A stretch of DNA of 64,000 nucleotides from Lautropia sp. SCN 69-89. Its GTDB lineage: Bacteria; Pseudomonadota; Gammaproteobacteria; Burkholderiales; Burkholderiaceae_E. The notes beneath the pieces were generated by a model. It worked only from the letters and a program-made list of their open reading frames with translations, was not told the DNA's origin and searched no databases. The stretch spans positions 1 to 64,000 of the forward strand of contig MEED01000014.1 in assembly GCA_001724855.1 (NCBI GenBank), written 5' to 3'. Positions 1 to 64,000 of the stretch are shown here, one piece after another. Both the position numbers and the translations under genes were made by a program. The stretch's first letter is position 1; each line of letters begins with the position of its first letter.

Positions 1-66
1 CGATTCGCTGAACTTCGTCTTCTTCATCGGACTTCCCCCGACAGCAAATCCTGCCAGAAAAGTCCA
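1..66 (-). mobile_element. End of an IS3-family-like insertion sequence; transposase OrfA start (MKKTKFSES...) runs off the left edge
   Basis: Minus strand: ATG at 27..25 followed by KKTKFSES, typical of IS3-group OrfA N-termini; putative terminal sequence TGGACTTTTCTGGCAGG reading from position 66. Confidence 0.55.
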
Positions 67-1262
67 CTTGCGAATGTCTACCGGTCAGGGGAGCTTACGG
101 GTCAACCTCGACTCAGCTGCAGACGCTGAGCTCGGTGGCGAAGGACGTGAACCGAAAACTGGGGCTGAGCGAGGACTCGACGGTCGGCAAGAGCATCGCC
201 GCTGCAGCGTCCGCCGGCGCGAAGATCCCGCTGACCGAGATCGGCGGCCAGCTCTCGTTCGAAGGCCGCAAGGTGGATCAGCAGCGGCTGCAGAGCGCCT
301 ACGACTTCGCCCGCAAAGCGGTGGAGAGCTCCCAACTCTCCGAAGCGAGTGCTCTGGTCAGGGATTTCAGATCCTCCGATGCCTACCAGTGGGCGCGCAG
401 CAGCCGTACGACTTCGACCGCCGGCTACGACTCCTCTGCTCGCGAGGCAATGGAGCGGCAGACCTCGAGCGACAGCGCCTATGGCCAAGCGCGCGAACTC
501 GCCCGGACGGCGCAGTTCATGCGTGAGTGGAGCAGCGGGACTCAGACCGACTTCACCAACTACGCGGCGCAGCGTCTCGCCGAGCGCGGGCTGTTACGCG
601 AGGAGGACCCGATCAAGCTGCAGCGCGCCGTGACCGAGATCGCATACTCGTACGCCCGCGGCGGAAGCGCGGCAAGCGGCTACGTTCCGATCGACAACCC
701 GCTGGGTCCATCGAGGCCGTTACCGGAAGCCTTGAGCTGGCCCAACTCTTCGCTGCGGGAGCAGTACGACACCTACGCACGAACGGTGAACGACCGCAGA
801 CTCCATGAACAGGCCGCGACCAACGAAGCCGAGCTCCGTTCGCGCCAGAGTCGCCAACGCGCCGTCCCCAGCCAATCGGTGGCCAATGACCTGGCCGCTC
901 GCCTCGGCGCCGGCGAGGCCGAAACGAAAGCCACGATAGCCAAGGGGCGCAGCCGGATCTCGCAGGACGCCGGCCAGTTGAGCGAAAACTACAAGGGCTC
1001 GGTGCGAATCGGCAAGGTCTCCCCCAACCACGGCGGGAACCAGGCCGTCTGGGACACGGTCGGCGCCAACGCGAACCAGCCCGACCTCGGCATTACGCCC
1101 AAGGTCGAGCCAATCGGCGAGTGGTACTTCGACAAGTACGGCGTCCCTGTCGCCGGCCCGAAACCGACGCCACCGGGAACCGACGGCAAGCCAATGTCGT
1201 CGAGCGCCGATGAAAGCGCTGGGCGTTCAACTACTGGGAAGCGTGACACCAACAAACCGTGA
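67..1262 (+). pseudogene. 3' fragment of TraG-like conjugative transfer protein (C-terminal region)
   Basis: Frame 0 encodes ...STSTQLQTLSSVAKDVNRKLGLSEDSTVGKSIAAAASAG...; the frame is closed by TGA at 9-11 inside the IS-like end, so the 5' part is missing. Confidence 0.55.
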
Positions 1263-1549
1263 GCGAGCGCGCGGCTCAGTCGTCGGCAGCACCGATTTCC
1301 AAGCTGCCGCGTCCGTTACTCGTCAGGTAACCAGGCGCCTCATGGCCGTACCGGCTGGCAATGTTCTGTGTAACCGGTCCGTCCGCCTCGAGATCCGACT
1401 GCTCTGTCATCGTGGGCCAGTCTCCCAACCCTTGCCATATCAAGGAGATCCAGCCCCGAAGGGCTGTCGCAAGCGTTGCACAGGCTGTGGACAAGGCACT
1501 CATGTCGCGCATTCCCTCTCCGACGTCCGAAGCCACTGGCGACTTCGCG

Positions 1550-4500
1550 TTAACTGTCGTGCCGAACCTTGCCGACAGCGACCAGGAGATCCCGACTGCT
1601 GTAGTCGAGGACACCATCGAGATGAAGCTGAATGGGATCGACAAGAATGTCAAGGAGCTCAGGCTTGCTTCCCGTCCGGATGACTCGAACGATCACGTAG
1701 AGCGCCTTTTCGGCTCCCGTATGGCAGCGAATGGCCGTTTCCCATTCGTTCGTCGTCATCTCAAAGGCGTCGGAACCATCGCTCCCAGTCGACTTCACCT
1801 CGATCAGGCAACGCGGAACCGACGTATCGCCTGTGAGGGCTCCTCGCGCATCGTGGTACTCGAAATCGTACCCAAGCGAATCGTCGCCCTCACCGTACCC
1901 GAAGATCTCCTTCGCCTTGGACTTCCAGTTGGTGAGATCGAAATCACCTAGCAGCTGCCTCAACTGCTGGAACACAAAGTGCTCACCTACAGCACCGAAC
2001 ATTTTCAGCAGGGACTCCGGTGGACGCCGCCGACCCTTGCCGCCACCGCCACCCGCTCCAACGCGCTTGCCGCCAGCAGAGATCTTCTCGCGATCCGGAT
2101 TTCGAATGCTCGTCAGGTCGAGAACTGGGTTCACGAAGCTTTCAAGGCGCTGGACAACTGCGCCGCCGGGACCTTGGGCCGCAGATTCGTTGAACTCATC
2201 CTCGGTCCATCCCGCGCCAAGAACTTCGAACTTCGGCTTGGACAGGCCCGGCGTAGCGGGCTTCGGAATCTCTCCCAGTTCCTCGAACTTCGCCCACAGC
2301 ATGCGCCAATCGTCGACGTCCCTAAAGGCCTGGCGCTCCTTCATGCGCGAAGCAGTCGCAGGTGCGGCCCCTTCAAGCCCAAAGCGAACCGCCGCAAGAA
2401 CAGAGACACGATTCGCCCAAGAACCCTGGCTCAATAGAGCAACCAATGGGTGGCCTCGCACTGCTTCTGGGTCGAGCACTTCGCCGCGTTTGATAGCGAG
2501 GGCGCCCGCAACCTTCAGCACTGCCTCTACGGCAGCTGCGGCATGTTGTGCGCGCACTACTTCGTTGTCGACTTCGTAAATCGTCGCTGCCTTATCGGGT
2601 TCGTCTTTCAACTTGATTGCACCTACATCGGCAGGCGCCGTTATCGAAAGCTCTCGAAGCGATTCCGTGAAGATGGCGAGCTCGCGGATTGCCGAATGAG
2701 AGTCTGCAAGGGTGAGGGCCTCGCTCGCCACGCGTTGCGTAGCAGCGCTTTGGCCTAGTGGCTGTTCGACCAGGTCCTCAGGTGCCTTTACCTCACGCAG
2801 CTCTTCGATCCATGCCAACACTTCGTCCGCAAGCCCGGCGGCGACCGTAGGCCCATGAGATCCAGACGCGCGAGGGACCACGAGGTAGGCGAACCAGGCC
2901 ATAAGGTGTCCGATGAGCGCACTACACGCTGCATGGTAGCTACGCTCGGTCGCCTCGAATCGATATGCGTGTGCGCCCAACTCGCGTCTTGCCGCTTGCC
3001 ATTCCGCCACGCTCACTACAAGCTGCTCAAGCAGTGCCAGTGAACCAGCCGGCTCGTCCCTCCGTGCTGCTAGCTCTAAGGCCGCCTCGACGTCATTCCA
3101 ACGCAGCCAGTCCCGCGCCAACTCGATGACTCGGGCATTCCGTGCCCACTCGAAATGGAACTCGTCGACGGATCGCAAGGGGTTCCTCTTTCGCCAGAGG
3201 GCGAGGCAGACCGGCTGGTAGCGCCGCAGCGACTGCTCAAACCCAAGCCCTATAGCGGCCTCAACCTCGGTCCGGTCCGCAGGCGAGACCCCACGGTCAG
3301 CGAAGAAGATGTCGGTGCGACCATCTTTGAGTGCTTGGGCGTACGCGGCACAGATGTCTCGATATGAGGGGCCGAGGATCTGCCAAATCTCCGCAATGAT
3401 TTCGTGCGGTTTTAGTCGGGCGTCTACCAGTAGCGCGGGGCCAGCCTCACGGTGGGCGTCGTAACAGCTCCGGTGCGCCGCACCTTCTCCGAACGCCCCG
3501 CGCACAACCCGTGTTTGTCCCATCTCACTCCAGGCCTGACGGAATGCGGTCTCGTGCGGGGAGGTCGCCTGATTCCCACCCTTAACGATCAGCAGGGCCA
3601 ATTCCTCAGCGATCGAGCGCCCCGGAAAGTTGTGCCTGATGAAGTCGAGGAGCGCCGCTCCGGCTTCGAGCGGCTCGAACTCTAGAGCGATAGGACAATC
3701 GCTCACCCTCAGAACTACGGCCTCCCCAAGCAGTGCCCGCAGCGCGTCGATTAACTCGCCATAGGTCTGATGAGACCGTTTGGGAAGAAACCACGCATCG
3801 TCGAGACCTGCAACGAAGCGACGCCGCACCGGATCGTCGTCAACATACAGCCGCCCCACCTCACTCAGCGCGATGCTTTCGATCTCCTCGCCGCGAAGCA
3901 ATGGCACTGGCCGAGTCATGATTGCTTTGAGCGCGGCCGGGGCTTCCTGTGCCTTCAAACGAACTTGGATCGCCTCGTAGAGATCGTGAACGAGCGCGCT
4001 GAAGTGGCGCAACGTCTCTAACTGCGCTTGGTCCTTGTGTTCCGCCAATTCATGCAATGCGCGGCAAAGGCGAGGCACTCCAGCCTCTTCCAGAGTCACG
4101 ACACCTACCGTCCGGAGCAACTCTCGGGCGGCACTCAACTCCGCCTTGACACAAGGCAAGAACGCGAAGCGATCGGCCTTCGTGCTCCTCGACTCAAGTG
4201 GCAGGTACCACGCGGCGGTCGGCTTTCGCAGGCCATGGGACGTCGGGATGACATCCCAGTCCTCTGATTGCATCGCATGTACCCAAAGTGCCGGTACCGT
4301 GCTGCTGTCCTCGCCGCCCCACCGCGACAGAGTCGTGGTCTGGTGGGGCTTGTACCGGTCGGCGCGCCGTAGCATCGCCTCGACGACGATGGGGCGAATC
4401 TCGCCATTGTCGAGACCGTCGATCCACGTCACCTCCTTGAGGTAGAAGTCCTGACCAGTCTTGGTCTGCGCTCTCCTCTGGCTAACTTGGGCGAGATACC

Positions 4501-7204
4501 TTGGCCATTCTCCATCGGTGCAGGGTGTTGGGCACGGCACACCGTCAATTACAGTGAGAGACGAGTAGCTGTATGCGCGCATGACCTCGATCCGGCGATC
4601 CGCGCGTATCACCCTTGGGCAATCCCACACGCCAATTTCTTTCATCGCCTGGAGCCACCAGCCACGGTCAGCCGACCCGAATAGCTGCATCGCTTTTCGC
4701 TCGAATCGGTCCCAGGGAACGAGCTGGCTGCTTCGCCGGCCGCCGTACGCTCTCGTGAGGAGCTCGATATTCGGGTCGTCCGTCCACCCTTCTCCGAGGT
4801 AGGCAGACTCGGGCGCGATCCAGCTCCAGGCTCCGCTGGTGCCGCTCACTGGAACCAGCAGGTCCTCGGTAGCGACGCGCTGGCGCGACTTCTGCGGCAT
4901 GGCGACCAGCCAGACCAGGGCCTGCCGCAACAGAGCTAGAGCCTTGTCGCTGTCGTCCCGACATTCGGCCAATGCAGGAATCAGGGCATCGTTGATAAGG
5001 TCCGCTTGGCGCGGTCGTCGAACAAGGCCGCCTCCTGCTATTGGCGCCAGCCTCTGAGCCAGCGGTGTGTAGTCACGGGCGGAACCTGTGCGCACCTTGA
5101 TCGCGCGCTCGTCGAAGAACTTAAGTAGCGGCGAGACGGTCTCGTCGATCGCCGCGAGTTCATCGCCTGCATCGTCAACCGCGTGTGGGCGCTCGGCGCC
5201 CTCGAGCGGTCGAGGGGGCGTGCTCATCGGCACGAAGAACACACGGGAGCCCGGCTTTGAGAGATCGGCCTCAGCGGTCGGCAAAATCGCCTGTTTGGAG
5301 AGTTCATCCGGAAGCGTCGATGCGAAGCGCGTCAGCACCCACGAGAGGAACCTTTCCCAAAACGCAGAGCCATCTGCGCGATGCCTGACCGCAGCATGTT
5401 CGACAAGCGACAAGTCGCCGTTTAGTCGCCTCAGGTATGCAGCATCCGGGGCCTCCGTGTCAGCCGCCAGAGTATCCAAGATAGCTCTCGCATTCTTGAG
5501 AAGCATCGGATCTGGCAGCCGGAACCCGTAGCTTTCGACGCTGGACAGCCCTTCAGAGAGCATCTCGAACATCGCGAGGTCAGTCGCCTTGGGAATTCGG
5601 AGCTGCTTGGCCTCGATGAATGCACCGTCGTCCGCCAAGACGATCGCCGTGCGAGCAAGACCGGTCGGGGCGAAGCTCCTATTCGCGAGTTCGCCCTGCC
5701 CACGCTCCATGGCAAGAGCTGCGAGCCGCTGTTGCCAGCGCCTGGGGAACATCTTGATCCTGTCGAGGAGCGTGCGCGCGAGTTCCCCGGCAGTGTCCAG
5801 AAGAAGCGTGTTGTACGCGTTCGCGAAATCGATTGCCGTGCGGTCGATCTTGCCGTGGAAATGCGCGCTGACCCATAGCGGTAGCCCCGTGGAGACCTGC
5901 GTCGGCAAACCGATGCAGAACCGCCCGTTCGGGCCGAGCGGATGGCCCTCGTGTCCGTCTCCGTCGGACTCGCCCGGCACCGGAAGCGCTACGGCGACCG
6001 GAACCTGCTCGACGTCCTTCCAGTTCTCCTCCGGCAATCTAAGCGCCCTTATTGCCTCGCGCAGTGCCTCTCGCTCTGAGGCCGCCTTGTTGTCGGTATG
6101 AGGGTCTCCACCGCCCAGCAGGCGCTCGACCACCCACCAGTGCTGCTTCGCTGGCTCGCCAGCCTCTGCGGCGGCGGCCGTAACAGTTCGCTTAGCCGTA
6201 GTCGTCAGATAGCGCAGCGTTGCCCCGTCGCCGAGTGACTCGGAGGCGGTCCCTTCCATCTTTTCCAGGTCCGTGCGAATGCCCCGCACCCGATCCAGGA
6301 CTTCAATCTTCGCGATACCCGGGAGAAACAGGAACGACGCCCCCGCCGGGATGCTTCCCCCTTCAACGTGGTCTCCGCAAATCTCATCGAGCGCCGCGGT
6401 GACCCGCTCTAGCGAAGACACCGAGGTGTCCAACGGCAACACGATCAAGGTCTGAGTCTTGGCGAGCGCGTGGCCCGAGAGCCCGAGTTGGTCGATGCGT
6501 CTTCGGAAGTCCTCCACCGTAAGTCGGAGCGGAAACGTGAAGCCCGCAGCCCGCGCAGCCTCGCGAAGAACGGCGTCGACCCCACTCTGGGTTGCAAACC
6601 GGCCTTCGATAGCTCGTCTACGCTCCGCGTCACGCGCCAGGAGCGTCTCGGTCAGGGTGCGAAACTCGGCCCGGAATGCTGGATCGTCGAAGGGTCGCCG
6701 CACCATGCGGAAGGCGATGGCGGGCTCCTCGGACAGATTGCCGCCGGGTGTACAGCTGTAGATCTCGGCCGAATCCGCGACCTGGAATACGGCTTTGAAG
6801 CCGATTCCCTTGTTGCCGATGCAGACGTCGGCTGTCTTGTCGCTCTTGAAGATCGACGTGATGTTGTCGACCTTTGCGTCGTCGAAGGGCTGACCGCTGT
6901 TGCCAACCGCAATTACTCGCTCGGTCCGCGTGATTGAGACGCGGGAGTTCATCAGTCCGTCGCGAACCGCCTGATCATTGGCGTTCTGGATCAACTCGAT
7001 CAGGAAGCGGCCTTGATGCTCCGCACTGATGTGTTCGGCAGCATTGGCGATCTGGAGATAGTAAGGGTCGCCATTTGCAATGCCGGCGGCGAGCGTATCG
7101 AGCCGTCGTCGCCAAAGGTCAGCAAGGATGTCGTGCTTGACCGCGTCCAACGCCGCTACTCCAGGCTCATACCCATTTTGATTCGGCGAATGTCTAAGCA
7201 GCAA
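1550..7204 (-). CDS. Sacsin-like GHKL/HATPase protein with C-terminal DUF3883 (nuclease-like) domain
   Basis: N-term FLIELIQNANDQ...NSGQPFDDAKVDNITSIFKSDKT...IGNKGIGFKAVFQ (GHKL motifs); C-term GYDFEYHD...CLIEVKSTG...FEMTTNEWETA (DUF3883-like). Confidence 0.8.
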   Translation of the reverse strand: MLLRHSPNQNGYEPGVAALDAVKHDILADLWRRRLDTLAAGIANGDPYYLQIANAAEHISAEHQGRFLIELIQNANDQAVRDGLMNSRVSITRTERVIAVGNSGQPFDDAKVDNITSIFKSDKTADVCIGNKGIGFKAVFQVADSAEIYSCTPGGNLSEEPAIAFRMVRRPFDDPAFRAEFRTLTETLLARDAERRRAIEGRFATQSGVDAVLREAARAAGFTFPLRLTVEDFRRRIDQLGLSGHALAKTQTLIVLPLDTSVSSLERVTAALDEICGDHVEGGSIPAGASFLFLPGIAKIEVLDRVRGIRTDLEKMEGTASESLGDGATLRYLTTTAKRTVTAAAAEAGEPAKQHWWVVERLLGGGDPHTDNKAASEREALREAIRALRLPEENWKDVEQVPVAVALPVPGESDGDGHEGHPLGPNGRFCIGLPTQVSTGLPLWVSAHFHGKIDRTAIDFANAYNTLLLDTAGELARTLLDRIKMFPRRWQQRLAALAMERGQGELANRSFAPTGLARTAIVLADDGAFIEAKQLRIPKATDLAMFEMLSEGLSSVESYGFRLPDPMLLKNARAILDTLAADTEAPDAAYLRRLNGDLSLVEHAAVRHRADGSAFWERFLSWVLTRFASTLPDELSKQAILPTAEADLSKPGSRVFFVPMSTPPRPLEGAERPHAVDDAGDELAAIDETVSPLLKFFDERAIKVRTGSARDYTPLAQRLAPIAGGGLVRRPRQADLINDALIPALAECRDDSDKALALLRQALVWLVAMPQKSRQRVATEDLLVPVSGTSGAWSWIAPESAYLGEGWTDDPNIELLTRAYGGRRSSQLVPWDRFERKAMQLFGSADRGWWLQAMKEIGVWDCPRVIRADRRIEVMRAYSYSSLTVIDGVPCPTPCTDGEWPRYLAQVSQRRAQTKTGQDFYLKEVTWIDGLDNGEIRPIVVEAMLRRADRYKPHQTTTLSRWGGEDSSTVPALWVHAMQSEDWDVIPTSHGLRKPTAAWYLPLESRSTKADRFAFLPCVKAELSAARELLRTVGVVTLEEAGVPRLCRALHELAEHKDQAQLETLRHFSALVHDLYEAIQVRLKAQEAPAALKAIMTRPVPLLRGEEIESIALSEVGRLYVDDDPVRRRFVAGLDDAWFLPKRSHQTYGELIDALRALLGEAVVLRVSDCPIALEFEPLEAGAALLDFIRHNFPGRSIAEELALLIVKGGNQATSPHETAFRQAWSEMGQTRVVRGAFGEGAAHRSCYDAHREAGPALLVDARLKPHEIIAEIWQILGPSYRDICAAYAQALKDGRTDIFFADRGVSPADRTEVEAAIGLGFEQSLRRYQPVCLALWRKRNPLRSVDEFHFEWARNARVIELARDWLRWNDVEAALELAARRDEPAGSLALLEQLVVSVAEWQAARRELGAHAYRFEATERSYHAACSALIGHLMAWFAYLVVPRASGSHGPTVAAGLADEVLAWIEELREVKAPEDLVEQPLGQSAATQRVASEALTLADSHSAIRELAIFTESLRELSITAPADVGAIKLKDEPDKAATIYEVDNEVVRAQHAAAAVEAVLKVAGALAIKRGEVLDPEAVRGHPLVALLSQGSWANRVSVLAAVRFGLEGAAPATASRMKERQAFRDVDDWRMLWAKFEELGEIPKPATPGLSKPKFEVLGAGWTEDEFNESAAQGPGGAVVQRLESFVNPVLDLTSIRNPDREKISAGGKRVGAGGGGGKGRRRPPESLLKMFGAVGEHFVFQQLRQLLGDFDLTNWKSKAKEIFGYGEGDDSLGYDFEYHDARGALTGDTSVPRCLIEVKSTGSDGSDAFEMTTNEWETAIRCHTGAEKALYVIVRVIRTGSKPELLDILVDPIQLHLDGVLDYSSRDLLVAVGKVRHDS

Positions 7205-7242
7205 AAGGACCGCATCTCGCCCTGAACTGCCGGCGCTTCAGC

Positions 7243-9951
7243 TCACCACGGTGCCGACAGCTTGTCGACAATGTCTCTCCGCGCAAGCACGCGCGAGCAG
7301 AGTTCCCATCGGTCCTGGTCGGGATCGATGGTCTCCTGGTATCGCATTTCGAACACGTTCCGTGTCTGAGCGCGGAGGTGGATGTACTCGTCCATCTTCC
7401 TTTCGAGATCCTCCACGTTCTCGATCCAATCGTCCTCGATGGTGTCAGGCAGACTGCCGAAGATGTCGTAGCGGTCCTTCATACGTCTGGAAATGACCGC
7501 ATAGACCCGCTCGTCCTGCGTCTCGTGATAGACGAGATTGAGCATGTCCACGTTGGCTCGTACCTGGCCGAAGCGTTTGATCCGCCCGAGGCGTTGCTCC
7601 AGCCGCGAAGGATTCCACGGCAGATCGACGTTGATCAGGGTTCCGAGGGTCTGAAGGTTCAAGCCTTCGCATGCGGCGTCGGTCGCCACGAGCAGTCGGA
7701 TCTCCCGTCGCTTCACCGCGGCCTTGATGTCTTCGCGCTCGACGGAGGCGAAGTCGGGACCGCGATAGATGCCGCTCCTGCCAGCACCTGCGTAGATCGC
7801 AACCGGTTCCCCAGGCAGCGCCAAAGCCAGGTCTCCGGCTAGCGAGCGCACGGTGTCGTAGTACTGGCTGAAGACGATGCAGCCGTGCTCGAGCCAGGTC
7901 TTGCCATCGGTCCGGTGCTCCGTCAGAAAGTACTTCACCGCAGATACCTTCGGGTCGCGCGCCTCTGGCCGTGAAAGCTCATCAACAATCGTCCGCAGAT
8001 GCACCGTCTCATTGCTCGACAGCGTGCTCAGCACCTCGTCGATGACCCGCGCCTCTTCTTCCTCCTCCAGCGCCTCGCGCCGAAGCATCTTCTCTGCTGT
8101 GCTCCGCCCGGAGGCGAAGCTCGAACAGATTCGCTGGAGAAGCAGCGTCTTCATGAATCCTGCGGCCCGGCTTCCTTGCTTCTTCAGAGCCGCCGTGAAC
8201 TCTTCGGCCGCTTGATAAGCCAGATCAAACGGGTGGTTAGTGAGTAGCCCGAGGCCTTCGAAGCCGACGCCTCGATAGGCATCGGCCGGCGCGTCCGGCT
8301 CTGGATGAATGGAGACGCCTACGCGCTCCAGCAGTCCCGCGTTCTCGAGCGTCGATCTGCGCCGCAAGACTGTATGACGAACCACCGGGTTATGTTCGCG
8401 CAGGTATCCGGGAGCGAGGGCCTGTGCGATTGCCTGTTGCTCCAGAAAACCGAGCGAACCGAAGCCTCGGTCGGTAAAGAATGCCTGATCGGGCATCCCG
8501 AGCTGAAGCCGGAGTGTCGCGAAGAGAGCATCCTCACTTGCGGGTGGCAGCGGATTGCGCAGCCATTCCCACGCATCACGATCCTCGACAGGGACCTCAG
8601 AACCTTTGACGATGGGCAGCGCACGCTCCCACTCGACCCATCGCCCGAAAAGCTCGCGCCCAAGCACGAAATCGGAACCCGCGTTGAGGATGCGCAGTAG
8701 ATCCCACAGCTCGTAGACCTCAGTCTGGATCGGGGTCGCCGTGCCGAGCAGTAGGTTCTTGGCGCGGTGCCCGATCCGCAGCATGAAGTCGAGCAGATTG
8801 TTTGGCTCCTCCTTTTGCTTTCCCAGCCCGCCACGCCGGCGCGCCTTGTGCGCCTCGTCCAACACCACCGTCCCGAACTTGCGCGCAAGCAGGTATTGGC
8901 GCTCCTCGGAATCGTGGAAGATCAGGCCCGTCGAAACAATCGCGATCTGCGCGGGGCAACGCCCGATGTCTTCCGGGCCTCGGGTTCGGATTTCGTGCCC
9001 ACGCGGGTCAAGCCACACCTTTTTAGCGGATGACCACACCGCACTCGGAATGCCGAGCTTGTCGGCCAGTTCAACCTGCCATTGAAGGGTGAGAGTAGAG
9101 GGGCAAAGAATCAGTACTGGGCCATCGTCCAGCAGGACGGAGATCATGGCGCTGGCGGCGAGCGACAGGGTCTTGCCCACGCCCACTTCATCGGCGAGCA
9201 GTAGACGTGCGCGGCCATAAGTCTCCCGGTGCCGCAGGTACATCGTCACGAATGACCGCTGCCAGGGCTGAAGCTGCTCACCGCCTCGGTAGATCGGGCT
9301 CTCCGCGAGTGCCGCTCCCGGCATCTCTGCGGGCTTCGTGTCGGCAAATCGAATCTCGACCCGCTCAGCAACACGACGCACCTCCTCGATGATTGCGTCG
9401 GGCAGCGGGTAAGCGTCTGCCCAGAGTGCGGCGAACTCCTCCTCGACCCAGGCAACGCCGTCGGGAGAAGGATCCTCCCACAGGATCTCGTAGTTCTGGG
9501 CAAATGCGCTCTTGGTCTCGTTGATGGAACCGAGGAAACAGGTCTTCTGGCCGTCCTCGCCTTCGATTACCCCGGCCTTGCCGTGAATGAAGACACGGTC
9601 CTTCGGGACCACTCGAATCTCGACCCGGCCGCTCGTGAGGAGCTCGTGGAGCCTTCGGTAGCGGTCCCGGTGCAGCAGCGCCTCTACCTCGGACGGCGCT
9701 TCGTTCCAGCGCTCCTTCAGCGAGGTTTCGCGCGCATGGCGAGACACAATGACGTCGGCTGCATCGAGCTCGCTGTTGCAGACGACCTGCACCTTCGGAA
9801 TTGCCGCAATCTCCTCTCCCACCAGCTCGAAGATGGAGCTACGAAAGTACCCAGCGATTCGCCGATATGACTTCGCGCCCTTCAGCCTCTGATTGAGGAA
9901 CGCATGATCGAGACGCTGGCGCCGGGAGGAAAATCGAACGATCGAACTCAT
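7243..9951 (-). CDS. SNF2/DEAH-family helicase with N-terminal phospholipase D-like domain
   Basis: HGKAGVIEGEDGQKTCFLGSINETKSA (PLD HxK-like), LLADEVGVGKTLSLA, VVLDEAHKARR, LLVATDAACEGLNLQ, RLEQRLGRIKRFGQ. Confidence 0.88.
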   Translation of the reverse strand: MSSIVRFSSRRQRLDHAFLNQRLKGAKSYRRIAGYFRSSIFELVGEEIAAIPKVQVVCNSELDAADVIVSRHARETSLKERWNEAPSEVEALLHRDRYRRLHELLTSGRVEIRVVPKDRVFIHGKAGVIEGEDGQKTCFLGSINETKSAFAQNYEILWEDPSPDGVAWVEEEFAALWADAYPLPDAIIEEVRRVAERVEIRFADTKPAEMPGAALAESPIYRGGEQLQPWQRSFVTMYLRHRETYGRARLLLADEVGVGKTLSLAASAMISVLLDDGPVLILCPSTLTLQWQVELADKLGIPSAVWSSAKKVWLDPRGHEIRTRGPEDIGRCPAQIAIVSTGLIFHDSEERQYLLARKFGTVVLDEAHKARRRGGLGKQKEEPNNLLDFMLRIGHRAKNLLLGTATPIQTEVYELWDLLRILNAGSDFVLGRELFGRWVEWERALPIVKGSEVPVEDRDAWEWLRNPLPPASEDALFATLRLQLGMPDQAFFTDRGFGSLGFLEQQAIAQALAPGYLREHNPVVRHTVLRRRSTLENAGLLERVGVSIHPEPDAPADAYRGVGFEGLGLLTNHPFDLAYQAAEEFTAALKKQGSRAAGFMKTLLLQRICSSFASGRSTAEKMLRREALEEEEEARVIDEVLSTLSSNETVHLRTIVDELSRPEARDPKVSAVKYFLTEHRTDGKTWLEHGCIVFSQYYDTVRSLAGDLALALPGEPVAIYAGAGRSGIYRGPDFASVEREDIKAAVKRREIRLLVATDAACEGLNLQTLGTLINVDLPWNPSRLEQRLGRIKRFGQVRANVDMLNLVYHETQDERVYAVISRRMKDRYDIFGSLPDTIEDDWIENVEDLERKMDEYIHLRAQTRNVFEMRYQETIDPDQDRWELCSRVLARRDIVDKLSAPW

Positions 9952-10469
9952 GTCGCTCTGCCGTCCCCCAGGCGCTTAAGGCGAGCCTGCCCCTGAGCCT
10001 GTCTTGCAGAAGCCTGATGCAGCTGTTCGCGTTCTTCGGGGGCGAGCGTCACGGAAACCAGCTCCGCAGCCAAGGAAAGCGCAGCGGGAAACCATCCGTC
10101 ACCCCGCAGGCTTTCAACGAGCTCGTCAGGGACGAGCAAGAGGTAGCGTGCGTTCGCAACGGAAGAGAGTGCGTGTCGCAGTCCGAGTAGCTTGAGGGCG
10201 TCCATCGCAAGCTTGCGTCGATGACCGGCTGTAAGTTGGCCGATCCGCGAATAGGCCTCCACGACGATCGTCTCCCCGCACTCCGTCTTCCACACGGCGT
10301 CTGGGACGGCCTTCTGCCAGATTGGAGGCAGTCCGAGGCCGAGGGCCGCTTCCTGCCACGCGAGGCGCTTCCAGGTGGGGTTCCGCTCCTCCAGTCGCCT
10401 CAGCATCACCGCCTCAACCTCCCGTTGGGCTCTGCTGTCGCTCGGATCGATTTCAGGAGAGGTCGCCAC
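9948..10469 (-). CDS. Hypothetical protein in defence operon
   Basis: 173-aa ORF; 4-nt overlap (9948..9951) with the helicase ORF on the same strand. Confidence 0.65.
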   Translation of the reverse strand: MATSPEIDPSDSRAQREVEAVMLRRLEERNPTWKRLAWQEAALGLGLPPIWQKAVPDAVWKTECGETIVVEAYSRIGQLTAGHRRKLAMDALKLLGLRHALSSVANARYLLLVPDELVESLRGDGWFPAALSLAAELVSVTLAPEEREQLHQASARQAQGQARLKRLGDGRAT

Positions 10470-10488
10470 GGCGCAGGCAAATCGCTGT

Positions 10489-13400
10489 TTAGCCGAGCCG
10501 CTGGTTCTTCACCAGCTCACGCAACACGCGAGCAGCGCTGGCCTCGCCCGGGCGAAGGGCATCGAGCCGCGTCTCCAGATAGTCAGCCAGCTCGACAACC
10601 ATCTCGCGCTGCGTCATGTCGCTGTAGTAGTTGGGAACATTGAGCGTCAGGTGGGCCAACACTTCGGCGCCATCCACGTCCTTCTGAAGCTCCATTAGCC
10701 CGTACAGCACAGCGCGCAGGGTGGACTGGTGTAGCTCGGAGCCCTCGCCCATCTCCGCACGGCCAAACTCAACGGCACTCTTCAGACGGGCGTCGTTGGC
10801 CTTATGGCTCTCGAGCAGCGGCTTGAAATCTCGCACCTTGAAGGCCTTGGCGAAGTTCTGATAGTTATCCAAGGTCTTCGAACCACGCGACTCCATGTCC
10901 AGCATCTTGAGGTAGAACCGTTCCGCACCGGACAGCTTTTCCCAGCGCCCCTTGGTCACGCCCTGAGGGACAAGACAACGGTTGGCGGTGTCGACGGCGA
11001 ACGCAATCAATCCGTCAACGAAAGTGGTCTCGCCCTTCACCCGTGGGCGGATCGCCTCGGCCGTCATGTCTCGCCCGTCAATGACCGCGTACCGTGTCAA
11101 CACCCGAAGCGCCGCGGCATACCCCGCCATCTGGATGTCGGCATCTTCGAACACGTTCTCGTCGCGATACAGGCCTTTGGCCTGCTGGTTAAGCCCCGTG
11201 AGATCCGCCACCTGCTTCTCGACTTCCTCTTGAATCTCCCAGGCCAGATCGTCGCGGGTGGTCTTGTGCCAGCCGTGGCTCTTGCGCAAGACGAGCAGCA
11301 CTGTGCCTTTTACATAGCTACCTTCTCGCAGGGCACTATCAGTCTCGGTGACGACATACCACGCGGCAGTCACGTGCATGCCCGCGGCCCAGACGATATT
11401 GGCCATATCAGCCCAGATCGCGCCTGACTGATGCGTGAACATGACGACCTGGATGCCGTTATCGGGCATGCACTCGGCCATGCGCTTATAGGCGGAGACC
11501 ATCCCACGGCGAAACCCCTCGTCCTCACCTTTGATCGCAAGGGCACGGCGGCTGTCCCAAATCCACTGCGCGAACTCCGCAGGAGGATTCTTGCGCAGCC
11601 AGGCAATGAAGAACTCCAGGATCTCCTCATACTTGACGGCGTCACCATAGGGCGGGTCCGTCACATACAAATCGTTCGTTGTATCGATTTGATCCGCAGA
11701 TCGGCAGTCAATGCGAAGGGCGTCTCGCTCTGGTAAGGGGAAGCTCTTCAACTCCGACTCCACGAGATCGAGCGCGTAAGGCGCTGCGCGGCAGCCGTAG
11801 TTCAGGAGCGTGTTCAGAGCCTGATTGTCGAAGACTTGCTTTACCCCGCCGCTACGACCTTCCCCATCCCCGATGCTCCAACGAGTCAGGCGCGCACTGG
11901 AGTTGAGCATCTGAGCCATTCTCAGCTTTAACTTCGCGTCGCTGTAGCGATTCACGAGCCCAGCGATCAGCAGTTGACGGGAGTTGAAGAGGTGGTGCCA
12001 GTGCGTCCAGCCGCGCTCGCGATACAGCCGCTCGGTTTCGTCACCGGGCTCAATCCGCATGTCTGGAATCCAGCCCTTCGCCTGCCAATCGGCAATGTGC
12101 TTCGCGACGAACGCCTCAACGATGCCCTCCCGGTTGAGATCGTCCGCACTGACGCCCCTGAACTCGTAGTCGTCGCCCTTGCCCTTCTTCTTCGGCCGCA
12201 TCCACTGAATGCAATAGAGCCTCTCCTGAAAGATGTCGTCAGGGCGTGGCTTGAAATCGCTCTTCTCCCACAAACGCAATCGATTGCCGTTCGACCCGTC
12301 TTCCTTTCGGTAGTCGCCGCGCAGAGTCGAAATTTTCGTCCGGTACTCGACACCATCGACCCTGTGAATCAAGTAGGGCTCCTGCCCGCGGCCGTCTGAG
12401 CGTACGGTGCCGTCTTCGGCCAACCGGAAGTCATCAGCATTGACCTGCTGAAGGATCTCAATGTCGTAGCGCTTGTGACGTGCGTCCGGCACCAGCCTCG
12501 CGATCACCTTCTCGCGCTTGCTAATCACCAAGGTTGGCAGAAGCGGCACAAGCCAACCTGTCTGAGGGCAGCGCGCCTCGACGCAGTAAAGAAACACCTT
12601 GGCGCGCCAGCCATGACCGTCGGTCTCCACGCCGAGTCGCTCGATATCGGCCTTCACGCGCAGGACAAGCGCCTGCTGATCACGCGCGAAATGCTCGCGG
12701 CTCTGCGGCGACCCTCCAACAATGTGGAAGGCCCCCCAGGTGAGCATGCACGCAACGGGATTCAAGTCCGATGCGTACACGTCGCATCCCAGCCGAGCGG
12801 CCTCGAATGGGATCTGGCCGGAACCGCAAAAGGTGTCGGCCAGTCGCGGGCGGTGACCGAAGCGCATGATGCCCAATTGCTCTACCAACTCCGAAAACGC
12901 GTTCGCACTCGTACCGAGATGCGCGTTGACCGCGTCCCAGATGTGGTCGTGGACGCTGTCAATGACTTCCTCTGGGCGCCTCGCTTCCTCCGCCCGCTGC
13001 CGGTAAGGCACGCGTGGCAACATCTGGGACTCGAGTTTCCGGCGTTCCCGCTCGGGCAGGTCGGCGCGCCAGGAGACCTTGACGACGTTGTACTCAGGCT
13101 TTGTCCAATCGATCGGCGCCGATCTGGGCAACACGTCTTCTGGCAATACGCTGAAGTAGTCGGTAATCCGCGCGATCGAAAGCCGCTCGAGGATTTCCTT
13201 TGGCCTTGGACGCCGCTTCCATCGGACGACGAAAGACTCGTCGTCCATCGCCATCAGCATTTCGAATATCTCGAGGTCACGCGCCGGTGTGTCGGTGGCG
13301 GGTAGCAAGCAACCAAGCACGCAAGCTTTGTTGAGGATTAGTGGTTTGCGGCCTTTCCAGTAACCGCCTAAAGCCGTTAGGGTCTTGCCGTGCACGGCCA

Positions 13401-13503
13401 TTTGCTCTTTGTAAGCCTCAACCGAGAGCTTTTGCACCGGCAGCAGCCGCTCGATGAGCGCGGGGGCGTCCTTCAGGGACAGCGGAACGACTGGCGTGCT
13501 CAC
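10489..13503 (-). CDS. DUF1156-family adenine-specific DNA methyltransferase
   Basis: ADTFCGSGQIPFEAARLGCDVYASDLNPVA (SAM-binding motif) and YVTDPPYGDAVKYEE (motif IV DPPY). Confidence 0.85.
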   Translation of the reverse strand: MSTPVVPLSLKDAPALIERLLPVQKLSVEAYKEQMAVHGKTLTALGGYWKGRKPLILNKACVLGCLLPATDTPARDLEIFEMLMAMDDESFVVRWKRRPRPKEILERLSIARITDYFSVLPEDVLPRSAPIDWTKPEYNVVKVSWRADLPERERRKLESQMLPRVPYRQRAEEARRPEEVIDSVHDHIWDAVNAHLGTSANAFSELVEQLGIMRFGHRPRLADTFCGSGQIPFEAARLGCDVYASDLNPVACMLTWGAFHIVGGSPQSREHFARDQQALVLRVKADIERLGVETDGHGWRAKVFLYCVEARCPQTGWLVPLLPTLVISKREKVIARLVPDARHKRYDIEILQQVNADDFRLAEDGTVRSDGRGQEPYLIHRVDGVEYRTKISTLRGDYRKEDGSNGNRLRLWEKSDFKPRPDDIFQERLYCIQWMRPKKKGKGDDYEFRGVSADDLNREGIVEAFVAKHIADWQAKGWIPDMRIEPGDETERLYRERGWTHWHHLFNSRQLLIAGLVNRYSDAKLKLRMAQMLNSSARLTRWSIGDGEGRSGGVKQVFDNQALNTLLNYGCRAAPYALDLVESELKSFPLPERDALRIDCRSADQIDTTNDLYVTDPPYGDAVKYEEILEFFIAWLRKNPPAEFAQWIWDSRRALAIKGEDEGFRRGMVSAYKRMAECMPDNGIQVVMFTHQSGAIWADMANIVWAAGMHVTAAWYVVTETDSALREGSYVKGTVLLVLRKSHGWHKTTRDDLAWEIQEEVEKQVADLTGLNQQAKGLYRDENVFEDADIQMAGYAAALRVLTRYAVIDGRDMTAEAIRPRVKGETTFVDGLIAFAVDTANRCLVPQGVTKGRWEKLSGAERFYLKMLDMESRGSKTLDNYQNFAKAFKVRDFKPLLESHKANDARLKSAVEFGRAEMGEGSELHQSTLRAVLYGLMELQKDVDGAEVLAHLTLNVPNYYSDMTQREMVVELADYLETRLDALRPGEASAARVLRELVKNQRLG

Positions 13504-14075
13504 TCCGCCTCCTTGAAGAGCGGCAAGCGAAACAGGTCATCCTCCACGGGGCGCCGACGCCGGCGTCCCGGCACAGGCCTCTCTCCGTCAGACAGAGCGT
13601 GAAACAGCGCTCTACGCCAGCCGCGTTGGGTGTCCTCAGGCAGACCGGCCTCGGCTACTGTCATCGAAAACAGCCACCATCGTTCCTCGGGCCGAAGTGC
13701 GGCCCACTTGCTGCCAATGACGCGAAGCTGGTCGTCGCTCGCCGTCTCCGCTGCCCACGCAAGAACGCACAGCTCCTTTCCGAGTAGGCGGTCCACAAGG
13801 TTCGTCCCGGAATGCCACCGGGCCGTCAGGACCTTCGCGGCCTTAAGGCGATCGTTGAACTCGCGGCGTGCAGTATCAGAGATGCCCGACCAGACGCGGC
13901 GCGGCAACACCACGCGTTCCTCGTCGCGCGGAATCCCGGCCTCATGGCCGCGGTAGCCGTAATCCTCGACGATCACCACGGGCTCGGTCCGGGACGCTGG
14001 AATCTCAACGCGAAAGACATGGGCGCCAAACTTCTCTGGCGCGCCGAAGTCGACCGTGGCGACTGCTTCGCTCAT
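13500..14075 (-). CDS. DUF3780-like protein
   Basis: 191 aa; overlaps methylase and DUF499 genes by 4 nt; position and sequence match DUF3780 in DUF499/DUF1156 operons. Confidence 0.7.
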   Translation of the reverse strand: MSEAVATVDFGAPEKFGAHVFRVEIPASRTEPVVIVEDYGYRGHEAGIPRDEERVVLPRRVWSGISDTARREFNDRLKAAKVLTARWHSGTNLVDRLLGKELCVLAWAAETASDDQLRVIGSKWAALRPEERWWLFSMTVAEAGLPEDTQRGWRRALFHALSDGERPVPGRRRRRPVEDDLFRLPLFKEAE

Positions 14076-17000
14076 TGCTCGACGTCCGCCTGTTCAAGAG
14101 CAATACCGAGCTTGCCTGCAAAATCCTTCAGATCGTGGCCCGAGGCGAAATGCGCCTTTCGGAAGGTCATGGTCACCGGCGTGTCAGGCGCGAACTTCTC
14201 CAAGATCTTGGTCAGCAGCGCCGTGATGAAAGCGGCATCGACACGCACTTCGCCGACCATGATGTTCGCTATCTTGTTGCCCTGGCCCACAGTGAGTGCG
14301 ACGTTCTCGAACTCCACGGTCTTGTCTGCCGCCTGTTTGAGCCCTTCGAAGGTCGTTCCTCGTGAGTCCAGCTTGCGTCCGGTACGCGAGACGAGCCGCG
14401 CTGGCTTGACCTCGTCGATCTGGACGCCCTTCTTGCCACGGGCCGGAAAGCGGAAGTCGGCTTTGGCCTCTAGGCCGTCTGCCGAGCCGAACGCTCGGAG
14501 CAGCACGTCACCATCGCCAATGTCTACTGGCCCGGCGTAGGGCGTTCCCTCGCGCGGCTCACTTCCGTCCAGCGTGTATCGGATATCGCCGCGAGGCGCG
14601 ACAAACAGCTCCACAATGCGCTTGCCTGCCTGCTCGCTGAGGCGATTGCGCAGTACGAGCTGGTTGGACCAGGTGACGGGATCGCCGGTCTCGTACTGTC
14701 CCGAAACATCGCACACTAGGAAGCTCACCCGCAAAGCCGTTGTCGGGTACGGGTTGTCCTTGAGTACGGGACTCGACTCCGACACAGCGCCATCCTCGGC
14801 GTAGTAGATGCGGGGCGCCGGCCCGGCGTTGACCGGATTGACCTTCAACCGAACCCGGCCTTCGTCGCCGAGCTCAGGCTCGGCGACGATCTGTGCCGAT
14901 GTCCGCTTCTTCTTCGGCTTCTTGGTCACGTACCCATTGCCAAGGTCCTCCCAGAGGCCCCGGTTGCACGCGATTGTCTTCAGCGTGTCGAGACCTCGTG
15001 GCGGCAACCAGGGCATGCCCGGCTGCTCCGCGTAGCGGTCGGCTGCGTCCGACCAGCGTGCATCGTCCTGATTCTCTGGCCACAACAGGTCCTGGGCCTT
15101 GTCGCGAATGGCATCGAACTCCTTCTCGACATCGAGATACAGCTTGAGCGGGTTCGACGTGAGCGTTCTCTCGATCTGCTCCTCGCCGTTGAATGGTTTG
15201 GTGGCATCGCGCGTCATGTCTAGTGCTTTGGGTGCGAGTTGCGAGGGCCGACCGGTTCGTTGGATCGGAAACAGCACTTTGTCGAACAGGCTCAGCACAG
15301 TAGCGTTGAAGTCCTGCTCATAGGTCTGCTGTTTGCGTTCAAGATCCTCGCGCTGTGGATGGCCTTTGGGAATGCGACCATCTGCCTTTTGCGATGCGAA
15401 TAGCTGGCGAGCGGCCTTCTCGACACTGCCCATCGCCGTTTTGTCACCTGTGAGGACGCACAGGTTGTTCTTCTGGCTGAGTCCGTCGAAGAATTTCTGG
15501 ACCTCCTCCGGCGGAATCTTCGAGTCCGGGCTTACAACCAGCAATACGCGCCCGCGTCGGACGCGGTCCGCGACGTCCTCAAGCTTTGGCAGCGGAAGTA
15601 CTTCCTCATACACGGTCTTGCGCACGGGTTTGAACATATCCCGGAGACGGTGCCGAATTAGGTCGTCGACCTGGTTCTCCGGTGCGTCGTGGGCCAGGCT
15701 TTGCAGGAGCTTCGTCAGATTCTCCTGACGGTCGAAGTAGTAGCGACCCTCAGGCGTGTGGTGCAGGTACCAAGCGGCCTTCTCCAGCTCCTCGAACGCC
15801 GCCAAGAAATCGGATGGTTCACGCAGCGGTGATACGAGGCACTCCACCATCTCTTCCCGTGTGAGCCCCTTAACTGCGTTCACTGCCGTCGAAAGGCTTG
15901 CGGTAAGCAGCAGGGAGCCAACCTGGGTAGCGGCCTCCTTGCCCGTCTGAAGATCGATGATCTGGGCGTGCGCGGATAGCTGTGCATCCCAAAGATCCTT
16001 GGCGATTACGTCGCGCATGCCGGAGATCTCGGTGAGCTTGTCGCGCACCTCCGCGATGCCGAGGTCAAAGTGCTGGGGACCGATCAAGAAGACGTCATTC
16101 GCGTTCCGGTCCCAGACAGATTTCAGGAGCCGGGAGACCAACTCGATAAGGCCTCGGGTTTGCTTGAACTGCTCGTTTTCTTTGAACAGCGCGACGACGT
16201 TCTTGAGCCTTGGATGAAACGGGTAGGTGGCGACGATCTCGTCGGCGATGGCTTCTGCACCTCGGTTGGCCGTCTTGGACTTGGCGGCTTCCACAAGCTT
16301 GCGGCCAAAGGAGTCGGCGATATCCTCGATCTCGTTCTTGTCGGGCAGTGCCTTGAACAGCCGCTTGCGCAGGATGTCGTAGATCTCGTTCGCCGCAAGA
16401 TCCACGGGAGTGATGTTGCGTTCCTGACGGCCGAGTTCGGCGCGTGCATCCTGTAGGGCTTTGTTGATGAGCCTTCCACCCGTGTCATACGCGGCCGCAA
16501 GATCGGACACCACGATGCACACGTTCTTCTTCTTGCCAGATGCCGTGAGCAAATTTGCGAATGCACGCGTGGCAATGTCGGCGACCGTGCCGTTGCCGAC
16601 CTTCTGGGTGTCGAGGTAGTGGAAGTACGGTGGCATCTCGTCAAGCAGAACCAAAACCGGGTTCTCGCCTTCGAAGAGGTTCAACCAGTCTTTCTCGTCC
16701 GGCGCCTTCGGCCCGCCCGTCCAGAAACTGCGGAACTGGTCCCCCTTCCCGAGCTGATTCGCGATCTCGCCCCAGAAGAAGTGGTCGGGGTTGTTCCGGC
16801 CGTTGAACGCTGCAATGGCCGCGGTCTTGAAGGCATCTGCGTGAGAGATACCTGCGCAGTGCTTTGCTCGAAGTGAGGGGTGCTTCGCGAGGAGGCCGAA
16901 ACCCACGAGCAGGTGGGTTTTCCCACCACCCATCGCCTGCTTCAGATGAAAGACAGCCTGAGAAGAGGCGCCTGCCAGGCGCGCAATGCCTTCCGAGATC

Positions 17001-17155
17001 AGGTCCTTCATGCCCTGGGTGATGTGGGTCTTCTCGAAGAACGCCGATCCGTCACCCTCGGCCGAAATGATCTCGTCAAGCTGTTCTATCTGATCGCTGA
17101 GCTTGATCGAAAGTGCATTTGGCTGCAGCTGGCAGGCGTCGCGGACGGTCTTCAT
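14072..17155 (-). CDS. DUF499-family ATPase
   Basis: Walker A AMGGGKTHLLVGFGLLAKH; 1027 aa; linked to DUF3780/DUF1156. Confidence 0.82.
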   Translation of the reverse strand: MKTVRDACQLQPNALSIKLSDQIEQLDEIISAEGDGSAFFEKTHITQGMKDLISEGIARLAGASSQAVFHLKQAMGGGKTHLLVGFGLLAKHPSLRAKHCAGISHADAFKTAAIAAFNGRNNPDHFFWGEIANQLGKGDQFRSFWTGGPKAPDEKDWLNLFEGENPVLVLLDEMPPYFHYLDTQKVGNGTVADIATRAFANLLTASGKKKNVCIVVSDLAAAYDTGGRLINKALQDARAELGRQERNITPVDLAANEIYDILRKRLFKALPDKNEIEDIADSFGRKLVEAAKSKTANRGAEAIADEIVATYPFHPRLKNVVALFKENEQFKQTRGLIELVSRLLKSVWDRNANDVFLIGPQHFDLGIAEVRDKLTEISGMRDVIAKDLWDAQLSAHAQIIDLQTGKEAATQVGSLLLTASLSTAVNAVKGLTREEMVECLVSPLREPSDFLAAFEELEKAAWYLHHTPEGRYYFDRQENLTKLLQSLAHDAPENQVDDLIRHRLRDMFKPVRKTVYEEVLPLPKLEDVADRVRRGRVLLVVSPDSKIPPEEVQKFFDGLSQKNNLCVLTGDKTAMGSVEKAARQLFASQKADGRIPKGHPQREDLERKQQTYEQDFNATVLSLFDKVLFPIQRTGRPSQLAPKALDMTRDATKPFNGEEQIERTLTSNPLKLYLDVEKEFDAIRDKAQDLLWPENQDDARWSDAADRYAEQPGMPWLPPRGLDTLKTIACNRGLWEDLGNGYVTKKPKKKRTSAQIVAEPELGDEGRVRLKVNPVNAGPAPRIYYAEDGAVSESSPVLKDNPYPTTALRVSFLVCDVSGQYETGDPVTWSNQLVLRNRLSEQAGKRIVELFVAPRGDIRYTLDGSEPREGTPYAGPVDIGDGDVLLRAFGSADGLEAKADFRFPARGKKGVQIDEVKPARLVSRTGRKLDSRGTTFEGLKQAADKTVEFENVALTVGQGNKIANIMVGEVRVDAAFITALLTKILEKFAPDTPVTMTFRKAHFASGHDLKDFAGKLGIALEQADVEQ

Positions 17156-17182
17156 TCGTTATTCCTCAGATTGACCTACTCG

Positions 17183-18088
17183 TTACTCGACACTGGCCGC
17201 CCAACCCGGTGCCAGAGCCGAACTGTCTATCGATGACAGAACCTCGTGGTTTGCGAGTGCGAGCTGGAACGCCGCTGCACTCAGGTTGTGTCCTGGCGAA
17301 CAGTCGACCCCCCATCGGCGCAGCGCGTAACCCGCCACGGCCGCCCGACACGTGACCAGGAGCGCTCCGGAGCGCATCCCGTAGTCAGCCTCGATAGCGC
17401 TCTTGTGCGCGAGCTTAGGGTGTGGAACCAGCTTCAGATCCACGGTGTGGTTCCATTGCTCGTCCGCTTCCGCGCGCTCATGGTCGGCCGGGTCACCCGC
17501 ATCCAACACCGTGGCCTTGGATATCCGGGTGATCACGAAATCGGCGAAGCGCGCGTTTGCACGGTCGTAGGCGCGAACGTGCCAACGCTGGCCGTTGTCG
17601 ACCAACGCGTGGGGCACGATCTGCCGCTCCGTTTTTCCGCTGCTTAACGACACGTACGTCACCTCCAGAACCTGCTGGCGATAGATCGCCCGCGTCACCA
17701 CTGCTAACTCAGCTAGCTTCGGCAGGCTGAGACTTTCGACTGTCTCGGTCGACAGACCCTGCGGATGCGGCAAACCGTCGCCCAGCCCGGACTTCAACCA
17801 GTACAGCACCCGTTCAGGAGTCCGGCTGAATATCAGCCTGAACTTCTCTCCCGGCAGGTACGTCTTCGCCTGAAAGTCGTAGACCAAGTTCTCCGGAGCC
17901 AGCTCTTTGTAGAGCGCCAAGTCTCGACTCGCCTGGATCGACGCCCCAGAAAACCGCTTCGCGACATCCGCCCGCCGCAACTCCCCCAGAAAGAACAGGC
18001 GCGCTTCGATGTACGACAGCCGCTCCACCTGGGAAGGAGGCACGCCCTTGAGCATCGCTCGCACCGAGTTCGACCTAGTCATGAACAC
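17183..18088 (-). CDS. WYL-domain regulator-like protein (start may be an internal ATG near 18055)
   Basis: QQVLEVTYVSLSSGKTERQIVPHALVDNGQRWHVRAYDRANARFADFVITRI = WYL domain. Confidence 0.8.
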   Translation of the reverse strand: MFMTRSNSVRAMLKGVPPSQVERLSYIEARLFFLGELRRADVAKRFSGASIQASRDLALYKELAPENLVYDFQAKTYLPGEKFRLIFSRTPERVLYWLKSGLGDGLPHPQGLSTETVESLSLPKLAELAVVTRAIYRQQVLEVTYVSLSSGKTERQIVPHALVDNGQRWHVRAYDRANARFADFVITRISKATVLDAGDPADHERAEADEQWNHTVDLKLVPHPKLAHKSAIEADYGMRSGALLVTCRAAVAGYALRRWGVDCSPGHNLSAAAFQLALANHEVLSSIDSSALAPGWAASVE

Positions 18089-18956
18089 ACAGCGCCCGCT
18101 CTATAGGCACAAGTTCCTCCAACCGTATCTTCATGATAACAATTCTGATAGATTGAGGCTACAGGCCACCCTCGACGACGCACTTCTGCCGCTATCCCAT
18201 CAGATGAAGCTGCACTGGCAGATCGGCAACAAGGATGTTGTTCGCGTCAAGGCGCTGGTCGCCGGTCAGACGGGCAGTGCGCTGATCCGCGCACGTCAGC
18301 AACACAATCTCGCTCAGTCGAAGCCAACCGTCACCAAGGAGCGCTTCTGGCGGGCCATGGTCTCCATGCGGCTAACCACCCGGCAGAAGTCGGGACCCGA
18401 GAGCCACGTGGCACGGTTCATCCGCTTGAATCCGTTTCCCCTTACGTACCCGACCGTCCACCAGGCACGCGATGCCGGCGTCCTGATCGCGAAGGTCCTC
18501 AGGAAAGCGGGAGGAATCCGGTTCGCCGACAAGATCGCGACCGAGCTCGCCCAGAACCTGGAGATTCTCGAAGATGGCTTGTGGACCGACACGCTCGCCC
18601 AGTGCAATCGGCTGACGCAGTTGGTGCCAAGGGATGTCGAGATCGAGGTGGCACGGCACGTTCAGGAGCACTTCCTCGGCTTCGGACCGAAGCAGTCCCG
18701 CAACCTGTTGCAGTCCTTGGGACTGACCCGCTACGAGATCCCGATCGACAGTCGCCTGACCGACTGGCTGAACGAGTTCGGGTTCCCAGTGCGCCTGACG
18801 GCTACAGCGCTGGGCGACGACAACTACTACCGTTTCATCTCGGATGGCATTCAAGCGCTCTGCGAGCGCAGCGGTGTACTGCCCTGTATCTTCGATGCGG
18901 CGGTGTTCGCGTCGCGAGATTCGGTGGCGTGGACCGATGACAACGTGATCTTCTGA
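18081..18956 (+). CDS. HhH-GPD/OGG-like DNA glycosylase-like protein
   Basis: HFLGFGPKQSRNLLQSLGLTRYEIPIDSRLTDWL: helix-hairpin-helix with candidate catalytic K (GPK) and D (PID). Confidence 0.6.
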   Translation: MNTQRPLYRHKFLQPYLHDNNSDRLRLQATLDDALLPLSHQMKLHWQIGNKDVVRVKALVAGQTGSALIRARQQHNLAQSKPTVTKERFWRAMVSMRLTTRQKSGPESHVARFIRLNPFPLTYPTVHQARDAGVLIAKVLRKAGGIRFADKIATELAQNLEILEDGLWTDTLAQCNRLTQLVPRDVEIEVARHVQEHFLGFGPKQSRNLLQSLGLTRYEIPIDSRLTDWLNEFGFPVRLTATALGDDNYYRFISDGIQALCERSGVLPCIFDAAVFASRDSVAWTDDNVIF

Positions 18957-18962
18957 ACGCCC

Positions 18963-19751
18963 GTGCGCATCACCAAGAACGGCCAACTCATTCATTCCGT
19001 CGAAGATTGGTTTCGATGCGCGCCACCGAAGGGCGGTGCCGACCAATGGCGGGACGGCCGCAGTGCTAAGGAGTTCGCCCGGGCGTGGGTCGAGTCCGGT
19101 TCTGTTTCAGTGCCAGATGAACTTGTGGCATTGCTCTCATCACACCCGGATGCGCAGTCCGCAGTGCTGGAGAACGGTGAGCCCGAGGCGCGACTTGCAT
19201 TCGATAAGCGCGTCGGCGAAGTACGCAATGCGGACTTGGCAGTACGGGCGGTTTCAGGCAGTGCGCCACTGGCCCTGACCATCGAAGCGAAGGCCGACGA
19301 GCCATTCGATCAACTGGTCCCTGACACCCTCGCAGATGCGCTCGATCGCATTCTCGAGCGCGGGCGCGGCGGTGGGATTGACAGGGTACGTGATCTCGCG
19401 ACGTCCCTACTGCCTCCTCCCCGGCGAGGGTTGCCTCCGCTTCGTCTACTGCGATACCAGTTGTTGACGGCCGTTGCCGGCAGTCTTGCCTGGGCGCGAC
19501 AGCTTGAGGCGCCGCGTGCGGTACTCGTCATTCATGAGTTCCACACGAGCCAAACTTCAGCTCGCAAGCTCCAGGGGAATGCTCTGGACCTCGACCTCTT
19601 CGTCACGAGGCTCACGGCTGGCGCCCTGCGCGGGCTTGCCGTCGGGTCGCTCGTGGGTCCCATCCGCGTGCCGGGCGATCCGCTGTTCGACAAACCTGCC
19701 GATCTGTACCTTGGCAAGATCGTCAGGCGCGTTTCGCCACCCGGCCCATAG
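18963..19751 (+). CDS. PD-(D/E)XK-like nuclease candidate (DUF6946-like)
   Basis: GTG start 7 nt after the previous gene; EPEARLAFDK...RNADLAVRAVSGSAPLALTIEAKADEPF fits E..D..xEAK spacing. Confidence 0.5.
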   Translation: MRITKNGQLIHSVEDWFRCAPPKGGADQWRDGRSAKEFARAWVESGSVSVPDELVALLSSHPDAQSAVLENGEPEARLAFDKRVGEVRNADLAVRAVSGSAPLALTIEAKADEPFDQLVPDTLADALDRILERGRGGGIDRVRDLATSLLPPPRRGLPPLRLLRYQLLTAVAGSLAWARQLEAPRAVLVIHEFHTSQTSARKLQGNALDLDLFVTRLTAGALRGLAVGSLVGPIRVPGDPLFDKPADLYLGKIVRRVSPPGP

Positions 19752-20119
19752 CTGCATTCCGCACTCGGAACGACGAGGCTTATCCACGGCCGCGCGATCG
19801 GCGCCTCAAACGCAAGACTCGCGCGGCGGTGGGTAAGTCGCCTGCACGAACCGAGGGCTGTCCAGCCGTCCGCAGTGCTGACGAGAGGTTGGCGAATGCC
19901 TGGCCGACGTGTGCCTGCCTGAGTCGACCACTGCGGTTGCGGTCCGGAAGACGTTGGCGCAGGATCGCTCCCGCCTACGCTGGCTGAGTCAGCCCGGTTG
20001 ATGCCCGACAGCGCATCGCCCCTGCCCGCATCCGTGGGCGCATACGCCGGCCTCATCTCCTGAAAACCGGCGGCCGCAAGGCCCGGAGATATGCGTCAGG
20101 CTTCGGACACGAAGCGCCC

Positions 20120-20267
20120 CTGCCCCAGTTGAGCATGCGGGACCGTAGCGGCAACAGCCGAGACGTCACTGCTGCAATCACGCCCGCGCCCTGCCCCAGT
20201 CCGCTGCGCCAACCGCGTCGTCACTACGCGGCGCCAGCCAGTAGTGACGACGCGCACGCTGCCCCAG
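20120..20267 (+). repeat. Three CTGCCCCAG direct repeats with an intervening perfect 14-bp inverted repeat
   Basis: CTGCCCCAG at 20120, 20191 and 20259; CGCGTCGTCACTAC (20214..20227) / GTAGTGACGACGCG (20241..20254), 13-nt loop. Confidence 0.6.
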
Positions 20268-20675
20268 CGCACGAGCGTTTTGTCGGGGCTGTCGCAAGTG
20301 ACGCCCCCACGTGACGGGCTCCCAGGCGCGTCAAAACCTCGGACCGTGCAACGCGGTCTGCACCCGCCCGCTCCCCGCGGGCCATGTCAGCCATGGCGCC
20401 AACCGGCGCACCGAGAGCCTTGGGCAATGGCTCACCCGATGGATCGCCTTCCCGCAGGAAGCGCCATCGACGCCAATGCCGCGTGCCGCGGCGGCCAGCA
20501 GTTACTCGGCACGAAACGGGAGTGGTGTCCCGCGTCCCTCGTAGTTCCCGCAACGCCCAGGCGTTCGGGACGGACAGAAACACTGACCTGACCGACGACA
20601 CACCAGCGACAACGAAGCATCTCGCCCCAGGGGCAACCGACAGGAACGAGGACGGCACCCGACAGCAGCTACCGA

Positions 20676-21542
20676 ATGCGCGACCTGAACTACGAGCTGA
20701 AGCAGCTTTGCCGGCGCAACCGCGACGGCAGCTTCGCGACCCAGCGCGATCGCGAGCGCGTGCTCGACCTGGTGGCGAGTCAGCTTCACGAGATGGGTTA
20801 CCGACACATGGCTGCAGCAAGCCTCAAGCCCAAGCACGTCGAGGGCTTGGTGGAGCGATGGCAGGCGGAAGGCCTCGCCGTGGGCACGATCAAGAACCGG
20901 ATGGCGGAGCTGCGATGGTGGGCCGAGAAGATCGGCAAACAGAACGTCATCGCCCGCGAGAACGACCACTACGGCATCGGCAACCGGCAGTACGTCACCA
21001 ACGTCAGCAAGGCGCGGCAACTGACCGGCGTCGAGCTCGCCAGGATCACGGATCCGTACACGGCGACGTCGCTGCGGCTGCAGGCGGCCTTCGGGCTGCG
21101 GCGCGGGGAGTCGATCAAGATCCGTCCCGAGTGGGCCGACCGTGGGGACCGGGTGGCGCTCAAGGACACCTGGACCAAGGGTGGGCGTCCGCGCGAGATC
21201 CCGATCCGCAACGCGGAGCAGCGCCAGGTGCTCGACGAGGCCAAGGCACTGGCCGGCAGGGGCAGCCTGATCCCGGCCGAGCGAAGCTACGTCGAGCAGT
21301 TGCGCCGCTTCGAGTATCAGTGCGCGGCGGCCGGCGCGCACCGCATCCACGGCCACCGCCATCAATACGCGCAGACCCGCTATCGCGAGCTGACCGGCTG
21401 GCCGGCGCCGGCGGCCGGCGGGCCGCGGTCGAGAGACCTCACGCCCTCGCAGCGCGAGGCCGACCGCGAAGCGCGACTCACGATCAGCGAGGAGCTGGGG
21501 CACGAGCGCGAGCAGATCACGGCGGTGTACCTCGGCCGATGA
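20676..21542 (+). CDS. Integrase-domain protein (phage integrase N-terminal + tyrosine recombinase catalytic domain)
   Basis: AAFGLRRGESIKIRPEW, RIHGHRHQYAQTRY, EELGHEREQITAVYLGR: R/H-x-x-x/Y recombinase signatures. Confidence 0.72.
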   Translation: MRDLNYELKQLCRRNRDGSFATQRDRERVLDLVASQLHEMGYRHMAAASLKPKHVEGLVERWQAEGLAVGTIKNRMAELRWWAEKIGKQNVIARENDHYGIGNRQYVTNVSKARQLTGVELARITDPYTATSLRLQAAFGLRRGESIKIRPEWADRGDRVALKDTWTKGGRPREIPIRNAEQRQVLDEAKALAGRGSLIPAERSYVEQLRRFEYQCAAAGAHRIHGHRHQYAQTRYRELTGWPAPAAGGPRSRDLTPSQREADREARLTISEELGHEREQITAVYLGR

Positions 21543-21609
21543 AATCCTCGATCGAAGGGTTGGGCGCCTGAGTGTCGCGCCTCTCTGTCCGACATGTTGC
21601 TGCTCTCGG

Positions 21610-21942
21610 TCACCGCGCTTCTGGCTGCAGCGCGATGACTGCCATGCCTACCAGTGCAATGCTGGCGCCGGCAAGATCCCAAAGCGTCAGCGTGACGCCA
21701 TCGACAAGCCAGAGCCACACCAGGGCGACCGCGATGTACATGCCGCCGTATGCGGCGTAAGTACGGCCGGCCGCGCTCGGGTGCAACGTGAGCAGCCATG
21801 CGAACAGGGCCAGGAAGGCCGCGGCTGGAATGAGGAGCCAGGCGCTCCTGCCCTGCTTGAGGACCAGCCACGACAGATAGCAGCCGACAATCTCCGCCAC
21901 GGCGGTCACGGCGAACAGGCCCGCGATCCTCAGCAGTTCCAT
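21610..21942 (-). CDS. ynfA: YnfA/UPF0060 family membrane protein
   Basis: [37 protein letters not shown]...[22 protein letters not shown] overlaps merR stop (ATGA). Confidence 0.85.
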
Positions 21943-22349
21943 CACGCCGCCTCCTGCAGCGACGCGATCAGTGGACAGTTGACCCGGCCGCGAACGGCCG
22001 AACATCGCGCCACCAGTCCCGCCAACACCGACTCGATGCGCTGCAGGTCGCTGAGCTTCTGGCGCACGTCCACGAGCTTCTGTTCGGCCAGTTGTCGCGC
22101 TTCGCTGCAGCGTGCGCCGTCTTCGAGCTTCAGCAACTCGCCGACTTCCTCCAGGCTGAAACCGAGCCGCTGCGCGGACTTGATGAACCGCACGCGCGCC
22201 AGCTCCGCCGCGCCGTACCGGCGGATGCTGCCGTAGGGTTTCTCGGGCTCAGGCATCAGGCCCTTGCGCTGGTAGAAGCGGATCGTCTCGACGTTGACCC
22301 CGGCGGTTTCCGCCAGGGCGCCGATGGTGGCGCCGGTCTTGTCGTGCAT
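21942..22349 (-). CDS. merR: MerR-family mercury-responsive regulator
   Basis: [29 protein letters not shown]...; metal-binding Cys in [37 protein letters not shown]. Confidence 0.9.
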
Positions 22350-22354
22350 GTGCC

Positions 22355-22385
22355 TTGACTCCGTACTTATGTACGGAAGTAAGGT
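22355..22385 (+). promoter_or_regulatory. mer promoter/operator with 19-bp spacer
   Basis: TTGACT (22355..22360), 19-bp spacer containing CCGTACttatGTACGG dyad, TAAGGT (22380..22385). Confidence 0.9.
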
Positions 22386-22421
22386 TACACGCGGGATTAC
22401 GTTGCGCGGAAGGAGTACTCG

Positions 22422-22772
22422 ATGGCTGAACCCACGCAGGGTCGTGGCGCCCTGTTCGCCGGCGGGCTGGCCGCGATCCTTGCTTCGACCTGTTGCCTCG
22501 GGCCGCTGGTGCTGATCACGCTCGGATTCTCCGGCGCATGGATCGCGAACCTGACGGTGCTCGAACCGTATCGGCCGGTCTTCATCGGCGCGGCGCTCGT
22601 GGCCCTGTTCTTCGCATGGCGCCGCATTTGGCGCCCCGCTGCGACCTGTCAACCGGGCGAAGTCTGTGCGTTGCCGCAGGTGAAGACGACCTACAAGGCA
22701 CTGTTCTGGCTGGTCGCCGCGCTCGTGGCGATCGCGCTCGGCTTTCCCTATGTCGCCCCCTGGTTCTATTGA
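22422..22772 (+). CDS. merT: Mercuric ion transporter MerT
   Basis: [42 protein letters not shown]. Confidence 0.93.
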
Positions 22773-22784
22773 AAGGACAACACC

Positions 22785-23072
22785 ATGAAGAGAGCATTGC
22801 TCGCGTTTGCCACCGTCGTCGCGATGTCCGGTCCCGCCTGGTCGGCACCCAAGACCGTCACGTTGTCGGTGCCCGACATGAACTGTGCGGCCTGTCCGAT
22901 CACGGTCAAGAAGGCGTTGGGCAAGGTGGCCGGTGTCGCCAAGACGGAGGTCAACCTGGACAAGCGTGAGGCGACCGTTACGTTCGACGACACACGCACG
23001 ACTGTGGATGCGCTGACCCGGGCGACACGGGATGCCGGCTATCCCTCGACGCTCGTAGGGAGCGCCAAATGA
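22785..23072 (+). CDS. merP: Periplasmic mercury-binding protein MerP
   Basis: Signal peptide; [27 protein letters not shown] (HMA motif). Confidence 0.94.
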
Positions 23073-23311
23073 GCGAGGTCATCCTGCAATCGACCCTCAC
23101 GTGCCCGCAGTGCGGCCACGTGAAGACGGAGACCATGCCGACGGATGCGTGTCAATGGTTCTACGAATGCGAGCAATGCCACACCGTGCTGAAGCCGAAG
23201 CCGGGCGACTGCTGCGTCTACTGCTCGTACGGCAGCGTGCCTTGCCCGCCGATCCAACTGCGCGGCGCAGGGCGCGGGCACTGCTGCGCGGTCGACGCGC
23301 ACGTCTCGTGA
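23069..23311 (+). CDS. GDCCVxC-domain (seleno)protein family member, cysteine form
   Basis: [28 protein letters not shown] and CEQCH zinc-ribbon-like pairs; ATGA overlap with merP. Confidence 0.82.
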
Positions 23312-23363
23312 GGCGGCAGGACGCAGTGCGCAGCGCGCGCCGTCAGCACTGCTGACAGCCTGA

Positions 23364-23434
23364 TAGAAGAAGACGCCCGGGCAACCGTAAGGGCGCGCCG
23401 AGCGAAGGAAAGCAATTTCTATCAGGGGCAAGCG
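23364..23434 (+). repeat. Copy 1 of imperfect structured repeat flanking the AbiE cassette
   Basis: GAAGACGCCCGGGCAACCGTAAGGGCGCGCCGAGCGAAGG...TATCAGGGGCAAGCG; compare 26391..26460. Confidence 0.6.
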
Positions 23435-23460
23435 TAGACCGCCGACGCTATATCACGCGA

Positions 23461-23506
23461 CGCTAAATTCCTTTATTGCGCGAATTTGGCGTTGTATGAT
23501 GTAGCT
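23461..23506 (+). promoter_or_regulatory. Putative abiE operator/promoter
   Basis: Inverted repeat CGCTAAATTC (23461..23470) / GAATTTGGCG (23482..23491), 9/10 match; -10-like TATGAT 23495..23500. Confidence 0.5.
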
Positions 23507-24313
23507 ATGACAACAGAAGGCAACTCCCTACCGGCTTCCCGCGCTCGGCTTGCGGCCGTGCTGCGTGCCACCCGGGAGGTGGTGTCGATTGACGCCGCGG
23601 CCAGGGTGCTTGACATCGACCGGCCGGCTGCGGCCAAGATCCTCTCGCGCTGGCTTAAGCAGGGATGGTTGCGGCGCGTCGGGCGTGGTCTCTATGTCCC
23701 TGTCCCGCTCGCTCTTGCCGGAAGCGAGCAAGTCGTCGAGGACCCCTGGGTCCTGGTCCCGACGCTCTTTGGTCAGTGCTACATCGGCGGCTGGACCGCC
23801 GCTCACCACTGGGACCTGACCGAGCAGCTCTTCAACGAGACACTTGTCTTCACGACGAGGCGCATCAGCGCGAAGCGCGCGACCGCGCAAGGCGTCGCCT
23901 TCCAGCTCCATCACGTTGGGCAGAAGCGCCTCTTCGGTCTTAAGTCCATCTGGCGCGGCTCGATGCGCGTGAACATCTCGGACGCGGCGCGCACGATGAT
24001 CGACATGCTGGCGATGCCGGAGACCGGTGGCGGCATCGATCACATCGCTGACTGCCTGCGCGCGTACGCAAAGTCGCCGACCTATGACGGCGACTTGCTG
24101 GTCCGCTACGGGGAGCAGTTCGGGAACGGCGCGGTCTTCAAGAGGCTCGGCTTCCTGGCCGAGATGCAGCTGCATGACGCGGGCCTTTCAAGCGCCTGCC
24201 GAGCGCGCCTGACGCAGGGGTACGCGCAGTTCGATCCCGCAATGCCCGGCCATCATCTGCTCACGGCATGGCGGCTCTGGGTGCCGGAGCGCTGGAGGAA
24301 GGCAGCATCATGA
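23507..24313 (+). CDS. abiEi: AbiEi-type antitoxin (type IV TA)
   Basis: wHTH N-term VVSIDAAARVLDIDRPAAAKILSRWLKQGWLRRVGRGLYVPVP; IGGWTAAHHWDLTEQLFNETLVFTTRR. Confidence 0.82.
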   Translation: MTTEGNSLPASRARLAAVLRATREVVSIDAAARVLDIDRPAAAKILSRWLKQGWLRRVGRGLYVPVPLALAGSEQVVEDPWVLVPTLFGQCYIGGWTAAHHWDLTEQLFNETLVFTTRRISAKRATAQGVAFQLHHVGQKRLFGLKSIWRGSMRVNISDAARTMIDMLAMPETGGGIDHIADCLRAYAKSPTYDGDLLVRYGEQFGNGAVFKRLGFLAEMQLHDAGLSSACRARLTQGYAQFDPAMPGHHLLTAWRLWVPERWRKAAS

Positions 24314-25743
24314 TCGACAAGCGCGAGGTTCTCGAAGCCGCCTCCGCATTCGGCCTGCTGCCAGGTGTCATTGAGAAGGACTACGTCCTCGGCTGGCTGC
24401 TGGCGGGGATCAACGCCCATTCTGCGCTTGCCGATTCGTGGGTGTTCAAGGGCGGGACCTGCCTCAAGAAGTGCTACTTCGAGACCTATCGATTTTCGGA
24501 GGACCTGGACTTCACGCTACGCGATGAAGCCCAACTTGAAGACGGCTTCTTGCGCCGTGTGATGGGCGAGGTTATCGCCTGGGTGGCGGATGAATCAGGC
24601 CTTGTGCTCCCCGCCGATCAGTTGAGCTTTGATCTCTACTCGAACTCGCGCGGTCGCCTCTCCTGCCAGGGTAAGGTCGGCTATCGGGGGCCGGTGTCGC
24701 CCGCCACGGCGGCTGGCGGATGGCCGAAGATCAAGCTCGATCTCACGGCGGATGAAAGGCTCGTGCTGCCCGCCGTGCGGCGCGAGGTCTTTCATCCCTA
24801 CTCCGACCGTCCGGAGGAGGGGCTGTGGATCAACTGTTATGCCTACGAAGAAGCCTTCGGGGAGAAGCTCCGCGCGCTGGCCGAGCGCACCCGGCCCCGC
24901 GATCTCTATGACGTGGTGAACCTCTACCGCCACGGCGACAGCCGCCCGCCCGCATCGGTGTTGCGCGACGTGCTGACGCAGAAGTGCGAATACAAGGGCA
25001 TTGCGCTGCCGAGCGTTGCAACGCTCGAACCGCATCACGCCGCTCTGGAAGCGATGTGGGAGAGCATGCTTGCTCACCAGCTTCCGGTCCTGCCGCCGGT
25101 CGCGGATTTCTGGGCCGCTCTGCCGGAGATATTCAACTGGCTCATGAGCGGAACCGAAGCGCCGCAGCGCGCGCGCATCGAGCCCGTCGCGTCCGAGACG
25201 ATCATTCGCAGCCGCGTACTGCCGATGTCGGTGCCGCTTCGCGCACGCGCGCCACTGGAAATCATCCGCTTCGCCGCCGCGAATCACCTCTGCGTGGACC
25301 TGACCTACGACGGCAGTGTCCGCCGCATCGAGCCGTACTCGCTGCGGCAGACGGCCGAAGGACACTTTGTGCTGCATGCCATCCGCAGCGATTCGGGCGA
25401 GCATCGTTCGTACCGTGTGGACCGCATGCAGCATGCATCCGTGACCGGGCAGGCGTTTACGCCGCGCTACCTGGTCGAACTGACCTCCGACGGGCCGCTG
25501 GCCGTGGCTCCGGCAGTGACTCGGCCAAGCCTCGCAAGCTCGGCATGGAGCGCTCCGCCCGCAGCCCGTGCCCGCCGCGCCGCCCCTGCCCGCAGCGACG
25601 GCCCGACATACGTCTATCGCTGCACTGTGTGCGGCAAGACGTTCAACAGAAGGACGATGGACGGCACACTGAACCCGCACAAGAACCCGAGGGGCCATGA
25701 CTGCTACGGTACCTACGGGACGTATGTGCGGACGAAGTTCTAG
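24310..25743 (+). CDS. abiEii: AbiEii-type nucleotidyltransferase toxin with C-terminal WYL-like region and Cys/His zinc-finger-like tail
   Basis: VFKGGTCLKKCYFETYRFSEDLDFTL; C-term VDLTYDGSVRRIEPYSLRQTAEGHFVLHAIRSDSGEHRSYRVDRM, YRCTVCGKTFNRR...NPHKNPRGHDC; ATGA overlap with abiEi. Confidence 0.82.
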   Translation: MIDKREVLEAASAFGLLPGVIEKDYVLGWLLAGINAHSALADSWVFKGGTCLKKCYFETYRFSEDLDFTLRDEAQLEDGFLRRVMGEVIAWVADESGLVLPADQLSFDLYSNSRGRLSCQGKVGYRGPVSPATAAGGWPKIKLDLTADERLVLPAVRREVFHPYSDRPEEGLWINCYAYEEAFGEKLRALAERTRPRDLYDVVNLYRHGDSRPPASVLRDVLTQKCEYKGIALPSVATLEPHHAALEAMWESMLAHQLPVLPPVADFWAALPEIFNWLMSGTEAPQRARIEPVASETIIRSRVLPMSVPLRARAPLEIIRFAAANHLCVDLTYDGSVRRIEPYSLRQTAEGHFVLHAIRSDSGEHRSYRVDRMQHASVTGQAFTPRYLVELTSDGPLAVAPAVTRPSLASSAWSAPPAARARRAAPARSDGPTYVYRCTVCGKTFNRRTMDGTLNPHKNPRGHDCYGTYGTYVRTKF

Positions 25744-25763
25744 CGAAGCCAGGAGCCGAACAC

Positions 25764-26351
25764 ATGCCTGAGATTGCAGAGGGAGTCATCGCCTGCATTG
25801 GGTGGGGCTCGCTGATCTGGAACCCGCGAGACCTTCCGATGCGCGGGACATGGCAAGACGACGGGCCGCTGCTCCCTGTCGAGTTCGCGCGCGAGTCCGG
25901 CGCGAAGGCAAACCAACGAGGAGACAAGGTCACACTGGTGATCTGCCCCGACACGCCGCGCGTGCGCACCTGCTGGGCGCTGCTCGACGTGCCCGACCTG
26001 ACAACGGCGCGCCAGCGGCTGGCGAGACGCGAAGGCATCGCGAAGCGATGGGAAACCGACATCGGCTACTGGGACTATGGCAGCAACGCAGGAGCTGGTC
26101 GGGAAGCAGCAACGATCGGTGCATGGGCCGCTGCGAACCGCCTTGCAGCGGTCGTCTGGACAAATCTCCCGTGTAAGTTCGACGGGAAGGACACGAAACC
26201 CACAGGCGAACAGGTCGTCGCGTTCTTGAGGGACCTCGACGATGACAAGCGCCCGCTCGCCGAGGCGTACGTGCGCCAGGCCCCGGCGGCGATCGACACA
26301 CCTTACCGGCGGATGATCGCGGAACAGCTCGGCTGGCATCATCGTTCGTGA
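25764..26351 (+). CDS. Gamma-glutamylcyclotransferase-like protein
   Basis: IACIGWGSLIWNPRDLP resembles the YGSL(I) N-terminal motif; 195 aa. Confidence 0.45.
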   Translation: MPEIAEGVIACIGWGSLIWNPRDLPMRGTWQDDGPLLPVEFARESGAKANQRGDKVTLVICPDTPRVRTCWALLDVPDLTTARQRLARREGIAKRWETDIGYWDYGSNAGAGREAATIGAWAAANRLAAVVWTNLPCKFDGKDTKPTGEQVVAFLRDLDDDKRPLAEAYVRQAPAAIDTPYRRMIAEQLGWHHRS

Positions 26352-26390
26352 GGATGGGCTGCGACATCCGACACGACAGAGGACCGGTGG

Positions 26391-26460
26391 AGAAAGAAGC
26401 GCCCGGGCAACCGTGAGGCTGTGCCGGGCGAAGGGGAGAGAACTCGATCAGGAGGAGGCG
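26391..26460 (+). repeat. Copy 2 of imperfect structured repeat flanking the AbiE cassette
   Basis: AAAGAAGCGCCCGGGCAACCGTGAGGCTGTGCCGGGCGAAGG...GATCAGGAGGAGGCG; CGCCCGG/CCGGGCG stem. Confidence 0.6.
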
Positions 26461-26497
26461 TTCCGAAGCGCTACCGTAGGCGGCTCTTCGGTCGGCT

Positions 26498-27562
26498 TCA
26501 CGCGGCGTGTGCAACCTCCTTCCAGTCGCCGGGGGCCAGCTCGATGAGCTTGCCGCCCAGCGCCTCGAACTCGGTGGCACGGTCGTAGTCCTCGACGTCC
26601 TGCGAGAAGTGCGTGACGGCGTTGACCAGACCATAGGCACTGAGATCGCCTTCGACGATGAGGTGCCGCAGCACGCCGGCCCGCTCGGTGTCGTTGAGCG
26701 TGTAGCGGTTGGCCAGCACCTCGACGGACTTCACCGGGTCGCCGGTCAGACGAATGTCGCGCGTCTTCTGCAGCTTCTGCGCGACCTGGCGGAACGTGGC
26801 CTCGGACACCGCAGCCTCGACCACATCCCGCACCTTCAGGAAGAAAGCCCGGTCGTCTGCGGCCAGGGTGTCGTCCCTGAACACGTTGACCGACTCCGGT
26901 TCCGTGGTCAGCGAGCGCCCGACATGCGTCTTGCGCAGCGCGTGGTCCGATGCGATCAGACCGTTCTTGCACACCAGCCGGTAGATCAGCGGCTGCACCG
27001 AGAGCGTGCCGCAGCCGACCTCCGAGTTGGTGATGACGATGCCGGCCTGCACGATGTCGCCGGGGGCGACCTCGAACTCGACGCGAGGCGTGATGACTTT
27101 CAGGTACATCTTCGTCTCGGTCAGTTCGACCGATTCGAAGCGGGCACCTTCCAGCCGCTGCAAGATCGGCAGGACGTTTTCCGCAAGATCGAAGTTGTCC
27201 AGCCGGCGATAGCGGTCCGACAGCACCGCCCTCACCTGCCCGTCCAGCGTGCGGATCATCCGGCGGTCGCCGTCCGATTGCAGCCAGGTGTTGACGTTGC
27301 GATCGAGCAGTTGCGGCTGCTCGGTACGCATGCGCTCGAAGTAGGCGAACGGAATCTTGAGCTTGTCGGCGAGCTGCCGACGCGCCAGACCCGTGACGCC
27401 GTATTCGCCGTCTCCCTGGCGGGAGTCGACGATCAGCTTGAGGCTGCCATCCTCATCGGTACGGCACTGCAGGAAGGACGAAGGCACGACGAGGTCGCGC
27501 TTGGAGGAGATCTGGCGCTCGAGTTCACGGGCCAGGTCGACGAGGGAACGTCCGCTCTTCAT
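26498..27562 (-). CDS. DUF932 domain-containing protein
   Basis: MKSGRSLVDLARELERQ...QLADKLKIPFAYFERMRTEQPQLLDRNVNTWL...VRAVLSDRYRRLDNFDLA. Confidence 0.85.
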   Translation of the reverse strand: MKSGRSLVDLARELERQISSKRDLVVPSSFLQCRTDEDGSLKLIVDSRQGDGEYGVTGLARRQLADKLKIPFAYFERMRTEQPQLLDRNVNTWLQSDGDRRMIRTLDGQVRAVLSDRYRRLDNFDLAENVLPILQRLEGARFESVELTETKMYLKVITPRVEFEVAPGDIVQAGIVITNSEVGCGTLSVQPLIYRLVCKNGLIASDHALRKTHVGRSLTTEPESVNVFRDDTLAADDRAFFLKVRDVVEAAVSEATFRQVAQKLQKTRDIRLTGDPVKSVEVLANRYTLNDTERAGVLRHLIVEGDLSAYGLVNAVTHFSQDVEDYDRATEFEALGGKLIELAPGDWKEVAHAA

Positions 27563-27590
27563 GGTGAGACTCCAGAGAAGTTGCAGGAAC

Positions 27591-27660
27591 GGCCCCCGCC
27601 ATGCGGGGATGCACATCCCCGCTGGGGTGAAGAACCGGACCGGGGAATCCCGATCCGGAA
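27591..27660 (-). ncRNA. Putative structured 5' leader upstream of the DUF932 gene
   Basis: Minus strand CCCCAGCGGGGATGTGCATCCCCGCATGGCGGGGGCC: nested hairpins; shared design with two other leaders nearby. Confidence 0.45.
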
Positions 27661-27695
27661 GGGAAGCGCGACGGGTGTCGCGCAGGGTTCACGGG

Positions 27696-28289
27696 CTACA
27701 ACAGACCGCGTTCTGCGAACGACGTGGCGTTGCTGCCTGCGATCACGATGTGGTCGAGCACACGAATGTCGACCAGGGCCAGTGCGGAGCGCAGCGACTG
27801 GGTCAGGAACTCGTCGGCCCGGCTGGGCTCGGCGACACCCGACGGGTGGTTGTGCGCCAGGATCACTGCCGCAGCGTTCAGCGACAGCGCCCGCTTGACC
27901 ACCTCACGCGGGTACACGCTGGTCTGCGTGAGCGTCCCTCGAAACATTTCCTCGGGCGCGATGACCCGGTTCTGTGCATCGAGGAACAGCACCATGAAGA
28001 CTTCGTGGTCGCGCTGGGCCAGCATGATCCGCAGGTAGTCGCGCACCGCGGCCGGTGAGGCCAGCATGTCCCGCTCGCACATCGTCTCGGCAAGGGCACG
28101 ACGGACCAGTTCCCTGGCCGCCATCAGCTTCGCTTCGACGGAGGACGACGGGACTTGCTGCGCTACGTCTGCGTTCAGCAGCCGCGACAGACTGCCGCTC
28201 GCATCTTTCAACAGGTTCGCTGCCGTTCGGGGTCCCACCAGCGTACTGAGCAGGGCCGCGTCCGACATCGACTCGATCGGTCGACACAT
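27696..28289 (-). CDS. radC: RadC family (JAB/MPN) protein
   Basis: [60 protein letters not shown]. Confidence 0.93.
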
Positions 28290-28310
28290 GGAGTTCTCCT
28301 TCGTATGACG

Positions 28311-28355
28311 AATGGGGAACTCCTCCCCCAGGGAGCGAGCTCCCCGGGGGATGGA
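28311..28355 (-). ncRNA. Putative structured 5' leader upstream of radC
   Basis: Minus strand ATCCCCCGGGGAGCTCGCTCCCTGGGGGAGGAGTTCCCC. Confidence 0.45.
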
Positions 28356-28377
28356 TTGAGACTGACAGTGCCGGCGG

Positions 28378-28818
28378 TCAGAACGGAACGCTCTCGCGTT
28401 CCTCCGCGCGCTCCGGTTGCGGCACATCGATGGGTTCGCCGTTGACCTTGGCGAACTTGATGCGCAGCAGTCGACCCTTGATGCTGACGCCCGGCTGTCC
28501 CTTCCTGTCGCCCTTCTCGAAGGTGAACATTTCGGGATAGATGTCGGCGATCCGGAATCCGATGATCACGGACTTGTCGGCCGCGACATCGTTTTCCAGG
28601 CGCTTGACGATCGCCTGAGCGTCAGCACCGCTGACACGGCAGTCGAACTTCGTGTAGCTGACGTCACTGTCGCTGCCGCGGAGGGCAGCCACGGTGCAGG
28701 CCAGGAACTCCTGGCCCTTCTTCGGCTTCACGGTGCGAACACGATTGAGATAGCCGACGCCTTCGACGTGCAGGTTGAAGAACGACGACGGGCTGCTGGC
28801 TTGGGACGACTCGGACAT
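28378..28818 (-). CDS. DUF3577 / STY4534-family ICE replication protein
   Basis: [53 protein letters not shown]. Confidence 0.88.
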
Positions 28819-28850
28819 GATGGCCTCCTATGACATGGAACACATGAAAT

Positions 28851-28900
28851 TGGAGAGACCATCCCCAGTACGGGGATGGGACTCCCCGGCTGGGTAGAAG
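28851..28900 (-). ncRNA. Putative structured 5' leader upstream of the STY4534 gene
   Basis: Minus strand CCCAGCCGGGGAGTCCCATCCCCGTACTGGGGATGG. Confidence 0.45.
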
Positions 28901-28937
28901 CACTGACGAAATCTCCGGGCCTTGCGGCCACCGGTTC

Positions 28938-29327
28938 TCAGGAGATCTGACCGGTTTCGGGCGATGCGTAACGGGCATCAACCGGGCTGACACAGCCAGC
29001 GAGAGACTCGGCCTGGCACGCGGCAGTCGCCGGCGCGTGCGAGTGATCGATGCGGCATGCTGATCCCGTGTCCGATCGGGATGCAACTGCAATGCGAACA
29101 CGGTCCAACGGTTCGCCGCCGCGATTGCCAGCCAGCGTGATCTCGACGAATGCGCCATCCGTCCCTGCGGTGCAGAGGCGCGTGGCAGCGACGCGATAGC
29201 CGCGGAATGACAGCTCCGCGGCACCGTGCAGCGTGGCGACGGCGAGCGCCTCGCGCGCAAGCACGCAAAGCATCGCCCACACCGGCGCACTGGGGTGCCG
29301 TGCCGGCGGGCACATCCCCGTCGTCAC
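28938..29327 (-). CDS. Hypothetical ORF
   Basis: 129-aa ORF in ICE gene order; no recognised domain; start uncertain. Confidence 0.35.
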   Translation of the reverse strand: MTTGMCPPARHPSAPVWAMLCVLAREALAVATLHGAAELSFRGYRVAATRLCTAGTDGAFVEITLAGNRGGEPLDRVRIAVASRSDTGSACRIDHSHAPATAACQAESLAGCVSPVDARYASPETGQIS

Positions 29328-30262
29328 AGGAGCTGCCCTTCCGATGGTGGCGGCGGCTCGGCGTCCGCGCCGAGCGAGACCTGCTGCATCAACCGCAGTT
29401 CCGCCGCGGTCGGGGTGACGCGCCGCTGTGAGTGCCGCGGCGCCTCATCGCCGGTGAACACTTTGCGCGGGAGTTCGCCGAACAGCGCCACCGCGGCGCG
29501 CACGCGCTGCCGAGCCGCTTCGTCGGCGCCCGGCAGCAAGTCGCGCCGGCTCAGCGGGAGCATCTCCTCGCGCAACAGGTTGCGCTCCCAGCGGATCGGC
29601 TCGAGGAACAACGCGCGCAGGCCGCGGCCGATGGCGCGGATCTCGGCCCTGCCCTCCTCGTCGCTCATGCGGTCCTTGAGGACGAGGGTCTTGACCATGC
29701 GCACGTGGTAGTCGAACTCGACGATCGCCTCGGCCGTGGCGTAGCCATACGGACTGCGAAACCCCAGCTCCACCGCGACCGGGCTGCGCGACGCGAGCAC
29801 CGACAGCGCAAGCCCTCGGCGGCGAAGCCGCTCGAACTCGGCCTCCCGCGCTTCGATGACCCGGCCCATCTGCGAGCGGATGCCGGACAGCGACTGGTAG
29901 ACGCGGATCAGGATCCAGTCGGCGTAGGGGTTGTCGTTCGCCGACAGGTACCAGATCGCTTTGAGCACCGCCGCGAAGCGCCGCCCGCCCGGAATGGCCG
30001 GTGCGTTGCTGGCCGGATCGGCGGCGCGGCCGGTGAACATGCGGTACGCGTCCTGCGTGTGCAGGGTCATCGCATCGGGTGTCTCGTCGACGAGCTGGCC
30101 CAGCGACGATCCTGCGGGCCGTGCTGGCGCCGCAGACGCGCAGATGGCTGGTGCGGGGTCGGGCACCGGACCGAGTGAGGACGGCGCGTCTTGTGCTGTC
30201 ATGGCGGACTCCGTGTTGACGTGTTCTGGCATCGACGGGGCGGGGGCGCGCGGTGTGCTCAT
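29324..30262 (-). CDS. TIGR03761/PFL_4669-family integrating conjugative element protein
   Basis: DAYRMFTGR...GRRFAAVLKAIWYLSANDNPYADWILIRVYQSL. Confidence 0.8.
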   Translation of the reverse strand: MSTPRAPAPSMPEHVNTESAMTAQDAPSSLGPVPDPAPAICASAAPARPAGSSLGQLVDETPDAMTLHTQDAYRMFTGRAADPASNAPAIPGGRRFAAVLKAIWYLSANDNPYADWILIRVYQSLSGIRSQMGRVIEAREAEFERLRRRGLALSVLASRSPVAVELGFRSPYGYATAEAIVEFDYHVRMVKTLVLKDRMSDEEGRAEIRAIGRGLRALFLEPIRWERNLLREEMLPLSRRDLLPGADEAARQRVRAAVALFGELPRKVFTGDEAPRHSQRRVTPTAAELRLMQQVSLGADAEPPPPSEGQLL

Positions 30263-31677
30263 GGTTGCCTGCCGGTGTTCATGCGCGTCTTGAGCTCGCC
30301 GAGCATCTGCCTGACCTTCTCGCGCTGTGCGCGAGCCCTGGCCTGGTACTCGGGCGTGGCGCGTTCGGCCGCGAGACGCCGTTCCTCGGCTTCGCGTTCG
30401 CGACGCAGAGCGGCCTCCTTCTGGCGCTGCGCACGCGCGGCCGCCACTCGGAGACCGAGCTCCGGTACGAAGCTGCCGGCGCCAGCGCGCGCGATGAGCC
30501 CGCGCAGGTACGCGACCGGACTGCTGCGCACGCCGCCCATCTGCAAGCGGCCGGCCAGTTCGTCGAGCAGGGCCTGGGCATGATCGCCGCAGGGGCGAAG
30601 CAGCACGCGTGCTGCCTGGCGCTCGTCCGGCAGCATTTGCTCGGGGAAGATCAACTCCCCACCACCATCCACGGCGGCCGGCGCAGGCGTCGGCGAGCCA
30701 GTATTCTGTGGTTGTAGTGATTCACCTGTACTGTGATTCATAAGAAGAGCGGCGCTTTCGGGTGAACCGTGTTCGCGGGTCGGGCCGAACTGTCGTGGCG
30801 GATTCGGCGTGGCAAGGCTGCGGGGTTGCCACACTCTTGAGTCGCTCTTTGGTGAATCGTTGGCTGCGTCAACGTCACGCTCTGGAACCGCGCCACGCAA
30901 GTCGGTGCCGCGTGCCGGCGGGACGTCTTCGGTCAGCAGTGTCAGCAGGCAGTCGAGCCTGATGCGCGCCACCAGGCTCGGCGGAATGCCGCGCAGGCAC
31001 TCCTCCCAGAGCCCGGCACGGACGAGGTCGCGCCGCGCCGTCTCCTGTTCGCGCCGCGTGAGACCCAGCTCCTCGAACCAGCGCGCGGCCGAGCTGACGA
31101 TCCACTGATCCAGACGACGTCGAACCTGCAGCCGCGTGAGGTGCAGCGCGCGCGACAGCATCAGCCCGCCGTGCACGCCACCCGCGACCTCGACGAGCGC
31201 CCGGTGGAAGGCCACCGACGGACCGAGCAGTTCCGCGAGCACGAGTCGGTCGCTCCAGTCGACCGCGTGCGGATGGCCGGCGATCCGATCGGCGAGCCGC
31301 GCGCCGAGCTCGTCCAGCCTCAACCTGAAATGCAGCCGGGCGGGAATGCCGATCCGCTGATCGTCCAGGAGCGCGAGATCGCGAAGCACCTCGCGCGCGC
31401 TGGCCTGTTCCTTCGGCGACAGTCCGGTCTCGATCGCCCACTGCTCCGTTGTCTTGTGGAACCAGCCGCCGTTCCGGGGGATGTCCCGACCGTGGCGCGT
31501 CCAGTAGATCGACTGCGACAGCAGGAGCGCCGCCTTGACGCTGGACGTGAGATCCACCAGCCGCCGATGGAAGGCGATGTGACGGCCCAGCAGCGGCCAG
31601 ATGACGGCGAGCGACGCCGCATGGTCGTCGCCAGCCGCCCGTGAGTCCTCGTGCTCCCGGCGCGCGTCTTCAGTCAC
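30259..31677 (-). CDS. STY4528-like ICE/pathogenicity-island replication protein with two internal module repeats
   Basis: Two copies of an FHRxLV...LxLSxxxxxT...QW...ETGLxxxEQxxAR..L module; ICE context. Confidence 0.6.
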   Translation of the reverse strand: MTEDARREHEDSRAAGDDHAASLAVIWPLLGRHIAFHRRLVDLTSSVKAALLLSQSIYWTRHGRDIPRNGGWFHKTTEQWAIETGLSPKEQASAREVLRDLALLDDQRIGIPARLHFRLRLDELGARLADRIAGHPHAVDWSDRLVLAELLGPSVAFHRALVEVAGGVHGGLMLSRALHLTRLQVRRRLDQWIVSSAARWFEELGLTRREQETARRDLVRAGLWEECLRGIPPSLVARIRLDCLLTLLTEDVPPARGTDLRGAVPERDVDAANDSPKSDSRVWQPRSLATPNPPRQFGPTREHGSPESAALLMNHSTGESLQPQNTGSPTPAPAAVDGGGELIFPEQMLPDERQAARVLLRPCGDHAQALLDELAGRLQMGGVRSSPVAYLRGLIARAGAGSFVPELGLRVAAARAQRQKEAALRREREAEERRLAAERATPEYQARARAQREKVRQMLGELKTRMNTGRQP

Positions 31678-31698
31678 GACGGCTGCCTCCTCGGGCGC

Positions 31699-32073
31699 TC
31701 ACCGGTCGACCGCCTCGGCATGGGCCTGTAACGCGCGCCAGACCGCATCCGCCCGAACTCGGAACCAGAGCTTGGCCGGCATGCCGACCCGCCGTTCTTC
31801 GAGCAGCCCCGAGCGACGCAACGCGCGCCGCGCGGTCTCCTGCTCCCAACGCGAGAGCCCGGTCTCCTGTGTCCACTGCTCCTGGGAGCGAAGAAACCAG
31901 CCGTCGGCAGCAGGCTCCAGCGCCTGGCTGATCCAGATCGCCTGCGAGAGCATCAATGCCGATGTGACGCCGCCGGTGATCGGCACCAGGCAGCGATGAA
32001 AGCTCACCGGAATGTCGAAGACCTCGAGCAACAACTGCGGCGTGATGCCGAGGCTCTCCATGCGTGCGTTCAT
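31699..32073 (-). CDS. Small protein carrying a single copy of the STY4528-like module
   Basis: IPVSFHRCLVPITGGVTSALMLSQAIWISQ...WFLRSQEQWTQETGLSRWEQETARRALRRSGLLEERRVGMPAKLWFRV. Confidence 0.65.
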   Translation of the reverse strand: MNARMESLGITPQLLLEVFDIPVSFHRCLVPITGGVTSALMLSQAIWISQALEPAADGWFLRSQEQWTQETGLSRWEQETARRALRRSGLLEERRVGMPAKLWFRVRADAVWRALQAHAEAVDR

Positions 32074-32612
32074 TCGTCGGCCTCGAATTCTCGGACGACC
32101 GCCTCCAGCACGGCGATCGCGATGTGCTGGAACTCCTGGTGCAGCCGGTAGTAGCGAACGCGGGGCGACGGATCGGCGATGGCCCGCCACGCCTGGTAGA
32201 TGCGCTCGCGCGTCGCGTAGTCGGGCAGCGGCACCCGACCGGCCGGACGCCGGGCTCCGAGGTCTCGGCGGCGCTTGAGCGTCAGCTTGCGGCGGAGCTT
32301 GAAGAGCGCGCTCATCAGGTGCGTGGACGCACCGTGGCGGATGAAGTACGTCTCCAGCGCCCTGGCCTCGTTGACCAGGGCCACCGCGCGCAGCCCGGCC
32401 CTGAGGGCCGCACCGTCGAAGGTGACGCCGATGGTCAGGCTGCGCATCGCGGCAAGGCGACTGAGGTCGACGGCCGAGAGCTGCCGAAGGTGGGCCAACT
32501 GCTCCATCTCGATGCCTGCCGCGTGGAGCTCGTCCTGCGCGGCGTCGGCCAAGCGCACCGTGACGTGGTTGAGGAGGACGAGCCGCACCTGGGCGTCTTG
32601 CAGCGGCAGCAT
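32070..32612 (-). CDS. DUF2857 domain-containing protein
   Basis: MLPLQDAQVRLVLLNHVTVRLADAAQDELHAAGIEMEQLAHLRQLSAVDLSRLA. Confidence 0.75.
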   Translation of the reverse strand: MLPLQDAQVRLVLLNHVTVRLADAAQDELHAAGIEMEQLAHLRQLSAVDLSRLAAMRSLTIGVTFDGAALRAGLRAVALVNEARALETYFIRHGASTHLMSALFKLRRKLTLKRRRDLGARRPAGRVPLPDYATRERIYQAWRAIADPSPRVRYYRLHQEFQHIAIAVLEAVVREFEADE

Positions 32613-33919
32613 CACGCTGCCTCCGAGGTAGAAGCCGCCTCGCCCGCGGTGCCCGGTTGCCGGCGAAGGCCACCCGATCGCCTGGCGCAAGCCAGCAGCT
32701 CCCAGAACGCCGTTGACGACGGGTCGTCGGGATCGACGAGCCATTGCAGGAACGCCGGCTCCGGCGCGTTCGACGACGCCGCTTTCGGCTCGAGCTGGCC
32801 GAGGAGCGCCGCGAGCAGGCACCAGGTGCGGTGGCGCGCAGGATCCTCCGCGTCGCCGTCGGTGAGGGTCGCGATGCGCAAGCCGGCGGGGGACTGCGGA
32901 TCCGGCTGAATCACGCCGGAGATGCCGACGGCGTCCGCAAAGCGCCTGGCACGCGTCAGCAGTTCGTCCACATCTGCGCCATCGGCGGAGGAGCGGGCCA
33001 CCGGCGTCGACGGGTCCGCCTGGGACTCGCGCTCGCCCTTCGACCTCAGTGCCAAACGTAGCGACTCGACGGGTTCGCCAAGGTGATGAGCCAGGCCGAC
33101 TTCGCAGGCCTCGCAGGTGGCGGCGACGCTGAACGTGCCGGTGTGCGGGTACTGCTGCGCGATGCGTCGAAAGACGGGTTCGAACACCTGCGCGTAGAGG
33201 TCGTCTTCGGAGATCGAGCTCCGCGTCTGGGCGTAGCGCTTCAGCGCATTCAGCCGCGGCTGCATCGTCTTGACGTCGAGGCCGGAGAGATCGGCCACTG
33301 CTTCGCCGAGGGTGCGCAATCGCTCGGTGGCGAAGAGATGAAGACCGAGCGTGGCGGTGTTCACGGCCAGACCCAATGCGTGGAGCGCATCCTCCAGCGG
33401 CCGCAGCGTCAAGGTGCGGCCCTGCTCCGCTTCCAGGCGGGACTTGAGCGCGACGATGCCGCACGCCTTGTCCCAGAAGGTCATCTCGCCGCGCTGTTCG
33501 TTCTCGATCAGGTGCGCGGTGAGGACGTGGCTCTCGGATCGCCACGGCCGAAACAGCACCACCAGCTTGCGGAAGCGCGGATCGCGCGTCTCGGCCCACA
33601 GTTGTCGCAAGGCCAGCAGCCGCGTGTTGCCGCCCGCCTCGACGATGAAGTGCGACTCGCCGGGACGGCGGGTCACGGTGAGCGGGCTTCTCAGGCCGCT
33701 GGTGCGGATCGACTCCTTGATGTCGTCGAACTTCGCGTTCGTCGCGCGCCGCGGGTTGTGCTCGTAGGGCTGGATCTCGTCGACCGCGAGCTCGATCTGC
33801 GATTCCGCTCGCGGGTCGACATGGCCGGCGAGATCGCGGGCGTTGTTACCCGGGTTTCCGACGCGCAACGACTCCGCCACCAGTCGCCGCCGCTCGTCGA
33901 CCGACACCTTGCCGCTCAT
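32612..33919 (-). CDS. parB: ParB-family protein (ICE type)
   Basis: LAVDEIQPYEHNPRRATNAKFDDIKESIRTSGLRSPLTVTRRPGE...GGNTRLLALRQL...LIENEQRGEMTFWDKA. Confidence 0.87.
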   Translation of the reverse strand: MSGKVSVDERRRLVAESLRVGNPGNNARDLAGHVDPRAESQIELAVDEIQPYEHNPRRATNAKFDDIKESIRTSGLRSPLTVTRRPGESHFIVEAGGNTRLLALRQLWAETRDPRFRKLVVLFRPWRSESHVLTAHLIENEQRGEMTFWDKACGIVALKSRLEAEQGRTLTLRPLEDALHALGLAVNTATLGLHLFATERLRTLGEAVADLSGLDVKTMQPRLNALKRYAQTRSSISEDDLYAQVFEPVFRRIAQQYPHTGTFSVAATCEACEVGLAHHLGEPVESLRLALRSKGERESQADPSTPVARSSADGADVDELLTRARRFADAVGISGVIQPDPQSPAGLRIATLTDGDAEDPARHRTWCLLAALLGQLEPKAASSNAPEPAFLQWLVDPDDPSSTAFWELLACARRSGGLRRQPGTAGEAASTSEAA

Positions 33920-34761
33920 GCCGATCGTTCCTCGGTAGCGGAGTCGCCGGCGTGAACGCCCTGGAGGCTGGGAATCAGTTCCCAGGCGAGCTGGTGCATC
34001 ACCGTGGACGCGCTCGGCATGACGCCGTCCCTCCGAGGCTCGTGCCGGTGCACCGGGATCCGCAGAGTGGCCGCCTCCTTGTAGGCCTTGGCGTGCGGCA
34101 CGACGGTGTCGAGCACCGACACCCTGCCCTTCAGGCGGATGAAGTCCTCGCGGATGCCGCTCGCGATGAGACGGGCGTCGGCCGTGCGGTCCTGCCGGTA
34201 GATCACTGCCTTCACCCGCCCGAGCGTGGCGCCCAGGGCGCTGCCCGGCTCCAGCCGATCCAGCAGCTCCATCGTGCCGTCCTTGAACTCCCGCGCGGAG
34301 AGAACTTCCGGCGTGATCGGCGAGACGAGGATGTCGGCAGCCATGAGGGCAGCGTCCTGCAGAGGGCCGATGGCGCCCTGCGTATCGATCAGGACGCAGT
34401 CATAGGCGTTCGCCACGACGGCAGCCTGCAGTGCGAAACGCAGCCGGAAGCCGCGGTCGATCCGGTTGAGCAGCCAGTTGGGGAGATGGCCTTCGGGGTC
34501 GTCCGACACGACGATGTCGAGGTTCGGAAAGACCGTGGCCGTGATGCACGCCGCGGTCACCTCGCCGCGCAGGATCACCTCCGTGAGGCCGGCTGCCGGC
34601 TGCGCTGCCGCCAGCGGGAAGTACTTCGACAGCGAGGGCTGGACGTCGGCGTCGACCAGAAGGACGCGCAGCCCCATGTCGGCCAGCAGGGCGCCGAGGT
34701 TGGCCGTGAGCGTCGTCTTGCCGACGCCGCCCTTGGTGCTGGTGATGGTGAACTTGATCAT
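33916..34761 (-). CDS. parA: ParA-family ATPase
   Basis: MIKFTITSTKGGVGKTTLTANLGALLADMGLRVLLVDADVQPSLSKY. Confidence 0.94.
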   Translation of the reverse strand: MIKFTITSTKGGVGKTTLTANLGALLADMGLRVLLVDADVQPSLSKYFPLAAAQPAAGLTEVILRGEVTAACITATVFPNLDIVVSDDPEGHLPNWLLNRIDRGFRLRFALQAAVVANAYDCVLIDTQGAIGPLQDAALMAADILVSPITPEVLSAREFKDGTMELLDRLEPGSALGATLGRVKAVIYRQDRTADARLIASGIREDFIRLKGRVSVLDTVVPHAKAYKEAATLRIPVHRHEPRRDGVMPSASTVMHQLAWELIPSLQGVHAGDSATEERSA

Positions 34762-34822
34762 CGATTCCGTGCCGATTCAGGTCGGTCTTCAGGCATACGG
34801 AATCGCGTCGAAAAGTGTCGGG

Positions 34823-35413
34823 CTACTCCTTCAGATAGTCGCCAAGCCCCTGATCTGCGAACACCCGACGGATGCGCTTGATCTCCTCGTACAGGGTGCC
34901 GCGGGGGATTCGGAGCCGCTCGGATGCCTCTTTGACCCTCAACCCCTCCTCGCCGAGCATCCGGCACAGCTGCCGCTGGACCGGCGTCAGCCGAGCCAGG
35001 GCGCGGCCGATGTCGATGCGCGCGTGGTGGCGATCGACGGCACCAGCCTCGTCCTGCGGGGCCGACTCCTCTTCGGCCAGCAGGTCGGCCAGCGTCAGGC
35101 CATCGTCCGAGCCGTCGAGCGCGACATCGAGCGACAGCGCCTCCTTCTCTCCGGCGCGCTTGTCGGCCTCCCGCTCGCGGATCAGATCCGTGAGCTTGTT
35201 GCGGATGACCTGCGCCATGTAGCCCACGGGAGGCGCATCGGGATCGGGTGCGAGCTTCCGTCGCACCACGATCCAGTGCGCCAGGCACTCCTGCATCAGA
35301 TCGTCGAACTCCTCCCGCTCGAGGCTTCGAGACCGCCTCCTGAACACACCCACCAGTTTCTTCGTAACCGCGATCTCCCATCGCTGGAGCCCTTCTCCCG
35401 CCTTGAGCACCAT
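34823..35413 (-). CDS. Sigma-70-like factor (region 2 and region 4-like HTH)
   Basis: EFDDLMQECLAHWIVVRRKLAP...VGYMAQVIRNKLTDLIRERE; LTPVQRQLCRMLGEEGLRVKEASERLRIPRGTLYEEIKRIRRVF. Confidence 0.65.
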   Translation of the reverse strand: MVLKAGEGLQRWEIAVTKKLVGVFRRRSRSLEREEFDDLMQECLAHWIVVRRKLAPDPDAPPVGYMAQVIRNKLTDLIREREADKRAGEKEALSLDVALDGSDDGLTLADLLAEEESAPQDEAGAVDRHHARIDIGRALARLTPVQRQLCRMLGEEGLRVKEASERLRIPRGTLYEEIKRIRRVFADQGLGDYLKE

Positions 35414-35739
35414 GGCTCTCCCCGTCCGTTGCGTGACGGGGAGGAGATCGAGCGGGGGTCAGCGGAAGAAAAAGAGCGACAGGCGACCTAATTCGTAGGG
35501 CCGACAACGGCAGTGGTGGTCGATGTGTCCCGACACTTCTGCGCCGGATTCCGTAACCGGAGATCGGGGCCTCGCGATAGATGGCGAATGCCGGCGATCC
35601 ATGGCGGAAGGCGCCAGGACGCCACGTCGGAGCCCCGAGGCTCGCGAGCCGCCGAGTCGGTGGCGGCGCGCGAGGTCGACGGTTCGGAGAGTCGGTCGAG
35701 GACGCTGCGGTGGCCCCTGGACCGGCGACGGAGGTGCGG

Positions 35740-36222
35740 ATGAAACGCGGGAATCAGTTCGTCAATGTGGCGCGGGCGGCCGGCACCGGGGGGGCGCAGG
35801 CGAGGCCTGCTGCACTCGACGGGGACGTCTCCGACGATCGTGATGCTGGGCGAGATGGCGACTCGGCCCTTCGCCAGACGGTGCGGGAGACGGAGCCGAC
35901 GGGCGCGTTCGACGCGCGCGCGATCCGGGATCTGTACAAGGCGGCGCCGACGGATCCCAAGGGATTGCGGCGCACGATCCGACGCAGCGAGCTACGTCAG
36001 GTCGTCCCGCTGGCGGACTCGACGATCTACGAGCTGGAGCGCCGCGGGGAATTCCCGCAGCGGTTCTATCTCACGGCGCGCTGCGTGGTGTGGGACCTGG
36101 CCGAGGTGATGGCCTGGCTGCAGAGCCGGCGGCAGGCTGGGAGCAACGGGGTGAAGAAGGCGCCGATGCCGGATGTACATCAGCGCAGGCACCGACGGGT
36201 CCGAGGAACCACTCCGTTGTGA
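35740..36222 (+). CDS. AlpA-family transcriptional regulator
   Basis: RTIRRSELRQVVPLADSTIYELERRGEFPQRFYLTARCVVWDLAEVMAWLQSRR. Confidence 0.83.
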   Translation: MKRGNQFVNVARAAGTGGAQARPAALDGDVSDDRDAGRDGDSALRQTVRETEPTGAFDARAIRDLYKAAPTDPKGLRRTIRRSELRQVVPLADSTIYELERRGEFPQRFYLTARCVVWDLAEVMAWLQSRRQAGSNGVKKAPMPDVHQRRHRRVRGTTPL

Positions 36223-36460
36223 CGATCGCTACGGTCGGACGGACGATCCACTTGCGTGCTGACCAAGCTAAGCGGTCGCCAATCCGCAAGTCCCATCAAG
36301 CGCAAGATTCAATCCGCTACAAGTACGAGAGGCGACGCCGACGAAGGCCGAAGAAGAACCGAAGTGCCAACCCCCTCACATCGCGGCTGGCTGCCGCATG
36401 CTGCACAGTCCCGATGGATACCTCACGAACGACCATCCCGCCGACGCTGCGGGTGCTGCG

Positions 36461-37438
36461 TCATCGTCGCGACTGCTTAACACCAAAGCGCGACAAGTAA
36501 CTGGAAAACCCAAGCGCTGCCCGCATGGACCGCAGCGTGTCCTGCATCTGCTCGCGCGCGGCTTTGGTGCCTCTCGAAAGCGCCCGCAACACTTGTCGAT
36601 TGGTTACTCGCGGCTCTCGGAAGGGAGTCAGGACGCTCACCAGCCCAGACATGAGCACATCACGCTCCTTGTCGCCAAATACCCCACTGCGTCGGACAGC
36701 GCGGGCGGCCGCAGTCAACGAAGCGACCTCAAGCCACATGGCGAAGACGTTGGCGTCGCGTATTGCATCCACGTGACGCCGGACCTCGTCCTCCGAGGCG
36801 TCGATGCTCAGTCGGTTCGCGTAAGTCATCGGCGTCCCATCGGCAGCCGGAAACTGCGCCAGCTTACTGAGCAACAGCTTGGGCGACTTAAAGACGGAGC
36901 GCTTTACCTCTCTATTGAACAGCTCCGCCAACTCCGTCATGTACTGGTGATTTGCGGCCACTTCGCTTCCACCCTGCCAGAAGTCCGCGCCGAGCGCCAA
37001 GGCATAGGCGCTGATTCCGAGATACGGGTAGCTGACCTCGGCCACCGAGGCATTCGCGGCCAACCCCAGCTTCCTTCGTTGAGCCGTCGGCAAGTGTGCC
37101 GCAAACGTGTTGAGGTGACGCTTGGCGACCTCGTCGACGTCGACGGTACGACTGAGCAAGAACGCTATCTCGAACAGCTCCGGTAGCTCCGACGTTAGGA
37201 CGATGCTCGCCTTTCTTGGGTCAACTCCGGCCGCGACGAACTGACCCGCGGCCACCATCGCCTTGTCCGCAAATGTGAGCGTGTCCACGGGCTGCGTTAC
37301 TAGCCCGACCACGTCGTCGACCACGAAGTAACATTGGTACTTCTGTTGCAGGCTCGGCCACTCGCGCATGGTGCTCGCATACACACCGAGAAACCGAGAG
37401 CCGAAAATGCAGTTATGTGCGCTGACGAGCGTCTTCAT
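36461..37438 (-). CDS. Tryptophanyl-tRNA synthetase paralog with degenerate HIGH-like and KMSKS motifs
   Basis: [38 protein letters not shown]...[26 protein letters not shown]; ...[45 protein letters not shown]: aligns by eye over full length with TrpRS. Confidence 0.75.
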   Translation of the reverse strand: [325 protein letters not shown]

Positions 37439-37617
37439 GGCTTCACTCGCGGCCCGTTGCGAAAGATCACAACTTCGTCAAGAGTTGGGCGGCTGATGTC
37501 CACGGGAAGGTTGACCTCGCTCGGCATTGTGACAACGGTAACTCTGCCGGGATCCCTCGGCGACTTATCAAGCCAAGCCTTTGTAAGAGGTTTGACAACC
37601 TGAGGCCTTTTCTTCAT
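37435..37617 (-). CDS. 60-aa peptide, candidate RiPP-like precursor
   Basis: MKKRPQVVKPLTKAWLDKSPRDPGRVTVVTMPSEVNLPVDISRPTLDEVVIFRNGPRVKP; 4-nt ATGA overlaps with genes on both sides. Confidence 0.6.
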   Translation of the reverse strand: MKKRPQVVKPLTKAWLDKSPRDPGRVTVVTMPSEVNLPVDISRPTLDEVVIFRNGPRVKP

Positions 37618-38894
37618 GCATCCTCCTTTGTTGACGACGTTCCGACCAGCTCCTTAATACTGACAATCTTTCCAAACTGAGTCTCGCTTGATGGAATCGA
37701 GCGGATCGTATTGAGCAGCTTGGAGTTCCTCCAAATTGACTCGATCGAAAGCAAAGTTGCGTTCCCCGCCAAGGCCCCATCACCCAGCGCTTCGACCGCC
37801 TTGATGGACGTGTAGCAGTTTCCAAAGGGGTCTACTCGCATAAACCTATCTGCAGCGCGCATTCCGTCTTGAAGCAATAGCCAGTCGGCATCCCGGGCGA
37901 GGCTTGCGCCCTGATCGACGTCAGCACTTGGCAGCTCAAAACAAGCAAGCTCTTCGTCTCCTCCGAAGGAGACGTCGCGCAGCTGCCGCGCTACCGATAG
38001 CAGTTGTTCCTTATTAGGCGCTAGGGCGTTAACCTCCCGCCCCCTCCCGGCTGCGTACAGAGGGGAGGCCACGAAGTACCTAGCACCTAGAGTTCGTGCC
38101 AATCGGGCGGTCTCACCGACAAGGGAATAATTTAGGCTCGTGATCACCATGCTGACCAGAAATGGAATCCTCGCTTCCCTTAGCAGCGGAAGAGCACTAA
38201 TCACCTTCGTGAAATTCCCGTTCCCGCGCAACCGGTCAGCAATTTCCCTGTTCGGCCCGTCCAGCGTGGTATGGATGCAATACAGGTTCCTCAGAGACTT
38301 AAGTCTCTCGCAGTCAACAGGCGCAAACTTCGAGAGGTCACTGCCGATGGTAATAAGTAAGCCAAGTGTGTCGGCGTGACGAACGATCGACCAGAAGTCA
38401 TGCCGCAGCATTGGATCGCCACCAGTGAACCTGACGAATACGACTCCTGCGCCTGCCGCATTGTCCAAAATTGACTTCCAAGCGGACTCGTCGAGCTCCC
38501 CCTCGGTATTGACGGTGGGGCTAGAGTCGTAGGAGCAGTAGGAACATCTTCGGGAGCACCTGCGGGTCAATTCGATTTCGAGCCCGAGGGGCGTATGGAA
38601 GATGCCAGGTTGGAACTCCATCGTATCGAGGTGGAAGGCGGCATCGGCACTGATCCCATTATCAGCAAGGGCCGGTACCAGTATCCCCTTGTTCTGCAAC
38701 ATCTCAACAAGCGCATGGGCATGCACTCGATCCGGGAAATCGAGACTGTCTTCGGCAGCCGGCGCGAAGAACTGCTCGATGATGTACGCAGCGGAGCGGT
38801 TGAAGAAGCGGGTCGACTGGTCAGCAAGGTTCACGACCACACAGCCAAACCATTCCCTGCGATAGCGGATCGTTGACGCTAGTACGAGTTCCAA
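37614..38894 (-). CDS. Radical SAM protein with N-terminal PqqD-like RRE and SPASM/twitch-like C-terminus; probable TTG start
   Basis: CSRRCSYC (CX3CX2C), FTGGDPML, DPFGNCYTSIKA...SIESIWRNSKLL; N-term RYRREWFGCVVVNLADQSTRFFNRSAAYIIEQF; AGGAGG 7 nt upstream of TTG at 38894. Confidence 0.85.
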   Translation of the reverse strand: MELVLASTIRYRREWFGCVVVNLADQSTRFFNRSAAYIIEQFFAPAAEDSLDFPDRVHAHALVEMLQNKGILVPALADNGISADAAFHLDTMEFQPGIFHTPLGLEIELTRRCSRRCSYCSYDSSPTVNTEGELDESAWKSILDNAAGAGVVFVRFTGGDPMLRHDFWSIVRHADTLGLLITIGSDLSKFAPVDCERLKSLRNLYCIHTTLDGPNREIADRLRGNGNFTKVISALPLLREARIPFLVSMVITSLNYSLVGETARLARTLGARYFVASPLYAAGRGREVNALAPNKEQLLSVARQLRDVSFGGDEELACFELPSADVDQGASLARDADWLLLQDGMRAADRFMRVDPFGNCYTSIKAVEALGDGALAGNATLLSIESIWRNSKLLNTIRSIPSSETQFGKIVSIKELVGTSSTKEDA

Positions 38895-39258
38895 CAAACC
38901 ACCTCCTGGTTGGTCCTGGATCCTGAGGTATGGGCAGAAAGGTCCGACTAGTTCCTTCCAGAGCGTGGAACAGATGCGTATCCAACAACCCGCCCCCCCC
39001 AACCGCCGCAGGGCGAGCGGGACCCAGCCGGGGAGCGACCCTATCGCAATGTACGCACTTGGGCGCAGTGGTTCATGGTAACCGCTCACTGAATTTCGAG
39101 ACAAGAGAGAGCGGCACACATCAGTGCCAGGCCGCGCGGCAACCTGCAATCTCCGCCTTACAGGGAGTCACATCGGAAGGCGCAGCGTCGAAGCAGCGCA
39201 AGCGCCATGCGTCGATGCGGCGGCACTCGCTAGATCGCACGCGCGCCTACAACGCAGC

Positions 39259-40518
39259 TCATAGTGGCGCCGCCGTCGTCGCCACCTTCATCGTCGGCGG
39301 CAGCAGCATGGGCGTATGCGACTTCCCTGCCACCCAGGCGTCGATCATGTCCGCCCACTCCTGCAGCATGTGACGCCGCTGCTCTGCGTACTCCGCCTTG
39401 TTGTAGACGCCGCGGGATGAGCGCCCGTCTTCGTGGGCCAGGCACTTCTCGATCCAGTCGCTGTTGAAGCCGAGCTCGTTCAGGATGGTCGAGCCGGTGC
39501 GGCGCAGGTCGTGCACCGTGAACGGTTCGAGCGGCAGCTTCGCTTCCTTGGCTCGCTCCACGACGATCTGGGTGACCCGGTTCAGGGTCGCCTTTGACAT
39601 GCAGCGGTCGGCGTCATAGCGCGAGGGCAGCAGGAACTTGGACCCGCTGGCACAGGTGCGCAGCGCCACCATGATGTCGAGTGCCTGCTGCGACAGATAC
39701 ACGTTGTGGGGCTTGCCGGCCTTCATGCGGCCCTTCGGGATCGTCCAGACGGCGTTCTCGAAGTCGACCTCGTCCCAGGTGGCCTCGATCAGTTCGCTCT
39801 TGCGCACGAGCGTCAGCAGGATCAGGCGCAGCGCCAGGCGGATGGTCGGCAGGGTTGCGGTGGCGTCCAGCACCCGGTGCATGACGCGTATCTCGGACGG
39901 CGACAGCGCGCGGTCCTTGGGCACGAAGGTGGCGATCGACGAGGGGCCGACTTCGTCCGCCGGGTTCGGCGCCTTCTCGCCGTGCAGGGCTGCGAAGCCG
40001 AAGACCTGCTTGACGATGTCGCGCACGTGCACGGCGGTGGCCGGCGCGCCGCGCGCCTTGACCTTGGCGCAAAGGTTGCGCAGGTCTTCCGCCCCGATCT
40101 CGGCCATCAGCCGATTGCGGAACACCGGCAGGATGTCCCGGTCGATGATGCTCTTGCGCATCGACTTCGTGCTCTCGGCCATCCTGGCTTCTTCCAGCCA
40201 GCGCTTCGTGAACTCCTCGAAGGTCTTGGCCTCGGCCGCCCTGCGCTTTTCGCGCTGCTTCTCCTGGGAGGGAGACCGGCCTTCGGCGATCGCCTTGCGC
40301 GCTTCCACGCAGCGCTCGCGCGCCATCAGCAGCGAGATCCCGTCCTTGGACCCGTAGCGGCCGATCGTGAGCGTCTCCCGCCGGCCGTTGAGCCGGTAGT
40401 CGAGACGGAAAGTGATCGTGCCCCTGGGGGAGACGGTCACGTACATCCCGTCCCGATCGGCGATCTTGTAGGTGGTGGCCTGGGGCTTGATGCCCCTGAG
40501 CGTGCCATCGGACAGCAT
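39259..40518 (-). CDS. int: Tyrosine-type site-specific integrase (P4-like, DUF4102 N-terminus)
   Basis: MLSDGTLRGIKPQATTYKIADRDGMYVTVSPRGTITFRLDYRLNGRRETLTIGRYG; LILLTLVRKSELIEATWDEVDF; HDLRRTGSTILNELGF; VYNKAEY. Confidence 0.95.
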   Translation of the reverse strand: MLSDGTLRGIKPQATTYKIADRDGMYVTVSPRGTITFRLDYRLNGRRETLTIGRYGSKDGISLLMARERCVEARKAIAEGRSPSQEKQREKRRAAEAKTFEEFTKRWLEEARMAESTKSMRKSIIDRDILPVFRNRLMAEIGAEDLRNLCAKVKARGAPATAVHVRDIVKQVFGFAALHGEKAPNPADEVGPSSIATFVPKDRALSPSEIRVMHRVLDATATLPTIRLALRLILLTLVRKSELIEATWDEVDFENAVWTIPKGRMKAGKPHNVYLSQQALDIMVALRTCASGSKFLLPSRYDADRCMSKATLNRVTQIVVERAKEAKLPLEPFTVHDLRRTGSTILNELGFNSDWIEKCLAHEDGRSSRGVYNKAEYAEQRRHMLQEWADMIDAWVAGKSHTPMLLPPTMKVATTAAPL

Positions 40519-40542
40519 CGGCAGTCCCTCCTCTCGGAGGAA

Positions 40543-40706
40543 TTTTACCGTCACGCCAAAACGGTGGCTACAACTCCAGTAAGTTTTTGATTTCTCAGGA
40601 GTTGATGCCACTTTTTTTACCGTCACCCCTCGCTTTGGCGTGACGGTAAAAAATTTGGAGGCATCCGGTCGAAGATTTCTACCGTCAGATTTACCGTCAG
40701 ATCGAA
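40543..40706. repeat. Cluster of five TACCGTCA motifs (direct and inverted) upstream of int
   Basis: TACCGTCA at 40546, 40618, 40680 and 40692; inverse TGACGGTA at 40641; includes TTTTACCGTCACGCCAAAA vs TTTGGCGTGACGGTAAAA. Confidence 0.85.
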
Positions 40707-40815
40707 AGGCATCCCAGCGATAGATGTTGATAGATCTCGACAGACATTTCTTATGTAGGACAACGCCTTAGATGAACTTTCCGACAGGCCTCGATAGACC
40801 CTGAAAGACGCCGAA

Positions 40816-42396
40816 TCATTCCCACTCGATCGTCGCCGGCGGTTTGCCCGAGATGTCGTAGACAACGCGGTTGATGCCGCGCACCTCGTTGATGATGCGA
40901 TTCGACACCCGCCCGAGCAGCTCGTGCGGCAGGTGCGCCCAGTGCGCGGTCATGAAGTCCTGCGTCTGCACCGCGCGCAGCGCGACCACGTACTCGTAGG
41001 TGCGGCCGTCGCCCATCACGCCCACCGACTTTAGCGGCAGGAACACCGCGAAGGCCTGCGAGGTGATGTCGTACCAGCTGCGCCCGTCGGGCCCGACAGT
41101 GTTGCGCAGTTCCTCGATGAAGATCGCATCGGCGCGGCGCAGCAGGTCGGCGTGCTCGCGACGCACCTCGCCGAGGATGCGCACGCCCAGCCCCGGCCCC
41201 GGGAACGGGTGACGGTAGACCATCTCGCGCGGCAACCCGAGCGCCACGCCCAGTTCGCGCACCTCGTCCTTGAAGAGATCGCGCAGCGGTTCGAGCAGCT
41301 TCAGGTGCAGCGTCTCGGGCAGCCCGCCCACGTTGTGGTGCGACTTGATCTTCGCCGCCTTGCCCGACTTGGCACCGGCCGACTCGATCACGTCGGGGTA
41401 GATCGTGCCCTGGGCAAGCCACTTCGCGTTCGCGAGCTTCGCCGCCTCTTCCTGGAACACGTGGACGAACTCGCGGCCGATGACGCGGCGCTTCTCCTCG
41501 GGGTCGGCCACACCGGCCAGCTGCCCCATGAAGCGCCCGCTCGCGTCGACGTGCACGAGCGTCATGCCCATGTGCCGCTGGAAGGTGTCGACCACCTGCG
41601 CGCCCTCGTTCAGGCGTAGCAAGCCGGTGTCGACGAACACGCAGGTGAGCTGCTCGCCGATCGCGCGATGGATCAGCGCCGCGGCCACGCTGGAATCGAC
41701 GCCGCCCGACAGGCCGAGGATGACCTCCTCGGCGCCCACCTGCCTGCGGATCTGCTCGACTGCCTCGGCGATGTGGTCGCGCATCACCCAGTCGGGGCGA
41801 CAGCCGCAGATGTCGAGCACGAAGCGCTGCAGGATCTTCGCGCCCTGCGGCGTGTGCGTGACCTCGGGATGGAACTGCACCGCGTAGAAACGGCGCGACT
41901 CGTCGGCCATGCCGGCGATCGGGCAGGCGTCGGTGGAGGCCATCAGCCGGAAACCGGCAGGCATCTCGACGACCTTGTCGCCGTGGCTCATCCAGACCTT
42001 CAGCAGCCCGTGGCCTTCGGCGTTGCGCGCATCCTCGATGCCCTCGAGCAGCCGCGTGTGGCCGCGCGCGCGCACCTCGGCATAGCCGAACTCGCGTCGC
42101 GCGCCCGGCTCGACGCGCCCTCCCAGTTGCTGGGCCATCGTCTGCATGCCGTAGCAGATGCCGAGCACCGGCACGCCGAGCGCGAACACCGCCTCGGGAG
42201 CACGATCGGTGGATTCCTCGTGCGCCGACATCGGGCTGCCCGAGAGGATGATGCCCTTGGGCGCGAAGCTGCGCACGAACGACTCGTCGACGTCGCAGGG
42301 GTGGATCTCGCAGTAGACGTGCGCCTCGCGCACGCGCCGTGCGATCAGCTGCGTGACCTGCGACCCGAAGTCGAGGATCAGGATCCTGTCGTGCAT
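40816..42396 (-). CDS. guaA: GMP synthase (glutamine-hydrolysing)
   Basis: [49 protein letters not shown]; ...[11 protein letters not shown]-terminus. Confidence 0.98.
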
Positions 42397-42403
42397 CGCC
42401 CCC

Positions 42404-43888
<1,485 letters not shown>

Positions 43889-44013
43889 TTATACAGGCGC
43901 CCTCGCGGCTGTCCGCCGGGCCGTGCACGCCCGCCTTCCGTCGGCGGGCGGCGGCCGCTGCCTCGGAGCGGCGCGGACAATCGGAGGCACCGCAGCTGCG
44001 TCGATCCACCGCC

Positions 44014-44571
44014 ATGCGCAAGCCCCGCCTGCCCAATCGCCCCGCCCGTCTCCTGTTCGCTGTCGCCGGGTTGCTCCTCGCCGCGCCGGTGCTCGCCGGC
44101 ACCTGGCAGTGGCGCGACGCCTCCGGACGGATGGTCTATTCGGACCAGCCCCCGCCTTCGAGCGTGCCGGCTTCGCGGATCCTGCGCGCGCCGGCATCTG
44201 CGCAGGGTGCAGGGACACAGGCAGCCACGCCCGCGGGCGCAGGACAGACCTCGGCCGCCGCGGGCCAGGCCCCGGCCGGCACCGGCGCGGCGGCGCCGCG
44301 AAGCTGGGTCGAAAAGGAGCAGGCATCGCGCAAGCGCGCGCTCGAGCGCGAGGAGGTCGAGCGCAAGCAGGGCGCCGAGCGCGAGCAGGCGGCGCGCAAC
44401 GCGCGTGTCTGCGAGGAAGCGCGGACGGCGCTGCGCACGCTCGAGAGCGGGCTGCGGATGTCCTACGTCGACGACAAGGGTGAGCGCCAGGTGCTCGACG
44501 AGGCCGAGCGCGCGCGCCGCGCCGAGGCCGCCCGCCAGGAGATCGCGCGCAGCTGCACCGGGGCGAGCTGA
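44014..44571 (+). CDS. DUF4124 domain-containing protein
   Basis: Signal peptide, [29 protein letters not shown]. Confidence 0.85.
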
Positions 44572-44597
44572 GTTCTCCGGCTCAGGGCCGGCTCACG

Positions 44598-44960
44598 TCA
44601 GTCGCCGCGCCACTTGCTGCGCGGTTCGAGCGCCCGGCGCTTTTCGACGCGCCGCCGGCGCGCCACTTTCGGGTCCACGCTCAGGCCGGCGAGCAGTTCG
44701 ATGCGATCGCCGGCGTGCAGCAGGGCCCCTGGCTCGCAGCGCTCTCCGTAGATCGCCGGTTGCAGTTCGCCGCGGGCGAGCCGTTCGATGACCGCGGCAG
44801 CCCCTTCGCCGGCGCGCAGAGCGGTGAGTGCGTCGGCGACCCGGGAGCCTTGCGGCAACTCGACCAGGCGGCGCACGACCGCCTGGTCGGCGTCGACCCA
44901 GACCAGCTCGACCTCGATGGCCGCCGGCGCCCCGGTGCCGGCACCGCCCTCAGCGGCCAT
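44598..44960 (-). CDS. rnfH: RnfH family Ub-like protein (UPF0125)
   Basis: VELVWVDADQAVVRRLVELPQGSRVADAL...IYGERCEPGALLHAGDRIELLAGLSVDPKVARRRRVEKR. Confidence 0.88.
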   Translation of the reverse strand: MAAEGGAGTGAPAAIEVELVWVDADQAVVRRLVELPQGSRVADALTALRAGEGAAAVIERLARGELQPAIYGERCEPGALLHAGDRIELLAGLSVDPKVARRRRVEKRRALEPRSKWRGD

Positions 44961-45384
44961 AGAGCTGCTCGGCGCGACGCACGAACGCGTCGACGAACGA
45001 GCGTGCGATCTGGTCGAATACCGGCGCCAGAGCGCGCCCGAGCAGGCCGCGGGCAAACGCGTAATCGAGCGAGAACTCGACCTTGCAGGCATCCTCGCGC
45101 AGGCTGCGGAACCGCCATTCGCCCTCCAGCCGGGCGAACGGGCCCTCGCGCAGGCGCATCGAGATCACCTCGTGCGGCTGGTTCACGTTGACGGTGGTGA
45201 AGCGCTGCCGGATCCCGCGGTAGTCGATCGTCACCGTCGCGAGCACGCCGGAGCTGTCCAGGCGGGCGACTTCGGTGCCGCCGCACCACGGCAGGAACCC
45301 CGGATAGTCTTCGACGCGCTCCACCAGCTCGAACATCTGCCGGGCGCTGTAGGGCAACAGGACGGACTTGCGGACGGCGTGCAC
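44950..45384 (-). CDS. ratA: RatA-family coenzyme Q-binding/START-like protein
   Basis: VHAVRKSVLLPYSARQMFELVERVEDYPGFLPWCGGTEV; GTG start. Confidence 0.88.
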   Translation of the reverse strand: MHAVRKSVLLPYSARQMFELVERVEDYPGFLPWCGGTEVARLDSSGVLATVTIDYRGIRQRFTTVNVNQPHEVISMRLREGPFARLEGEWRFRSLREDACKVEFSLDYAFARGLLGRALAPVFDQIARSFVDAFVRRAEQLYGR

Positions 45385-45474
45385 GGGCGGCGTGGGCCTG
45401 CGGTTGCGGGTTCCTCGGGGGCATTCCGGGGCACAATGCGGCCTTGCCACCGCCCCGGGGGCGGATTTTAGACA

Positions 45475-45927
45475 ATGAGCATCGTCCAGAACAAAAAAGC
45501 CACACACGACTTCTTCATCGAAGAGCGAATCGAGGCCGGCATCGCGCTCGAGGGCTGGGAGGTCAAGGCGATCCGCGCCGGCCGCGTGCAGCTGAAGGAA
45601 GGCTACGTGATCGTGCGCGGCGCCGAGCTGTACCTGATCGGCGCGCACATCACGCCGCTGCCCGAGGCGTCCACCCACGTCAAGCCCGATCCGGTGCGCA
45701 CGCGCAAGCTGCTGCTTCATGCGGCGCAGATCGCCAAGCTCATCGGCAAGGTCGAGCGCGCCGGCTACACGCTGGTGCCGCTCGACCTGCACTACTCGCG
45801 CGGCCGCGTGAAGGTGGAGATCGGGCTCGCCCGGGGCAAGAAGCAGCACGACAAGCGCGAGGTCGAGCGCGAGCGCGAGTGGCAGCGCGAGCGCGAGCGC
45901 CTGCTCAAGCAGGGACGCAAGACCTAG
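45475..45927 (+). CDS. smpB: SsrA-binding protein
   Basis: [40 protein letters not shown]. Confidence 0.97.
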
Positions 45928-45943
45928 CTCGCCGCATCCGGCC

Positions 45944-46585
45944 TCAGCGCGCCAGCCAGCGCGCGTGCGCCGCGAGACGCTGCAGCCGTCGCGGCCGCCG
46001 GTCGGCGACCGGCACCGACGCGAGCAGGCGCAGGAACAGCATCGCCGTCGCGAAGGCGTCACCCACGGCGTTGTGCCGCTGCTCCACCGGGATGTCGAAG
46101 TGCGCGAGCCAGTCGTCGAGCGCCCGCGCGCCGGTACCCGGATGCAGCGCCGGAGCGAGGTCGGCGAGGTCGATCCAGGCGTTGCCGATCGGCACGCCGA
46201 CGAAGGCCTTGGCCGCGCGCATCAGGAACGCGCGGTCGAACGACGCGTGGAAAGCCACCAGCGGCGAGCGTCCGACGTAATCGAGGAACTGCCTGCAGGC
46301 CTGCTTCGGGTCCAGCCCCGACAACTGGGCCTCGGCGCCGATCCCATGCACCAGGATGTTCTGGCGCTCGCTCGCGCTGGACTGCCGGATCGTCAGTTCG
46401 AGGCTGTCGGCGACCACGATGCGGCGGTCGTGCACCGCGACCGCGCCGATCGACATCAACCGGTCGCTGGAGTGGTCCAGCCCGCTGGTCTCGACGTCGA
46501 GCACCACCCAGCGCTGTGCGCCCGCCGCGTGCTCGGCATGCGCCTCGCCGGGGCCGCGCCCGAGCCAGCAGTCGAGCCAGCGCAT
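45944..46585 (-). CDS. DnaQ-like 3'-5' exonuclease
   Basis: WVVLDVETSGLDHSSDRLMSIGAVAV; LVAFHASFDRAFL; HNAVGDAFATAMLFL. Confidence 0.88.
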   Translation of the reverse strand: MRWLDCWLGRGPGEAHAEHAAGAQRWVVLDVETSGLDHSSDRLMSIGAVAVHDRRIVVADSLELTIRQSSASERQNILVHGIGAEAQLSGLDPKQACRQFLDYVGRSPLVAFHASFDRAFLMRAAKAFVGVPIGNAWIDLADLAPALHPGTGARALDDWLAHFDIPVEQRHNAVGDAFATAMLFLRLLASVPVADRRPRRLQRLAAHARWLAR

Positions 46586-46592
46586 CGCCGCC

Positions 46593-48497
46593 CTACCCCG
46601 GATAGTCCATCGCCAGCCGCTGCTGCAGCAGGCGTGCCTCGCGGAAGGCCTCCTTGAGGATGCGCCGGTCGAGCGCCGACAGCGTGCGCGTGTCCAGCAC
46701 GTTCGGATTGCCTTCCGGCGTCGGCTCGCCCATGTGCTGTGCGCGCAGCCGCAGGCTCTGCAGGAACTGGAAGGAGTCGATCCAGTTGTGCACCTCGCGC
46801 GGCACCGCGCCCCCGGCTTCGGCGAGCGCCTCGAAACGCTGCACGGTGCCGGTCGCGCGCACGTTGTGGGCCAGCGAGAGCAGCCGGGCCGCATCGACGA
46901 ACGGCACGGTACCGTTCATCTTCAGGTCGACCACCGCGGCCTCGCGGCCGAACAGCGTCTCGAAGACGCCGGCGGTCCAGGACTGCGGCGGGCCGTTGCG
47001 CAGCGCGTTGTCGCTCATCTGCTTGAGGAAGCGCGGCACCGCGGCCGCCCGTGGCGCCACGTGATCGCGCAGCGCATGCGCCAGCGACGGGTCGCCGGCC
47101 AGCGGGCGGAAGTCGAAGAAGATGTTGGCGTTGAGCAGGCTCTGCGGATCGCCGCGCTCGATCCAGCCGTCGAACAGCGCCTTCCACTGCGAGAGCGTCA
47201 GGCACCACTTCGGGTTGCCCGCCATGATCCCGCCCTTGCAAAGCGGATAGCCGCAGGCATCGAGCCCCTGGTTGACGGCCTGGGCGAACGCGAGCAAGGC
47301 ATCGATCGAGGCGGCGAAGTCGTCGGCCACGATCAGGCCGTTGTCCTGGTCCGAGGCGATCGTCTGCTCTTCGCGCCCCTCGCTGCCCAGCGCCAGCCAG
47401 CAGATGCGATCGAGCGGCACGCCATGCGCGGCGGCCTCCAGTTCGATCAGCCGCACCGTGAGCTGATCGTTCAGGCGGCTGATCAGCCGGGTGATGAAGG
47501 CGGCCGAGACCCCCTGCGCGACCAGCGCGCGCGACCAGTGGCGGATGTCGGCAGCCGGCAGCTTCAGGTCTTCGACGCTGGCTGCGCGGCCGATCGCGTC
47601 GCCGATCTGGTTCATGCTGCGCCGCTGCAGCACGAACAGGTCGCGCTCGGCCACGACGCCGGCCAGGCGCCCATCGCGCATCACCGGGATGTGCCGGATC
47701 GTGCGGTCGGCCATCACGAGCATCGCCTCGCCGACGGTGTCGCCGACATCCATCGTGACCACCGGCGCGCTCATCACGCTGCGCACCGGTTCATCGAGCG
47801 AACGGCCCGGCAGCACCACCCGGCCGAGCACGTCCTGGCGGGTGAAGATGCCCGCCACCTTGTCGCCCTGCCCCCCATTGGGCTGGATCACGATGATCGC
47901 GCCGACGCGCTCGCCCTCCATGCGTTCGAATACCGCCCGCAGGCTCTCGTGGGGCTCGCAGGTGACGGGTGCGCGCCCGAGCAGCGACTCGAGCGGTGCC
48001 TGGATCGAGCGCCAGTGCGTCGTGCCGGCAGCGTAGCTCGCCTGCAGCGCCTGGTGCGAGAGATCGAGCAGGCTGGCCATGCGCCGCTTGCAGAAGTCGA
48101 GGAAGACCGGGCTGCGCTGCAGCAGTTCGTCGAACCGCGCCTTGGGCAGGAGCCAGCAGAACACGTCGCCGGCGGCGCGGTAGGTGGACATCACCGGCCG
48201 CTGCGCCATCAGCGCGCTGATCGGCAGCATCTCGCCGGGCACGCGCTGCACCATCGGCTCGAGGTCGGCCTCGGGGCGATCGGGGCGACGGCGCAGGCCC
48301 TCGACCAGCCCCTGCTTGATGATGAAGCAGGCGCCCGGCGCGCCGTCGTCGGGCCCGATCAGCACTTCGCCGCGCGCGTAATACGCGACCTCGACGTTTC
48401 GGGCGACGAACTCGAGGTCGGCGCCGTCCATCTGCGAGAACGGCGGGTGATCCTTCAGGAACTGGACGACGCCGGCCATCAGGGTGTTCGACGCCAT
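46593..48497 (-). CDS. cNMP-binding/CBS/DUF294 putative nucleotidyltransferase
   Basis: N-term cNMP-like; CBS repeats; ALGSEGREEQTIASDQDNGLI. Confidence 0.88.
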   Translation of the reverse strand: MASNTLMAGVVQFLKDHPPFSQMDGADLEFVARNVEVAYYARGEVLIGPDDGAPGACFIIKQGLVEGLRRRPDRPEADLEPMVQRVPGEMLPISALMAQRPVMSTYRAAGDVFCWLLPKARFDELLQRSPVFLDFCKRRMASLLDLSHQALQASYAAGTTHWRSIQAPLESLLGRAPVTCEPHESLRAVFERMEGERVGAIIVIQPNGGQGDKVAGIFTRQDVLGRVVLPGRSLDEPVRSVMSAPVVTMDVGDTVGEAMLVMADRTIRHIPVMRDGRLAGVVAERDLFVLQRRSMNQIGDAIGRAASVEDLKLPAADIRHWSRALVAQGVSAAFITRLISRLNDQLTVRLIELEAAAHGVPLDRICWLALGSEGREEQTIASDQDNGLIVADDFAASIDALLAFAQAVNQGLDACGYPLCKGGIMAGNPKWCLTLSQWKALFDGWIERGDPQSLLNANIFFDFRPLAGDPSLAHALRDHVAPRAAAVPRFLKQMSDNALRNGPPQSWTAGVFETLFGREAAVVDLKMNGTVPFVDAARLLSLAHNVRATGTVQRFEALAEAGGAVPREVHNWIDSFQFLQSLRLRAQHMGEPTPEGNPNVLDTRTLSALDRRILKEAFREARLLQQRLAMDYPG

Positions 48498-48526
48498 CTC
48501 CGGATGCTCCCCCTCGAAACGCCCTC

Positions 48527-49480
48527 TCAGCCTGCAGGGCGGCCGGCGCCGCCCGGAAGATCCGCCTGCCGGCGGATCACGCTGGTGGCGGCCGCGACCA
48601 GCGTCGACACGTCGGCGAGGTTGGCCGGCACGATCATCGTGTTGTTCTCCTTCGCCATCCGGCCCAGCGCGTCGACGAACTTCTCGGCCACCTGAAGGTT
48701 GACCGCCTCGAGGCCGCCGGGCTGTCGGATCGACGCCCCGATCCGCTCGATCGCGCGCGCGGTCGCGTCGGCCACGGCCTGGATCGCAGCGGCCTCGCCC
48801 ATCGCCCGGTTGACCTCGGCCTGTCGCTCGCCTTCGGAGCGCTGGATGAACGATTCGCGCTCGCCGGTGGCGAGGTTGATCTGCTCCTGCTTGCGTCCCT
48901 CGGACTCGGCGATGCGCGCGCGCTTTTCGCGCTCGGCGGTGATCTGCGCCTGCATCGCACGCAGGATCTCGTTCGGCGGTGTCAGGTCCTTGATTTCGTA
49001 GCGCAGCACCTTCACGCCCCAGTTGAGTGCCGCCTCGTCGAGCGCCGAGACCACGCTCGAGTTGATGAAATCGCGCTCCTCGAAGGTCTTGTCGAGCTCG
49101 AGTTTGCCGATCACCGAGCGCAGCGTGGTCTGTGCGAGTTGCGTGATCGCCGGAATGTAGTTGCTCGAGCCGTACGAGGCGCGCATCGGGTCGGTGACCT
49201 GGAAATACAGCACGCCGTCGACCGTGAGCTGCGTGTTGTCCTTGGTGATGCAGACCTGGCTCGGCACGTCGAGCGGAATTTCCTTCAGCGAATGCTTGTA
49301 GGCGACGCGGTCGACGAACGGGATGACGAAATTGAGCCCCGGTGCGAGCGTACGGTCGTACCGGCCCAGGCGTTCGACGATCCACGCGTGCTGGTGCGGC
49401 ACGATGCGCAGTGCGCGGACCACGAACACGATCGCCAGGACCAGCACGATCGCGGCGACCGCGAAGCTTCCTCCACCCAT
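48527..49480 (-). CDS. SPFH/Band 7 (stomatin/QmcA-like) protein
   Basis: VPHQHAWIVERLGRYDRTLAPGLNFVIPFVDRVAYKHSLKEIPLDVPSQ. Confidence 0.93.
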   Translation of the reverse strand: MGGGSFAVAAIVLVLAIVFVVRALRIVPHQHAWIVERLGRYDRTLAPGLNFVIPFVDRVAYKHSLKEIPLDVPSQVCITKDNTQLTVDGVLYFQVTDPMRASYGSSNYIPAITQLAQTTLRSVIGKLELDKTFEERDFINSSVVSALDEAALNWGVKVLRYEIKDLTPPNEILRAMQAQITAEREKRARIAESEGRKQEQINLATGERESFIQRSEGERQAEVNRAMGEAAAIQAVADATARAIERIGASIRQPGGLEAVNLQVAEKFVDALGRMAKENNTMIVPANLADVSTLVAAATSVIRRQADLPGGAGRPAG

Positions 49481-49504
49481 GAATGTCTCCCGGCCCCGCG
49501 GGCC

Positions 49505-49942
49505 TCAGTGTGCGCGCTGCACGACCAGTCGGTTGCCGACCACCCGCCTGATGACGAACCGGCCGGGGACGGCCGACGACGCGGGCTCCCCGGGGTCGAG
49601 CTCCACCGTCCACGCCGCGCCCCGGTAGCGGACCTGCGCGCGCCGGTCGTCGCTCCATTGCGCGACCTCGAGCGCCTCGCCGACGTCGAGCAGCATGCCG
49701 GAATCGGTGACCGCGTCGCCGGCAGCCCCCCGGCGCGGGTCACGGCGCCAAAGCCAGGCCCAGCCGGCGACGCTGACCGCCGCGGTCGCGAGAACCTGCA
49801 CGGTGAGGCTCGCGCCGGCCCAGGCCGCGACGCCGCCGGCTGCGCATCCGAGCGCGAGTACCAGCAGGTAGAACGTGCCGGTCAGGATCTCCGTCACGCC
49901 CAGGCCCACGGCGAAGATCCACCACCAATAATGTGCCGCCAT
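49505..49942 (-). CDS. NfeD-family membrane protein
   Basis: WWWIFAVGLGVTEILTGTFYLLVLALGCAAGG; C-term OB-like domain; downstream of SPFH gene. Confidence 0.86.
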   Translation of the reverse strand: MAAHYWWWIFAVGLGVTEILTGTFYLLVLALGCAAGGVAAWAGASLTVQVLATAAVSVAGWAWLWRRDPRRGAAGDAVTDSGMLLDVGEALEVAQWSDDRRAQVRYRGAAWTVELDPGEPASSAVPGRFVIRRVVGNRLVVQRAH

Positions 49943-50100
49943 CGCCCCCCTCCCGCCGGAATCCTAGCATCCGGCCGATACGGGATTGCACTCGATTGCC
50001 CACCCCGGAGAATCCGGATAGCATCCGGCCCGTTGTAGCCGCTGGCGCCGATCCGGCCTGCCGACGGTCGCTCCACATCCACCTTCCAGGAGAATCCCTG

Positions 50101-51240
50101 ATGAAGTACAGGCTGTTGGCTCTCGCACTCGCTTCGGCCTTCGCGGTCGCCAGCGCCCCGGTCGCCGCGCAGACCGTCGTGAAGATCGGCCACGTTGCGC
50201 CGATGACCGGCGGCATCGCGCACCTGGGCAAGGACAACGAACTGGGCGGCAAGCTCGCGGTCGAGGAACTCAACGCGAAGAAGGTCACGATCGGCGGCAA
50301 GCAGGTCACCTTCGAGCTGCTCTCCGAAGACGACGCGGCCGATCCGAAGCAGGGCACCGCAGCCGCCCAGAAGCTGGTCGATTCCGGCGTGGTGGGCGTG
50401 GTCGGGCACCTGAACTCGGGCACGTCGATTCCCGCTTCGCGCATCTACAGCGAGGCCGGCATCCCGCAGATCTCGCCGTCGTCGACTGCGCCCAAGTACA
50501 CCCAGCAGGGCTTCAAGACGACCTTCCGCGTGGTGGCCAACGACGGCCAGCTCGGCGGCACGCTCGGTCGCTATGCAGTGAAGGAGCTGAAGGCGAAGTC
50601 GATCGCGGTCATCGACGACCGCACGGCCTACGGCCAGGGCGTCGCCGACGAGTTCCAGAAATCGGCGAAGGCCGCCGGTGCCAAGATCGTCGGTCGCGAA
50701 TTCACCAACGACAAGGCCACCGACTTCAACGCCATCCTGACCAAGCTCAAGGCGTCCAAGCCCGACGTGATCTTCTACGGCGGCATGGACGCGGTCGCCG
50801 GGCCGATGATGCGCCAGATGAAGCAGCTCGGCATCGACGCGCGCTTCATGGGCGGCGACGGCATCTGCACCGCCGAAATGGCCAAGCTGGCCGGCGACGC
50901 GGTCGGTGAAGGCAAGGTGGTGTGCGCCGAAGCCGGCGGCGTGACGCCGGAACGGGCCGCGGGCATGGAGGCGTTCAAGAAGCGCTTCAAGGAGAAGTTC
51001 GGCATCGAGGTGCAGCTCTACGCGCCCTACGTCTACGACGCGGTCAACGTGCTCGTCGCCGCGATGCAGAAGGCGAACTCGACCGATCCGAAGAAGTACC
51101 TGCCGGAAGTGGCGAAGATCCAGTACGACGGCGTGACCGGACATATCGCGTTCGACAAGCACGGCGACATCAAGGACGGCTCGCTGACGCTGTACACCTT
51201 CAAGGACGGCAAGAAGACGCAGCTGATGGTCACCAAGTGA
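50101..51240 (+). CDS. Branched-chain amino acid ABC transporter substrate-binding protein (LivK-like)
   Basis: Signal peptide; VVKIGHVAPMTGGIAHLGKDNELGGKLAVEELNAK. Confidence 0.94.
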   Translation: MKYRLLALALASAFAVASAPVAAQTVVKIGHVAPMTGGIAHLGKDNELGGKLAVEELNAKKVTIGGKQVTFELLSEDDAADPKQGTAAAQKLVDSGVVGVVGHLNSGTSIPASRIYSEAGIPQISPSSTAPKYTQQGFKTTFRVVANDGQLGGTLGRYAVKELKAKSIAVIDDRTAYGQGVADEFQKSAKAAGAKIVGREFTNDKATDFNAILTKLKASKPDVIFYGGMDAVAGPMMRQMKQLGIDARFMGGDGICTAEMAKLAGDAVGEGKVVCAEAGGVTPERAAGMEAFKKRFKEKFGIEVQLYAPYVYDAVNVLVAAMQKANSTDPKKYLPEVAKIQYDGVTGHIAFDKHGDIKDGSLTLYTFKDGKKTQLMVTK

Positions 51241-51272
51241 CCGACGGCGCCCGAAGGGGCGCCGAAAGCTGC

Positions 51273-51334
51273 CGATGCCTCGCGGTGCGCCGCGAGGCAT
51301 CGAAGAGGGCTCCCGCGGGAGCCCTCTTCGTTTT
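51273..51334 (+). terminator. Tandem rho-independent terminator hairpins
   Basis: GATGCCTCGCGG/CCGCGAGGCATC (74-85/90-301) then CGAAGAGGGCTCCC-GC-GGGAGCCCTCTTCG followed by TTTT (51331..51334). Confidence 0.9.
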
Positions 51335-51378
51335 GCGGGGTCGATGGCGCGCCACCGCCGGCCCCGCGCCGCGGAGCC

Positions 51379-53775
51379 TCAGCGCGCGCCGCCTGCCAGT
51401 TGCTGCCAGGTGGCGACCACGGTGTCGGGATTCAGCGAAATCGAGCCGATGCCCTGCTGCATCAGCCACTGCGCGAGGTCGGGATGGTCGGAGGGCCCCT
51501 GGCCGCAGATGCCGACGTACTTGCCGGACGAACGGCAGGCTCCGATCGCGCGCTCGAGCAGCATCTTCACCGCCGGATCGCGCTCGTCGAAGCTTTCGGC
51601 GACCAACCCGGAATCGCGGTCGAGCCCGAGCGTGAGCTGGGTGAGGTCGTTCGAGCCGATCGAGAAGCCGTCGAAGTACTGCAGGAACTCCTCGGCCAGC
51701 AGCGCGTTCGACGGCAGCTCGCACATCATGATGAGCCGCAGGCCCGCTTCGCCGCGGCGCAGCCCGTTGGCGGCGAGCAGGTCGACCACCGCGGCCGCCT
51801 CCTTCGTCGTGCGCACGAACGGCACCATCAGCTCGACGTTGACGAGCCCCATCTTCTCGCGCACCCTGCGCATCGCCTGGCACTCGAGCTCGAAGCAGTC
51901 GCGGAAGCCGTCGGCGATGTACCGCGAGGCGCCGCGGAAGCCCAGCATCGGGTTTTCCTCGTCGGGCTCGTAGCGCGATCCGCCGATCAGCTTGCGGTAC
52001 TCGTTCGACTTGAAGTCGGACAGGCGCACGATCACCGGCTTGGGCCAGAACGCCGCGGCGATCGTCGCAACGCCCTCGGCCAGCCGCTCGACGTAGAAGG
52101 CGCGCGGCGTCGAATGCCCGCGCGCCACGCTCTCGACCGCCTTCTTCAGGTCGGCGTCGACGTTCGGGTAGTCGAGGATCGCCTTCGGGTGGATGCCGAT
52201 GTTGTTGTTGATGATGAACTCGAGCCGCGCCAGGCCGACGCCGTCGTTGGGCAGCTGCGCGAACTCGAAGGCCAGCGTCGGGTTGCCGACGTTGACCATG
52301 ACCTTCACCGGCAGCTCGGGCATCGCGCCGGTGTCGAACTCGGTGATCTCCGTCTCGAGCAGGCCGTCGTAGATGTAGCCGGTGTCGCCCTCGGCGCACG
52401 ACACCGTGACCAGCGACTCGTCGCGCAGCCTGCGCGTCGCGTCGCCGCAGCCGACCACGGCCGGGATGCCGAGCTCGCGCGCGATGATCGCGGCATGGCA
52501 GGTGCGTCCGCCGCGGTCGGTGACGATCGCGGCCGCGCGCTTCATCACCGGCTCCCAGTTCGGGTCGGTCATGTCGGTGACCAGCACGTCGCCGGGGCGC
52601 ACGCGGTCCATGTCGGCGGCGTCGGCCACCACGCGCACCCGGCCGGCACCGACCTTCTGGCCGATCGCGCGGCCCGAGGCGAGCACGTCCGAGCTTCCCT
52701 TGAGCCGGTAGCGCTGCTGGCGATGTTCGCCCTGCAGGGACTTCACCGTCTCGGGACGCGCCTGCAGGATATAGAGCTTGCCGTCGTGGCCGTCCTTGCC
52801 CCACTCGATGTCCATCGGCCGGCCGTAGTGCTTCTCGATGATCACCGCATAGCGGGCCAGCTCGATGACATCCTCGTCGGACAGCGAATAGCGGTTGCGC
52901 ATGTCCGCCGGCGTGTCGAGCGTGCGCACGGTACGTCCGGCTGCGGCCTCGCCCGCGCCGTTGCCGGCAAAGCCCATGCGGATCAGCTTCGAACCCAGTT
53001 CGCGCCGGATGATCGGGAACTTGCCCGCCGCGAGCATCGGCTTGTGCACGAAGAACTCGTCGGGGTTCACCGCGCCCTGCACCACCGTCTCGCCCAGCCC
53101 ATACGAGCTGGTGATGAACACCGCGTCGGGGAACCCGGACTCGGTGTCGATCGTGAACATGACGCCCGAACTGGCGAGGTCGCTGCGCACCATCCGCTGG
53201 ATGCCGGCCGACAGCGCCACGTCGCCGTGCGCGAAGCCCTTGTGCACCCGATAGGAGATCGCCCGGTCGTTGTACAGCGACGCGAACACGTGGCGGATGC
53301 GCTCGAGCACCGCGTCGATGCCGTTGACGTTGAGGTAGGTTTCCTGCTGGCCGGCGAACGAGGCGTCGGGCAGGTCTTCGGCGGTGGCCGACGAGCGCAC
53401 TGCCACCGAGATCGGCCCGCCGGACTGCTCGACCATCCGCTCGTAGTGATGGCGGATCTCGCGCTCGAGTGCCGCGGGCAGCGGTGCCGCGACGATCCAG
53501 CCGCGGATCTCGGCGCCGCACTCGGCCAGCGCCTTCACGTCCTCGGTGTTCAGTTCGTGCAGCCGCGCGTCGATGCGCCCGGCGAGGTCGCTTTCGCGCA
53601 GGAACTCACGGAACGCGTGTGCCGTCGTCGCGAAGCCACCGGGCACGCGCACCCCGGAAGCGGCCAGCTGACTGATCATCTCGCCCAGCGAAGCGTTCTT
53701 GCCACCGACCGAATCGACATCGGTCATGCGCAGCTCTTCGAAGGGGACGACGAGTCGTCCTTCGTGTTGGCTCAT
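51379..53775 (-). CDS. ppsA: Phosphoenolpyruvate synthase
   Basis: [57 protein letters not shown]. Confidence 0.98.
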
Positions 53776-53906
53776 GGGAAGGTCCTGACATGGTTGGAGA
53801 TTCTTTTGCAAAGTTCGGGTAATTTTACTGCTCGCACGGCCGGCGCGAGGTTGACGGCGCTCACGCCGGCGGCCGAAAGGCGGCCAGCCATTTCTGGAAC
53901 CCCCAA

Positions 53907-54737
53907 ATGCCCGATTCAGGCAGAGAGAACTTCGAGCGGACGGTCTTCTACGTTTCCGACGGCACCGGCGTGACCGCCGAGACTTTCGGGCATTCGCTGC
54001 TCACGCAGTTCGAGCAGGTGCGGCTGCGCGAGGTGCGCCTGCCCTTCGTCGACTCGGTGGAGAAGGCACGCCAGGCGGTCGAGCGGATCGACCGGCAGGC
54101 GCTGCTCGATCGCCATCGACCCATCGTCTTCAGCACCCTGGTCGACGCGTCGATCAACGACGTCGTGCGGCTGGCCAATTGCCGGTTTCTCGACCTGTTC
54201 GCCACCTTCGTCGAGCCGCTCGAGAGCGAATTCGGGGTGCGCTCGACGCATACCATCGGGCGCTCGCACGCTGCCACCGACACCGAGGCCTACCAGAAGC
54301 GGATCGCGGCGATCAACTACTCGCTCGCCCACGACGACGGCCAGCTGCACGCCGACCTCGCCAACGCCGAGGTGATCCTGATCGGCGTCTCGCGCAGCGG
54401 CAAGACACCCACCAGCCTGTACCTGGCGATGCAGCACGGGATTCGCGCCGCCAACTATCCGCTGATTCCCGACGATTTCGAGCGTCGCCGCCTGCCCGCG
54501 GTGCTGTATCGCTACAAGCAGAAACTGTTCGGGCTCTCGATCGCGCCCGAGCGCCTCGCCGAGATCCGCAACGAGCGGCGCCCGGGCAGCCGCTACGCGT
54601 CGATCGAGAACTGCCGCTACGAGATCGGCGAGGCCGAGGCGATGATGCGCCGCGAAGGCATCCGCTGGCTGTCCTCGACGACCAAGTCGATCGAGGAGAT
54701 CGCGGTGACGATCCTGCAGGAGCTTCAGCTCCACTGA
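53907..54737 (+). CDS. ppsR: PEP synthase regulatory kinase/pyrophosphorylase (DUF299/PSRP)
   Basis: [42 protein letters not shown]. Confidence 0.96.
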
Positions 54738-55534
54738 TCTGCGCCGGCGAGACGCTGGCGCAGCTGCTCGTACAGGCAGATCGCCGCGGCCACGCCGACG
54801 TTCAGCGATTCGATCGCCGGCCGCTGCGGGATGCCGACCGGGCTCACCGCGGGCCAGGCCCGCAATCTCGCGTCCAGGCCCTGTCCCTCGTTGCCGAAGA
54901 GCCAGAGGGCAGCCGCGCGCAGGTCGGCACGATACAGCGAGGTGGAGGCACCGGCCTCGGCCGCGCGCACCGCCACCGCGACGTGCGCGGCCAGCCACGC
55001 GGCGTCGACCCCCTCGTGGATGTCGAGGTGGAAATGCGCCCCCATCCCGGCGCGCAGCACTTTCGGCGACCAGCAGAACGCCGTCCCCGGCGAGGTCATG
55101 ACCCGCCCGATGCCCACCGCCGCGCAGGTGCGCAGGATGCTGCCGACGTTGCCGGGATCCTGGATCCGGTCGAGGTAGACCGCGTCTTCGGCCAGCTGCA
55201 GCGGCAGCGCCGGGCGCGGCGTGGGCACGATCGCCAGCAAGCCGCTGCCATGCTCGACCTGGCTGGCGCGCGCGTACAGGCGATCGTCCAGCACCGTCGG
55301 CGGCGCCGACAGGCGCGCGAGCAGCGCGCGCACCTCGTCGCCGGCCAGTGCGTGCCGCGCGACGAACACCTGCGCGTCGCGCGCCTCGGCTCCGAAGCGA
55401 TCGAGCCAGGCCTGCAGCAGGTGCGCGCCCTCGATCACCGACAGGCCCTGCTGCTTGCGCTCGCGTGCCGACGAGGCGAGTGCGAGCAGGCGCCGGAACC
55501 GCTCGTTCGCGGCCGAGACGATCTCGTCGCTCAT
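54725..55534 (-). CDS. TrmH/SpoU-family RNA 2'-O-methyltransferase
   Basis: [62 protein letters not shown]. Confidence 0.93.
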
Positions 55535-56214
55535 CCGGTTCGGCCCGCGGCGAGCGCGCGCACCGGCGCGAAGCTGCGACGGTGCTCCTCGCAGGGCCCG
55601 TGCTCGCGCAGCAGGGCCAGGTGTTCGGCGGTGGGATAGCCCTTGTGGCGATCGAAGCGGTATTGCGGAAAGCGCTCGTGCAGCGCCAGCATGGCCTGGT
55701 CGCGCGTGCACTTGGCGAGGATCGACGCGGCCGAAATCGCCGGGTCGAGCGCGTCGCCCCCCACCAGCGTCTGCACCAGGCAGCGCAGCCTGGGCGGCCG
55801 GTTGCCATCGACCCGCGCCAGCGCCGGCTCGATCGCCAGCCCCGCGACCGCGCGCTGCATCGCCAGCAGCGCCGCCTGCAGGATGTTCAAGGCGTCGATT
55901 TCCGCCGTGCTGGCGCTGGCGATCGCCCAGGCGAGCGCGCGTTCGCGGATCTCGCCGGCCAGTGCCTCGCGGCGTGCCGCCGACAGCGCCTTGGAATCTC
56001 GCAGCCCGTCGATCGGCGCCCGGGGGTCGAGAATCACCGCCGCCGCGTAGACCGGCCCGGCCAGCGGGCCGCGGCCGGCTTCGTCGACGCCGCACACCGG
56101 TCCCTCGGGTGCGGGGAGCAGCAGTGCGAGTTGCGCGGTTGCGCCGTGGCGGCGACGCGCGGGCCTGGCGGTGGACTCAGGCACCGGCCACCTCGAGCAC
56201 GGCCGCGGCCGCAC
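55531..56214 (-). CDS. rnhB: Ribonuclease HII
   Basis: [39 protein letters not shown]. Confidence 0.95.
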
Positions 56215-57349
56215 GCTCGGCGCAGCCGCGACGCAGCGCTTCGTGCAGCGCCGCGAACTGCGCGACGATGCCGCTGCGGTACGTGTCGTCGTCGAGCTGG
56301 CGCAGCAGCGCCTCGCCCATGGCGGGCGCGCGCACCGCGTCCTGCACGAATTCGGGGACGACGAAGCGTCCCGACAGGATGTTGGGCAACCCGATCCAGG
56401 GCAGGTAGCCCATGCGGCGCATGATCCGGTAGTTCAGCCAGCTCATCCGGTAGGCAATGACCATCGGCTTGCGGAACAGCGCGGTTTCCAGAGTCGCGGT
56501 GCCGCTGGCCACCAGCACCGTGTCGGCGGCGGCCAGCGCGTCGTGCGAGCGGCCGCAGACCAGCGTGAGCCGCAATTGCTCCGGGAGCCGCGCCGCGGCG
56601 GCGATCGCCCTGAGCCGCTCGAACAGCGTCGTCGAGGCCGCCGGCATCACGAAATGCAGCCCTGCGCGACGTTCGTGCAGCCAGGCCGCCGTCTGCAGGA
56701 ACGGCAGCGCGAGATGCTCGACCTCCGAGGACCGGCTTCCGGGCAGCAGCGCGACCACCGTTGCGCCCGCCGGCAGGCCGAGCGCGCGCCGCGCCTCGAC
56801 CGCATCGACCTGCGCGGGAATCGCGTCGGCAAGCGGGTGGCCGACGTAGGTCGCCGGGATGCCGGCCTCGCGATAGATCGCCTCCTCGAACGGAAACACC
56901 AGCAGCATGTGGTCGACGCTGCGGCGGATCTTCTCGATGCGTTCGCGCCGCCACGCCCAGATGGAGGGGCTGATGAAATGCGCGGTGCGGATGCCCTGCG
57001 CCCGCAACCTCGCTTCCAGGTCGAGATTGAAGTCGGGGGCGTCGACGCCGACGAACAGTTGCGGGTGCCACGATGCCAGGCGCGCGGCCAGCGCGTTGCG
57101 CATGCGCCGCAGGCGCGGATATTCGCGCAGCACCTCCAGGTAACCGTTGACCGACAGCGCGTCGATCGTCCACCAGGCGTCGAAGCCGTGCCGCGCCATC
57201 GCGGGCCCGCCGATGCCGGCCGCCTCGAGACGGCCGACGCGGGTCGCCAGCCCTTCGAGCACCGAGGCCGCGAGGAGGTCCCCGGAGGCTTCGCCGGCCA
57301 CCATCCCCAGCGTCAGCGACCCGGCGGCGCCCGTCTGCGCGGACATCAC
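56177..57349 (-). CDS. lpxB: Lipid-A-disaccharide synthase
   Basis: [45 protein letters not shown]. Confidence 0.96.
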
Positions 57350-57355
57350 ACGTTC

Positions 57356-58243
57356 TCAGCGCACGATGCCGCGCGTGACGCCGTCGAGGAAGTCGGCAAG
57401 CAGCACCAGGTCGCCGCGCGCGGCAGCGCCCAGCGGTTCGGCAGCGCCGACCCCACCATCGCCCGCGCCGGCCCTGCTCTCGCCCGCGGCGGCGGCTGCC
57501 TCGTGGCCTGCGGCCGACGGCGCCACGCCCTGGGCGATCCAGGCCCGCAGCCCCTCGCGCGCCTGCTGCAGCGTCGCGCCGCTCTTGTACAGCAGCTTGT
57601 AGGCGCGGCGGATCGCGTTGATCCGCGCGGCGTCGAAGCCGCGCCTGCGCAGCCCCTCGGAGTTGATGCCGTGCGCCGCCGCGCTGCTGCCCGAGGCCAT
57701 CACGTACGGCGGGATGTCGTGCAGCACGACGGTGCCGACGCCGGTCATCGCGTGCGCACCGATCTTGCAGAACTGGTGGACCTGCGTCGCGCCGCCGAGG
57801 ATCACCCAGTCGCCGATCTCGACGTGGCCCGCGAGGTTCGTGCTGTTGGCGATGATCACGTGGTCGCCGAGCGCGCAGTCGTGGGCCACGTGCACGTAGG
57901 CCATGATCCACGCGTCGCTGCCGATCCGGGTCACGCCGCGGTCCTGGACGGTGCCACGGTTGATCGTCACGCATTCACGGATCGTGTTGCCGTCGCCGAT
58001 CTCGAGCGCGGTGGGCTCGCCGGCGTATTTCTTGTCCTGCGGCTCGGCGCCGATCGACGCGAACTGGAAGATCCGGTTGTCGCGGCCGATCGTCGTGCGC
58101 CCCTCGACGACCACGTGCGGGCCGATCCGCGTGCCGGCGCCGATGCGCACCTGCGCGCCGATCGTCGAATACGCGCCGACGTCGACGCTGCTGTCGAGTT
58201 CGGCGCGCGGATCGACGATCGCAGTCGGATGAATGCCGGGCAT
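57356..58243 (-). CDS. lpxA: UDP-N-acetylglucosamine acyltransferase
   Basis: [35 protein letters not shown] hexapeptide repeats. Confidence 0.96.
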
Positions 58244-58251
58244 CTGGGGGT

Positions 58252-58734
58252 TCAGCCCGCGCCCGGGGCCGTGCCGTTGCCGTTGGCCGGTTCGATCTCG
58301 CGAAGCGTGCACATCAGCTCGGCCTCGGCGGCAACCTGGCCGTCGACGGTGGCCTTGCCCGCGTACTTCCAGATCGAGCGCGAGATGCGCACGATCTCGA
58401 CCTCGAGCATCAGCTGGTCGCCCGGGACGACCGGGCGCTTGAAGCGCGCGCTGTCGATACCGACGAAGTAGTAGACGGTGCTCGCGTCGGAGACGCGCCC
58501 CATCGTCTGGAACGACAGGATGCCCGCCGCCTGCGCCAGCGCCTCGACCTGCAGCACGCCGGGCATCACCGGCAGGTACGGAAAGTGCCCGGCGAAGAAC
58601 GGCTCGTTGATCGAGACGTTCTTCACGGCGAGGATGCGCTTGCCCTTTTCGAGCTCGAGCACCCGGTCGACGAGCAGCATCGGATAGCGATGCGGCAGAT
58701 GTTCGAGAATCGCACGGATGTCGAGCACGGTCAT
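58252..58734 (-). CDS. fabZ: 3-hydroxyacyl-ACP dehydratase
   Basis: [40 protein letters not shown]. Confidence 0.96.
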
Positions 58735-59783
58735 CGTTCTTCCCTGTCGGTTCGTTCGAGCCGGCGCAGGCGCTCGCGCCACTGCGGAAGCTGCCTGAGC
58801 AGCGCCGCCGACTTTTCCCAGTCGACATTGTCCATCAGCGGGAACACACCCGAATAGAAGCCCGGCTGGCGGATCGACCGCGTGACCAGGCTCATCGCGG
58901 AGATCGTCACGTCGTCGCAGATCTCGAGGTGCCCGAGGATGCCCGCGCCGCCGCCGATGCGGCAGCGCCGCCCGATCACCGCGCTGCCGGCGATGCCCAC
59001 GCAGCCCGCGATCGCAGTGTGCTCGCCCAGCCGCACGTTGTGCGCGACCTGGATCAGGTTGTCGAGCTTGCAGCCGTCGCCGATCACCGTGTCTTCCAGC
59101 GCGCCGCGGTCGATCGTGCAATTGGCGCCGATCTCCACCGAGTTGCCGATCACCACCGCGCCGAGCTGGGGAATCTTCTCCCAGCCCTGCGGCCCGCTGG
59201 CGAAGCCGAAGCCGTCGGAGCCGATCACGGTGCCGGCGAAGACGGTGCAGTCGTTGCCGATCGCGCAGTCGTGCTCGATCGTGACCCGCGGATGCAGCCG
59301 GCAGCCGGCGCCGATCACGCTGCCCGCGCCGACCGAGACGCCGGCCTCGAGCACGCTGCCGTCGCCGATGCGCGCCCCCTCGCCGACCATGACGAAGGGA
59401 CCGATGGCGACATCGCGGCCGAGTGTCGCGCCGGGCGCGACGACCGCGGCCGGATGCACGCCGCGGGCGATCGGGCGCGCCAGGCGCGCGGCCATCTCGC
59501 GGGCGATCTGCCCGAATGCGCGGTGTGCGTCCTCGACTTCGATCAACGCGCTGTGCGCGGCAACTTCGCCGGCCAGCGCTGCCGGCGCCAGCACTGCACC
59601 GGCACGCGTCTGCCGGGCCTGAGCGGCGTGGCGCGCCGATGCGAGGAAGCTGAGGTCGTCGGTGCCCGCGGCACCGAGGCTGGCCAGCGCATGGATGCGC
59701 CGATCAGGGTCGCCGCGGCGCAGCGACGCCCCGAGTCGGCGCGCCAGTTCCGCGATCGTCAATCCCTCTGCGAGGCGGCGCAT
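58731..59783 (-). CDS. lpxD: UDP-3-O-acylglucosamine N-acyltransferase
   Basis: Hexapeptide repeats; [41 protein letters not shown]. Confidence 0.96.
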
Positions 59784-59837
59784 CGCAGACGCCCGGTCAG
59801 GGGGTCGCGGCCACCGCGAATGGCAGGTGTGCCGGCA

Positions 59838-60344
59838 CTACTGCTTGCCGTTGCCGAGCGCGCGCAGCACCTTGTCGGTGATGTCGATGCGCGGGCTCGC
59901 GAACACCGCTTCCTGCAGGATCAGGTCGTACTTCTCCTGCTCGGCAATCTGCTTGATCACCCGGTTCGCCTTGTCGATGACCTGCGAGAGTTCCTCGTTG
60001 CGCCGCTGGTTCAGGTCTTCGCGGAACTCGCGCTGCTTGCGCTGGTATTCCTTCTCGGCTTCGGCCAGTTCGCGCTGGCGTTTCTGGCGCTCGGACTCGC
60101 TGGTGACCGCCGCATCGCGGTCGAGCCGCTCGCCGAGCGACTTGAGCCGCGCGGCCATGTCCTGCAGCTCCTTGTCGCGCCGGCTGAACTCCTGCTCGAG
60201 CTTCTGCTGCGCGGCCTTCGCCGGGACGGCATCGCGCAGGATGCGCTCGGTGTTCACGAAGCCGATCTTGCCCACGTCCTGGGCGCTCGCCAGCGCACAG
60301 GCGGTGGCGAGCCAGCACGCCGCGAAAGTCCTGACAAGCTTCAT
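59838..60344 (-). CDS. OmpH/Skp-family periplasmic chaperone
   Basis: MKLVRTFAACWLATACALASAQDVGKIGFVNTERILRDAVPAKAAQQKLEQEF. Confidence 0.93.
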   Translation of the reverse strand: MKLVRTFAACWLATACALASAQDVGKIGFVNTERILRDAVPAKAAQQKLEQEFSRRDKELQDMAARLKSLGERLDRDAAVTSESERQKRQRELAEAEKEYQRKQREFREDLNQRRNEELSQVIDKANRVIKQIAEQEKYDLILQEAVFASPRIDITDKVLRALGNGKQ

Positions 60345-60417
60345 CCAGCCCTTCCTGCTGATCGCATCGATTCGAGGCGTGGATTGTCGCACAGTTGCAA
60401 CGACGGGCAAGCCATGC

Positions 60418-62769
60418 TCAGAAGCCGGTGCCGATCTGGAACTGGAAGCGCTGGCTGCGGTCGCCCTCCTGCTTGCGAATCGGATAGCCGAGGCTCAGCT
60501 TGAGCGGGCCGATCGGGGACAGCCAGGTCAGGCCAACGCCGGTCGAGTAGCGCAGGTCGCTGGCACTGAACGACTCGCCCTCGGCGAGCACCGTACCGGC
60601 GTCGAAGAACACGAAGGTGCGGATCGTGCGGTCGCGACCGGTGCCCGGCAGCGGAAACAGCATCTCGGCGTTGCCGACGATGCGGGTCACGCCGCCCAGC
60701 GGCACCTCGCGGCTGCCGCCGCCGGGGATCGTCTCGATCTCGCGCGGGCCGATCGAACTGGGGTAGTAGCCGCGCACCGAGCCGATGCCCCCCACGTAGA
60801 AGTTCTTGAACAGCGGATAGGCCATGCCGCCGAAACCGCGCCCGAAGCCGAGGTCGCCGTTGAGCGCGAGCGTGAGGTCGCGCGTCATCGGGTAGTACCA
60901 CTGGTGCCGGTAGGTGGCCCGCCAGTACCTCAGTTCGGCCGCCGGCAGCGTGACCTCGAGACCGGCGCTCTGCAGTCGCCCGCGGGTGGGGTTGAGCGCA
61001 CTGTCGCGGCTGTCGCGGCTCCAGCCCAGCACGCCCAGCAGCGCCGTGCTCGAGCTGCCGAAATCGTCGACGAAATCGACATAGCGCTGCGGCGCCAGCG
61101 GCCCGAGATGGACATCGTTGCGCTCGTAGGTCATGCCGAAGCTGACCCGGTCGTACTCGGTGTAGGGCACGCCGAAGCGCAGGCCCACGCCGGTGGCGCG
61201 CGTGCGGTAGTCACCGAGGTTCAGCTCGGTGGCGTTGAAGGTGCGCGTGTACAGGTCGAAGCTGCGGCTGACGCCTTCCGGGGTGAAGTACGGGTCGGTC
61301 TGCGACAGCACGACCGAGCGCGACAGCCGGCTGGTGTTCAGCTGCAGCGCCACCGACTTGCCCGTGCCGAGGAAGTTCGGCTGCACGATCGAACCGGAGA
61401 GAATCACCTTCTCCGTGCTGGAGAAACCGATGCCCAGCGAGATGTTGCCGGTGGGTTGTTCGGTGACGACCACGTTCAGGTCGACCTGGTCGGGCGCATC
61501 GGCCACCGGCCGGTTCTCGATCTTCACCTCGGTGAAGTAGCCGAGCCGCTCGAGCCGCTCGCGCGACAGCCGGATCTTGTCGGCGTCGTACCAGGCGTCT
61601 TCGTACTGGCGGAACTCGCGGCGGATGACCTCGTCGCGGGTGCGCACGTTGCCCGCGATGTCGATGCGCCGCACGTAGACGCGCCGGCCCGGGTCGATCA
61701 GGATGTCGAAGGAGACCTCGCGCTTTTCCCGGTCGATCTGCGGCACCGCATTGACGTTGGCGAACGCGTAGCCGAGCGTGCCGAGCTTCTCGGTGATGCG
61801 CTTGGTGGTGTCGGTGAGCTTGCTGCCGGAGAACACGTCGCCCGGACGCAACTGCACCAGCGGCTCGAACTCGGCCTGGCGCCCGAGCAGTTCGCCGCCG
61901 AAGCGGATCGACGACACGCGGTACTGCTCGCCTTCGTTGACGTCGATGGTGATCTCCACGCCCTCCTTGTCGGGCGAGATCGAAACCTGCGTCGACTCGA
62001 CGTTGAACTCGAGGTAGCCGCGGTCGAGGTAGAACGAGCGCAGCGTTTCGAGGTCGCCGGCGAGCTTCTCGCGCGCGTACTGGTCGGCCTTCGAATACCA
62101 GGTGAACCATGTGGGCGTGGACAGGGCCATCTCGTCGAGCAGGCGCTTGGTACTGAACGCCTTGTTGCCGACGAAGCGGATCGCCGTGATCTTCGCGGTC
62201 TCGCCCTCCTCGATCGCAATCGAGATGCCGACGCGATTGCGCTCGAGCGGCGTGACCGTGGAAGTGATGCGCGCGGCATAGCGACCGCGCGACAGGTATT
62301 GCCGCTTGATCTCCTGTTCGGCGCGCTCGAGCGTGGCACGATCGAAGATGCGCGACTCGGCGAGCCCCTGCTCGCGCAGCACGCGCTTGAGCGTGTCGGT
62401 GTCGAATTCCTTCGCGCCGGTGATCTCGACCGACGCGATCGCGGGCCGCTCCTCGACGTAGACCACGAGGACGTCGCCCTCGGCTTCGATGCGCACGTCG
62501 CGGTAGAAGCCGGTGGCGAACAGCGCCTTGACCGCCTCGCTGGCCTTCTCGTCGGTGATGCGGTCGCCCACGCGCACCGGCAGGTAGCTGAACACGGTGC
62601 CCGGTTCGGTACGCTGCACTCCCTCGACGCGGATGTCGCGAACCACGAAGGGCTCGAAGGCGAGAGCGGGTCCGCTGGCGGCCGCGCAGGCCAGGGCGGT
62701 GGCGAATACGACCAGCGCAACGCGCGCCGATCCCGGTTTGCGCCCCGGTCGGCGTCGGTCGAATGCCAT
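60418..62769 (-). CDS. bamA: Outer membrane assembly factor BamA
   Basis: FVVRDIRVEGVQRTEPGTVFSYLPVRVGD; POTRA repeats; C-terminal ...RFQFQIGTGF. Confidence 0.97.
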   Translation of the reverse strand: MAFDRRRPGRKPGSARVALVVFATALACAAASGPALAFEPFVVRDIRVEGVQRTEPGTVFSYLPVRVGDRITDEKASEAVKALFATGFYRDVRIEAEGDVLVVYVEERPAIASVEITGAKEFDTDTLKRVLREQGLAESRIFDRATLERAEQEIKRQYLSRGRYAARITSTVTPLERNRVGISIAIEEGETAKITAIRFVGNKAFSTKRLLDEMALSTPTWFTWYSKADQYAREKLAGDLETLRSFYLDRGYLEFNVESTQVSISPDKEGVEITIDVNEGEQYRVSSIRFGGELLGRQAEFEPLVQLRPGDVFSGSKLTDTTKRITEKLGTLGYAFANVNAVPQIDREKREVSFDILIDPGRRVYVRRIDIAGNVRTRDEVIRREFRQYEDAWYDADKIRLSRERLERLGYFTEVKIENRPVADAPDQVDLNVVVTEQPTGNISLGIGFSSTEKVILSGSIVQPNFLGTGKSVALQLNTSRLSRSVVLSQTDPYFTPEGVSRSFDLYTRTFNATELNLGDYRTRATGVGLRFGVPYTEYDRVSFGMTYERNDVHLGPLAPQRYVDFVDDFGSSSTALLGVLGWSRDSRDSALNPTRGRLQSAGLEVTLPAAELRYWRATYRHQWYYPMTRDLTLALNGDLGFGRGFGGMAYPLFKNFYVGGIGSVRGYYPSSIGPREIETIPGGGSREVPLGGVTRIVGNAEMLFPLPGTGRDRTIRTFVFFDAGTVLAEGESFSASDLRYSTGVGLTWLSPIGPLKLSLGYPIRKQEGDRSQRFQFQIGTGF

Positions 62770-62772
62770 GCG

Positions 62773-64000
62773 TCAGGAACCGATCAGGCGGGTGATGTCG
62801 TTGAACAGGGCCAACGCCATCATCATCATGATGATCGCCAGGCCGGCTTTTTGTGTGATCACCACGAAGCGCTCCGACAGTGGCCTGCCGCGCGCCGCTT
62901 CGAGCGCGTAATATACCAAATGCCCCCCGTCGAGCACGGGGATCGGCAGCAGGTTCAGCACGCCGAGGCTGATGCTGATCAGCGCCAGGAAGCTCATGTA
63001 TGCGAGCCATCCCACGCGCACCGATTGCCCCGCCAAGTCGGCGATCGTCACGGGCCCGCTCAGGTTGCGCAGCGACAGTTCGCCCATCAGCATCTTGCCG
63101 AGCATGCGCAGCGAGAACACCGACATGTCCCAGGTCTGGCGCACACCCTGCCCCAGCGATTCGAGCGCGCCGTAGCGCACCGTCTGCATCAGCAGGCGAT
63201 CCTGCAGCCCCGCGCCGATGCGGCCGATCGGCGCGGCGCCTTCGCCGCCGGGTGCGGCCACGACGTCGGGCGTCACCGCGAGCGTGAGCTGGTCGCGCCC
63301 GCGCTGCACCGTGAACGACAGCGGCTTGCCGGCACTCGCCTTCACCCGCTCGATCACGTCGGACGCGCGGCGCACCGGCCTGTCGCCCACCGACAGCAGT
63401 TCGTCGCCCGCGAGCAGCCCGTCGCGCTCCGCAGCCGCGCCGCTCACGAGGTTGCCGATCACCACCTTGCCCGGCGCCAGCCGCAGGCCGAGCGTGCCGA
63501 GGAAGTCGCGCTCGGCTTCGTCGGGCGGCAGACCTCGCGTGTCGATGCGCACCTGGATCGTGCCGCCCTGCCGCTGCACTGCCAGCACGCCGTCGCGCCG
63601 CTCGATCACCGGCTCGAGCATCTGGAGCCGCACGTCGTTCCAGGAGCGCACCGCATCGCCGTCGACTGCGAGAATGCGGTCGCCCTCGTGCAGTTGCGCG
63701 GCTGCGGCCGGCGTGCCGGCAACCGGCTGGTCGATCACCGGCGCGGGCTCCTCGGTGCCGATCCAGCCCATTGCCGCATACAGCACGATCGCCAGCAGGA
63801 AATTGGCCAGTGGCCCGGCCACCACGATCGCCGAGCGCTGTGCGAGCGTCTTGCGCGTGAACGCGCGCGGCAACTCGTGCGGGGCGATCGGCCCGCTGGC
63901 CGCGTCGCGCTCGTCGAGCATGCGCACGTATCCGCCCAGCGGGACCGCCGCGATCGTCCACTCCGTGCGATCGCGACCCACGCGCCAGGACAGCAGCGGC
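62773..64000 (-). CDS. rseP: RseP-family intramembrane zinc metalloprotease (5' end outside window)
   Basis: PDZ repeats, MLGKMLMGELSLRNLSGPVTIADLAGQSVRVG, LNLLPIPVLDGGHLVYYALEAARGRPL. Confidence 0.94.
   Translation of the reverse strand, partial: PLLSWRVGRDRTEWTIAAVPLGGYVRMLDERDAASGPIAPHELPRAFTRKTLAQRSAIVVAGPLANFLLAIVLYAAMGWIGTEEPAPVIDQPVAGTPAAAAQLHEGDRILAVDGDAVRSWNDVRLQMLEPVIERRDGVLAVQRQGGTIQVRIDTRGLPPDEAERDFLGTLGLRLAPGKVVIGNLVSGAAAERDGLLAGDELLSVGDRPVRRASDVIERVKASAGKPLSFTVQRGRDQLTLAVTPDVVAAPGGEGAAPIGRIGAGLQDRLLMQTVRYGALESLGQGVRQTWDMSVFSLRMLGKMLMGELSLRNLSGPVTIADLAGQSVRVGWLAYMSFLALISISLGVLNLLPIPVLDGGHLVYYALEAARGRPLSERFVVITQKAGLAIIMMMMALALFNDITRLIGS

Follow-up and report, generated by a model that had tools for sequence, protein, structure and literature searches.

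Cyclodipeptide synthases (CDPSs) have a class Ic synthetase fold that lacks the ATP motifs and is used outside of charging. Together with AcmF and SbzA, they are synthetase-fold enzymes that have been recruited into natural-product biosynthesis; AcmF is AlaRS-like, SbzA is IleRS-like, and these two act on small molecules (PMC12945691). Such synthetase-like proteins outside translation have repeatedly revealed new chemistry. RiPP operons additionally harbor a tRNA-dependent peptide tailoring system with a LanB-like fold, which belongs to the same role class as that proposed below for a TrpRS-like protein but is unrelated to it in fold. SuiB/StrB, WgkB, and SkfB are radical SAM (rSAM) RiPP maturases, and Lys-Trp links are made by SuiB and WgkB.

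The three-gene operon

The locus that is compared here with these systems lies in a window of 64,000 nucleotides, the whole stretch of DNA that was analyzed. It consists of three genes on the minus strand in the order rSAM gene, small ORF, and TrpRS-like gene:

37614..38897, minus strand: radical SAM peptide maturase of about 427 aa with a putative N-terminal SuiB-like RRE domain, CxxxCxxC, and a degenerate SPASM (Pfam, NCBIfam, and profile searches)
37622..37629, minus strand: strong, consensus Shine-Dalgarno site AAAGGAGG, 4 nt 5′ of the small ORF start (sequence)
37435..37617, minus strand: small ORF of 60 aa (MKKRPQVVKPLTKAWLDKSPRDPGRVTVVTMPSEVNLPVDISRPTLDEVVIFRNGPRVKP), candidate RiPP precursor (ORF read directly from the sequence)
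36461..37438, minus strand: TrpRS-like pseudo-synthetase gene, 325 aa, 3′-most gene of the three-gene operon

Both junctions of the operon are ATGA overlaps, one between the small ORF start and the rSAM stop and one between the small ORF stop and the TrpRS-like start. The rSAM probably starts at a TTG at 38897 or 38894, downstream of AGGAGG, in an open frame that extends to 39149. The original prediction described the TrpRS-like gene only and left the operon and its mobile-island context unremarked. The locus is best explained as an operon for RiPP-like peptide modification that includes a repurposed, nonadenylating TrpRS fold and lies on a mobile island, a reading that has about an even chance of being right. 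A TrpRS stripped of its catalytic signatures and coupled in translation to a small peptide and an rSAM enzyme would be a compact three-gene system for tRNA-dependent or scaffold-type tailoring, and such an arrangement suggests that an enzyme of translation was co-opted to produce or handle a modified peptide.

Homology, fold, and motif losses of the TrpRS-like protein

The TrpRS-like ORF runs from an ATG start to a TGA stop without internal stops, and its codon-position GC (0.62/0.45/0.74) marks it as a real coding gene. The protein matches the Pfam family tRNA-synt_1b (TrpRS/TyrRS catalytic family, E = 2e-10) and TrpRS chains in a PDB sequence search (best E = 3e-11). The NCBIfam TrpRS models reach at most 64 bits (E = 9e-18), which is below all of the curated trpS cut-offs (177-597 bits). 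The kinship with TrpRS is well above chance and extends nearly end to end, and the likeness originally seen by eye across most of the protein is borne out by these matches and by the alignments. Canonical bacterial TrpRS (LHLGH subgroup, NCBIfam PRK12283/trpS) is homologous nearly throughout, has the same predicted fold, and shares the C-terminal domain.

The AlphaFold2 model of the TrpRS-like protein has a mean pLDDT of 82.5 and a pTM of 0.79. In Foldseek it matches TrpRS crystal structures with a TM of 0.80 and an E of about 1e-15, and the best 50 matches are TrpRS structures throughout, with one entry titled as a designed esterase. Model confidence is lowest at residues 127-129 and at residues 205-207, where the KMSKS loop used to be. 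Since the MSA consisted of 12 canonical TrpRSs, a choice that favors the TrpRS fold, the model supports this fold without being independent proof of it. The model and its Foldseek matches support the earlier claim that the TrpRS fold is retained, and they supply the AlphaFold comparison that had been suggested along with it.

The TrpRS-like protein differs from canonical TrpRS by the loss of HIGH, KMSKS, the ATP loop, and the Trp-recognition residues. Alignments with six canonical TrpRSs and, separately, with twelve viral TrpRSs place the altered motifs as follows:

37382..37396, minus strand: HIGH-equivalent R15-F-L-G-V19 (canonical LHLGH/TIGN)
36998..37030, minus strand: Trp-pocket segment, residues Y137-147, in which QAADIL has become ISAYAL and the indole-binding Asp has become Tyr145
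36959..36970, minus strand: GSEV (157-160) where canonical TrpRS has GEDQ, with Gln changed to Val160
36812..36832, minus strand: P203-MTYAN-R209 at the KMSKSxxN site, aligned as PM--TYAN with two residues deleted

The ATP loop, G(I/D)(Q/R)P(S/T)G in canonical TrpRS, is unrecognizable as well. A deletion of this loop, as it appears in the alignment with the six canonical sequences, was rejected as an alignment choice, because the loop is replaced and not deleted in the viral alignment. YP, DP, DG, FN, and the C-terminal R...G..AR...T pattern are retained. HIGH-like and KMSKS motifs are present in all 37 other TrpRS homologs retrieved, and the motif loss is therefore specific to the TrpRS-like protein. 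The original readings of FLGV for HIGH/TIGN, PMTYANR for KMSKS, a Trp-binding segment without its Asp, and GSEV for GEDQ agree with these alignments. The accompanying claim that adenylation chemistry is probably gone gains strength from the contrast to the intact homologs; the loss of activity itself is deduced from the motifs, and the protein very probably does not activate Trp.

That the protein is a highly divergent yet active synthetase, or that the gene is a decaying pseudogene, is highly improbable. A few class I synthetases cope with altered signature motifs, according to a title in the reference list of PMC12945691. The branch of the TrpRS-like protein in a maximum-likelihood tree is extremely long (7.6 changes per column, where no canonical sequence exceeds 2.2), as relaxed selection might produce. 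The two ATP motifs and the two Trp-pocket residues have changed together, however, and the gene combines a reading frame free of frameshifts and stops with coding-like codon-position GC and tight coupling to the upstream gene. The tree had been suggested earlier as a way to recognize a separate clade, and with so long a branch, the phylogenetic placement is uninterpretable.

The charge of the TrpRS-like protein has also shifted. Its pI is 9.6, against a maximum of 7.4 among 37 canonical TrpRSs including the host’s own, and its C-terminal part has a pI of 11.3, against a maximum of 9.5 in the same set. The strongly basic C-terminal domain would be compatible with RNA binding.

The CDPSs, which had been cited as a precedent, hold as an analogy only. 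Their family profile gives no Pfam match to the TrpRS-like protein at E ≤ 10, and membership in this family was rejected on that ground. Unlike the CDPSs, the TrpRS-like protein has retained a complete C-terminal domain, and its gene shares an operon with that of an rSAM maturase. The recruitment of a synthetase fold to biosynthesis would be alike in AcmF and SbzA, whereas the fold class, TrpRS-like here, differs.

The TrpRS-like gene stands last in a putative biosynthetic operon. Antibiotics are known that target TrpRS, indolmycin and chuangxinmycin among them, and PDB entries with these two appear among the Foldseek fold matches. A dead TrpRS copy could be an immunity decoy that sequesters an operon product aimed at TrpRS or tRNA-Trp and protects the producer. 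Such a decoy would be expected to retain the inhibitor-binding Trp pocket, however, and the pocket Asp and Gln are lost here. Known self-resistance, moreover, usually proceeds via a functional resistant synthetase. The decoy role is quite improbable.

The radical SAM protein, the small ORF, and the proposed mechanism

The upstream gene of the operon gives a Pfam radical SAM match of 1e-18. A profile of the rSAM and its relatives finds the solved structures of SkfB (5e-24), PqqE (6e-17), and SuiB (6e-8), and the top NCBIfam models (mycofactocin MftC, PqqE, heme-maturation, WgkB-type) describe peptide-maturase or cofactor-peptide rSAMs. The alignment with SuiB begins inside the N-terminal leader-binding domain (RRE) of the latter (RRERFGGIL versus RLEKFGGIL). 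The operon rSAM is homologous to SuiB/StrB, WgkB, and SkfB and has a putative SuiB-like RRE at its N terminus, with the differences being its degenerate SPASM and a candidate partner peptide that is unrelated to known precursors.

The 60-aa peptide has a pI of 10.6 and contains W15 as its sole Trp, with Lys at K13 and K18. It is a reasonably likely substrate of the rSAM maturase, and a Lys-Trp link is predicted at W15, with both Lys nearby.

In the first step of the proposed mechanism, the rSAM would bind the leader of the peptide via its SuiB-like N-terminal domain, as domain homology suggests. Subsequently, it would introduce a radical-based cross-link or another modification, for which W15 is the candidate site. 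In the second step, for which the case is weaker, the TrpRS-derived protein, with its Rossmann/C-terminal-domain architecture kept and its ATP and Trp activation lost, would work on or with the peptide rather than charge tRNA. The case for its participation in peptide tailoring is evenly balanced. Because the C-terminal domain became strongly basic, the likeliest form of this step would be a tRNA-binding, aminoacyl-tRNA-dependent tailoring or accessory protein. As its cosubstrate, (aminoacyl-)tRNA is the leading guess, albeit a tentative one, and it is doubtful that a nonadenylating TrpRS derivative tailors an rSAM-modified ribosomal peptide via aminoacyl-tRNA or tRNA-Trp. If true, tRNA-dependent peptide tailoring would have arisen independently once more, in addition to its origins in CDPSs and PEARLs.

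Alternatively, the TrpRS fold may act by binding only and make no use of tRNA, serving the peptide or the rSAM as a chaperone or scaffold. This role would fit a seemingly intact fold from which the catalytic and Trp-binding residues are lost, and RiPP systems commonly include partner proteins and RRE-like accessory proteins. The high pI of the C-terminal domain, however, suggests nucleic acid or an acidic partner, and the peptide itself is basic, which leaves the binding-only role rather unlikely.

The RiPP-like operon stays the preferred reading of the locus, and several observations count against it. The RRE region of the rSAM is matched neither by Pfam nor by the N-terminal profile alone and is modeled at low confidence. 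No transporter or peptidase gene is present in the three-gene operon. For the small ORF, no homolog was detected in homology searches, rSAM-relative loci included.

The loci of the rSAM relatives also weigh against this reading. A genome scan and a plasmid search gave eight relatives with about 31-37% identity, namely from Enhygromyxa salina (37%), six Thermus records (T. thermophilus and five others), and Meiothermus (about 32% for Thermus/Meiothermus). A TrpRS-like or small-ORF neighbor is absent at all eight loci, and a conserved rSAM/TrpRS-like operon was rejected because of the missing TrpRS-like partner. The Enhygromyxa TrpRS genes are located elsewhere than the rSAM and are canonical. 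Orthologs of the TrpRS-like protein were found neither in 399 phylum, 400 order, and 339 class genomes nor in plasmids, phages, viral contigs, or one scan of genome contigs. The matches from these searches that were inspected are canonical TrpRSs, and the protein is known from one genome only. A literature search found no description of a TrpRS homolog within a radical-SAM RiPP operon.

Several of the retrieved loci have features of their own. The rSAM relative of Enhygromyxa salina (L022, 7986-9578) is extended at its C terminus by about 110 additional aa; a resemblance of the small ORF to this extension (PSEVNL/PTEISL by eye) was rejected as not significant (shuffle p = 0.17). On two T. thermophilus plasmids (L018, 7893-10557; L070, 5893-8557), an RRE-type rSAM gene overlaps the gene for an MFS transporter in the vicinity of transposases, which is possibly an uncharacterized RiPP-like locus. 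On a Rhizobium leguminosarum plasmid (L075, 2161-5963), trpS lies beside genes for a coproporphyrinogen-III-oxidase-family protein and an FAD oxidoreductase and is IS6-flanked; this locus may be a biosynthetic or self-resistance cluster.

The mobile island and its neighbors

The best explanation for the position of the three-gene operon is that it is cargo of an integrated mobile island, which borders on the chromosome as follows:

39259..40626, minus strand: tyrosine integrase of the island (Pfam, NCBIfam)
40816..42396, minus strand: guaA (GMP synthase), chromosomal neighbor and probable integration target

GuaA shares 75% identity with a Comamonas protein, which would suit a Burkholderiales-like host. 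The island additionally carries a gene that is ParA-like by sequence resemblance and an AcaB-type regulator. GC3 is 0.59-0.74 in the three operon genes and 0.88-0.93 in the integrase, parA, and guaA, so that even within its island the operon appears foreign.

An anti-phage defense module would combine the rSAM, the small protein, and the pseudo-TrpRS in a joint response to infection, for example by affecting tRNA-Trp or by making an antiviral molecule. A cluster of TmtA, PLD-helicase, DUF1156 methyltransferase, and DUF499 genes shares the window with the operon, as does AbiE, and in PADLOC the rSAM is weakly similar to prokaryotic viperins (2.5e-9). This weak similarity is at the level of the rSAM superfamily only, and an assignment as viperin or as a known defense system was rejected; in sequence, the rSAM resembles RRE-containing peptide maturases much more closely. 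Neither the TrpRS-like protein nor the small ORF has a PADLOC match, the nearest identified defense genes (AbiE) lie about 11 kb from the operon, and the codon GC of the operon is unlike that of the other island genes tested. A defense role is improbable, and the RiPP-like operon is preferred.

Repeats of TTTTACCGTCAC(G/C)CC occur in direct and inverted orientation at 40543-40658, around the integrase start and between the integrase and guaA, and this zone is a possible attachment or integrase-binding region. The defense cluster of the window extends over 1550-18088 and encodes a TmtA-like protein of 1884 aa, a PLD helicase, a DUF1156 methyltransferase, a DUF499 ATPase, and a WYL regulator; the helicase, the methyltransferase, and the DUF499 protein match PADLOC models near full length. 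An AbiEi/AbiEii pair lies at 23486-25743, and its AbiEii-type protein of 491 aa has an additional Pfam WYL match.
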